From NCBI GenBank assembly GCA_937923115.1, contig CAKZTE010000082.1:1-39491 (forward strand): a stretch of 39,491 nt of DNA, in the 5' to 3' direction. A model generated the notes under the pieces. It saw only the letters and a program-made list of their open reading frames with translations, did not search any database and was not told where the DNA came from. The translations under genes were made by a program, and so were the position numbers. This DNA is from an uncultured Caulobacterales bacterium. Its GTDB lineage: Bacteria > Pseudomonadota > Alphaproteobacteria > Caulobacterales > Maricaulaceae. This document shows positions 1 through 39,491 of the stretch, one piece after another (positions within the stretch are counted from its first letter, which is position 1; each line of letters starts with the position of its first letter).

Positions 1-142
1 CCGTTTCAATTTCTCCATTTTTAGAAAACAGGCATAGTTCGACCGCTGTCGCATGTGCAGAGAATATCGCAAAATTCGCGCCATCCCGTCTGAGCGTTGG
101 CCCAAGGGGCGTGGGGGTGCCGTCCATGATTTCATTAGCCAC
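1..142 (-). CDS. glgX: Glycogen debranching enzyme GlgX, N-terminal fragment
   Basis: Only the first ~47 codons lie in the window; the gene continues past the left edge. The reverse strand reads MDGTPTPLGPTLRRDGANFA and onward through an AIFSAHATAVELCLF segment, which is the start of the CBM48 (isoamylase N-terminal) domain of GlgX/TreX-type debranching enzymes. These enzymes hydrolyse alpha-1,6 branches of phosphorylase-limit glycogen in the cytoplasm. Two starts are possible: GTG at 142, eight bases past the glgA stop and downstream of an AGGA, or ATG at 127. I chose GTG for its better ribosome-binding context, but the family's short N-terminus would also fit ATG. It is the third gene of a leftward glgC-glgA-glgX operon. 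Confidence 0.8.
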   Translation of the reverse strand, partial: MANEIMDGTPTPLGPTLRRDGANFAIFSAHATAVELCLFSKNGEIET

Positions 143-150
143 CGAACGCG

Positions 151-1587
151 TTATCCTATGAGTCGGGCATAAAGCGCCGCATAATCCTCAGCAGAGGCTG
201 ACCAGCTCACGTCTTGGGCGAGGCAGTTCTGCACGATTTCGTCCCATAGCTTTGGCTGGCGGTAAAGCGCAAAACTACGATTGATGGCAGCCGCTAGCAT
301 ATGCGGGTCAATTGGTGAAAATTGTACCCCCGTTGCACAGCCCTTCGTCAAAGCGGCGACATTCGCGTCGATCACAGTGTCATTCAGCCCGCCGACGCGG
401 CCCACAACCGGTATGGTTCCATAACGCATGGCGCAAAGCTGAGTCAGGCCGCAAGGCTCAAACCGTGATGGAATTATAATTGCATCTGCACCAGCCTGAA
501 CACGGTGCGCAAGCGTTTCGTCATATCCAATGAAGCACGCTACATTTTTGGGAGAGGCTTCGGTTGCTGACTTAAAAGCTCTCTCAATCGATTTGTCGCC
601 AGATCCTACAACGACAAGCTGCCCGCCAAGCATCTTAATTTGTTCCACTGCGTCCACCAGCAGGTCTAACCCTTTTTGTGTCGTCAACCTTGAGACAACG
701 GCAAATAACGGTGCATCAGATTTTTGCTGCAAGCCCATATCCTTTTGCAAGGCGCGCTTGCACTTAGCTTTGCCGCGTAAGTCAGCGGCCGTGTAGGTCA
801 TTGGAATATCTGGATCGGTTTGCGGATTCCAAATCTGCGTATCAATGCCATTCACAATTCCCGATAAGGCATGGCCGCGAAAACGCAAAAGCCCGCCAAA
901 CCCCATGCCGCCATTGTCTGACTGAATTTCAAGCGCGTAGCTCGGCGAAACGGTCGTCACGTGATCAGCGTAAACTATACCCGCTTTCAGGAAACTAAGC
1001 TTGTCCCAATACTCAAGCCCCTCCTCGCTATAGTAACGCTCCGGCAGCGCAATCTCTCCCATAAGTGATTTTGGGAAAATGCCCTGGAAAGCGAGGTTGT
1101 GGATTGTTACTACGGAGGCTGGGACCTTGGCCTTCTCAGCAGATAAATATGCGCAGACCAAGCCGGCCTGCCAGTCATGTGCATGTACGACGTCAAAGGC
1201 AGGTTCGCCGTGATTGCCCATGGCCACATCCACAGCAACCCTAGAAAAAGCCGCGTAGCGCGCCCCATTGCCTTCGCGGTCTCGGCCGTCAGGTAGTTGA
1301 TAAGGGTTGCCTTCAAAATCAAATAGTTTGGGAGCATTCAACGCTATGACCCTGACGCCGTTTACCGTTACGCCGGTGACCAAGTTAACGGTTTCACCGT
1401 TTAACTTGAACGGCTTATGGGAAGCCTTTTTCTTTAGCCCCTTTAGAACGAGCTGAAACCCTGGCAGAAAAACGGTTGCCTCAACATTTTGCTCGGATAG
1501 CGCAAGCGGAAGCGCGCCCACAACATCGGCCAGCCCTCCGGTTTTGATAAGCGGAAAGCATTCCGACGCTACAAATAAAACACGCAT
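151..1587 (-). CDS. glgA: Glycogen synthase (ADP-glucose, GT5)
   Basis: This is the bacterial glycogen synthase, which transfers glucose from ADP-glucose to the non-reducing end of alpha-1,4-glucan. The 478-residue product has the usual family length. It opens MRVLFVASECFPLIKTGGLA, containing the KTGGL ADP-glucose-binding motif at residues 15-19. A HAHDWQAG segment follows around residue 137, then a GIVNGIDTQIWNP segment at the domain junction. The C-terminal domain has FEPCGLTQL, with the conserved Glu and Cys, and a GGLNDTV segment. An upstream in-frame TTG at 1611 would overlap glgC; ATG 1587 puts the family motif at the usual place and leaves 4 bases after the glgC stop. Synthesis is probably translationally coupled to glgC. 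Confidence 0.96.
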   Translation of the reverse strand: MRVLFVASECFPLIKTGGLADVVGALPLALSEQNVEATVFLPGFQLVLKGLKKKASHKPFKLNGETVNLVTGVTVNGVRVIALNAPKLFDFEGNPYQLPDGRDREGNGARYAAFSRVAVDVAMGNHGEPAFDVVHAHDWQAGLVCAYLSAEKAKVPASVVTIHNLAFQGIFPKSLMGEIALPERYYSEEGLEYWDKLSFLKAGIVYADHVTTVSPSYALEIQSDNGGMGFGGLLRFRGHALSGIVNGIDTQIWNPQTDPDIPMTYTAADLRGKAKCKRALQKDMGLQQKSDAPLFAVVSRLTTQKGLDLLVDAVEQIKMLGGQLVVVGSGDKSIERAFKSATEASPKNVACFIGYDETLAHRVQAGADAIIIPSRFEPCGLTQLCAMRYGTIPVVGRVGGLNDTVIDANVAALTKGCATGVQFSPIDPHMLAAAINRSFALYRQPKLWDEIVQNCLAQDVSWSASAEDYAALYARLIG

Positions 1588-1591
1588 GGCG

Positions 1592-2908
1592 TTACATATC
1601 CAATTTATCAATCATTGATTGGGTAATGAGGCAAACGCCGCTTTTCGTACGGAAAAACCGCTCAGCGTCGAGCACCGGATCATTTCCGACGGCAAGACCT
1701 TTTGGGATTTTAACGCCGCGATCAATCACAACATTTGTTAGCTGGCATACTTCGCCCACATCAACATGCGGCAAGACGATACAGCGCTTAAGCGTAGAAT
1801 AGGAATGGATATAGCTTCCCGTAAATAGTAAAGATTGATCCACACGCGCACCTGAAATTATGCAGCCGCCAGAAATAACGGAGTTAACCGCTGCGCCTCG
1901 ACGCCCGACTTCGTCGTGAATAAATTTTGCGCCCGGCGCTAATTCGCTATAAGTCCAAATCGGCCACTCGCTATCGTACAAATTTAAAGCAGGCTCAAAA
2001 GACGTCAGATCAAGATTGGCTTCCATATAAGCATCAATCGTCCCAACATCGCGCCAATATGCCTCTTCCTCGCCCTCGGAGCGAACGCAGGATTTCGTAA
2101 ATCTATGAGCCTGCGCTTTGCCGTTTTTGACAATGTGGGGAATCAGGTTTTTACCGAAATCACGATCAGAACCTACTTCCGCTGCATCGCGCCGCAATTG
2201 CTCAAACAGAAACTTCTTGTCAAAAACATATATGCCCATCGACGCGAGGCAAACATCAGTCTCCCCTGGGATTGTTGGCGGATTATCTGGTTTCTCAAGA
2301 AAATCTGTAATCATGTCGGTCTTGTCGACATGCATGACGCCAAAGGCTTTAGCTTCTTCGACGGACACTTGCAAACAACCGACTGTCACGTCAGCTTTTG
2401 AGGTCACATGCTCCTCCAGCATTAATTCGTAATCCATTTTGTAGATATGATCGCCGGCCAAAACGACGATGTAATCAAGATTGCTATAGCTATCGATAAT
2501 ATGAATGTTTTGATAAACCGCGTCGGCTGTACCCTCGTACCAGCGGTTATCTGACATTGTTTGCGAGGCCGGCATTATGTCAAAACTCTCATTACGCTCG
2601 GCGCGATAGAAGTTCCAGCCGCGCTGCAAGTGACGAATAAGGCTGTGCTGCTTGTACTGGGTGGCGACGCCGATGCGCTTAATGCCTGAGTTCATCGCAT
2701 TTGAGAGGGCAAAATCAATTATACGAAACTTACCGCCAAAAAATACGGCTGGTTTGGCGCGGTTCTCAGTTAGGTCCTTCAGGCGGCTACCGCGTCCCCC
2801 CGCTAGAATGAAAGCCATTGACCGTTCTGCGAGGCGTCTGTTCACGGGTCTATCTGCTATTCTTCTTTCTGACACCCGTCTCTCCGTCGTTGACGCCTTA
2901 TTTTTCAT
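1592..2908 (-). CDS. glgC: Glucose-1-phosphate adenylyltransferase (ADP-glucose pyrophosphorylase)
   Basis: This enzyme makes ADP-glucose from glucose-1-phosphate and ATP, the committed and usually allosterically controlled step of glycogen synthesis. The product has 438 residues. The nucleotidyltransferase domain begins near residue 31 with [13 protein letters not shown], then the [15 protein letters not shown] activator/substrate loop, [21 protein letters not shown] with the metal-binding Asp, and FLEKP. The C-terminal ~130 residues form a left-handed beta-helix. The first 30 residues are basic, with eight arginines, and somewhat longer than in many relatives. ATG 2908 is supported by a GGGAGG ribosome site six bases upstream. 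It heads the glgC-glgA-glgX operon and diverges from glgP. The leader has competing hairpins over the ribosome site (separate entry). Confidence 0.97.
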
Positions 2909-2914
2909 CGTTTT

Positions 2915-2941
2915 CCTCCCTTTCAGGAGGCTACCCCTCCT
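2915..2941 (-). promoter_or_regulatory. glgC leader with two mutually exclusive hairpins over the Shine-Dalgarno
   Basis: In the glgC mRNA sense, the leader reads GGAGG (2940-2936), a five-base spacer, CCTCC (2930-2926), a six-base spacer TGAAAG, then GGAGG (2919-2915), which is the glgC Shine-Dalgarno, six bases before the ATG. The central CCTCC can pair either with the downstream GGAGG, hiding the ribosome site, or with the upstream GGAGG (six pairs with the flanking A-T), freeing it. The pairing is visible in the sequence; a regulatory role is inference. Confidence 0.45.
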
Positions 2942-3036
2942 CTACTGTGATAAAGCACGGCAAAACTCCAATTGTAAAGCCAAACACTTGCTTATGACTA
3001 GACGCGGGATTGAGTGCGGACTATGAGGCACGCAAT

Positions 3037-3050
3037 AGACAGCGCTGTCA
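3037..3050. promoter_or_regulatory. LacI-type palindromic operator in the glgC-glgP intergenic region
   Basis: AGACAGCGCTGTCA contains a perfect 12-base palindrome GACAGCGCTGTC centred on CG. This matches the general LacI-family operator layout TGNNANCGNTNNCA in all but the first base. It lies 45 bases before the glgP start and about 130 bases before the glgC start, so it could control either or both. A near-identical site lies in the receptor/halogenase intergenic region at 15996-16009. No LacI-family gene lies in the window. Confidence 0.6.
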
Positions 3051-3095
3051 CGATTCCACTAAGAGCGTTTTAGAAAAGAAAATCAAGAGAATTCC

Positions 3096-5543
3096 ATGAA
3101 AGCCGTATCACATACACTTGCAGACACAAAAGGGCTCATCGAAGAGAGCTTTGGCGACTCAATTTTGCGCCACCTCATCTACTCCGTAGGAAAGGATGTT
3201 TCACATGCCGTCACGCGCGATTGGTGCGTTGCTGTATCACTCGCCGTGCGTGACCGCATGGTCGAAGGCTGGATCGACACCACACGCGAAATTTATAAGC
3301 GTAAGCAAAAGCGAGTTTATTACCTTTCAATGGAGTTTATGATTGGGCGTTTGCTTGAAGATAGCTTGACGAATTTGGGCCTTGCTGATGATGCGCGTGC
3401 ATTTTTTGAAGATAAAGGTCTGGACTATCACGACGTCCTTCACGCGGAACAAGATGCAGCCTTGGGCAATGGCGGCCTAGGCCGTCTTGCGGCGTGCTTC
3501 ATGGACTCTATGGCGACGGTTGGCGTTGCAGGTATGGGGTATGGCATTCGTTATCAGCACGGTATTTTTCGACAAAACATGGAAGATGGCTGGCAGATGG
3601 AAGAGCCAGAAGACTGGCTTGTTCAAGGCAATGCGTGGGAATTTCGCCGCCCCGAAGTCGTTTATAACATCGATTTCGGCGGCAGCGTCACGACGAATAA
3701 GGACGGCAACACAGTTTGGACACCGTCAGAGCAGCTTCAGGCAATTGCCTTTGACTTACCTATCGTCGGCTGGGAAGGCCGCCATGTAAACACGCTTCGG
3801 CTGTGGTCAGCACGCCAGGCCGAAAGTATGAACCTAAAGAAATTTAACGACGGTGATTTCATGGCCGCCGCGCGCCAACAGATTTTGGCCGAAACCGTCT
3901 CTAAGGTTCTCTACCCCGGCGATCATACCGAGCAAGGCCGCGAGCTGCGGCTCAAGCAGGAGGTGTTCTTTACTTCGGCCTCACTCCAAGACCTCATTCG
4001 ACGTTTCTTTACCAACTACGAAAGCCTTGATAATCTTGGCGACCATGTTGCTGTGCAGCTCAATGACACACACCCTGCAATTGCCGTGCCCGAGCTTATC
4101 CGCATCATGATGGATCACTACGACTATAGCTTTGAAAAAGCACTGGAGATTGCGCGCGAGACGCTACACTATACCAACCACACGCTCTTACCCGAGGCGC
4201 TGGAAAAATGGCCAAAAGGCCTTTTTGAGCGCATCCTTCCGCGTCACCTCCAGATTATTAATATGATTGACGGCGCGTTCTACCAAGAAGCGATAAAGAA
4301 GAACTTAGAGCACCACGTCATCGCAGGCATGCAGGTTATCCACCCACACCAACAAGACTGGGTGCGCATGGGCAACCTCGCTTTTATCGGCGCGCGCAAA
4401 GTCAACGGCGTGTCAGCGCTGCATTCTGAACTGATGAAAGAGACTGTCTTTCATGATCTCAACATCATGTATCCCGATAAAATTGTAAACCAAACCAATG
4501 GCGTCACGCCGCGCCGTTGGGTACTTGAATGTAATCATGGCCTCTCTAATTTGGTGAGCGAGAAAATCGGGACAGACTGGATTGCCGACCTCGAGCAACT
4601 AGAAAAAATCGCGTCGCTTGCAACTGATAAAACATTCCAAAAGAAATATATGGATGTGAAGCTGACAAATAAAAAACGCCTTGCCGATTACCTGCTCGAG
4701 CGCACTGGCATCACGGTGAGCCCTGCCGCGATGTTTGATATACAGATCAAACGTATTCACGAATACAAGCGTCAGCTGATGAACATTCTGGAGGCGATTG
4801 CGCTTTACAATGCGATTAAAGAAAACCCTAAAGGCGATTGGCAGCCGCGCGTAAAAATCTTTGCAGGAAAAGCGGCGCCAAGCTATTTCCTCGCTAAGCT
4901 TATTATTAAGCTGATTACAGATGTTCAAGAGGTTGTGAATAATGACCCGGAGATTGGCGATAAGCTCAAGGTGATTTTTCTGCCAAACTACAATGTTTCA
5001 GCCGCTGAAATTCTAATACCCGGCGCGGATTTGTCCGAACAAATTTCCACCGCTGGCTTTGAAGCGTCAGGCACAGGTAATATGAAATTTGCGCTGAACG
5101 GCGCGCTGACGATTGGTACTCTGGATGGGGCCAATGTCGAAATGGCGGCACATGTCGGTCATGAAAACTTTTTTATCTTTGGCATGGAAGCTCCCGAAGT
5201 TGCCGAAAGGCAACACCGCCGCGCAAGGCCGTCAGAAATTATTTCGAAGTCCCCTCGCCTTCAGAAAATTATCGAGCAACTTAGCGACGGAACATTTACT
5301 GGCGGCGATTTAGAGCGTTACAAAGATATTTTGGACAACTTAAATCATCATGATTACTTCCAAGTTATTCCAGACTTTGAAGCCTATTGGGATATGCAGC
5401 GTCATATTGATGGTGTTTACAAGGACACCTCGAAATGGGCTGAAATGGCAATCATGAACACGGCGAAGATGGGCTGGTTTAGCTCAGATCGTACTATTCG
5501 CGGCTATGCCAAAGATATTTGGGACGCTGACCTCGCATTCTGA
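3096..5543 (+). CDS. glgP: Glycogen/starch/alpha-glucan phosphorylase
   Basis: The 815-residue GT35 enzyme releases glucose-1-phosphate from non-reducing ends of glycogen or maltodextrin using phosphate and pyridoxal phosphate. Near residue 125 is GNGGLGRLAACFMDS, a family hallmark. Near the C-terminal third is EASGTGNMKFALNGA, whose lysine carries the PLP cofactor, followed by LTIGTLDGANVE. Length and full-span similarity fit the bacterial GlgP/MalP group; the sequence does not decide between glycogen and maltodextrin preference. It is first of a rightward pair with glgB, 12 bases away. The palindrome at 3037-3050 lies just upstream, consistent with control by sugar availability. Confidence 0.97.
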   Translation: MKAVSHTLADTKGLIEESFGDSILRHLIYSVGKDVSHAVTRDWCVAVSLAVRDRMVEGWIDTTREIYKRKQKRVYYLSMEFMIGRLLEDSLTNLGLADDARAFFEDKGLDYHDVLHAEQDAALGNGGLGRLAACFMDSMATVGVAGMGYGIRYQHGIFRQNMEDGWQMEEPEDWLVQGNAWEFRRPEVVYNIDFGGSVTTNKDGNTVWTPSEQLQAIAFDLPIVGWEGRHVNTLRLWSARQAESMNLKKFNDGDFMAAARQQILAETVSKVLYPGDHTEQGRELRLKQEVFFTSASLQDLIRRFFTNYESLDNLGDHVAVQLNDTHPAIAVPELIRIMMDHYDYSFEKALEIARETLHYTNHTLLPEALEKWPKGLFERILPRHLQIINMIDGAFYQEAIKKNLEHHVIAGMQVIHPHQQDWVRMGNLAFIGARKVNGVSALHSELMKETVFHDLNIMYPDKIVNQTNGVTPRRWVLECNHGLSNLVSEKIGTDWIADLEQLEKIASLATDKTFQKKYMDVKLTNKKRLADYLLERTGITVSPAAMFDIQIKRIHEYKRQLMNILEAIALYNAIKENPKGDWQPRVKIFAGKAAPSYFLAKLIIKLITDVQEVVNNDPEIGDKLKVIFLPNYNVSAAEILIPGADLSEQISTAGFEASGTGNMKFALNGALTIGTLDGANVEMAAHVGHENFFIFGMEAPEVAERQHRRARPSEIISKSPRLQKIIEQLSDGTFTGGDLERYKDILDNLNHHDYFQVIPDFEAYWDMQRHIDGVYKDTSKWAEMAIMNTAKMGWFSSDRTIRGYAKDIWDADLAF

Positions 5544-5555
5544 TAAAAGGCCTGC

Positions 5556-7751
5556 ATGATGACAGCTGCTTATTACGATATCGTCTCTGGACTAACCGCA
5601 GACCCGTTTGCAGTTCTAGGGCGGCATCAAGACGGCAAGTCCTTCACGCTGCGTAGCTTTGCGCCCGGCGCTGATCGTATTGAGTTGTTATCCCCGCGCG
5701 GGAAAACGGCAATTGCGGAGCTAACGAAAGTGCATGATGGCGGTTTGTTTGAAGCCCATATTGCGCCGTCCAAAATAAAATCAGGTTATCGCTACCGCGC
5801 GTGGTTTGGAGATCTCCCGCATATCTACCAAGACCCATATGATTTCGCGCCTTCCATTCCCGATATGGATTTATACCTGCTCTCAGAAGGCAAGCATGCC
5901 CACGCCTTTCGGTATCTGGGCGCGCATGTTATGGAGCAGAGCGGCGTAAAAGGCACGCGCTTTGCCGTTTGGGCCCCCAACGCCCGTAGTGTCTGTATCG
6001 CGGCGGACTTTAATTTATGGAGCGATATAAAACACCCTATGGCAACTCGCGGCGGAAGCGGCGTTTGGGAATTATTTGTGCCTGATGTCGGCGACGGAGC
6101 AGTCTATAAATATGTTATCCGCGACCAAGCAGGAAAGCTGCTGCCCTTCAAAGCTGACCCCTTTGGGTTTGGAGCGGAAATGCGGCCCAAATCAGCCTCT
6201 GTTGTTCGTGAGCTTTCTGTTTATCAATGGAGCGACCATGATTGGCTCGCGGCGCGCTGGAAACGGCATCAGCGCGATAAACCAATTTCAATCTATGAGG
6301 TTCATCTCGGGTCTTGGAAGCGCAAAGACGGCAATGGCTATCTGTCATATGCGGAATTATCCAAGCAGCTCATTCCCTACGTTAAAGGTCTTGGCTTTAC
6401 CCATATCGAAGTCATGCCCATCACGGAACATCCCTTTGATGGCAGCTGGGGCTATCAGCCGATTGGCATGTTTGCGCCCACGCGTCGCCACGGCACGCCG
6501 GCAGAGTTTAAAGCCTTTGTTGATGCTATCCACGCCGCAGGCCTTGGCATAATTCTGGATTGGGTGCCGGGACATTTCCCCTCGGATGAACATGGCCTCG
6601 CGCATTTTGACGGCACTCATCTCTATGAACATGCAGATGTGCGGAAAGGCTTTCACCCCGATTGGAATACGCTGATATTTAATTTCGGTCGGCGTGAGGT
6701 TGTAAATTACCTTGTAAGCAATGCCCGATTTTGGCTTGAAGAATATCACCTTGATGGCCTGCGCGTCGATGCGGTGGCGTCCATGCTTTACCTAGATTAC
6801 TCGCGTGAAGACGGCGAATGGATTCCCAATGCAGACGGTAGCAATGAAAATTGGGAGGCCGTAAAATTCTTACAAAGCTTCAATGCCGATGCTTATTCAG
6901 AACTAGACGGCGTGCCAGGCGGTATATTTACCATTGCCGAGGAGAGCACAGCCTGGCCAGGGGTGACCGCGCCAACAAATCACAACGGACTGGGTTTTGG
7001 CTATAAATGGAATATGGGCTGGATGAATGACACGCTATCCTACATGTCCGAAGACCCCATTAATCGCCGTCATCATCACCACATGATGACGTTCGGCATC
7101 GACTACGCCTTCTCTGAGAACTACATCCTACCGCTTTCCCATGACGAAGTTGTTCACGGCAAAGGCTCCCTTATTGACCGTATGCCAGGCGATCGCTGGC
7201 AGAAGCACGCTAATCTGCGCGCCTATTACGGCTTTATGTGGACCCATCCCGGCAAGAAGCTTTTGTTCATGGGCTGTGAATTTGCGCAAGTTCAAGAATG
7301 GGATGCCGACAGCAGCCTTGATTGGCATCTGACAGACTATCCAGAGCATGCCAATACGCAGCAGCTCATCACGGATTTAAACGCGCTATATAAAAAACAC
7401 CCTGCCCTTCACGAACAAGATTGCATTACACAAGGCTTTGAGTGGGTGGATGGCGGCGCGCAGAATGACAATATGCTTTCTTATTTGCGTTGGGACAAAG
7501 ATCGCCAGCAGCCTTGTCTTATTGTGTGTAACTTCTCCCCTTTGCCCCGTGACAATTTCCGCGTTGGCGTACCGATCGCGGGCTATTGGTCGGAGGCGTT
7601 AAACACAGATTCTAGCCATTATGGCGGTAGCGGCGTTGGCAACCTCGGCGGCTCTAAAAGTGAAAGACAGCACGCTAACGGTTTAGAAAACTCTCTGAGT
7701 TTGAGGCTTCCGCCCTTATCGACCTCAGTCTTTATCCTAAAGACACAGTAA
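5556..7751 (+). CDS. glgB: 1,4-alpha-glucan branching enzyme (GH13)
   Basis: GlgB creates alpha-1,6 branches in glycogen by cutting and transferring an alpha-1,4 chain. The 731-residue protein has the long form: an N-terminal beta-sandwich, a CBM48 module (RFAVWAPNARSVCIAADFN), the GH13 barrel and an all-beta C-terminal domain. Catalytic landmarks are DGLRVDAVASMLYLDYSR with the nucleophile Asp, FTIAEESTAWPG with the acid/base Glu, and LPLSHDEVVHGKGSL with the third carboxylate. The start has AAGG seven bases upstream. It is separated from glgP by only 12 bases, so the two are probably co-transcribed. Its 3' end converges with the nuclease gene of the repair operon, 19 bases away. Confidence 0.97.
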   Translation: MMTAAYYDIVSGLTADPFAVLGRHQDGKSFTLRSFAPGADRIELLSPRGKTAIAELTKVHDGGLFEAHIAPSKIKSGYRYRAWFGDLPHIYQDPYDFAPSIPDMDLYLLSEGKHAHAFRYLGAHVMEQSGVKGTRFAVWAPNARSVCIAADFNLWSDIKHPMATRGGSGVWELFVPDVGDGAVYKYVIRDQAGKLLPFKADPFGFGAEMRPKSASVVRELSVYQWSDHDWLAARWKRHQRDKPISIYEVHLGSWKRKDGNGYLSYAELSKQLIPYVKGLGFTHIEVMPITEHPFDGSWGYQPIGMFAPTRRHGTPAEFKAFVDAIHAAGLGIILDWVPGHFPSDEHGLAHFDGTHLYEHADVRKGFHPDWNTLIFNFGRREVVNYLVSNARFWLEEYHLDGLRVDAVASMLYLDYSREDGEWIPNADGSNENWEAVKFLQSFNADAYSELDGVPGGIFTIAEESTAWPGVTAPTNHNGLGFGYKWNMGWMNDTLSYMSEDPINRRHHHHMMTFGIDYAFSENYILPLSHDEVVHGKGSLIDRMPGDRWQKHANLRAYYGFMWTHPGKKLLFMGCEFAQVQEWDADSSLDWHLTDYPEHANTQQLITDLNALYKKHPALHEQDCITQGFEWVDGGAQNDNMLSYLRWDKDRQQPCLIVCNFSPLPRDNFRVGVPIAGYWSEALNTDSSHYGGSGVGNLGGSKSERQHANGLENSLSLRLPPLSTSVFILKTQ

Positions 7752-7770
7752 TCCATCGATAGTGCCGTGG

Positions 7771-8481
7771 TTAAAGCTCCACAATTATGGCACTGTGATC
7801 TGACACTTTAGCCTTCCTAGGCGTGTGGTCGTATACGGCACTTTTTAAGCGTGCGTCCATCTTTGGACTCGCAAGAACTTGGTCATAGCGAAACCGGTTA
7901 TCCGTTCGGTTACTTGTCCATGTAAATTCCCGCGCCTCCGCATGGCGTGAGCGCCAGCTATCAATCCAACCCGCTTGCAGGAGGTCTTGATAATAATGAG
8001 TAGCGTAAAAGCTCTTGCTATCGCTATCAATCAGCGGGATGCCGCAGTTCATATCGCCAATAATCATAGCGTTAATCGCAAGCAGGCTTTCGCTATCGGT
8101 TTTAAGCGCTTGAAAAAGCGGCACTTGCGCTTTTTTTTGCGGGAAATGCACACATATGAGCGAGAACGCAAAGCCAAGGCTCTCAGCACTGAAATAAGCT
8201 TCAAGCATATGCAGCGGATCATGCGGGTCGGGCAGGAAAGGCCCTGCGTCAAAACCATATTTTGACGCGACTAAGATGGTATTTTCCTTGTCCCTCGTCT
8301 CGGGGATATGGATAAACTTAAGGCCCGCAGCTTTCAGCCCCGCTGTAATTTCCGCTTCGCCAGAACCGCGCCGAAACTCCTGGAGCGTGACGATATCAGG
8401 GGCATGGCCCGTAATGGTTTGGACGATGCCCTCCGCGCGCCGCCCGCCCCCTTGCAGAATGTTCCACGAGAGCAGCTTCAC
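7771..8481 (-). CDS. Endonuclease/exonuclease/phosphatase (EEP) family protein
   Basis: This 236-residue protein belongs to the DNase I/exonuclease III/Mg-dependent phosphatase superfamily. Motifs in order are KLLSWNILQGGG with the metal-linked Asn, DIVTLQEFRRG with the metal-binding Glu, a GDMNCGIP segment with catalytic Asp and Asn, and a C-terminal SDHSAIIVEL with the catalytic Asp-His pair. The start is GTG at 8481, overlapping the ligase stop as GTGA; longer in-frame starts would run deep into the ligase gene. It is the last gene of the five-gene repair-like operon. The fold does not reveal whether it is an AP endonuclease, a 3'-end cleaner or a phosphodiesterase; a DNA-end-processing role is inferred from the neighbouring ligase and primase-like genes. 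Confidence 0.85.
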   Translation of the reverse strand: MKLLSWNILQGGGRRAEGIVQTITGHAPDIVTLQEFRRGSGEAEITAGLKAAGLKFIHIPETRDKENTILVASKYGFDAGPFLPDPHDPLHMLEAYFSAESLGFAFSLICVHFPQKKAQVPLFQALKTDSESLLAINAMIIGDMNCGIPLIDSDSKSFYATHYYQDLLQAGWIDSWRSRHAEAREFTWTSNRTDNRFRYDQVLASPKMDARLKSAVYDHTPRKAKVSDHSAIIVEL

Positions 8482-9968
8482 TCGGGCTGCACTTTCCAGC
8501 CGCCAACGAAGTATTTTTTCTCCCACTCTTCGAAATAACCCAGAAGCTGCGCTTCGGAGCTACTGACGCGCATATCATATTGTAGCGGGTCTTTGCGGTT
8601 AGGCGAGAAATCCGTGAGCTGAATAACATAGGCGGGGAAGTCCTTGGAGGCTTCGCTTTTATTGGTTTTCCACAACACGATTTTGCGTACCATAACTGCG
8701 CCGCGCAAGGTCTTTAGGGCCACTGCTCGCTTAATGATTTTACTCTCGGGCAGGATAATTTCCTCAGCCACACGGTCAACATCTGGAATGTCGACAATAT
8801 CTGTGAGCTGCGCGAGGCGCGCGTCATCTTTATTGGCAGTTTTATCATCACGAAACCGAATAAATTGCGGTGAAATAATCGAACATAGCGGAAGGCGGCG
8901 CAGCCCCTCCCAGCGCTTATCCTCTGCGTTCCATTCCAACACCATTTTATCAATTGGATTACCGCGCGAGGTCATGGCCACAAGGTCCAGACATTCAATT
9001 TCAATGACCAATCCCGGCTCTATCATTTGATAGGCCACGCGCGAGGAGTTGACTTCATGAAACTCAGAGTCGGCCACGAGCGGTGTGAGTTTTTTTAATA
9101 TTGAAACCCGCTGTTCATCACTAAATCCGCCCCCGACGCGGCTGACAATTTGGTATGTACCGTCTTTGCGCACAATCGCCAGCAGCATATCATGCAGCAT
9201 TCCGGCGCGTTCATCCGTACTCTCGGTAAAGCCAATGACCGCCAAATCTAGCGTGTGGCGCGGCTTGACTTTAAACACGCCCGCTGTCTCGGAGCGCGCA
9301 ACCACGCCCTCATGTCCTTCGCCCGTGACCCATTCATCATATTGCTTTAGTACCGCTTTGGCGTTCTCGCCGATCACCGTTTTGACGGGGTGCACACGCG
9401 CGCCGCCGCCAAAAACCTCAGTCAGCTTGGCAATGGAAGCCGTGTAATCCATCGACAGATCAGCCCCATCCCAATCCCATATATTAAAGGCGGCAAAGGC
9501 GAGTTGGTCGAGCTGCTCTTGGTTTTCAGGCTTTCGGCCGATGCGGACAATATCATGCACGCGCGTGGCTTTGCCGTCCTTCACGCGAAGCTCTGGATCG
9601 CGCTGCACATAAAACTCTCCGCCAATTAGCGCTTTTTTTACGCCCGATTTCTTAAGTAAGTCCGCCGCCTCAGCCATAAAGGGCGCGCCCGCCCGCAGGG
9701 TTTTACCGGGGTTGAGCAGACAAACTTCGCCGTACTGGTAAATCATCATTGAAAATTCGCCGTCGATTTTCTGACTGATTTGATAGCGGCTATCGGGGAT
9801 ACGCCGCTTGGCCGCCACCGTATCCAGCGCCATCGTCATCTGGCCAAGCTGGCGGCGGCGCGTACGCACAATACGCAAATAGCCCTCTGCATTTAGATCA
9901 TCCACCGTCCCAATGCGGTAGCCGCCAAACAAGGCGCGCATCGTCTCTTCGTTATAAAGCTTAGGCAT
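8478..9968 (-). CDS. ATP-dependent DNA ligase with C-terminal extension
   Basis: The 496-residue product has the nucleotidyltransferase motifs of ATP-dependent ligases: motif I KIDGEF with adenylated lysine K67, motif III GGEFYV (E118), IIIa AFAAFNIWDWDG, motif IV EGVVAR (E220) and motif V FKVKP (K233, K235). An OB-fold domain ends in the motif VI segment ISPQFIRFRDDK at about 365-376. About 120 further residues follow that I cannot assign. There is no primase or phosphoesterase domain attached, so this is not a fused LigD. It overlaps the upstream 236-residue ORF by 8 bases and the nuclease gene by 4, indicating tight translational coupling. Strand sealing of DNA is likely, but an RNA-containing substrate cannot be excluded. 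Confidence 0.88.
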   Translation of the reverse strand: MPKLYNEETMRALFGGYRIGTVDDLNAEGYLRIVRTRRRQLGQMTMALDTVAAKRRIPDSRYQISQKIDGEFSMMIYQYGEVCLLNPGKTLRAGAPFMAEAADLLKKSGVKKALIGGEFYVQRDPELRVKDGKATRVHDIVRIGRKPENQEQLDQLAFAAFNIWDWDGADLSMDYTASIAKLTEVFGGGARVHPVKTVIGENAKAVLKQYDEWVTGEGHEGVVARSETAGVFKVKPRHTLDLAVIGFTESTDERAGMLHDMLLAIVRKDGTYQIVSRVGGGFSDEQRVSILKKLTPLVADSEFHEVNSSRVAYQMIEPGLVIEIECLDLVAMTSRGNPIDKMVLEWNAEDKRWEGLRRLPLCSIISPQFIRFRDDKTANKDDARLAQLTDIVDIPDVDRVAEEIILPESKIIKRAVALKTLRGAVMVRKIVLWKTNKSEASKDFPAYVIQLTDFSPNRKDPLQYDMRVSSSEAQLLGYFEEWEKKYFVGGWKVQPE

Positions 9969-10671
9969 CCGCCCCCCCCAAGGCTTTGAGCTCTAGGTTC
10001 GATAGATGAAGAAGCAGGATATATTTGTCATCCTTCACCCGCCCTTCTAAGAAGCCTCGGTAAGGAATAGAACGCGAGCGGAAAATAAGCGGGTCGCGGC
10101 CCTTGGGTCCTGCACCTAAAATCATTAGCGACTTTGCCTCATGCAGTTCCTTCGCCATTTCATAAAGAAAGTCATAGGTCAGCCCGTTGATGTGAACGAT
10201 TTGCAGTTTAGTCGCGAAGACAAATTTACGAATGGCTTCAGCCTTGGGAATCATTTTCCCCGTCCAGGTCAACGGAATTTCCGTGTCAATATTGGCTTCA
10301 AGGCGACGTTGTTCACGCTCCTCGCGCACGCTTCCGTCTGTATTATAAACAACTTCTTTTTGGCGAATGCGATAAACCAATTCCTCCTTGGGATTTATAT
10401 AAACCCGCGAAAGATCCCAAAGGAACATGCCGTCGCGTTCAAAATCAATCTCTGGATCGCCCGCCGCTAAGGCCGCGCCTAGGGCCTCGGGCGTCTCGAA
10501 ACGCTCCAGCATAGATTCGTAATCTTGATGCACAGCGCCTTTCAAAACTTTTCTCGTATAGGCGGGCAACTTATTAGGCCCTTGATAAAAAATCGTACGG
10601 CGTTGGCGCGTGGACTCGGCTTTGACCACGGCATCTCGCATTCGCGCATCGGAAAGATTTATATTCGGCAT
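9961..10671 (-). CDS. Uncharacterised 236-residue protein of the repair-like operon
   Basis: I do not recognise this family. The protein is soluble-looking, with no signal peptide or membrane segment. The N-terminal third is basic and polar (TRQRRTIFYQGPNK). The centre contains a GMFLWDLSRVYI segment followed by a charged stretch rich in Arg and Glu. The C-terminal part reads LMILGAGPKGRDPLIFRSRS and then IPYRGFLEGRV, an aromatic and Arg/Gly-rich region that could bind nucleic acid, though this is a guess. The start has a strong purine-rich site (AGGGGG) upstream. It sits between the Ku-like gene (12-base gap) and the ligase gene (8-base overlap), so it probably acts in the same pathway as those proteins. 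An accessory or end-recognition role is inference. Confidence 0.75.
   Translation of the reverse strand: MPNINLSDARMRDAVVKAESTRQRRTIFYQGPNKLPAYTRKVLKGAVHQDYESMLERFETPEALGAALAAGDPEIDFERDGMFLWDLSRVYINPKEELVYRIRQKEVVYNTDGSVREEREQRRLEANIDTEIPLTWTGKMIPKAEAIRKFVFATKLQIVHINGLTYDFLYEMAKELHEAKSLMILGAGPKGRDPLIFRSRSIPYRGFLEGRVKDDKYILLLHLSNLELKALGGADA
9969..9979 (-). promoter_or_regulatory. Homopolymeric G8 tract acting as the ligase ribosome binding region
   Basis: Eight consecutive C on the + strand (9972-9979) read as G8 in the mRNA. They encode the glycines near the end of the upstream protein and lie immediately before the ligase ATG, where they are the only plausible Shine-Dalgarno. Overlap of a coding end, a ribosome site and a slippage-prone tract is unusual; any phase-variable behaviour is speculation. 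Confidence 0.35.
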
Positions 10672-10683
10672 AGCCCCAGCCCC

Positions 10684-11313
10684 CTAAAGCATATCAAAGT
10701 CAAAGGCGTCGGTTTCGCCGCTATCGTCTTCGCCCAGTTCCTCGGCACGGGCCGCGCAAATTGCGGCTTGCTCAAAACCAACAAATTCGATATCGCTTTT
10801 TTGCCCAATCAACATCCAGAGTACATCGTCTTCGCCTTGCATTAAAAAGGCAGGGTCCGTGTAGATGCCGCCGCGATAGGAAAAGGGAAATTGGTAAATC
10901 GCCCCCGCCGCGAGCTTATCCAGCAAAGCTTGGCTTATCTCGGTTTGCGGGTCGAGCTGATAGGCAAGCCGTATGGGGTGATCCAAAAACGTATCGATAT
11001 CGACCTCTGTCTCCAAAATCGTCGGGGCAGAAAAACTGGAGGCCACTTCGGCAATTTCTTTGCCGTCGCGGTCAATCGGGACAAGCTCATCGCGCGTGAC
11101 CCAAAGGCCCTCGGTGTTGACATAACCACTGGCGGTGCCGCCGTAAGGGATAATGGTGCGTCCATCGCGCGCCAAGGTCGCCAGCGTGCACGCTTTGTCA
11201 TTGGCGTCAAAGGTTTCTGTCTGAACGCGGCCGTAAAGCTTAGACCGGTCCACTTTGGTTATCGCCAAAGTGAACGGCTCTCCGCCAAAATCAAAGTCTA
11301 ATTTACGTGCCAT
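10684..11313 (-). CDS. 209-residue protein with weak Ku-like features
   Basis: The assignment is tentative. By eye, residues 50-122 follow the order seen in bacterial Ku: a DGRTIIPYG segment, SGYV plus LWVTRDEL (Ku typically has KGY then VVLT.EEL), then VDIDTFLDHPIRLAYQLDP (Ku typically has a V..ID....D.PYYL.P stretch). Residues 142-170 contain an F..RGG segment and end DDVLWMLIG, where Ku has RG-containing strands of its barrel. The protein is shorter than typical Ku (about 260-300 residues) and ends in an acidic tail (EELGEDDSGE then DAFDFDML). The start is well supported by GGGGGA five bases upstream. It lies 55 bases after the primase-HAD gene and 12 before the next gene. If it is Ku-like, it would form the DNA-end-binding ring of this operon; otherwise it is an uncharacterised operon protein. 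Confidence 0.7.
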   Translation of the reverse strand: MARKLDFDFGGEPFTLAITKVDRSKLYGRVQTETFDANDKACTLATLARDGRTIIPYGGTASGYVNTEGLWVTRDELVPIDRDGKEIAEVASSFSAPTILETEVDIDTFLDHPIRLAYQLDPQTEISQALLDKLAAGAIYQFPFSYRGGIYTDPAFLMQGEDDVLWMLIGQKSDIEFVGFEQAAICAARAEELGEDDSGETDAFDFDML

Positions 11314-11368
11314 AAATCCCCCATCATTAGAGGTACTCTATCAGGCAAGGCCGCACGGAGAAAGACTG

Positions 11369-12586
11369 TCACTCACACAATTTTGCTGTGAGCACGGCTG
11401 CGGCGTCAAAGGCCTTAGGGCCGTCATATTCGGGGCGGCAGGCGACGCCTTTATCATCAACATAGGCATGAGCGGGCGGCTTGCCCACGCCGTCATGGAC
11501 GAGAGAATATTCTATGCGGTGGCGCGTGAGCCATGCTTCGATTTTGGCTTTCATCTCGGCGGCGGCTTTGCCCTCCAGCCCCGCCATGCGCGAGGTCAGG
11601 ACAATGATATCGGCATAGTTATTGATCTCTCTGGTGAACTCGACCGCGCCGTCAATGGGCGGACCAATGTCTGTGTTCTTGCCAGACTTGACCCGCAGCG
11701 CCAATACGCCGTCCAAATCAATACAGACTTTTGCGCGGCCCGTACGAGCAAATTTACGCTTTGTGGCCGCAAGGGAAATTTTGCTCATCCGTCCACGCGT
11801 GAGCAGCTCTTTGGTTTCATAATCGCCTGTATCAACGCGCGGCGGCGGCGGGCCGCCTCTGGCCTCTAGCATAACATCAATCGCGCTGTGCCCTGTTAGC
11901 CAAGGGTTATCGAGCCAGTCATCACCGCTCCAGAGCGAGCTGTAATGATAGCGCGTGTGATGTAGTCCCGGCAGGCGAAACCATGAGCCGAGTGAGTCAT
12001 CTTTTACCTTCTTCGGGAAGGTCTCTGGCTCTTCATCCAGATTTTGCGTTTCCCAAGTTTCGGCAATGCCTTTGACCATGGCGTAGATATCCACCGTCGG
12101 CGCGGGGTCTTTGAACAGGCACCAGATGTGATAGCCGCCTTGAGTATTGGTATCAAAGAGCATGGGGTCATAACCCTTGGCTTGTAACTCACGCCACCAC
12201 GCCAGCGCAGCATTGAGGTTACGCCGCTGATGATCTTCGGCGTGGAGTTTATGCTCATCATGCAGGTCAATATCAATACCGAACCAGCGCGAGGTGCTCT
12301 CTTTGGACTTGGCGTGGAGACCGATAATTTGCGGCTTGCGGTGATGGCGACTAGAAAAATGGCGGGTCAGCTTATCAATCGTCACCATATCCTCGCCGCG
12401 CATATCCTTCTTGGGCAGGGTCATGGCCTTATAGGATTTGCCTTCGCGGCGACGCTCTGCCGGGGTGAGAACAGAATACTGCCCCCAAACGTCTTTGCGG
12501 TTGACTAAAGTTTCCATAGCCCAATCGGCTAGTTCCGAGGCGCGTTCCGCCCATTCTTCGCCAATAATTTCATGTGCTGTGGCCAT
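11369..12586 (-). CDS. Archaeo-eukaryotic primase-like domain fused to HAD phosphatase domain
   Basis: This 405-residue protein appears to join two enzymes. Residues ~70-240 resemble an archaeo-eukaryotic primase (AEP) / PrimPol catalytic domain: motif I RWFGIDIDLHDE with D105 and D107, motif II QGGYHIW with H153, and a motif III region GSWFRLPGLHH. This is similar in layout to AEP domains of LigD and of TOTE-type conflict systems. Residues ~285-405 are a HAD-superfamily phosphatase: CIDLDGVLA with nucleophile D290 and D292, IIVLTSR with the motif II Thr/Ser, and AYVDDKG with D377 and D378. Polynucleotide 3'-phosphatases of the PNKP type are HAD enzymes, so the fusion could clean and then fill DNA ends. 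It is the first gene of the operon; its promoter must lie within ~125 bases upstream, where the receptor gene's terminator also lies. Confidence 0.82.
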   Translation of the reverse strand: MATAHEIIGEEWAERASELADWAMETLVNRKDVWGQYSVLTPAERRREGKSYKAMTLPKKDMRGEDMVTIDKLTRHFSSRHHRKPQIIGLHAKSKESTSRWFGIDIDLHDEHKLHAEDHQRRNLNAALAWWRELQAKGYDPMLFDTNTQGGYHIWCLFKDPAPTVDIYAMVKGIAETWETQNLDEEPETFPKKVKDDSLGSWFRLPGLHHTRYHYSSLWSGDDWLDNPWLTGHSAIDVMLEARGGPPPPRVDTGDYETKELLTRGRMSKISLAATKRKFARTGRAKVCIDLDGVLALRVKSGKNTDIGPPIDGAVEFTREINNYADIIVLTSRMAGLEGKAAAEMKAKIEAWLTRHRIEYSLVHDGVGKPPAHAYVDDKGVACRPEYDGPKAFDAAAVLTAKLCE

Positions 12587-12654
12587 ATCGGCTTTTAGAG
12601 CGGGAAAGCGTCGTAATGGAAGCAGTTTCTTGGCTTAGAAGACTCGCTCCCAAT

Positions 12655-12684
12655 AAAAAAGGAAGAGGGTTGCCCCTCTTCCTT
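12655..12684 (-). terminator. Rho-independent terminator of the TonB-dependent receptor gene
   Basis: Stem AAGGAAGAGGG (ending 12669) pairs with CCCTCTTCCTT (12674-12684) around a four-base loop. Read on the minus strand the hairpin is followed by six T residues (A-run 12655-12660 on the plus strand). It lies just past the receptor stop and before the primase-HAD start, isolating the two leftward units. Confidence 0.9.
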
Positions 12685-12711
12685 GTAATTCAAACTCAAT
12701 CTATTGCTAGA

Positions 12712-15700
12712 TTAGAACTGGTAACGTGCGCCAACTTTGATACGGCGGTCACCGATAAAGCTTGTACGGCCAAAGCGCTGCCCAGAGGCGTCGATTTGTT
12801 GTTCCGCATTTGCACGCTCATTGGTGATGTTCGCGATTTGCGCACGAACTTGGAAGTTCTCGTTGAAGTCGTACTTGATTGACCCGTCAAGATAGCCCGT
12901 TGGCTGTTGATAAATTGGGTTGCCCGTTACGAAGTCACGGTATGAGCTCAGGTACTCAGAACGCCAGTTGTAGGCCAGACGCATTTCAAGACTGTCATCC
13001 TGGTAGATACCGATGACGTTAGCTGTGTGCTCAGATAGTCCGAGGAAATCCTCAACGCCATAACGATAGATACGTTGGAAATCAAAGCCCGGGTCACCTT
13101 CTGCCACATTTGGTTGAGGCGCTTGAGTTTTTGCGTCGATGTAAGTGTAGTTAGCCTGAAGACCAAGGTTTCCAAGTAGACCGGGAAGCTCATCATAGAA
13201 CTGCTGGTAAGCAACCTCTAGACCTTTAATTGTCGCCTCATCTTGGTTAAGGTCGCCATTAAAGATGACTGGAATTTCAACGCCGTCAAGCGTTTCAGTT
13301 CCAACAGTCTCAGACGCATAAATGATGTTATTACGAATATCTTTGTGGAATAGTGACAACGTTAGTGTGTTATTGTCGCCATAGTAATGCTCAAATGAGA
13401 GATCAAGGTTAGTTGATTCAATCGGTTTTAGGTTTGGATTACCACCAAAAAGATTAATCTGCTGCGGCCGAATATCTATAATACGGTCATCTGGATCAAG
13501 GTCAGGATTATCACTAGTGATGAATTGACGTCCCACCACGGCTGTTTGGTCTACACGAAGTTGAGCGATATTCGGACGCGTAATAGCTTCACTTGCAGCG
13601 AAACGTACGAGGAAATTATCCGTGACGTTTAGCTTTAGGTTAAGCGAAGGCAACCAACGATCATCCGATCCAATTTCACCATCAATAACTTCGTTTTCCT
13701 GCGCCGCGTAAGCGACGGCATCAGGAGTAAACTCCAGCGCCTGCAAATCGCTTGTTGTCGGGGCACCGCCATCTTGGAGTTGTTGCGAACGGATATCAGC
13801 ATAAACAAACTCACCGCGCGCGGAGACATCTGTTTTAGTGTAACGAACACCAATGTTGCCTTCTAAAGACATGCCATTGTTGAACTCATTACCGAAGTCT
13901 AGTCGACCATATAGATTTGTGGTCTGTTCTGAGATATCTCCGATACCCCCCCGGTTTTCATAGTCGACTACACCCTCAGGGTTGCGAAGAGGGCTCCAGT
14001 CAGGATTAAATCCGTCACTAGAAATTAGCGGCTCCCCCTGAATGAACCCAACAAAGGCATCATAATCTTGGATAAGTGCGCGATCTGGGAAGAGAACGCT
14101 CGTATTACTTCCTTGCACGACACCGCCGCGCTGGAAGTCAGCGAAATCAACAAGTTCGGCTGTCGGGCTATTTAAAGCCGCATAAGGAAGATAGCCGCCG
14201 GCCCAAGGCGCTGCAACCGCAGCCCAGTTAAGGCCTGCTGAACGGTTCACTTGATCACGATCAGCATAACGTGCGCCAAATTTGATTGAATCGAACCAAC
14301 CATCGTCTGCGAATTCATATTCCACATCACCACGAACAGCGTACATATCGCCTTCATTTTGTTGGAATTCGTCAGCTGCAAATAATAGATAAGCATTTGC
14401 AGGGTTAGTGATGTCACCTGTACCAGTTGTTCCGATAGGTCCACGGGTAAAACCAGGATTACTGCTCGGTGTCGGGATGAAGCTTACTTGTGGGTTATTC
14501 AAATCAGCATTGAGAGTAAAATCTGAGAAGAAACGTGAACCCGCCCAAAGACGGCTACGGTCAAACTCGGCTGAGGTCTTATGACCGTCTAGATTAACAA
14601 ACAAGCGATCACTCGGACGCCATTTGATGTTTAAGCTGATGTCATCAGTTTTTGAATTATCGATTTGATTGATACCCAAGTTAGTAAACGGAGCACCTGC
14701 TGCACCTGTCCAATCACGAAGGTTGTTTGAAACGATACCTTGGTCAAGAATTCCATCAACGGCTTGCGTTATTTCACAAGCGCCAGGGAAAATTTCGTTG
14801 CCGCCTTGACACTGCGGGAGACCCGCAGATGTGAAGGGAGACGTCGTGAAGTCGCCGTCCAGGAATGATGGCGTGATTTCGAACTGGTTCCAGCTTTCAC
14901 CGTCTGGGAAGAACTCAACAGTACGCTCGTTACCGTTTACTGTGTTCTCAATCAGTGAGTATTTACCTGTAAGCTGTAGGGAGCCATCATTGTTGCGCCA
15001 CTGGCCAGCGACGTAATAACTATCGCGTCCACGATCCACATCGTTTGTACGAAGCTGGAAGCCGCCTGGAAGGGCAATATTGCGGCCATCTGGAGTGCCA
15101 AAAGGTACGACTTGTCCAATTTGGAAACCATGAAGGTCAGATTTAAGCTCTGATGATGAGAATGAACCAAGAAGACCAAATTCACCAGCGTCCGTATCCC
15201 AACGATTACCCAAAAGAACACTGTAATCAGGGGCCCATTCGTCGCGGAGGTCAGTATATGTCCCGTCAACAGAAACAACTGCTGTTAGGCCGTCTTTATC
15301 AAATGGCTCTAGAGAGCGTAGATTAATCGTACCGCCGATACCACCTTCGATAAGATCAGCAGAGGTATTTTTGTAAACATCAACAGCGCCGATAAGCTCT
15401 GGGGGAACCGTTCCGAAGTCTAGCGAACGTCCGCCATTGGCTGAGAACGTATCACGGCCATTGTATTCAGAACGAACGAGCGTAAGGCCACGAATAAGGT
15501 TACCGCCGCCTTCTGGGGATGGAAAATCACCGCCATTGTTAGACGTTATGTCAAAACGCTGAACAACGACACCTGGCACACGAGCCAAGGCTTCAGCAAC
15601 CGACAGATCGGGAAGCGTGCCCACGTCAGACGCAGTAATTGAGTCGATTGCTGTGTCTGCGTCCCGCTTAAAGTCGCGTGCATCTTTCAATGACTGACGG

Positions 15701-15861
15701 ATGCCGGTTGTCACAACTTCGTCGACTTCTTCTTCAACTTGAGAATTGTCTTGAGCATATACTGTCTGAGACATCATGCCGAAGCTCGCAATAATTGCAG
15801 TTGTTCCGAGTAGCGTAAGCTTGTTTAGCCGGTCTAGGGCCGTGCTTGAAGTGGATTTCAC
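12712..15861 (-). CDS. TonB-dependent outer-membrane receptor, Xanthomonas-Caulobacter type
   Basis: The 1049-residue receptor imports a nutrient across the outer membrane using TonB energy. A signal peptide ends near VYA at residue 36. A TonB-box-like segment VDEVVTTGI follows at ~46-54. The plug domain contains SVAEALARVPGVVVQRF and an IEGGIGGTINLRSLEP segment. The remainder is a 22-strand-type barrel, ending in the aromatic terminal strand RIKVGARYQF. Size and plug sequence fit the large TIGR01782-like group used for carbohydrates in Caulobacter and Xanthomonas. The gene diverges from the halogenase array and has its own terminator. Its promoter overlaps the palindrome also found at the glycogen locus, so an alpha-glucan or maltodextrin ligand is plausible but not shown. 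Confidence 0.95.
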   Translation of the reverse strand: MKSTSSTALDRLNKLTLLGTTAIIASFGMMSQTVYAQDNSQVEEEVDEVVTTGIRQSLKDARDFKRDADTAIDSITASDVGTLPDLSVAEALARVPGVVVQRFDITSNNGGDFPSPEGGGNLIRGLTLVRSEYNGRDTFSANGGRSLDFGTVPPELIGAVDVYKNTSADLIEGGIGGTINLRSLEPFDKDGLTAVVSVDGTYTDLRDEWAPDYSVLLGNRWDTDAGEFGLLGSFSSSELKSDLHGFQIGQVVPFGTPDGRNIALPGGFQLRTNDVDRGRDSYYVAGQWRNNDGSLQLTGKYSLIENTVNGNERTVEFFPDGESWNQFEITPSFLDGDFTTSPFTSAGLPQCQGGNEIFPGACEITQAVDGILDQGIVSNNLRDWTGAAGAPFTNLGINQIDNSKTDDISLNIKWRPSDRLFVNLDGHKTSAEFDRSRLWAGSRFFSDFTLNADLNNPQVSFIPTPSSNPGFTRGPIGTTGTGDITNPANAYLLFAADEFQQNEGDMYAVRGDVEYEFADDGWFDSIKFGARYADRDQVNRSAGLNWAAVAAPWAGGYLPYAALNSPTAELVDFADFQRGGVVQGSNTSVLFPDRALIQDYDAFVGFIQGEPLISSDGFNPDWSPLRNPEGVVDYENRGGIGDISEQTTNLYGRLDFGNEFNNGMSLEGNIGVRYTKTDVSARGEFVYADIRSQQLQDGGAPTTSDLQALEFTPDAVAYAAQENEVIDGEIGSDDRWLPSLNLKLNVTDNFLVRFAASEAITRPNIAQLRVDQTAVVGRQFITSDNPDLDPDDRIIDIRPQQINLFGGNPNLKPIESTNLDLSFEHYYGDNNTLTLSLFHKDIRNNIIYASETVGTETLDGVEIPVIFNGDLNQDEATIKGLEVAYQQFYDELPGLLGNLGLQANYTYIDAKTQAPQPNVAEGDPGFDFQRIYRYGVEDFLGLSEHTANVIGIYQDDSLEMRLAYNWRSEYLSSYRDFVTGNPIYQQPTGYLDGSIKYDFNENFQVRAQIANITNERANAEQQIDASGQRFGRTSFIGDRRIKVGARYQF

Positions 15862-15982
15862 TGATCTTCTCCCTGATACCCATTACGGGTGTGTTGAATG
15901 CCGTTTGGGCTTATTAAGTTTGGTTGGAAGGCTGATAACCTTCGTTTCAACGGCCGGACAGAATCTGGCCACTAAGCTTTTT

Positions 15983-16010
15983 ACTAAACTTATTCTGACA
16001 GCGCTGTCAA
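15983..16010 (-). promoter_or_regulatory. Predicted sigma-70 promoter of the receptor gene
   Basis: On the minus strand a perfect -35 hexamer TTGACA (16010-16005) is followed after 16 bases by TTTAGT (15988-15983), four of six matches to the -10 consensus. The -35 lies inside the palindromic operator, so repressor binding would block polymerase. The leader to the receptor start would be about 115 bases. Confidence 0.55.
15996..16009. promoter_or_regulatory. LacI-type palindromic operator, receptor/halogenase intergenic region
   Basis: TGACAGCGCTGTCA is a perfect 14-base palindrome with a central CG, matching the LacI-family operator layout at every defined position. Thirteen of its 14 bases are identical to the site at 3037-3050 upstream of glgP. 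It lies 134 bases from the receptor start and 187 from the first halogenase start. Confidence 0.7.
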
Positions 16011-16185
16011 ACAAGATTAAAAGCCTGTCACCTCATTTTTAAATGCGAGACACGTTCGGCAACCAAAATATCCAAAACTTATTGACCTACGTATGCATGT
16101 TGTTAAGGCCGCGACCTTTTGAGCCTGCCACTAGCGCGCAGGCGGTTTTTAAGATAGCCAACGGCAATTCTTATCCGATGCAAAC

Positions 16186-16190
16186 AGGAG
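16186..16190 (+). promoter_or_regulatory. Ribosome binding site fixing the first halogenase start
   Basis: AGGAG five bases before ATG 16196 selects that codon over the upstream in-frame ATG at 16043. This start places the FAD-binding GGGTAG motif at residues 10-15, as in characterised tryptophan halogenases. Confidence 0.7.
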
Positions 16191-16195
16191 TATGT

Positions 16196-17734
16196 ATGAC
16201 TATAAAAAAAATATGTATTCTAGGAGGCGGCACAGCAGGATGGATGACGGCCGCTGGTTTATCCAACAAATACAAAAACTTAGATATAGAAATTGAACTA
16301 GTTGAATCAGATCAAATTGGCACTGTTGGCGTAGGTGAAGCGACATTGCCGCACATTAGATTCTTTAATAACGCGCTCGGCATTGATGAGCGTGAGTTCA
16401 TGCGCGAGACCTGTGCCACCTTTAAACTTGGGATAGAATTTTGTGATTGGGGACGCCTCGGTGACAGCTATATACACCCATTCGGCGACTACGGCGAACC
16501 CATAAACGGCGTCGACTTCCATCATTTTTGGCTGAGACTGTTGCAAAATGGTCACAAAAATCGCCTCGATGACTACTCCTACCCTATCCTAGCGGCCGAA
16601 GCGGGTAAGTTTCAACACCCAGGTCAGGACACCTCGGTTATCGGATCGAATTTTGGATATGCCTACCAATTTGACTCCAGCTTATATGCCAAGTTTCTTC
16701 GCAAATATTGTGAAAAGAACGGCGTCATTCGCACAGAAGGCAAAGCCATTGACACTATCATCGCGCCAGAGACGGGCTTCGTAAAATCTGTGACATTGGA
16801 AAATGGCGGAGACATAGAGGCTGATTTGTTTATTGACTGCTCAGGCTTCAGAGGCGTCCTCATAGAGCAAGCCTTAAAGACAGGATATGATGACTGGAGT
16901 GAATGGCTGCCCTGCAACCGCGCTGTCGCTGTTCCGTGCGAAGCCAGCGGCCCTGGCTTACCCTATACACGCGCAACGGCGCGAGAGGCAGGATGGCAAT
17001 GGCGCATTCCGCTTCAGCACAGGACTGGAAACGGCCATGTTTACTGGAATGAGTATATTTCCGATGATGAGGCGGCGCACCAGCTCACGAGCACACTCGA
17101 AGGCCCTATCCTTGCTGATGTAAAGCAGCTTTATTTTAAGACAGGAAAACGCCGCAAATTGTGGAACAAAAACGTGGTGGCTATTGGCTTGTCCGGGGGG
17201 TTTTTAGAGCCTTTGGAATCGACATCCATCCACCTCATACAAGAAGGGATTACGGCGCTCATAGAATTGTTTCCAGATGCCAGATGCGCAGTATCTGACG
17301 CGGATGAATATAACCGCCGCATGGATCTTAATTTCGACCGCGTGCGAGACTTTCTGCTTCTTCACTATACCGCAACACAGCGCGATGATAGCGAAATGTG
17401 GCGCTACTTTCGAAACATGACCTTGCCAGAAAGCTTAATAGAAAAACTCGAGGCTTGGAAGGCGCGTGGATATTTACCACGCTATGAGCAAGGCGTGTTC
17501 TTGCCGCCAAGCTGGGTTGCAGTCATGACAGGGCAGAACCTAATACCAAACGGTTTTGATGTGCGAGCAAACGCCATGCCTCTGGATGATGTCTTGGCCA
17601 GAACTGATCACATTAAGAGAGCCAGCCAAGACGCTGTAAAACAAAGCGCTTCTCATGATGACTACATTAAGACCTTCGGGGCTGCGACGTCAATTATGCC
17701 GCTGACGGCTCCAACAACACCGCAGTTTAGTTAA
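16196..17734 (+). CDS. Flavin-dependent tryptophan halogenase-like protein 1
   Basis: The 512-residue protein belongs to the PrnA/RebH flavin-dependent halogenase family, which uses FADH2, oxygen and halide to form a hypohalous acid channelled to an active-site lysine. It has the dinucleotide motif GGGTAG (10-15), VGVGEATLP, the lysine K77 in the TFKLGIEF segment (equivalent to PrnA K79), the halogenase motif WQWRIP (267-272), and E341 in the FLEPLEST segment (equivalent to PrnA E346). So all the catalytic landmarks are present. The substrate is unknown; relatives beside TonB receptors in Xanthomonas and Brevundimonas halogenate indoles in vitro, but their natural substrates are unclear. It is first of four tandem paralogues. 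No flavin reductase lies in the window, so reduced FAD must come from elsewhere. Confidence 0.92.
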   Translation: MTIKKICILGGGTAGWMTAAGLSNKYKNLDIEIELVESDQIGTVGVGEATLPHIRFFNNALGIDEREFMRETCATFKLGIEFCDWGRLGDSYIHPFGDYGEPINGVDFHHFWLRLLQNGHKNRLDDYSYPILAAEAGKFQHPGQDTSVIGSNFGYAYQFDSSLYAKFLRKYCEKNGVIRTEGKAIDTIIAPETGFVKSVTLENGGDIEADLFIDCSGFRGVLIEQALKTGYDDWSEWLPCNRAVAVPCEASGPGLPYTRATAREAGWQWRIPLQHRTGNGHVYWNEYISDDEAAHQLTSTLEGPILADVKQLYFKTGKRRKLWNKNVVAIGLSGGFLEPLESTSIHLIQEGITALIELFPDARCAVSDADEYNRRMDLNFDRVRDFLLLHYTATQRDDSEMWRYFRNMTLPESLIEKLEAWKARGYLPRYEQGVFLPPSWVAVMTGQNLIPNGFDVRANAMPLDDVLARTDHIKRASQDAVKQSASHDDYIKTFGAATSIMPLTAPTTPQFS

Positions 17735-17740
17735 CGCCGG

Positions 17741-19192
17741 ATGCAAGCTTTACGAAATATTGTAATATTTGGCAGCGGGCTCGCAGCGCATATAACCGCT
17801 GTCGCTCTATCTAAACGGCTTCCTGAGAACATAGGCATCACATTCGTAAAAACGAGGGCCTCACAACCCCAAGATATTTTCTACGGACACATCACCTCGC
17901 CTAGTACTTATGACTTTCTTTTAAGCCTAGCGATCTCAGAACCCCAGTTACTATTGGGCACAAACACGACCTTCTCTCTGGGCACGAATTATGAGGACTG
18001 GGGAACAAACAAACGCAATTGGATACAGGCCTTTTACAAGCCCTTGCCAATCCATGATGGTGTCAAATTCCATCACTACGTTAACCGCCATGAAAAAGGG
18101 GCGCAGGATTGGGACCTTGGCCCTTATATCATGTCCATCGAGGCCGCGAGAAAGGGCGTGTTTGCTCACCCACCAGAAGGCAAGAAAATCCCGCTTGCGA
18201 GCGTAAACTATGGCTATCATCTTGATATCAATGAGTGGACGCGGTTTCTGTCGGCAGTCCTTGACGCCTCGCGCGTTAAGATTATTACGGCAAATACAAA
18301 GCCCAAAAACTCAACTGAGAACTCTGCAAATTCAATTACGCTTGCTAATGGAGAAATTGTTGAAGGCGATCTTTTTATTAACTGCATGGGACAATATGGG
18401 GATGAAAGCGAATATAGAACGCGGGCATTAAAGGCCCAAAGCTATACTGGACCTCAGGACAAAATCAGTGACGTTATATGCAAAATCAAACAAACATCAT
18501 ATGGCTGGCTTAGCGAGACACCGCTCCGAGGCGAGCGCATTCAAACCCATTTTTATCACCCAAAGGATGAGGTGTTGCTTCCAAAAATAGAAGGGTTATC
18601 CAAAAAAGTTGAAAGCAATATAGCCATCTGGCGAAGCGAAACCCCATGGTCTGGAAACGTCTTAAAACTCGGCCACAGTGCAGGGGCAATTGAACCGCTT
18701 TCCCCTGCCCCCATTATGCTACTGCAGCATGATATAGAGCGCCTGATCGACCTCATTCCGACATCAACTGATATGCGTGTCGAGGCCCGAGAATATAATC
18801 GCAGATATACGCAAGATTATGATAACGCTGCAATCTTTCATCGCGCTTTACTCCGCGAAGAAGACACGCCTGCAAATCACTATCAAAAGGCTATCATATC
18901 CCTTGATATCCCAACCAAGCTTCAAGTTAAGATAACTCAGTTTGAAAGCCGCGGAGTTTGCGTTTTATTTGATAACGAGCCTTTCAACGAGGAAGACTGG
19001 ACGCAGCTTCACCTCGGTATGGGCAGAATTCCCGCACGCTATGACCCGCTGGCCGCCCGCATTCCTGATACTCAAATCCACCAAATGCTGAGCAATATGC
19101 GCGCCGCGATATCGCAAATGGGTTCAAAAATGCCGCCAGTCGATATATATATGACAGGCTTGCTTAAATTTCTGAAAGACAAACATGGCTGA
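17741..19192 (+). CDS. Divergent halogenase-family paralogue lacking catalytic residues
   Basis: This 483-residue protein aligns along its length with its neighbours but has lost the halogenase landmarks. The dinucleotide motif is GSGLAA (11-16) instead of GGGTAG, the VGVGEATIP segment is replaced by FYGHITSPST, the active-site lysine position is Ser (S79, in TTFSLGTNYEDWG), the WxWxIP motif is SYGWLSETPL, and the PLEST glutamate is Ser (S321, in IEPLSPAP). The reading frame is intact and full length, between the first and third halogenase genes (6-base gap before, 8-base overlap after), so it is probably expressed and under selection. It may be a non-catalytic partner or scaffold, or have a different activity; this is inference. 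Halogenation by itself is unlikely. Confidence 0.88.
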   Translation: MQALRNIVIFGSGLAAHITAVALSKRLPENIGITFVKTRASQPQDIFYGHITSPSTYDFLLSLAISEPQLLLGTNTTFSLGTNYEDWGTNKRNWIQAFYKPLPIHDGVKFHHYVNRHEKGAQDWDLGPYIMSIEAARKGVFAHPPEGKKIPLASVNYGYHLDINEWTRFLSAVLDASRVKIITANTKPKNSTENSANSITLANGEIVEGDLFINCMGQYGDESEYRTRALKAQSYTGPQDKISDVICKIKQTSYGWLSETPLRGERIQTHFYHPKDEVLLPKIEGLSKKVESNIAIWRSETPWSGNVLKLGHSAGAIEPLSPAPIMLLQHDIERLIDLIPTSTDMRVEAREYNRRYTQDYDNAAIFHRALLREEDTPANHYQKAIISLDIPTKLQVKITQFESRGVCVLFDNEPFNEEDWTQLHLGMGRIPARYDPLAARIPDTQIHQMLSNMRAAISQMGSKMPPVDIYMTGLLKFLKDKHG

Positions 19193-20714
19193 CAAGATGC
19201 AGAGCCTTATAAAATCGATTGTTATAGTGGGCGGCGGATCTGCGGGCTGGATGACGGCAGCTGCATTATCGCGAATGTTGCCATCGGATAACGCTGGAAA
19301 CGGCATGGTGAAAATCACACTGGTTGAATCTGAGCAAATTGGAACAGTCGGTGTTGGTGAAGCGACCATACCCGACATGATAAATTTCAACTCGATGCTT
19401 GGCATCAACGAAGCGGAGTTCCTGAAGGCGACAAACGGCACTTTCAAACTTGGTATTGAATTTATTGACTGGGGTAAAAAAGGCGAGTCGTACATTCACC
19501 CATTTGGCACGCATGGTGTTGATATGCAGGGTATAGATTTTCATCAATACTGGTTGCACTCGCGCGCCTCGGGGAACCAGACCCCCTTACATGATTACAG
19601 CATAACGTCGGTCGCGGCCAAAGACGGCAAGTTTGGAATGCCCGATCCAAATCCGCGCTCGCTGCTTTCTCATCTGCGATATGCCTATCACATTGACGCT
19701 ACGCTCTATGCAAAATACCTGCGCAATTACGCCGAGGAGCGTGGTGTCACGCGTGTCGAAGGCATTGTTAAACACGTTAAGCAGACCCCCGAGACAGGAG
19801 ACATCACGGGCGTTACGCTTGAGGACGGAACAGTCGTTAAAGGTGATTTCTTTTTTGACGCAACAGGGTTCCGCGCGCTCCTAACGGAGAAAACACTAAA
19901 CGTTCCCTTCACGGATTGGAGCCATTGGCTTCCCTGTGACAGCGCTCAAACCGTTGCAAGTGAGCGTGTTGGCGACTTGATTCCTTACACAAAAGCGACA
20001 GCAAAAACAGCAGGCTGGCAGTGGCGCATTCCAACACAGCAGAGAACAGGCAACGGGCATATCTACTCCAGTCCTTACATGACCGACGCAGAAGCGCAGG
20101 ACATTTTAATGGATGGGCTAGACAGCGCGCCCCTGAGCGACCCTCGAAAAATAAGTTTCAAGACCGGACGCCGTGACGCGCTTTGGAATAAAAACTGTAT
20201 TTCCATTGGCCTCTCGGCAGGCTTCCTTGAACCGCTTGAGTCAACTTCACTTTATCTCATCCAAGTTGGCATAAGCCGTTTTATTAGCTTGTTTCCAAGC
20301 GTTGGCGTGTCGCCGGTCATCCGCGACGAGTACAATATTTTAATGCGCAAAGAGTTTGATCAAGTTCGCGACTTTATTATCCTCCATTATGTCGCTACAG
20401 AACGGGACGATAGCGCGTTTTGGAATTACTGCCGCAATATTAACATTCCCGATAGTCTACAGCGGAAAATAGACTTGTTTTCAGAAGCAGGGCGCGTCTT
20501 TCGCTATGATGATGAATTGTTTTCCAAACCGAGCTGGATAGCAGTTTGCTTAGGCCAAAACATCATTCCAAAAGTTAGTGACCCTATTGTCGCCACACTG
20601 CCTATTGAGCAGGTCAATCATAGCCTACAATCCATGCGTAAAGCGATGATAGAAACATCAGCGAAAATGCCAACACATGCAGAATTCATACAGCGTTACG
20701 GCGCGGCGATTTAG
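19185..20714 (+). CDS. Flavin-dependent tryptophan halogenase-like protein 3
   Basis: The 509-residue member of the tryptophan halogenase family has intact landmarks: GGGSAG (16-21), VGVGEATIP, active-site lysine K88 in TFKLGIEF, WQWRIP (278-283) and E352 in FLEPLEST. The start ATG 19185 lies 8 bases inside the end of the preceding degenerate paralogue, so translation is likely coupled; ATG 19197 is a possible alternative. A TGACAGCGCT half-palindrome inside the gene (19937) is coding sequence. Two bases separate its stop from the next halogenase. The substrate is unknown. Confidence 0.92.
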   Translation: MADKMQSLIKSIVIVGGGSAGWMTAAALSRMLPSDNAGNGMVKITLVESEQIGTVGVGEATIPDMINFNSMLGINEAEFLKATNGTFKLGIEFIDWGKKGESYIHPFGTHGVDMQGIDFHQYWLHSRASGNQTPLHDYSITSVAAKDGKFGMPDPNPRSLLSHLRYAYHIDATLYAKYLRNYAEERGVTRVEGIVKHVKQTPETGDITGVTLEDGTVVKGDFFFDATGFRALLTEKTLNVPFTDWSHWLPCDSAQTVASERVGDLIPYTKATAKTAGWQWRIPTQQRTGNGHIYSSPYMTDAEAQDILMDGLDSAPLSDPRKISFKTGRRDALWNKNCISIGLSAGFLEPLESTSLYLIQVGISRFISLFPSVGVSPVIRDEYNILMRKEFDQVRDFIILHYVATERDDSAFWNYCRNINIPDSLQRKIDLFSEAGRVFRYDDELFSKPSWIAVCLGQNIIPKVSDPIVATLPIEQVNHSLQSMRKAMIETSAKMPTHAEFIQRYGAAI

Positions 20715-20716
20715 AG

Positions 20717-22234
20717 ATGGACATGCAAGATAGTAAAATCAGAAATATTGTTATTGTCGGCGGTGGCACGGCGGGCTGGATGGTCGCGGCAGCTTTGTCA
20801 AAGCTCATAAAAGATAAAGATATCACTATTCGGCTCGTCGAATCTGAGGCCATAGGCACTGTTGGCGTCGGTGAGGCTACTATCCCGCATATCCAATATT
20901 TCAACCAGCTATTGGGCCTGAATGAAGATGAATTTGTTCGCAAAACCAATGCAACATTTAAGCTAGGTATCGAGTTTGTAAACTGGGGTAATCTTGGCGA
21001 AAGTTACATTCACCCTTTTGGTGATTACGGCATTCCAATGGACGGACTGCGGTTTCATCAAATGTGGCACCGTTATAACCGCATGGGAAAAGCAAAAGCT
21101 GTCGATGATTACTGTCTTCCCATTTTGGCCGCGCGTGAAGGAAAGTTCCAAAGACCAGACATGCGGTATAAAAACTCTCCGTTAAAATCAATCACATACG
21201 CTTTTCAGTTTGATGCCTCTCTTTACGCTCAATTCATGCGCGAGTTTGCGCAGGCTCGCGGCGTAAAACGGATTGAAGGCCGCATCACACACGCTGATCA
21301 AAATGCACAAACAGGACACATTGAAAGCGTAACGCTGGAAAGCGGCGACCTTTACAAAGGCGACCTTTTCATTGATTGCTCAGGCTTCAGAGGGCTGCTG
21401 ATTGAACAGACACTCAAGACTGGATATTTAGACTGGAGCGCCTACCTGCCATGTGACCGCGCGGTGGCTAGAGCGAGCACATCAGAGGGGCCTCCCCCGC
21501 CCTACACGCGAGCCACCGCCAAAGACGCAGGATGGCAATGGCGCATTCCGCTTCAATCCCGTAATGGAAATGGCCACGTTTATTGCTCTAATTATATGAG
21601 TGACGCGCAAGCGCTTGATAGTCTTAATAAAGACATTGAAGGCGAGCCAATCTCTGAGCCTAATTTTCTACGGTTTAAAACAGGTATGCGAAAGAAACCT
21701 TGGAATAAAAACGTTGTGTCCCTTGGGCTTTCGGCAGGTTTTTTAGAGCCGCTTGAGTCAACGTCAATTCACCTCATTCAAACTGCTGTAGCGCGCCTTA
21801 TGGCTAATTTTCCTGATAAGAATTTTGCCCAGACAAATATAGATTATTACAACGAGCGCACCCTTGCGGAATATCAGCAAGTGCGAGACTTTCTTATTTT
21901 GCACTACTGCGCAACCGAACGTGAAGACACGCCATTTTGGAAGTATTGCAAGTACATGGAAATTCCTCAGACCCTTAAGAAAAGGATTGCACTCTATAAA
22001 GACAACGCAAGGCTTTACCGCCATGACAATGAAATATTTGGAGAAACAAGTTGGTTTGCCGTCATGCACGGCCAAGGGCTGTCACCAAAATCCTATCACC
22101 CTCTTGCGGACTCAACAAATGAGGAGGACCTAATCACGCGCATGACCGAGCTGGAGACCGTGACCCAAGCCTGTCTCTCGCAAATGCCAACGCACCAAGA
22201 CTTTATTGCCCACTTTTGCAAAGCCGACTTGTAA
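20717..22234 (+). CDS. Flavin-dependent tryptophan halogenase-like protein 4
   Basis: The 505-residue protein retains the halogenase signature: GGGTAG (15-20), VGVGEATIP, lysine K82 in TFKLGIEFVNWG, WQWRIP (273-278) and E347 in FLEPLEST. It is closer to paralogue 1 than to paralogue 3 in several segments, such as LFIDCSGFRG and the GWQWRIPLQ region, suggesting local duplication. The start lies two bases after the stop of paralogue 3. The secreted TPR gene follows 38 bases on. As for the other paralogues, the electron donor and substrate are not encoded or evident nearby. Confidence 0.92.
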   Translation: MDMQDSKIRNIVIVGGGTAGWMVAAALSKLIKDKDITIRLVESEAIGTVGVGEATIPHIQYFNQLLGLNEDEFVRKTNATFKLGIEFVNWGNLGESYIHPFGDYGIPMDGLRFHQMWHRYNRMGKAKAVDDYCLPILAAREGKFQRPDMRYKNSPLKSITYAFQFDASLYAQFMREFAQARGVKRIEGRITHADQNAQTGHIESVTLESGDLYKGDLFIDCSGFRGLLIEQTLKTGYLDWSAYLPCDRAVARASTSEGPPPPYTRATAKDAGWQWRIPLQSRNGNGHVYCSNYMSDAQALDSLNKDIEGEPISEPNFLRFKTGMRKKPWNKNVVSLGLSAGFLEPLESTSIHLIQTAVARLMANFPDKNFAQTNIDYYNERTLAEYQQVRDFLILHYCATEREDTPFWKYCKYMEIPQTLKKRIALYKDNARLYRHDNEIFGETSWFAVMHGQGLSPKSYHPLADSTNEEDLITRMTELETVTQACLSQMPTHQDFIAHFCKADL

Positions 22235-22272
22235 TTGATATAGTTATTACAACAATCGCACAGGTATATTAA

Positions 22273-22971
22273 ATGAAATCAATTGTTCTCACATTTTTAC
22301 TCCTTTCCTCCGTCATTGCATTGCCTGCGAGCGCCCAAGAGAAAGCGGCCCAATCGGAACCTATTGACGAGGTCATCGTGACAGGGACATTGCAACGCGA
22401 TAAGGCTATGGCGGCCTATTTATCGGGTGATTATGTTACGGCAGAAATTGAATTTGAACGTAACGCCTTTTGCGCGCTTCGCGCGACAAGGAACTTTCGA
22501 GCGGGCGTAGAAGCGGCAGGCGATAGCACAATTCGAGCCGATGTCGGCGTGGACGCGAATGTGCCAGCGCAACCAACTGGAGGCGTAGGCGGCGTGTCTG
22601 GCGGTGGTTTAACGCCCCCCGTGGCGACGCCAACTGCGAGGATTAACGGCTCCAATTTTAAAAAGAACGAGTCAATCGCCCCGCGGACCTGCGAAGATAG
22701 AGGCTATCAGCTCTACATGGCGGGACTATCGCAATTAAAGCTAGGAAAATTCGAAGAGTCCAAAGAGTCGTTTCAGCGCGCTGTTGTTCTACGAAAATCA
22801 ATATATGACGCCTATTTTCGTTTATCGCTCTTGGAGTATCAGGACGGAAACATCAAAGCAGCGCACAAGCATTTCAAACGACTACGCGCGCTACAGAAAA
22901 GATGCAGGAAGTGCGAGTCCGAAAAAGAGATAGCTGAACAAGTCGACTATTTGCAAAATATTTTGAAATAA
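22273..22971 (+). CDS. Secreted TPR protein with TonB-box-like N-terminus
   Basis: The 232-residue protein has a clear signal peptide (MKSIVLTFLLLSSVIALPAS, cleavage near residue 21). Just after it, residues 29-39 read EPIDEVIVTGT, very like the TonB boxes of large receptors (the receptor at 12712 has VDEVVTTGI). A first TPR-like unit (AYLSGDYVTAEIEFERNAF) follows, then a Gly/Pro-rich linker (~95-120), and two further TPR-like units (YMAGLSQLKLGKFEESKESF and the DAYFRLSLLEYQDGNIKAA segment). Four cysteines (NAFCAL, RTCED, KRCRKCE) could form disulfides. It follows halogenase 4 by 38 bases. It is probably periplasmic; whether it binds TonB is inference. Confidence 0.8.
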   Translation: MKSIVLTFLLLSSVIALPASAQEKAAQSEPIDEVIVTGTLQRDKAMAAYLSGDYVTAEIEFERNAFCALRATRNFRAGVEAAGDSTIRADVGVDANVPAQPTGGVGGVSGGGLTPPVATPTARINGSNFKKNESIAPRTCEDRGYQLYMAGLSQLKLGKFEESKESFQRAVVLRKSIYDAYFRLSLLEYQDGNIKAAHKHFKRLRALQKRCRKCESEKEIAEQVDYLQNILK

Positions 22972-22991
22972 GTGTCTACTGAGCATCTTAT

Positions 22992-23020
22992 TTGACGCGA
23001 TTAGTTTTGCAGTTTAAACT
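22992..23020 (+). promoter_or_regulatory. Predicted sigma-70 promoter upstream of the carbohydrate-binding-like gene
   Basis: TTGACG (22992-22997), 17-base spacer, TAAACT (23015-23020). Five and four of six consensus matches lie in the 79-base gap before the gene at 23051, which suggests that the secreted-protein genes downstream can be transcribed independently of the halogenases. Confidence 0.45.
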
Positions 23021-23050
23021 CTAAAAAAACATGATTTCGGGGATTTAAAC

Positions 23051-23677
23051 ATGATCAGACGTACGCTTTTATCACTTTCATACGTGGCCTTTTTAGCCGT
23101 ATCGACCAGTGTTTATGCAAATGCTCAAGACGCAAATGATGCCGCAATGGCCGAGGCTCTCCAAACGCTTGATGCCTCACTACCAGGCACGCTGATAAAC
23201 AATCCATATGATATCAAGTGGAATACAGAGGGGTCAGATTTCAGACAGTCAATCGTCAAATCAGAAGGCGCCCCCGGAGGCATGGCCTACAGCGTTACGA
23301 TAAAGAAAACCAAGGCCAACATTTGGGACACCGCAATACGCATTCCAATGACAACTGATATTGCTAAGGGCGATGTCATCTTGGTTTCGTTTTGGGCCCG
23401 CGCGGCAAAGCTTCGCAAAGGGAAGGACACGGGCATCATTCTGGCGGGTTTACAGCGCAACACAGAACCATACGATTCTATCGCCGAGGAAACCTTTGAA
23501 CCTGGCATGGAATGGAAACTTTACAGCCTCGCCGGCAAAGCTAATCGAGATTATTCAGCGGATAAAACCAACATGAATTTTAACCTCGCAAAAGCAAAGC
23601 AAACCCTTGAGTTTGGACAGTTCTATATCATGAACCTCGGGCCGAATGGCGACGCCAGTAAATATATGAAAGACTAG
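23051..23677 (+). CDS. Secreted beta-sandwich protein, carbohydrate-binding-module-like
   Basis: The 208-residue protein has a signal peptide (MIRRTLLSLSYVAFLAVSTS, cleavage near residue 25). The mature part resembles CBM4/9-type jelly-roll domains: a YSVTIKKTKANIWDTAIRIP strand pair, GDVILVSFWARAAK, the EPGMEWKLYSL segment, and a final LEFGQFYIMNLG strand. Such phrases are typical of carbohydrate-binding or carbohydrate-active accessory domains. It has no catalytic domain. It is preceded by a good promoter candidate and sits beside the putative glucan-linked receptor/halogenase locus, so glycan binding at the cell surface or in the periplasm is plausible. The family assignment is from pattern only. 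Confidence 0.65.
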   Translation: MIRRTLLSLSYVAFLAVSTSVYANAQDANDAAMAEALQTLDASLPGTLINNPYDIKWNTEGSDFRQSIVKSEGAPGGMAYSVTIKKTKANIWDTAIRIPMTTDIAKGDVILVSFWARAAKLRKGKDTGIILAGLQRNTEPYDSIAEETFEPGMEWKLYSLAGKANRDYSADKTNMNFNLAKAKQTLEFGQFYIMNLGPNGDASKYMKD

Positions 23678-23720
23678 CCATCGCGCTCTAAATCGTACAC
23701 TCTCGTTTCTTGATTGATAT

Positions 23721-23725
23721 GGAGA
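23721..23725 (+). promoter_or_regulatory. Ribosome binding site fixing the ABM-domain gene start
   Basis: GGAGA five bases before ATG 23731 supports that start over the in-frame ATG at 23719 and the TTG at 23710, which overlap or precede this site. Confidence 0.6.
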
Positions 23726-23730
23726 CGAAT

Positions 23731-24021
23731 ATGATAGGTGTAGTCGCGAGATTAGACGTCAAGCCGGATATGGCTGCAGAGTTTGAAGCGGCGGCGGCAG
23801 CGCTTGTGAAGGCTGTTAACGCGAATGAAGCGGGCTGTTTGATGTATGAGCTTTACAAATCTCATAAAGACAGCAGCTGCTACGTATTTATGGAAAAATA
23901 CGCAGACAAAGCTGCATTGGACGCCCACGGCAAGACTGATTATTTCTTGGCCGCTCAAGGTAAACTTGGCCCCTGCCTCGCGGCGCCGCCCGATATTCAA
24001 AGTTTTGCGCCCGTTGCTTAG
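23731..24021 (+). CDS. ABM-domain (antibiotic biosynthesis monooxygenase-like) small protein
   Basis: The 96-residue protein is a single ferredoxin-like ABM domain: MIGVVARLDVKPDMAAEFEA, then an EAGCLMYELYKS strand, YVFMEKYADKAALDAH, and a short C-terminal strand (IQSFAPVA). ABM proteins act as cofactor-light oxygenases, heme-degrading enzymes or small-molecule-handling dimers; the YgiN type is the nearest in general look. No heme-binding signature stands out. The position next to halogenase-family genes could hint at a role in aromatic or quinone chemistry, but no substrate can be named. Confidence 0.82.
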   Translation: MIGVVARLDVKPDMAAEFEAAAAALVKAVNANEAGCLMYELYKSHKDSSCYVFMEKYADKAALDAHGKTDYFLAAQGKLGPCLAAPPDIQSFAPVA

Positions 24022-24102
24022 CGGCCTGCCACACGTAAATGTGAGTTTAACTCACAAACATGATGTGGCAAGTCACGCTTGACTAAAACAAGGCCACCGC
24101 GC

Positions 24103-24570
24103 ATGAAAAAACCGTTTATTATGTTTATAACTGCTTCAGCCGCGTTGGCAGCTGGGGTATATGCAAGCCCAATTGCGATTTCCCAAGCGTTCTCAAACAC
24201 GACGGTTACACAACCTACGGCGGCTAATAACCTATTCGTAAAAAAACGCTATTCTATACAGGGCGAATGGTCAGTCATAAGAAAGGACGGTCAAACGCAA
24301 ATCAAATTTTCTGACAGCTTCAAAACAAAAGGCGGCCCTGACCTTAAGGTGTACCTTTCAACCACACGAATTGAAGACCTTGATAGTCAATCAGCCTCTG
24401 AGAATACGGTCAGCATAGGCGTATTGAAGGCAAAATCAGGTGGTCAGATATATACTGTGCCCAATGACATCGACCTCGAGCAGTACCAAAGCGTGATTAT
24501 CCATTGTGAAGCCTTCTCAGTCTTATGGGGCGGTTTTAACCTCCCCTCATCAAAGGACTCGAGCCCCTAA
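24103..24570 (+). CDS. Secreted DM13-domain protein
   Basis: The 155-residue protein begins with an N-terminal hydrophobic signal (MKKPFIMFITASAALAAGVY). The rest matches the DM13 domain: YSIQGEWSVIRKDGQTQIKF, then GGPDLKVYLST, IGVLKAKSGGQIYTVP, and the signature end VIIHCEAFSVLWGGFNL with the conserved cysteine (about residue 135). DM13 domains are predicted to take part in extracytoplasmic redox or electron-transfer reactions. ATG 24103 was preferred over TTG 24079 because it starts the signal peptide and follows an AAGG. The next gene begins immediately after its stop, suggesting coupling. Confidence 0.8.
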   Translation: MKKPFIMFITASAALAAGVYASPIAISQAFSNTTVTQPTAANNLFVKKRYSIQGEWSVIRKDGQTQIKFSDSFKTKGGPDLKVYLSTTRIEDLDSQSASENTVSIGVLKAKSGGQIYTVPNDIDLEQYQSVIIHCEAFSVLWGGFNLPSSKDSSP

Positions 24571-24571
24571 C

Positions 24572-25393
24572 GTGCTCGATATATCTCGCCTCATATCGCA
24601 CCGTTTTCGGGGCTTCGCTGAAGAGGAAAATACGATTGCAGGTCTCACCGCCGCCATGTCCAGAGGTGTGGCCTTGTTGGAGTTTGACATTCGCGTAACA
24701 CGATGCGGCACGCCGCTAATCTATCATGACGAATTTGCGCAAGACGGCGAAGGTGCGATAAGAAAAATCTGTGATATCATGGCTAAGGACTTGATTGGAC
24801 TAGGGGGGCGTTTTGCGACAATGCCAACCGCAGAGAATTTATTTCATGCCGCAGGACTTCATCCCAACAAAGACGCTCGCTTGCTTGTCGATATAAAAGA
24901 TGCCGGATTTGAATCAGAAATTCATGCCCTAGTTATGATGGCAGGTATGGGGGAGCGCGTGACATATGTCTCATGGGTCCCTGAATCCCTCTATCAAATT
25001 CATGACATTGCGCCTCAGGTGCCACTCTGTTTATCGCATTGGTGCCGCAATCCAAACGCGCTCATCCGAAAACTTCATACGGTTCATGTGGCAAAAAACA
25101 ACGCCATTCCGAAAGGCAAGCCAACAACAATACATGGCGAACGAAGCGGTTATTTTGTCGATGGCCGTCTTAATGGTGAGTTGCTCGAGATTATAAAATC
25201 AACTAAAGGCTCAGTTTGTGTCCCGCAAGATATGGTAAGCGCCGAACTGGTTTCTGCCTATCATGCTACAGGCATTGAGGTATCTGCCTTTTCATATGTC
25301 GACTGGCCGAGCATCCTGGCGGCGAACTCAGCTATGAATATCGATCAGTATTTCATCGACGATAAAGCCGTGTTCGACAAATTACCTCAATAA
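24572..25393 (+). CDS. Glycerophosphodiester phosphodiesterase family protein
   Basis: The protein shows the GDPD signature at its N-terminus: SHRFRGFAEEENTIAGL (the family pattern HRG....PENT with Phe after His-Arg), then LLEFDIRVTRCGTPLIYHDE with metal-binding Glu/Asp and the catalytic His-Asp. A TIM-barrel-like remainder includes LLVDIKDAG and DQYFIDD near the end. The start GTG 24572 follows the DM13 stop by one base; an upstream in-frame ATG at 24506 overlaps the DM13 gene and adds residues outside the family. Product 273 residues, cytoplasmic (no signal peptide). It would hydrolyse glycerophosphodiesters to an alcohol and glycerol-3-phosphate; the actual substrate is unknown. Confidence 0.83.
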   Translation: MLDISRLISHRFRGFAEEENTIAGLTAAMSRGVALLEFDIRVTRCGTPLIYHDEFAQDGEGAIRKICDIMAKDLIGLGGRFATMPTAENLFHAAGLHPNKDARLLVDIKDAGFESEIHALVMMAGMGERVTYVSWVPESLYQIHDIAPQVPLCLSHWCRNPNALIRKLHTVHVAKNNAIPKGKPTTIHGERSGYFVDGRLNGELLEIIKSTKGSVCVPQDMVSAELVSAYHATGIEVSAFSYVDWPSILAANSAMNIDQYFIDDKAVFDKLPQ

Positions 25394-25529
25394 CAGCGCG
25401 TCAGGAACAAAAAACAAGCATATTTGTTAATTAGCCGCTGAATTACTGCGCAAAACCTACGCTTGACGCATAATAAAGCAGACTCTCGGCCTGAAAGGTG
25501 TGTTATTCCCTCTAAAAACCACCATATAT

Positions 25530-25535
25530 AAGGAG
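25530..25535 (+). promoter_or_regulatory. Strong ribosome binding site of hpd
   Basis: AAGGAG five bases before ATG 25541. The 147-base region before hpd (25394-25540) is AT-rich and has a CATAAT -10-like hexamer at 25469, but I see no convincing matching -35 box or operator. Confidence 0.6.
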
Positions 25536-25540
25536 CAGCC

Positions 25541-26653
25541 ATGCCAGACTTATTTGAAAACCCTATGGGACTTGACGGATTTGAGTTTATTGAATTTTCT
25601 GCACCTGAACGCGGCTTGCTCGAACGCACATTCCTCGCAATGGGCTTTACCAAAATCGCCGTGCACCGGTCCAAAAATGTCGACCTTTGGCGTCAGGGCG
25701 ACATCAATCTGATAGCCAATTACGAAGAAGGCACACCTGCTCAGCATTTCTGTCGCGAGCATGGTCCCTCGGCCTGCGGGATGGCGTTTCGTGTCCGCGA
25801 TGCAAAGCTGGCATATGAGCGCGCCCTCGAGCTCGGCGCGGAAGCCGTAAATGTGAAAACAGGGCCTATGGAGCTTTCAATTCCGGCGATTCGCGGCATC
25901 GGCGGCGCCCTAATCTACTTCGTTGACCGCTATAATAATGATGGCGACGACATCGACCTGACTATTTATGATATTGATTTTAAATACCTTGAGGGTGTGG
26001 ACCGCGCACCGAAAGGATTTGGTTTCAATGTTGTCGACCACCTAACCCATAACGTATACCAAGGCCGCATGGATTATTGGGCAGAATATTACGAGCGCCT
26101 CTTTAACTTTCGCGAAATCCGCTTCTTTGACATCAAGGGTGAATACACTGGCCTGACATCGCGCGCGCTGTCCGCCCCTGACGGCAAAATCCGTATTCCG
26201 CTCAACGAAGAAGGCGAGAATGGCAAAGGTCAAATTCAAGAATACCTCCTTCAGCATCGCGGCGAAGGCATTCAGCACATTGCCCTGTCATGTGACGATC
26301 TTCCCGATTGCGTCGACAGACTACGCAACGCGGGCGTCAAACTTATGACAGCCCCGCCTGAAACCTATTATGACATGCTCGAGGAACGTCTCCCTGCGCA
26401 CGGGGAAGACGCGGGAGAGCTCCAATCGCGCGGGATTTTGCTAGACGGCACCACAGAGGGCGGCACGCCTCGCCTGCTTCTACAGATTTTTGCAGAACCA
26501 CAAATCGGTCCCGTTTTCTTTGAATTTATTCAGCGCAAAGGAGATGATGGATTTGGCGAGGGCAATTTCAAAGCCTTGTTTAAATCAATTGAGCGCGACC
26601 AGATCAATCGCGGCGTTTTAGGCGAAATTCCTGAAGCTAAGGCCCGTGCATAA
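25541..26653 (+). CDS. hpd: 4-hydroxyphenylpyruvate dioxygenase
   Basis: HPPD converts 4-hydroxyphenylpyruvate to homogentisate in tyrosine and phenylalanine breakdown. The 370-residue protein has the two-domain VOC architecture. The iron ligands are visible as H167 (VVDHLTHNV), H246 ([11 protein letters not shown]) and E328 (FFEFIQRKG), and the C-terminal [15 protein letters not shown] is characteristic. It heads a tight operon with the VOC protein (one-base TAATG overlap), fumarylacetoacetase and maleylacetoacetate isomerase. The strong AAGGAG site fixes the start. Confidence 0.97.
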
Positions 26654-27201
26654 TGACATTGCAACCAATACAGGGTTTCCACCACGTCGCATACCGCTGT
26701 AAAGATGCCAAAGAAACAGTTGAATTTTATAACGGCGTTTTGGGTATGGATTTCCAGCTCGCGATAGCAGAGGATTATGTTCCGTCAACGGGGGCTTATG
26801 ACCCCTATATGCACATTTTTATGGACGCAGGAAACGACAATGTCCTCGCGTTTTTTGAACTCCCTGAGCAGCCGGATATGGGCCGCGACGAGAACACCCC
26901 TATCTGGGTACAGCACATCGCAATGCGCGTCGAAAATCTTGAGGCGCTTATGGCTATGAAAGCTCACCTTGAAGACAACGGACTGGATGTTCTTGGCCCG
27001 ACCCATCATGGTATCTTCAAATCCATCTATTTCTTTGACCCGAACGGCCATAGGCTAGAACTTGTAGCGGACATTGCAACACCCGCTCAAATGAAGAAAC
27101 TGCACACCGTTGCGCCCGACATGTTGGCGGAGTGGTCCGCCACAAAGAAAGCCCCGCGTCACGCGGCCTGGCTTCACGAAAAAATTAAAAACGAAAGCTA
27201 A
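26653..27201 (+). CDS. VOC-superfamily protein (glyoxalase / extradiol dioxygenase-like)
   Basis: The 182-residue protein carries two beta-alpha-beta-beta-beta units. Candidate metal ligands are H11 (FHHVAY), E69 (FFELPE), H88 (VQHIAMRV) and E136 (GHRLELVAD). H11/H88/E136 match the 2-His-1-carboxylate set of VOC dioxygenases; with E69 the set also fits the His-Glu-His-Glu arrangement of glyoxalase I. It overlaps hpd by one base and precedes fumarylacetoacetase by three. No cupin-fold homogentisate dioxygenase (hmgA) lies in the operon, so this protein occupies that step's position. It may act on a tyrosine-pathway intermediate; glyoxalase-like detoxification is the alternative. Confidence 0.88.
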   Translation: MTLQPIQGFHHVAYRCKDAKETVEFYNGVLGMDFQLAIAEDYVPSTGAYDPYMHIFMDAGNDNVLAFFELPEQPDMGRDENTPIWVQHIAMRVENLEALMAMKAHLEDNGLDVLGPTHHGIFKSIYFFDPNGHRLELVADIATPAQMKKLHTVAPDMLAEWSATKKAPRHAAWLHEKIKNES

Positions 27202-27204
27202 GTT

Positions 27205-28227
27205 ATGAAACTTGCCTCCCTAAAACTTGGCCGTGATGGTCATCTTGTTGTTGTATCCCGCGACCTTAAAACAGCTGTGGACGCAGGCGAAATTGCGAGC
27301 ACTATGCAGGATGCACTTGACCGCTGGGACGAATGCGCGCCGCGGCTTAAAGCAAAGTATGATGCACTTAATGCTGGCACAGTTGAAGGCTTTACATTCG
27401 TTGAGACGGCTTGCGCCTCACCCCTCCCGCGGGCGTATCAATGGCTCGACGGCTCTGCCTATCTTAATCACGTTGAACTCGTCCGCAAAGCACGCGGTGC
27501 GAAAGTGCCCGAGAGCTTTTACGATGATCCGCTTATGTACCAAGGCGGCTCCGATACATTCATTGGCCCGCGGGACGCTATCTTAGCATCAGATGAGGCA
27601 CACGGCATTGATATGGAAGCGGAAATAACCGTCATAACTGACGACGTGCCCATGGGCGTATCCCCGGAAAGCGCGATAGACCATATTAAGCTAGTAATGC
27701 TAGTGAACGACGTCTCTCTCAGAGGCCTTATTCCAGGCGAACTCGCCAAGGGCTTTGGATTTGTCCAAAGTAAAGCCTCTTGCGCCTTCTCGCCGGTAGC
27801 AGTCACGCCTGATGAGCTTGGAAAGGCTTGGGAAGACGCCACAATAGATCTCCCCCTCCTCGTTGATTACAATGGCTCGGCTTTTGGCAAAGCCAATGCT
27901 AAAACAGATATGACGTTTAACATGGCACAGTTAGTCGCCCATGCTGCCAAAACTCGCCATCTCTGCGCAGGCAGCATTATCGGGTCAGGTACGGTTTCGA
28001 ACAAATTTGAAGGCTCTGAGGGCAAAAAAATTGAAGACGGCGGTGTCGGCTACAGCTGCATCGCTGAAGTTCGTATGATTGAGAAAATTCAGACGGGTGA
28101 GTTTAAGACACCCTTCATGAGCTTTGGCGACACCGTTGGTATCGAAATGCATGACGTCGCTGGAAACTCAATATTTGGCCGTATAGAAAACAAAGTTCAG
28201 AAATATACAGGCCCTAAAACAGCATGA
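27205..28227 (+). CDS. fahA: Fumarylacetoacetate hydrolase
   Basis: The 340-residue FAH-fold enzyme splits fumarylacetoacetate to fumarate and acetoacetate, the last step of tyrosine catabolism. It is the shorter bacterial form. Visible family segments are the N-terminal KLASLKLGRDGHLVVVSRD, GGSDTFIGPRDAI, the metal-site region HGIDMEAEITVITDDVP, VSLRGLIPGELAKGFGFVQS, SKASCAFSPVAVTPDELG, and CAGSIIGSGTVSN. The upstream gap is three bases. Its end overlaps maiA as ATGA. Together with hpd and maiA it defines the homogentisate route. Confidence 0.95.
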   Translation: MKLASLKLGRDGHLVVVSRDLKTAVDAGEIASTMQDALDRWDECAPRLKAKYDALNAGTVEGFTFVETACASPLPRAYQWLDGSAYLNHVELVRKARGAKVPESFYDDPLMYQGGSDTFIGPRDAILASDEAHGIDMEAEITVITDDVPMGVSPESAIDHIKLVMLVNDVSLRGLIPGELAKGFGFVQSKASCAFSPVAVTPDELGKAWEDATIDLPLLVDYNGSAFGKANAKTDMTFNMAQLVAHAAKTRHLCAGSIIGSGTVSNKFEGSEGKKIEDGGVGYSCIAEVRMIEKIQTGEFKTPFMSFGDTVGIEMHDVAGNSIFGRIENKVQKYTGPKTA

Positions 28228-28868
28228 TGACTTTGTATGGATATTGGCGTTCATCAGCCTCTTATCGATTGCGAATCGCGCTCAACATAAAAGGGGTGGA
28301 CTATAACTACGTCCCAGTAAACCTCGTGAAAGGGGAGCAACGTAGCGCAGCGCATCTTTCAAGAAACGCCCAAGGTTATGTGCCCGTCTTGGAACTCGAA
28401 GACGGTACATGCTTAACCCAGTCTCTAGCGGTAATGGACTACCTCGACGCGACATTTGATACGCCGAAATTTATGCCGCGCGACCCTATATTACGGTCAA
28501 AAATTCTGAGCGCCGCCCTCATAATCGCGGCTGATACAGCGCCATTGCAAAACGCCTCCGTTCTCAACCATATTAAGTCAGAATATACACAGGACCAAGA
28601 GGCAGCGCTTGCTTGGGCACGTAAATGGATTGAGAACGGCTTTTCCGCGCTAGAAACAATCGCAGCTGAGCGAGAAACAGCCTTCCTTTACACAGACGAC
28701 CCCGCTTTCTTTGAGATCTGCCTCGTTCCGCAAGTTTATAACGCCCGACGTTTTGGCGTAGATATGTCAGCCTTCCCAGCCCTCTTGGAGATTGATAGTG
28801 CCTGTCGCATCCGCCCAGAATTTGCAAATGCGGCCCCTGAAAACCAAATCGATGCTCAGCAAAACTAG
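28224..28868 (+). CDS. maiA: Maleylacetoacetate isomerase (zeta-class GST)
   Basis: The 214-residue zeta-class glutathione transferase isomerises maleylacetoacetate to fumarylacetoacetate using glutathione. Its N-terminal thioredoxin domain carries LYGYWRSSASYRLRIALNIK, the zeta-class motif with Ala where eukaryotic enzymes have Cys, a change common in bacterial forms. NAQGYVPVLELEDG and LTQSLAVMDYLD form the glutathione site; the rest is helical. Start ATG 28224 overlaps the fahA stop. It is the last gene before a terminator-like hairpin at 28886, so it probably ends the hpd operon. Confidence 0.94.
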   Translation: MMTLYGYWRSSASYRLRIALNIKGVDYNYVPVNLVKGEQRSAAHLSRNAQGYVPVLELEDGTCLTQSLAVMDYLDATFDTPKFMPRDPILRSKILSAALIIAADTAPLQNASVLNHIKSEYTQDQEAALAWARKWIENGFSALETIAAERETAFLYTDDPAFFEICLVPQVYNARRFGVDMSAFPALLEIDSACRIRPEFANAAPENQIDAQQN

Positions 28869-28885
28869 CGTAAAAGCCCCTGTCC

Positions 28886-28904
28886 AAAGCCCGTCTGGGC
28901 TTTT
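28886..28904 (+). terminator. Terminator-like hairpin after maiA
   Basis: AAAGCCC (28886-28892), loop GTCT, GGGCTTT (28897-28903), then T. The stem is perfect, but the T-tract is short. It ends 12 bases before the Lrp/AsnC start, so it would reduce read-through into that gene. Confidence 0.7.
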
Positions 28905-28915
28905 ATGGTGCCACC

Positions 28916-29368
28916 ATGATTGACGCCACTGACAAACGTATCATTGCCGAACTGGCGAAAGATGGGCGCGTGAGCTGGGTGCAACTATCGGAGCGCGTCA
29001 ATTTATCGGCTTCGGCTTGCCAACGACGTGTCGAGGCCCTTTTAAGCACCTCAGTCATAGAGCGCTTTACGGTTAGCGTCGCACCGCAAATGATGGGGCA
29101 TAACATCCAAGCTGTCATTAGCATAAAAGTTGAACGCCAAAAAATAGAGTCAGCAGAGGCATTTCGCCGAAAGATTAAAAGCTATCCGGAGGTGCATAAC
29201 TTTGTAAAATTATCCGGTAGCATTGATTATCAAATCACCGTCTGGGTCGAAGATATCAAAGCACTGTCCCATTTCATTGATAACAAGCTTCTTGCGCTGG
29301 GCGGCGTTGTTGACGCGAACTCCGCAATTGTGCTTGAAAACTACCTCTGCGCGCCATACCAAGCCTAA
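28916..29368 (+). CDS. Lrp/AsnC-family transcriptional regulator
   Basis: The 150-residue protein has an N-terminal winged helix-turn-helix (residues ~1-60: MIDATDKRIIAELAKDGRVS, then the NLSASACQRRVEALL recognition helix) and a C-terminal RAM/AsnC ligand-binding domain (AVISIKVERQ, FRRKIKSYPEVHNF, GSIDYQITVWV). These regulators sense amino acids and form octamers. Placement directly after a tyrosine catabolic operon suggests control of it by an aromatic amino acid, which is inference. It has no clear Shine-Dalgarno before ATG 28916; the upstream hairpin ends 12 bases away, so initiation may be weak or leader-dependent. Confidence 0.93.
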   Translation: MIDATDKRIIAELAKDGRVSWVQLSERVNLSASACQRRVEALLSTSVIERFTVSVAPQMMGHNIQAVISIKVERQKIESAEAFRRKIKSYPEVHNFVKLSGSIDYQITVWVEDIKALSHFIDNKLLALGGVVDANSAIVLENYLCAPYQA

Positions 29369-29376
29369 GGTAAAGA

Positions 29377-30021
29377 ATGGCGAGAGATGCAATGAAGAAA
29401 AATGGCCTTGTTATATTTGGCTCAAAAGGGACCGCCCTAGAGCTAGAGGACTACATTACCTCGCTTTTACCTGATGAGTTTAGTTTCGTGAAACGCGTTT
29501 ACATCGAAGACGATTTGATTGCGAAGAATAATCTGACAGCGTATTTGAACGATGCCGACGTTCAATTACAATACATCTTCGGCGTTATGGATTTCGAGTG
29601 GCGTAAGAAAGCATTAGACCAAATTGCGAAGTATTCGAATTTCACGCCATATTCCTTTATTCACCCGAACGCATTTGTCGCCAGCACAGCTGTGATCGGC
29701 AAAGGTGTTTTCATTCATGCTAATGTATCAGTCTCAACTGAATGCGTCATCGAAGACCATGTCCTTCTGCACATGAATTCAAGCGTTGGCCATCATTCAA
29801 AAATCTCATCCCACGCGACACTTTTGCCGGGTGTTCGCGTATCGGGGAATGTTACGATTGGAGAGCGCTGCATAATCGGATCAAATTCCGTCGTGTTCCA
29901 AGGCGTAAGCATAGGGGACGACAACCGAATTGATTGCCTTTCCTATATTAAATCAGATCTTTCCGAAAATATGATTACATTTGCGGCAATGCCCACGTCC
30001 AAACCGCGGCGCAAAAGCTAA
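29377..30021 (+). CDS. NeuD/PglD-like sugar O/N-acyltransferase (hexapeptide repeat)
   Basis: The 214-residue protein begins with a Rossmann-like sugar-binding segment (GLVIFGSKGTALELEDYI) and continues with left-handed beta-helix hexapeptide repeats from ~95 onward (FIHPNAFVASTAVIGKGVFI and following). The likely catalytic histidine is H139 or H140 in SSVGHHSKISSHATLLPG, by analogy with PglD; H146 also lies there. The start ATG 29377 has AAGG six bases upstream; ATG 29392 is an alternative. Such enzymes acetylate UDP-amino-sugars for surface glycans, though no other glycan genes are near, so its role here is unclear. Confidence 0.82.
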   Translation: MARDAMKKNGLVIFGSKGTALELEDYITSLLPDEFSFVKRVYIEDDLIAKNNLTAYLNDADVQLQYIFGVMDFEWRKKALDQIAKYSNFTPYSFIHPNAFVASTAVIGKGVFIHANVSVSTECVIEDHVLLHMNSSVGHHSKISSHATLLPGVRVSGNVTIGERCIIGSNSVVFQGVSIGDDNRIDCLSYIKSDLSENMITFAAMPTSKPRRKS

Positions 30022-30124
30022 ATTTCTGCAATATCGTCGCAGCCACCACATCACCATAGCTATCTCTTGCATGACGCGATGATTTCCGACAAAATTAGAA
30101 AAAACAAGAAACGATGGTGTGGCT

Positions 30125-30943
30125 ATGATATTGGTGAAAGACGACGGAGCCGTGCGTATTATTACGCTTAACCGCCCTGAAAAAATGAACGCCTATAATG
30201 TTACCCTCCACAATGCGCTCAATGATGCTATTATTGAGGCCGATAAAGACAACATTGTACGCGTCATTGTTATTACTGGCGCAGGCAAAGCCTTTTGCGC
30301 AGGGGCAGATATTAGCCAAGGCTTTGGCGGCGCAGGCCTTGCCGACGCGGCCGTCGTACTGGACGGCGTCGAACGTGATTTTGGCGGGATATTAGCGCTC
30401 ACAATTTTCGAATGCGATACACCGATTATTGCAGCCATTAACGGTGTGGCTGTCGGCATTGGCGCGACCATGACTTTGCCAATGGATATCAAGATAGCCT
30501 CTGAAACGATGCGTATGGGCTTTCCATTCGCGCGGCGCGGCATCGTATTTGACGCGGCTTCAAGCTGGTTTCTACCGCGAATAATTGGTTGGGCCAAAGC
30601 GCAAGAACTTATTGTGCGCGGACATATCTTTGGCGCAGAAGACGCTCTCTCCATGGGCCTTGTGAGTGAAGTCCTGCCACAATCACAGGTTTTACCGCGC
30701 GCCATGGAACTCGCGCAAGACATTGCCGCGAATTGCTCTCCCACAAGCATGGCTAATAATAAACGACTTCTGCGCGCCAGCCAGCTGAACACAAATCCAT
30801 TTGGCGGCGGCGCAATGGGCGCACACATGGCAGAAAGTGTCTTGCTGACCGAAGCCTTCAAATCAGCCGATTGCAAAGAAGGCGTGAAAGCGTTTCTTGA
30901 GAAGCGACCTGCGCAATTCCCTGCCCGCGAGACAGAGACATAA
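30125..30943 (+). CDS. Enoyl-CoA hydratase/isomerase (crotonase) family protein
   Basis: This crotonase-fold protein of ~272 residues has the N-terminal VRIITLNRPEKMNAYN, the oxyanion-hole segment GAGKAFCAGADI (residues 52-63), a second oxyanion strand AINGVAVGIGATMTLPMDIK, and FARRGIVFDAASSWFLPR. The usual hydratase glutamates are replaced: Phe in MGFPFARRG and Asp (D143) in the second position. This resembles isomerase-type members such as PaaG, so isomerisation rather than hydration is possible. The start is ATG 30125; GTG 30119 is an in-frame alternative, and neither has a strong ribosome site. It is followed by the GMC oxidoreductase after 3 bases. The CoA substrate is not evident. Confidence 0.88.
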   Translation: MILVKDDGAVRIITLNRPEKMNAYNVTLHNALNDAIIEADKDNIVRVIVITGAGKAFCAGADISQGFGGAGLADAAVVLDGVERDFGGILALTIFECDTPIIAAINGVAVGIGATMTLPMDIKIASETMRMGFPFARRGIVFDAASSWFLPRIIGWAKAQELIVRGHIFGAEDALSMGLVSEVLPQSQVLPRAMELAQDIAANCSPTSMANNKRLLRASQLNTNPFGGGAMGAHMAESVLLTEAFKSADCKEGVKAFLEKRPAQFPARETET

Positions 30944-30946
30944 ACT

Positions 30947-32578
30947 ATGATCGAAGCAGACGAAATAAAGAGTTATGACTACGTTATAGCCGGCGCAGGT
31001 TCAGCAGGCTGCACGCTTGCCGCGCGCCTATCGGAAGACCCGAATGTCACGGTTTGTCTTATTGAAGCGGGTCAAAACCATAAGCATTGGTCCGTACGCA
31101 TACCCGCTATGTCGCTTGTGAATATGGTGCTTAAAAAGCGCAACTGGGGCTTTGAAACTGTACCCCAAAAAGGACTGAATGGCCGCCTCGGGTATCAGCC
31201 GCGCGGCAAAATGCTCGGCGGCTCATCTGGTACAAACGCCATGATTTATATTCGCGGGAACAAAGCTGACTATGACGGCTGGGCTGCGCTGGGCAATGAT
31301 GGATGGAGTTACGATGACGTCCTACCTTATTTCAAAAAGTCGGAGAACCGCGAAGCAGGCCGTGACGCCTTTCACGGCGAAGGCGGGCCGCTCAATGTTG
31401 CCCCCGTTATGAGCCCCGGTTCTGTAAACGATATGTTTCTCAAGGCTTGCTCAGAAATGCAGCTCCTAATGAATGATGATTTTAACGGCGAAACCCAAGA
31501 GGGCGTAGGCTATTACGAGGTGACGCAAAAAAATGGCGAGCGCTGGTCAACTGCTCGGGCTTTTCTTGAGGATGCGCAAAAACGCGAGAACTTAACGGTT
31601 ATTACTGGCGCGCATATTGACCGCGTTAACATAGGCGAAGGCCGCGCGACGGGCCTGACCTACCGTACCAAAAAACATATTCACGTTGTCAAATCCTACA
31701 GAGAGACAATCGTGTCCGCAGGTGCGTTTGGTTCCCCGCAGTTGCTGTTGCTATCAGGCATCGGGGAAAGAGAGCAACTGGCGCGTTTTGGTATCGCGCA
31801 AAAGGTTGACCTGCCTGGCGTTGGCGAAAACTTACAAGATCACATTGATCACATCATCAGTTTTAATGGCAATGTGAAAGACAATATTGGGTTTTCCGTA
31901 ATGGGCGGACTGCGTATGGTTGGGGAGTTTTTCAAATATCAATTTGGCCGTAAGGGCATGTTGACAACCAATTATGCTGAGAGCGGCGGCTTTGTGTATA
32001 CGGACCGCAGTGAACCGTCCCCTGACGTTCAGTTGCATATGATACGCGCGGTTGTGGATGATCACGGGCGTAAGCTTCATTGGGGCCATGGGTTTAGCCT
32101 GCACGCCTGCGTGCTTCGCCCTAAAAGCCGAGGCCGGGTAACACTCGCAAGTTCCGACCCGCGTGACCCACCCGCAATAGACCCCGCTTTCCTTGAAGAT
32201 GAGCGCGATATGGAGACCCTGTTTAAAGGTGCTAAATTGGCTCAAGAAATATGCCGTAGTGACGCCTTTGAAGCGGTGCGTGGAAAACCCTTTTACGATT
32301 CCGATACCAATAACGATACTATATTACGGGAGGATATTCGAAGCCGCGCAGATACTGTCTATCACCCAGTCGGAACCTGCAAGATGGGCATAGACGATAT
32401 GGCCGTTGTTGACCAGCGCCTGCGGGTGCGCGGCATAGAAGGACTCCGCGTTGTAGATGCCGCCATCATGCCCAATATCATCAGCGGCAACACAAATGCT
32501 CCCACGATTATGATTGCAGAGAAAGCCGCGGACATGATTAAAGAAGACAATGCAAACACCGACGCTGCGGCAGCCTAG
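30947..32578 (+). CDS. GMC-family FAD-dependent oxidoreductase (alcohol/choline dehydrogenase type)
   Basis: The 543-residue protein has the full GMC architecture: FAD-binding GAGSAG (16-21), GMC signature 1 ([20 protein letters not shown]), signature 2 ([17 protein letters not shown]), and the catalytic region with [10 protein letters not shown] (about H473) and NTNAPT (about N517). It resembles choline dehydrogenase and AlkJ-type alcohol dehydrogenases, which oxidise alcohols to aldehydes and pass electrons to the respiratory chain. The alcohol is unknown. It lies three bases from the crotonase stop and three from the hydroxylase start, indicating one transcript. Confidence 0.94.
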
Positions 32579-32581
32579 ACA

Positions 32582-33376
32582 ATGGAGGCGGTAGGGTTTG
32601 ATGCCAATACGGCTAGATTAACGATTTTTCTTAGCTTTCTTATAGGCATGTCAGCCCTTGAGGTTTTTATTCCGCGAAAAACTCGCGTTGCGAAACGAGC
32701 CAACCGCTGGCTCACGAATATTGGCTTTGCCCTTATCAATACAGTGGCTTTGCGTTTCCTAGTGCCAGTCGCGGCCGTCGGGGCCGCTCTATGGGCGCAG
32801 AAAAACAGCTTTGGGATTTTCAACGTCCTAAACATACCGATGACCCTGACAATCGTCGCCGCAATAATTATTCTAGATTTGGCGCTGTATTGGCAGCATG
32901 TTGCGACACATAAAATTCCTCTATTCTGGCGTTTCCACAAAGTTCATCACGCCGATCGCGACCTTGACGCGACCAGCGGCATTAGATTTCACCCTGTAGA
33001 AATTTGTATTTCTATGGTGTTTAAAATGGCGATTGTTACCCTGATTGGCGCGCCGCTCATTGCAGTCGTAATATTTGAAATTATCCTCAATGCCTGCGCA
33101 CTTTTTAACCACGCTAATGTCAGGCTTCCTCTGTGGCTAGACCGCGTGCTTCGCATTTTTATCGTGACGCCCGATTACCACCGCGTGCATCACTCCGTCA
33201 TCGAAACAGAGACGAACTCAAATTACGGGTTTAGCCTGACGCTATGGGATCATCTTTTTAAGAGTTATCAGGCGCAGCCTTCTGCAGGACATGACGGCAT
33301 GACAATTGGCCTATCGGAATATCAAGACACAGGACCACAAAGACTGAGCTGGAGCTTGACCCTTCCGTTTAAATAA
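32582..33376 (+). CDS. Sterol desaturase / fatty-acid hydroxylase superfamily membrane protein
   Basis: The 264-residue membrane protein has several hydrophobic segments (about 12-30, 45-70, 88-104, 145-172) and the diiron histidine boxes: HVATH (106-110), FHKVHH (118-123), FHP (137), NH (177), YHRVHH (199-204) and WDHLF (224). These enzymes insert oxygen into lipid C-H bonds or desaturate, using oxygen and an electron donor. With the adjacent GMC alcohol oxidase and acyl-CoA genes it suggests hydroxylation followed by oxidation of a lipid-like or terpenoid compound; this is inference from context. Confidence 0.9.
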   Translation: MEAVGFDANTARLTIFLSFLIGMSALEVFIPRKTRVAKRANRWLTNIGFALINTVALRFLVPVAAVGAALWAQKNSFGIFNVLNIPMTLTIVAAIIILDLALYWQHVATHKIPLFWRFHKVHHADRDLDATSGIRFHPVEICISMVFKMAIVTLIGAPLIAVVIFEIILNACALFNHANVRLPLWLDRVLRIFIVTPDYHRVHHSVIETETNSNYGFSLTLWDHLFKSYQAQPSAGHDGMTIGLSEYQDTGPQRLSWSLTLPFK

Positions 33377-33491
33377 TCGCCCCTAACAAGACATTCACCC
33401 TTGGCACTTCCATATGCAATTTTTAGCATATACTTTCACGCTGGAGTCAGTAAGTTTGCTAATAACGCAAAGAGCCATTGGGAAGCATAGC

Positions 33492-34652
33492 ATGGATATT
33501 TATACAGATAGTCACCGCGAAATTCAGCGAACTATGCGGAAAATTGTCAAAAACGATATCAATCCATATGTTGATCAGTGGGAGAAAGAGCGAATTTTTC
33601 CCGCGCATGAAGTCTTTAAAAAGCTTGGTAATGCGGGACTGCTCGGCATCCAAAAACCAGAGAAATTTGGCGGCATGGGCCTAGACTATACCTATAACGT
33701 GGCCGCCGTTGAAGCGATGGGCGACATAAACTGCGCTGGCATTCCCATGGCCATTGGGGTGCAAACGGATATGGCCACGCCTGCGCTCGCTCAATATGGC
33801 TCAGATGAGCTATGCGAAGAGTTCCTGCGCCCCGCTATTGCAGGTGACAAAGTCGCTTGTATTGGCGTATCTGAACCTCATGCCGGGTCGGATGTCGCAA
33901 ACATCAAAAGTTACGCCCGAAAAGACGGCGATGACTACATTATCAACGGTTCCAAAATGTGGATTACCAATAGCTTTCAAGCGGACTTCATGACGATGCT
34001 TGTTAATACCGGCGACAGTGACAAGCACAGCAACAAAAGTCTCGTCATAGTTCCCATGGATACGCCAGGCGTTATTCGTGCCAAAAAATTAGAAAAGATT
34101 GGTAATCGTAGTTCGGATACGGGGCAGATTTTCTTTGAAGATGTCCGCATCCCGCAGCGCCATCTAATTGGGCAAGAAGGTGCAGGCTTTATTTATCAAA
34201 TGAAGCAATTTGAGGAGGAGCGCCTATGGGCCGCGGTGTCCACTCTTCCTGGTCTTCAGGCCTGTATCGACGAAACTGTGGCCTATGCCCGCGAACGGCA
34301 GGTTTTTGGTAAATCAATTTTGGACAACCAAGTCGTACATTACCGCCTTGCTGAACTGCAAATTGAAGTCGAAATGTACCGCGCGCTTGTCGAAAAATGC
34401 GTTGCGCAATACGCAGCGGGAGAAAATATTACGAAGCTTGTGTCTATGGTCAAAGTGAAGTCAGGACGGCTCTTGCGTGAAGTTACGGATAGTTGCCTGC
34501 AATATTGGGGCGGCATGGGATATATGGACGAGACTCCGGTCTCTCGCCGCTGGCGCGATGGACGGCTTGCCTCCATTGGCGGCGGCGCCGACGAAGTTAT
34601 GTTGGGCGTGATTTGCAAAATGCTGGGCACTGCTCCCTCAAGGAAGAAATAG
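33492..34652 (+). CDS. Acyl-CoA dehydrogenase
   Basis: The 386-residue flavoprotein introduces a C2-C3 double bond into an acyl-CoA. Family signatures: CIGVSEPHAGSDVANI, INGSKMWITN (FAD-contact loops), and the C-terminal QYWGGMGYMDETPVSRRWRD. The segment FEEERLWAA places acidic residues where LCAD/isovaleryl- or citronellyl-CoA-type dehydrogenases have their catalytic base, but a substrate cannot be assigned. ATG 33492 has GGAAG upstream and starts the normal N-terminus; the extra 26 codons back to 33414 have no family similarity. It lies 115 bases after the hydroxylase gene. Confidence 0.93.
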   Translation: MDIYTDSHREIQRTMRKIVKNDINPYVDQWEKERIFPAHEVFKKLGNAGLLGIQKPEKFGGMGLDYTYNVAAVEAMGDINCAGIPMAIGVQTDMATPALAQYGSDELCEEFLRPAIAGDKVACIGVSEPHAGSDVANIKSYARKDGDDYIINGSKMWITNSFQADFMTMLVNTGDSDKHSNKSLVIVPMDTPGVIRAKKLEKIGNRSSDTGQIFFEDVRIPQRHLIGQEGAGFIYQMKQFEEERLWAAVSTLPGLQACIDETVAYARERQVFGKSILDNQVVHYRLAELQIEVEMYRALVEKCVAQYAAGENITKLVSMVKVKSGRLLREVTDSCLQYWGGMGYMDETPVSRRWRDGRLASIGGGADEVMLGVICKMLGTAPSRKK

Positions 34653-34661
34653 GAGACTACC

Positions 34662-35636
34662 ATGAGAGCACTCGTCGTTCACGAATTTAAACATTACGCT
34701 AAACACACAGTCGAGGAGATGGCGGCGCCAAAGCTAAAAAGTGGTCACATTCGTATCGAAGTTCATGCAGCGGGCGTAAACTTTCCCGACATATTATTGG
34801 TTCAGGGCAAGTATCAAATGAAACCGCCCTTCCCCTTTATCCCTGGGTCAGAAGCGGCGGGCGTAATCACTGAACTTGCGGATGACGTACCGCATTTAAA
34901 AGTCGGTATGCGCGTTGGCTGTATGGTGCAGCTTGGCGGCTTCGCGACAGAAGTCGTCGCTCATATGAGCACGGTATACCCCATTGGCGACATGCCGTTT
35001 GATGTCGCCGCAGGCATGGCCCTCGTATACGGCACAAGCTATCACGCACTCAAACAGCGAGCACGTTTGCAGCCCGGCGAGAAAATGCTTGTCCTCGGCG
35101 CGGCGGGCGGCGTTGGACTTGCGGCGGTTGAGCTTGGCAAGGTCATGGGCGCAGAGGTAATTGCCGCAGCAGGTACAGCAGAGAAGCTTGAGGTTTGCAA
35201 AGAATACGGCGCGGCCCACGGCATAAATTATACCAATGAGCATTTAAAGGCACGCGCCAAAGAACTCAGCGGCGGCAAAGGGGTAAACGTTGTATATGAC
35301 CCTGTTGGCGATAAATTCGCGGAACCCGCTTTTCGGTCTATGGACTGGATGGGCCGATATCTTGTCGTAGGCTTCGCTGCTGGTGAAATTCCAAAGTTGC
35401 CGCTAAACCTAGCGCTTCTTAAATCAGCAGATATTCGCGGCGTTTTCTGGGGAACATGGACGATGCGTGACCCCAAAGGCCATATGGAAAACATGGGTGA
35501 ATTGCTGAATTGGGTTAAAGAAGGCAAGATTAATCCGCGCGTATCCAGCCATCACTCACTAGAGAATTTCGCAGACGCCTTTGATGAATTGACCTCTCGC
35601 AAAGCAATCGGCAAAGTCATTCTAACAATGAAGTAA
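34662..35636 (+). CDS. Quinone oxidoreductase-like MDR family protein
   Basis: The 324-residue medium-chain reductase has an N-terminal GroES-like domain (VHAAGVNFPDILLVQGKYQM and PFIPGSEAAGVITEL), a substrate/active-site SYHALKQRARLQPGEKML segment, and the Rossmann motif VLGAAGGVGLAAVELG around residue 145. The zinc-ligand cysteines of alcohol dehydrogenases are absent, as expected for zinc-independent quinone oxidoreductases and acrylyl/enoyl-CoA reductases. It is nine bases after the acyl-CoA dehydrogenase. NADPH-dependent reduction of an enone, quinone or enoyl-CoA is the likely reaction. Confidence 0.9.
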   Translation: MRALVVHEFKHYAKHTVEEMAAPKLKSGHIRIEVHAAGVNFPDILLVQGKYQMKPPFPFIPGSEAAGVITELADDVPHLKVGMRVGCMVQLGGFATEVVAHMSTVYPIGDMPFDVAAGMALVYGTSYHALKQRARLQPGEKMLVLGAAGGVGLAAVELGKVMGAEVIAAAGTAEKLEVCKEYGAAHGINYTNEHLKARAKELSGGKGVNVVYDPVGDKFAEPAFRSMDWMGRYLVVGFAAGEIPKLPLNLALLKSADIRGVFWGTWTMRDPKGHMENMGELLNWVKEGKINPRVSSHHSLENFADAFDELTSRKAIGKVILTMK

Positions 35637-35654
35637 CGCTTGAAAGGCCGGACC

Positions 35655-36785
35655 ATGCATAGCTTCCAAACAGTTGCAGACATCCGCATTGACGCTGGAG
35701 GCACAGCCAAGCTCGACCACTATGTAGAGGGGCTATCGCGCAACAAACGTATCGCCATAATTACCGATATGGGCGTGCGCGGCCTCGGACTGATTGATGC
35801 CGGGCTGGAAGCGCTTCGAAGCGCAGGCTTTGAGATTTTGGTTTTCGACGATGTGGTTGCAGACCCGCCTGAGTCTATTGTTTTGCAAGGCGCAAAGGCC
35901 GTAAAGGGATTTGGCGCAGGTCTGATCATTGGTTTTGGCGGCGGCTCCCCGATGGATACAGCCAAGGTCATTGCGCACCTCGCGGGATGTGATCAACCGC
36001 TAGAGACACTATATGGCGTCGGCAACGCCAAAGGGCCAAAGCTCCCCCTCCTCCTCGTTCCAACAACAGCTGGCACAGGGTCCGAAGTGACCAATGTTGC
36101 CATCATCACGACAGGAAAAACCGCTAAAAAGGGTATTGTTGCGGATAGCCTGTATGCGGACCGCGTTCTTTTGGACGCAGAGCTTACCTTTGGCCTTCCA
36201 AAACACATCACAGCGGCCACAGGCATTGACGCCATGGTTCACGCCATAGAGGCTTACACGTCCATTATTCATAAGAACCCCTTATCGGACGCGCTAGCTC
36301 TCACCGCTCTTAGAAAGCTGGACCGCAGTATCGTGACAGCATGTGATGACCCCACGAATGTGGACGCCCGCAATGATATGTTGATAGGCGCAATGCTTGC
36401 GGGACAGGCGTTTTCAAACGCGCCCTGCGCCGCTGTGCATGCGCTTGCTTATCCTCTTGGCGGTTTTTTCCATGTGCCGCACGGGCTATCAAACGCGCTC
36501 GTTTTGACCGAAGTTATGAAATATAACGCGCCAAAAGCTGATGAATGGTATGCGGAGATTGCGCAGGATATGGGCGCTGGGCAAACTGGCAATGCACTCA
36601 TTGATAAGATGGAGGCCATCAAAGACGCAACCAAGGTTCCTCAAACCTTGCGCGAAGTAAAAATTACGGCGGACGCCATTCCGATGATGGCCAAAGATGC
36701 CATGACCAAAGACCGTCTTCTGATGAATAATGCCCGCGAGATGACTTATGACGCGACGGTCAAAATTTACGAAGCGATACTGTAA
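35655..36785 (+). CDS. Iron-containing alcohol dehydrogenase
   Basis: The 376-residue enzyme is a group III Fe-ADH. It has GGGSPMD (95-101) for nucleotide binding, PTTAGTGSEVT, and the metal ligands D192 and H196 (ATGIDAMVHAIEAY), H262 (AAVHALAYPLGG) and H276 (HVPHGLSNA). It oxidises or reduces an alcohol/aldehyde with NAD. ATG 35655 was chosen over TTG 35640 because the family N-terminus begins there. Its stop shares one base with the thioesterase start (TAATG), so the two are coupled. Confidence 0.94.
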   Translation: MHSFQTVADIRIDAGGTAKLDHYVEGLSRNKRIAIITDMGVRGLGLIDAGLEALRSAGFEILVFDDVVADPPESIVLQGAKAVKGFGAGLIIGFGGGSPMDTAKVIAHLAGCDQPLETLYGVGNAKGPKLPLLLVPTTAGTGSEVTNVAIITTGKTAKKGIVADSLYADRVLLDAELTFGLPKHITAATGIDAMVHAIEAYTSIIHKNPLSDALALTALRKLDRSIVTACDDPTNVDARNDMLIGAMLAGQAFSNAPCAAVHALAYPLGGFFHVPHGLSNALVLTEVMKYNAPKADEWYAEIAQDMGAGQTGNALIDKMEAIKDATKVPQTLREVKITADAIPMMAKDAMTKDRLLMNNAREMTYDATVKIYEAIL

Positions 36786-37234
36786 TGCGTCCCGGGCCAG
36801 ACGCGCTGGAGAGCTATCCTCACCGCCTGACGATAGCGACGCGATGGGCCGATAATGACGTCTATGGGCATGTGAATAATTCGGTTTACTACTATTATTT
36901 TGATACGGTGGTGAACCGGTGGCTCATCGACAACGGCCTTTTGGAGATTGGCAAGAGCGAATCCATAGGTCTTGTTGTGGAAACAGCTTGCTGCTATTTT
37001 GCGCCCATAGAGTTTCCCGATGATGTCGTCGCGGGGCTTAGAGTCGCCAAAATCGGAACGTCGTCTGTACGCTATGAAATTGGCCTGTTCAGGAACGCAG
37101 AAACGCAAGCGTCCGCACAGGGTTACTTTGTCCATGTTTACGTTGATGAAAAAAATCGCAAACCAGCGCCAATATCTGATATAATGAAAAAAAAGCTCAA
37201 CCAAATTGGTCAATCAGGGGAGATTTCCACATGA
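36785..37234 (+). CDS. Acyl-CoA thioesterase (4HBT hotdog)
   Basis: The 149-residue protein is a single hotdog domain of the 4-hydroxybenzoyl-CoA/YbgC-like thioesterase type: PHRLTIATRWADNDVYGHVNN with the catalytic-Asp region (D23/D25) at the N-terminus, then YYYYFDTVVNRWL and a central beta-sheet segment (VRYEIGLFRN). It would hydrolyse an acyl-CoA thioester. It overlaps the Fe-ADH by one base and the next gene by four (ATGA), so co-translation is expected. Confidence 0.92.
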   Translation: MRPGPDALESYPHRLTIATRWADNDVYGHVNNSVYYYYFDTVVNRWLIDNGLLEIGKSESIGLVVETACCYFAPIEFPDDVVAGLRVAKIGTSSVRYEIGLFRNAETQASAQGYFVHVYVDEKNRKPAPISDIMKKKLNQIGQSGEIST

Positions 37235-37830
37235 ACGCTTTAAACGATATTCTTAAAGACGACCCCGCCCTCGTAAGCGAGAGAGCGAAATTTACCCGTA
37301 TGCAAGACGGCACGATCGAAGACTGGATGAAAATCGGCGCGGCGCATAAACAGGATTTCACGAAATCAGCTGACCGTTTCATCGAGATGCTAAAGCAGCT
37401 TGAAAATGCCACGCTTGGTTTTGCTTGTGACCAACTTCAGCATGCTCTGATGTGCGGTACGCTCGCACGGCGCGACGGGGCGACAGATGAGCAAATCGTT
37501 GTCGCGCTGTGCCATGACATGGCAAAAGTCATAAATGTACCCAATCACGGCCCCATTGCCGCAGAAATGCTGCGTCCTTACATTTCCGATGACAGCTACC
37601 ATGTATTACGGAATCATCAAGCTTTCCAGGGAGAGCATTACTATCACTATATGGGCGCGCCAACAGACTTGCGTTTGCAGTGGAAAGACGAGCCTTGGTA
37701 TGATTACGCCGTCAAATTGGTGGACGAATGGGACGCCCCTGCGTTCGACCCCGATTTTGAGGTAGATAGCCTCGAAAGCTTCATTCCGCTTATTCGCAAA
37801 GTGATACACGACAGCCCGATGCCGCTTTAG
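37231..37830 (+). CDS. HD-domain protein with extra metal ligands
   Basis: The 199-residue protein is an HD-fold metal-binding protein. Candidate ligands are H71 (LQHALM), the H95-D96 pair (ALCHDMAKV), H106 (PNHGPIA), H129 (LRNHQAF) and D165 or D168 (VDEWDAPAFD). The H-to-HD spacing of 24 residues and the two further histidines resemble the H/HD/H/H/D sets of PhnZ-type diiron oxygenases rather than simple HD phosphohydrolases. A hydrolase function remains possible. It overlaps the thioesterase as ATGA and is followed by the GFA gene after nine bases, so it probably belongs to the same pathway. Confidence 0.82.
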   Translation: MNALNDILKDDPALVSERAKFTRMQDGTIEDWMKIGAAHKQDFTKSADRFIEMLKQLENATLGFACDQLQHALMCGTLARRDGATDEQIVVALCHDMAKVINVPNHGPIAAEMLRPYISDDSYHVLRNHQAFQGEHYYHYMGAPTDLRLQWKDEPWYDYAVKLVDEWDAPAFDPDFEVDSLESFIPLIRKVIHDSPMPL

Positions 37831-37839
37831 GTATTTAGC

Positions 37840-38229
37840 ATGAGTGGTAATAACATCCATAAAGGGCAGTGCCATTGCCGCGCTGTGCGTTTCACTTTCA
37901 CGGCGCCCCCTGTTATGGATGTCACCCACTGCGACTGTTCTATATGTCATATGACGGGGTATCAGCACGTCTTTATCCCGCAAAGCGATGTGACGTTCAC
38001 CGCAGGCAAAGACACCCTTAAACTCTACACTTTTGGAACGGGCGCCGCGAAGCATCTATTTTGCATGACCTGCGGAATAAAGCCGCTCTATATCCCACGC
38101 TCCCATCCAGATTGCTACAGTGTCAATCTGCGCTGCGTCGACAACGGTACATTGACACCAGGTAGGGATATCATCTTTTCAGGTAAAAATTGGGAAGAAA
38201 ATATTGGTGGATTAAAGCAGGAAACCTAG
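37840..38229 (+). CDS. GFA/CENP-V family zinc protein
   Basis: The 129-residue protein has the cysteine pattern of the glutathione-dependent formaldehyde-activating (GFA) / CENP-V family: CHC (11-13), CDCSIC (31-36) and CMTCG (75-79), which bind structural and active-site zinc. Most family members have no proven reaction; some act on S-hydroxymethyl-glutathione or related adducts. It lies nine bases after the HD-domain gene and is the last gene of the catabolic cluster. No clear terminator follows in the 189 bases to the next gene. Confidence 0.9.
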   Translation: MSGNNIHKGQCHCRAVRFTFTAPPVMDVTHCDCSICHMTGYQHVFIPQSDVTFTAGKDTLKLYTFGTGAAKHLFCMTCGIKPLYIPRSHPDCYSVNLRCVDNGTLTPGRDIIFSGKNWEENIGGLKQET

Positions 38230-38408
38230 CAAACTGCCACCCTCCGGATTGCCATATTACCACCTTTCCGCTGTTTCATTACGAGCACCTAACGCCTGAA
38301 TTACATTTTTGAAACATAGAAACTAAATCTGACTTCAACTCCGTAAGCATTTCATCTCGTATAAACGGGGCAACGTTGGACCCCTTTCCCCTCTAACGGT
38401 CCGCCTAT

Positions 38409-38414
38409 GGAGAG
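38409..38414 (+). promoter_or_regulatory. Ribosome binding site fixing the fasciclin gene start
   Basis: GGAGAG four bases before ATG 38419 selects this codon, which begins the signal peptide, over the in-frame ATG at 38407 that overlaps the site. Confidence 0.65.
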
Positions 38415-38418
38415 ACTT

Positions 38419-39078
38419 ATGAAAATTTTATCTTCCCTTGCCCTTACAACTGCCGCGCTTGGTTTTGCTAACACAGCATCTGCTGGAGATTGCAGTACGA
38501 AGAAAGCCAATAAAACGGCACAGTATTCAACCACAGCTATGACACCGCAAACCGCAGTGCTTGGCGCTTCAAATCAAGCGGCAACCGTCCAAACTGTTGG
38601 ATATCAAAAAGCAACGAAAGGCACAATTGTTGACGCCGCTGTTGCAACGCCAGATTTGTCGACGCTAGTAACGGCAGTAAAGGCGGCTGACCTCGTGGGT
38701 ACACTCTCGAGCGATGGCCCATTTACAGTTTTTGCGCCAACAAACGCCGCCTTTAACGCCCTGCCTGCTGGAACCGTGGAGACCCTTCTGAAGCCAGAAA
38801 ACAAAGGTCAATTACAGACAATCCTAAAGGCGCACGTGGTCTCAGGAAAGTTTAAGGCCAAGAATATCGTCGCGCTCGCGGAAGCCAACGGCGGCTCAGT
38901 CGAAATTGATACAGTCTCAGGCGACACGCTAACGGCTATTCTCTCGGGGGGTAAACTATACGTCAAAGACGAAAATGGTGGCCTCGCGGGCGTTACTATC
39001 GCTGACATCAAAAAGTCAAATGGCGTAGTTCACGTGATGGACAGCGTATTGCTGCCTGTCACGGATGACTACTCATAG
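38419..39078 (+). CDS. Secreted fasciclin (FAS1) domain protein
   Basis: The 219-residue protein has a signal peptide (MKILSSLALTTAALGFANTA, cleavage near residue 22), a Thr/Ala-rich linker with one mature cysteine (GDCSTK), and one FAS1 domain from about residue 68. Motifs are GPFTVFAPTNAAFNALPAGT (H1 region), LKAHVVSGKF and SNGVVHVMDSVLLP (H2 region). FAS1 proteins mediate adhesion or matrix attachment outside the cytoplasm. It has its own upstream region of 189 bases and a strong terminator, so it is probably monocistronic. The promoter could not be identified with confidence. Confidence 0.95.
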   Translation: MKILSSLALTTAALGFANTASAGDCSTKKANKTAQYSTTAMTPQTAVLGASNQAATVQTVGYQKATKGTIVDAAVATPDLSTLVTAVKAADLVGTLSSDGPFTVFAPTNAAFNALPAGTVETLLKPENKGQLQTILKAHVVSGKFKAKNIVALAEANGGSVEIDTVSGDTLTAILSGGKLYVKDENGGLAGVTIADIKKSNGVVHVMDSVLLPVTDDYS

Positions 39079-39096
39079 ATTTTACTATTAAATGAG

Positions 39097-39123
39097 AAGG
39101 CAGGGCTTAGCCCTGCCTTTTTT
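39097..39123 (+). terminator. Rho-independent terminator of the fasciclin gene
   Basis: A perfect 10-base stem AAGGCAGGGC (39097-39106) pairs with GCCCTGCCTT (39110-39119) around TTA, followed by TTTT. It lies 18 bases after the stop. Confidence 0.93.
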
Positions 39124-39222
39124 GGGTCCGTAAACGACTGACATTGTCACTTAGCTATTAACCGGAAAGCAATATCTACGCGCTAACTTCTCTTTGCAGA
39201 ATGCAACTATTGGGGATAAACG

Positions 39223-39491
39223 ATGTTACGCAAGCTTGGTTTGACAACAGCTCTAGTGGCCACTGGCCTCGCCGCCGCTTTTTTAGCGGCGCCTCTCGCT
39301 GCGGCATTTGGTGTGGGTGTACAGCCCTCAACCGTCGAAATGACAGTCAAACCTGGTGATCGCCAGCGCCAAGTGGTGACCATCGGCAACGTCCATAAGT
39401 CAAAGACAATTAGCCTGACAATGGGTCTTGCGGACTGGTCATTAGATAAAGACGGTAAACTTATTCTGGATGCGCCTGGCGAAACGAACCG
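39223..39491 (+). CDS. Periplasmic pilus-assembly-chaperone-like protein, N-terminal fragment
   Basis: The gene runs off the right end; 89 codons are visible. A signal peptide (MLRKLGLTTALVATGLAAAF, then an Ala-rich stretch to about residue 28) precedes GVGVQPSTVEMTVKPGDRQR, then VVTIGNVHKSKTISLTMGLADW. This is the first beta-strand region of PapD-like pilus assembly chaperones and related fimbrial or spore-coat-U type clusters. ATG 39223 has GGGGAT upstream. It follows the fasciclin terminator, so it begins a new transcription unit. The exact subfamily cannot be fixed without the C-terminus. Confidence 0.75.
   Translation, partial: MLRKLGLTTALVATGLAAAFLAAPLAAAFGVGVQPSTVEMTVKPGDRQRQVVTIGNVHKSKTISLTMGLADWSLDKDGKLILDAPGETN

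Follow-up and report, generated by a model that had tools for sequence, protein, structure and literature searches.

Surveys of end joining in bacteria rely on sequence matches to Ku and LigD (e.g., PMC7719229). Aside from the canonical pathway of non-homologous end joining (NHEJ), which depends on a Ku homodimer and LigD, operons with the activities distributed otherwise have been described. In the Methanocella paludicola-type operon, polymerase, ligase, and end-processing functions are encoded by separate genes, and these parts are described as orthologous to the LigD components, with near identical specificities (PMC4797286). In the LigB/Lhr operon, an ATP-dependent ligase is accompanied by a nuclease-like protein and a phosphodiesterase (PMC10140301), and CRISPR-associated primase-polymerases (CAPPs) are summarized as partners of Cas1-Cas2 (PMC8211822). 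The window analyzed here, i.e., the whole stretch of 39,491 nucleotides, carries a five-gene cassette that probably represents a double-strand-break end-joining system doing the work of Ku and LigD with other parts.

Table 1. Genes of the cassette; all five open reading frames lie on the minus strand of the window according to the program-made ORF list
Gene	Product, length	Position	Strand	Assignment
1	P0005, 405 aa	11369..12586	-	AEP primase-polymerase domain (~1-250) fused to HAD-type phosphatase domain (~270-405)
2	P0004, 209 aa	10684..11313	-	divergent predicted Ku-fold protein; acidic C-terminal tail with terminal DF.M motif
3	P0003, 236 aa	9961..10671	-	highly conserved protein without family match
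4	P0002, 496 aa	8478..9968	-	ATP-dependent DNA ligase (adenylation + OB) with conserved C-terminal extension (~376-496)
5	P0001	7771..8481 (ORF list: 7771-8526)	-	EEP (exonuclease III-like) nuclease

The five leftward genes with short gaps or overlaps reported in the earlier note are borne out: 55 bases separate genes 1 and 2, 12 bases separate genes 2 and 3, genes 3 and 4 share 8 bases, and a GTG at 8481 overlaps the ligase stop codon by 4 bases (GTGA). This GTG is most likely the start of gene 5, and several relatives have a start at or beside the same residue. The description of the operon as compact holds for the window, whereas in several relatives unrelated genes are inserted in the cassette. 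The full order (AEP-HAD fusion, 209-residue protein, 236-residue protein, ligase, EEP nuclease) was found at 17 of the 28 loci examined; complete cassettes belong to Hellea and its kin (Alphaproteobacteria) and to Granulosicoccaceae (Gammaproteobacteria), the proteins of the latter being about 40-63% identical to those of the window. Since the gene order is kept at other loci, a chance grouping of the five genes is untenable; they are real, and the same order in two bacterial classes excludes a cassette confined to one genome by accident, which the earlier note had named as a possible refutation. The dN/dS values of 0.028-0.105 between the window and other Hellea loci point to purifying selection, these figures being only rough because dS amounts to 1.1-2.9; in a second pair of loci (L012/L013), dS is saturated beyond computing in four of the five genes.

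The AEP half of gene 1 marginally exceeds the cut-off of the AEP-TOTE family PF22548 (28.4 versus 27 bits), and its PDB profile matches are 7nqf and 7nqd (E 3e-05; named TPR_REGION proteins), which are presumably CAPPs. The HAD half matches 1xpj (E 1e-05; titled "hypothetical protein"), which we take to be a HAD protein, as well as phrog_1238 (phosphoheptose isomerase, 3e-09), phrog_415 (polynucleotide kinase, 1.9e-04), and, weakly, D,D-heptose bisphosphate phosphatases among PDB profiles (E 0.34); searched alone, it gives no Pfam match and stays far below the NCBIfam HAD cut-off (15.9 versus 44.6). Residues D105, D107, H153, D290, D292, T331, K369, D377, and D378 are invariant in 10 sequences, and the DxD, T/S, K, and DD residues presumably represent the HAD phosphatase motifs; judged by sequence, gene 1 appears to bear the complete motif set, and 3′-phosphatase activity on DNA is putative. 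In gene 4, the OB domain is recognized by PF04679 (38.5 bits, cut-off 27.5), while the adenylation domain falls just under the cut-off of PF01068 (23.8 versus 26.2 bits). Its PDB matches are DNA ligases (E about 1e-10), as are all 25 entries at E up to 0.01, and residues K67, D69, G70, E118, E220, G221, K233, and K235 are invariant in 8 sequences, including a relative from a phage-like contig. Gene 4 is thus predicted to comprise adenylation and OB domains with the KxDG lysine; its C-terminal extension has no Pfam match. The product of gene 5 exceeds the cut-off of the EEP family PF03372 (46.6 versus 24.5 bits), and its best PDB relatives are the exodeoxyribonuclease III entries 6fk4 and 2jc4 (E 2e-16 and 4e-16), followed by LINE-1 endonucleases (6e-12). 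Its residues N22, E50, D158, N160, D243, and H244, invariant in 9 sequences, include what we take to be the EEP catalytic residues (N, E, D..N, D-H). Because gene 5 scores below the exodeoxyribonuclease III equivalog cut-offs (44.3 versus 182.55), it is assigned to the EEP family, its exonuclease III identity being unproven. The earlier designations of an AEP primase-like/HAD fusion, an ATP-dependent DNA ligase, and an EEP nuclease are supported by these profile matches and invariant residues.

In its best reading, the cassette pairs a divergent Ku-fold end-binder with a conserved partner and a ligase, polymerase and end-cleaning enzymes having been recruited in addition. In the scheme that we infer for DNA-end binding, interactions, substrates, and the joint pathway, the Ku-fold protein, probably with the gene 3 product, would hold DNA ends, and its acidic DF.M tail would recruit a partner, perhaps by way of the ligase and its additional C-terminal domain. 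Removal of phosphates and abasic remnants from blocked 3′ ends would fall to the HAD phosphatase and the EEP nuclease, the filling of short gaps to the AEP domain, and sealing to the ligase.

A point against this scheme is that the EEP and AEP proteins of the cassette could serve base-excision repair. The corresponding alternative, which seems unlikely, is a single-strand-break/base-excision repair complex of the LigC/Prim-PolC-like type, where the EEP enzyme nicks abasic sites, the AEP domain fills, the HAD domain cleans 3′ ends, the ligase seals, and the Ku-fold protein serves as a scaffold without encircling DNA ends. Such a role is consistent with the proximity of gene 5 to exonuclease III entries in the PDB, with the reported action of the LigC complex of mycobacteria in base excision repair (PMC5663958), and with the reported ability of bacterial Ku proteins to process abasic sites (PMC4245934). 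However, no gene resembling a glycosylase was noticed in the cassette, and the presence of a Ku-fold subunit points to ends rather than bases, as does the phage-like contig, where relatives of genes 2, 3, and 4 are adjacent and neither gene 1 nor gene 5 was detected by tblastn in the 14.6 kb covered out of 34.9 kb.

The AF2 model of gene 2 has a pLDDT of 66.9, with residues 1-20 and 91-170 at 81-96 and weak portions within residues 24-73 and at 173-209. All 50 matches listed by Foldseek in the PDB are Ku or Ku-complex entries, including 19 below E 0.001; the TM-scores to Ku stay below 0.5, with 0.36-0.44 when normalized by query length, and the whole-chain rmsd is 8-18 Å. VIA-align gave the best Z of 11.8 with the Ku proteins of Mtb and B. 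subtilis (rmsd 2.5-3.0 Å over 103-105 residues); the Z values were 10.8-11.8 for bacterial Ku, 8.8-10.6 for eukaryotic Ku, and 9.0-9.4 for SPOC and Integrator barrels, which have the same fold as that matched in gene 2. In BFVD, two matches are confident (probability 1.00), both being phage Ku proteins, and the third falls to 0.20. At the level of predicted fold, gene 2 thus appears to contain the Ku core beta-barrel. A stretch of residues ~24-98 is present but modeled with low confidence, and by strand order it may correspond to the Ku bridge.

The "Ku-like" traits claimed in the earlier note therefore stand for the predicted fold, while sequence methods see nothing. Gene 2 has no Ku match (PF02735/COG1273) at E up to 1, its phage-like relative P0006 has no Ku profile match either, and nothing exceeds the cut-offs in Pfam, NCBIfam, PADLOC, and PHROG (one chance-level Pfam row, E 0.31). 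The hhalign probability against Ku is 0.3-0.5%, and alignment Z-scores show no excess over shuffles (hhalign and hmmsearch used 13 Ku sequences, of which 3 were incomplete, and the shuffled alignments used 10), so that with no hmmsearch signal either, an identification of gene 2 as Ku by sequence was rejected and the likeness is structural only. The PDB profile search for gene 2 gave nothing convincing, the top match being a head-closure protein (E 0.018 and 0.0044). D205, F206, and M208 of the tail do not vary among 17 cellular sequences, nor among 8 sequences to which the phage-like relative belongs. The pI of gene 2 is 4.05-4.62 (24 sequences); acidity was dropped as a case against its being Ku since 10 canonical Ku cores from relatives likewise have acidic values (4.68-5.87).

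A further view, which is doubtful, sees in gene 2 a beta-barrel scaffold of the SPOC or another type whose likeness to Ku is superficial, and in the cassette a repair operon that lacks an end-holding ring; it overlaps the other alternatives, and the estimates do not sum to one. The Z values of the SPOC and Integrator barrels, the low TM-scores to Ku, and the silence of the sequence methods speak for it. On the other hand, the Foldseek list is occupied by Ku throughout, BFVD is confident about two Ku proteins only, and the low-confidence stretch sits, by strand order, where Ku has its bridge.

The gene 3 product, with mean column identity of 72% in an alignment of 18 sequences, has no Pfam, NCBIfam, PADLOC, or PHROG match at E up to 1, and the PDB profile search found nothing convincing (S100-A5, E 0.081; ephrin receptor, E 0.35). 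Its AF2 model is poor, and a fold match would be meaningless at a pLDDT of 36.7. Relationships to the LigD phosphoesterase (suggested by an H..YDF pattern; hhalign P 0.34), to Ku (P 0.13 and 0.16), and to gene 2 (P 0.25 and 0.11) were considered and rejected as not significant. In one Granulosicoccaceae clade, gene 3 comes with a SAM domain (SAM_1/SAM_2 in all three relatives scanned) and a linker rich in lysine, which resembles the situation in eukaryotic Ku70 with its linker and SAP domain.

On the phage-like contig, the gene 3 relative retains 32% identity, and the adjacency of genes 2, 3, and 4 there suggests a three-gene core. Gene 3 (P0003, P0007) was not found in phage or plasmid record collections, nor was P0002 in the phage record collection; P0008 gave 77 matches in plasmid records, and the annotated ones among the 20 listed are LigD-type ligases. 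Viral contigs yielded no match to A6 or A3, and only the phage-like contig already known to P0007 and A11. It may be tentatively proposed that a second end-joining machine, independent of LigD, is common to bacteria and phages, with a three-protein core of a ligase and a heteromeric end-holding ring of genes 2 and 3, to which the AEP-HAD and EEP enzymes were added later in cellular lineages, the acidic DF.M tail of gene 2 being a recruiting peptide. Gene 3 as a second Ku-like subunit is conjectural, hinted at by a similar predicted strand/helix order in its poor model and by the non-significant profile values of 0.11 and 0.25.

Among 48 genomes of the order of Granulosicoccaceae, genes 1, 2, and 3 are present in the identical 18, gene 1 being counted by near full-length matches (a further three genomes have weak matches to its HAD half only, E 6e-05 to 4e-04); genes 4 and 5 were followed through synteny. 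The overall distribution is patchy (3/61, 1/289, and 3/369); one locus (L071) has genes 3 and 4 without gene 2 or gene 5 alongside, and another (L072) a broken copy, both of which speak against the end-joining scheme. The flanks scanned hold glycogen, TonB-receptor, cobS/cobT-type, and ABC-transporter genes, and cobS-type genes adjoin the cassette in all three scanned loci of one subclade (L038, L040, L042), which fits a resident pathway there. A search for LexA-type boxes 5′ of gene 1 gave one chance-like match in 18 upstream stretches.

Patchiness, the AEP-TOTE match, and the occurrence of genes 2-4 on a phage-like contig would suit an anti-phage or conflict system, in which invading or damaged nucleic acid would be the target of a TOTE-type AEP, a nuclease, and a ligase. 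This is nevertheless very improbable: none of the five proteins has a PADLOC match at E up to 1, no helicase or toxin is seen in the cassette, the flanks are those just listed, and the genes are under purifying selection. RNA repair, with the HAD phosphatase and the ligase mending cleaved RNA, can hardly be credited, for despite the resemblance to phrog_415 the OB domain of the ligase is of the DNA-ligase type, DNA ligases account for all 25 of its PDB matches at E up to 0.01, no RNA-ligase family is among the profile matches, the EEP protein resembles DNA exonucleases, and gene 2 has a predicted Ku fold.

As to canonical components, canonical Ku was detected in none of 9 cassette carriers searched, and the searches of 61 relatives and of the 48 genomes likewise gave none in the 3 and 18 carriers that they contain (these three sets overlap); the LigD phosphoesterase domain was not found in 3 carriers examined. 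Conserved order in genomes without Ku/LigD, proposed earlier as support for a distinct system, was thus observed where the search was run. The absence of Ku is weak evidence, since Ku is uncommon there (11 of 61 relatives; 1 of 48 genomes) and the window genome is 73% complete. Mutual exclusion with Ku/LigD was dropped as an argument: zero overlap among the 61 relatives is not informative when only ~0.5 (3 × 11/61) is expected by chance.

The cassette is not described in the titles and abstract openings of the open-licence literature searched, a corpus outside which most subscription papers and preprints lie. Because surveys seek Ku/LigD sequence matches, they would miss a system of this kind, and the count of end-joining bacteria may therefore be underestimated. 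If the end-joining reading is true, the cassette represents an independent solution in which ends are cleaned by a different chemistry, and it offers a test of the way Ku-fold proteins evolve past the point where sequence reveals them; its three-gene core, found also on a phage-like contig, could be reconstituted in vitro.

Overall, the earlier interpretation is supported and largely right, including its statement that the activities are split differently from LigD. Like canonical NHEJ, the cassette encodes together a predicted Ku core fold, an AEP polymerase, an ATP-dependent DNA ligase, and 3′-end processing. In contrast to it, the Ku-fold protein is invisible to the sequence methods used, the activities reside on separate proteins, the AEP is TOTE/CAPP-like, an extra conserved protein is present, and HAD and EEP enzymes occur with no match to the LigD phosphoesterase (PF13298) in any of the five proteins; the ligase scores far below the LigD-type model TIGR02779 (52.6 bits, cut-off 227.75). 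With TOTE conflict systems, the cassette shares the TOTE-type AEP, a marginal match; beside it, none of the five proteins has a match at E up to 1 in PADLOC-DB, which may or may not include TOTE models. CAPPs, presumably the nearest solved relatives of the AEP half, have the D.D and GYH motifs in common with it in alignment, whereas the cassette AEP is fused to HAD and adjoins a ligase rather than partnering Cas1-Cas2, as outlined for CAPPs. To our knowledge, the mycobacterial LigC/Prim-PolC pair has no Ku-fold, HAD, or EEP gene; the likeness is a stand-alone ATP ligase with an AEP partner (PMC5663958). The Methanocella paludicola-type operon likewise has separate genes in one operon, but the cassette parts belong to families other than the LigD components. 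The LigB/Lhr operon resembles the cassette in placing an ATP-dependent ligase beside a phosphodiesterase and a nuclease-like protein and differs in having the Lhr helicase and a metallo-beta-lactamase-fold protein instead of AEP-HAD, EEP, and Ku-fold proteins. Finally, a Ku fold on phages is shared with Mycobacterium phage Dylan and with the COG1273 Ku-homolog of an uncultured Caudovirales phage; both of these are annotated as Ku and are only 11% and 14% identical to gene 2, whereas the phage-like copy of gene 2 sits with genes 3 and 4.

The five leftward open reading frames on which the earlier note based its proposal of a DNA end-repair operon are all present on the minus strand, and their layout is given in the table together with other features of the window and of the loci holding cassette relatives. 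For gene 5, translation most likely begins at GTG 8481, in a GTGA overlap with the ligase stop codon, since several relatives start at or next to the same residue. The G+C content of positions 8001-12000 is 0.53, the maximum of the window (0.47-0.52 in the other 2-kb steps), which is in line with a possible foreign origin of the cassette. One flank carries a glycogen gene cluster with starch-synthase type, nucleotidyltransferase and phosphorylase genes and with what we read as a branching enzyme. On the other flank, four consecutive genes of the tryptophan-halogenase family (PF04820) lie beside a TonB-dependent receptor gene, and farther on HPPD-type dioxygenase, glyoxalase, fumarylacetoacetate hydrolase and GST genes stand in a row, a pattern that we take to be that of tyrosine breakdown.

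Features of the cassette, its surroundings and related loci
Feature	Position	Strand	Basis
Window: gene 1, AEP-HAD	11369-12586	-	ORF and family matches
Window: gene 2, 209 aa	10684-11313	-	ORF
Window: gene 3, 236 aa	9961-10671	-	ORF
Window: gene 4, ligase	8478-9968	-	ORF and family matches
Window: gene 5, EEP nuclease	7771-8526 as listed; likely start GTG 8481	-	ORF and family match
Window: TonB-dependent receptor	12712-15861	-	
Window: glycogen gene cluster	151-7751		
Window: presumed branching enzyme	5556-7751		
Window: four halogenase-family genes	16043-22234	+	
Window: presumed tyrosine breakdown genes	25541-28868	+	
L039: insertion in cassette, with ORFs	9519-11675		
L041: insertion in cassette, with ORFs	9081-15648		
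L008: tRNA-Arg gene	10379-10455		
L075: tandem repeats	849-1149		

Family profiles place three of the five proteins. Gene 5 scores above cut-off for PF03372 and gene 4 for PF04679 (the DNA-ligase OB family). Gene 4 falls 2.4 bits short of the cut-off of the ligase adenylation family, and gene 1 reaches 28.4 bits against the AEP-TOTE cut-off of 27. Genes 2 and 3 have no family match above cut-off in these searches, and all NCBIfam matches of the five proteins lie below the cut-offs. In profile searches of PDB sequences, the HAD half of gene 1 leads to 1xpj, gene 4 to DNA ligases (3rr5 and 2cfm best), gene 5 to the exodeoxyribonuclease III entries 6fk4 and 2jc4, and the AEP half of gene 1 to 7nqf and 7nqd, which we take to be CRISPR-associated primase-polymerases. 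Residues D290/D292, T331, K369 and D377/D378 of the HAD half are invariant in 10 gene 1 sequences, K67/D69/G70, E118, E220/G221 and K233/K235 of the ligase in eight sequences including the phage-like copy, and N22, E50, D158, N160, D243 and H244 of the EEP nuclease in nine; presumably these are the catalytic positions of their families. D105/D107 and H153, the catalytic residues of the AEP half, are likewise invariant in the 10 gene 1 sequences; for the third AEP motif of gene 1, no position was convincing. Motifs one and two of the AEP have been described for LigD (PMC8656161).

The Ku-like traits that had been ascribed to gene 2 hold for its predicted fold and not by sequence methods, which found no similarity to Ku. 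An AlphaFold2 model built from nine sequences has a pLDDT of 66.9 and a pTM of 0.58, with pLDDT of 81-96 in the ten-residue blocks of 1-20 and 91-170 and a low middle; the low-confidence stretch, at about 24-98, presumably occupies the position of the Ku bridge. When the model was compared with the PDB by Foldseek, 19 matches had E < 0.001 and the best 50 of 681 were all Ku or Ku-complex entries; among the matches listed, bacterial Ku homodimers lead (best E 4.5e-06). Normalised by query length, the TM-scores to Ku reach only 0.36-0.44, and the whole-chain rmsd is large. Both are what a misplaced middle, poorly modelled as it is, would produce, yet they count against a Ku fold. VIA-align gives a Z of 11.8 both for Mycobacterium tuberculosis Ku (2.5 Å over 105 residues) and for Bacillus subtilis Ku (3.0 Å over 103 residues), while SPOC and Integrator barrels, at 9.0-9.4, fall below bacterial Ku and level with eukaryotic Ku (8.8-10.6). 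In the comparison with predicted viral proteins, a probability of 1.00 is reached by two phage Ku proteins alone (E 2.9e-04 and 3.1e-03), and the third match drops to 0.20. Gene 2 is, in its predicted fold, Ku-like.

Gene 3 is strongly conserved, with a mean column identity of 72% (18 sequences); that of gene 2 is 62% (17 sequences). The predicted order of strands and helices in gene 3 resembles that of gene 2 beyond residue 85; the gene 3 model itself failed, and a profile comparison of the two proteins gave no significance. In a Granulosicoccaceae clade (loci L011-L016), gene 3 is extended by a long lysine-rich linker, followed by a SAM domain in all three loci scanned, which is unusual for a bacterial repair gene; one linker has a weak histone H1-like family match below cut-off.

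A ligase pattern scan over 84,980 species genomes, of a kind that detects close relatives only, returned nine loci, three from Hellea and six from Granulosicoccaceae. The expectation that gene order would be conserved elsewhere was borne out: all five genes occur in the same order and direction at 17 of the 28 loci checked after loci from further genomes had been added, including L036 and L074, where the contig end cuts gene 1. Ten loci, most of them truncated at a contig end, carry a partial cassette in order; the remaining locus is viral. Among the ten, L071 (3,150 bases) keeps genes 3 and 4 side by side, but the ORF upstream of the pair is a different one and gene 4 is not followed by gene 5. 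In L072 (G759:C169) a frame break interrupts gene 2 and the first half of gene 3 is without a match, so that the locus may represent a decaying copy or a misassembly. In L039, other ORFs fill the 3.6 kb that remain after gene 3. Unrelated genes lie inside the cassette at several loci (DUF1800/DUF1501 genes at L008, an ACT-domain gene at L038, a UPF0093 gene at L040, and about 7 kb at L041); thus, the order is conserved and the compactness is not. Some ORFs in the L039 and L041 insertions look, to our eye, caspase-like. The tRNA-Arg gene of L008, a Hellea locus, lies about 120 bases past the cassette and is a possible integration site. Between the window and other Hellea loci, dN/dS is 0.028-0.105 with dS near saturation, and in a second locus pair dS was computable for one of the five genes (0.017); the cassette genes thereby appear to be under purifying selection.

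When viral contigs were scanned with the gene 2 alignment, a single relative (27% identity) came up, on IMGVR_UViG_3300028031_000090, with relatives of gene 3 (32%) and of the ligase (26%) directly after it. These copies retain the extra C-terminal domain of the ligase and the gene 2 tail motif, a conserved DF.M in the acidic tail. The contig also encodes an integrase, ParA, a RepB primase and a tail-assembly family match; within the 14.6 kb covered of its 34.9 kb, tblastn found neither gene 1 nor gene 5 at E <= 1e-3. On the small basis of one contig, genes 2-3-4 can thus stand together without the processing enzymes alongside. On this phage-like contig (L075), short tandem peptide-coding repeats of the MAPSGIQYGTLRYPVWHPQ type, possibly iterons, adjoin a 320-aa ORF.

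The cassette genes are patchily distributed. Genes 1 and 2 were each found in three of 61 relatives. Gene 3 was found in a single genome, the window's own, both among 289 sampled from its class and among 398 sampled from its phylum. In the class of a Granulosicoccaceae carrier, gene 3 occurs in three of 369 genomes, that carrier included. Within the carrier's order, gene 3, gene 2 and a near full-length gene 1 are each present in 18 of 48 genomes, the identical 18, which share ancestry and do not represent 18 independent events; three more genomes have a weak gene 1 match to the HAD half only. In a tree of 21 ligase rows, the copies from Alphaproteobacteria group in one clade (five rows, 100/100) placed near L071 with weak support (81/18), and transfer between classes, in either direction, is therefore likely.

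Ku (PF02735) was found in none of nine carrier genomes. Among the 61 relatives, Ku and the LigD phosphoesterase (PE) domain each occur in 11, in both cases in none of the three carriers; in the Granulosicoccaceae order, Ku occurs in one of 48 genomes, a non-carrier. Carriers thus seem not to rely on known Ku, and its absence lends weak support to replacement because the genomes are incomplete and the base rates of Ku are low.

Split NHEJ operons are known, and many organisms, e.g., Methanocella paludicola, co-express Lig, Pol and PE as separate proteins (PMC4797286). Homologues of the Pseudomonas aeruginosa Ku and LigD domains have been surveyed in about 6,000 genomes (PMC7719229), an approach that would likely miss the present cassette. 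A 2025 study of Ku evolution covers viral and prokaryotic Ku, and its main text contains no word beginning with "Granulosicocc" (PMC11936186). The LigB/Lhr operon, as described, has other partners (PMC10140301). The end-joining reading of the earlier note is supported by genomics and predicted structure, at that level only: the cassette would be an NHEJ-type system, new in its parts, that works like Ku-LigD. In comparison with Ku-LigD, it has a protein of predicted Ku fold unrecognised by sequence, an AEP of the TOTE/CAPP type, HAD and EEP enzymes in place of PE, a ligase carrying an extra C-terminal domain that has no Pfam match, and gene 3 in addition. Since it differs in every part from known systems, we assign neither gene 2 to the Ku family of Pfam nor the cassette to LigD-type NHEJ.
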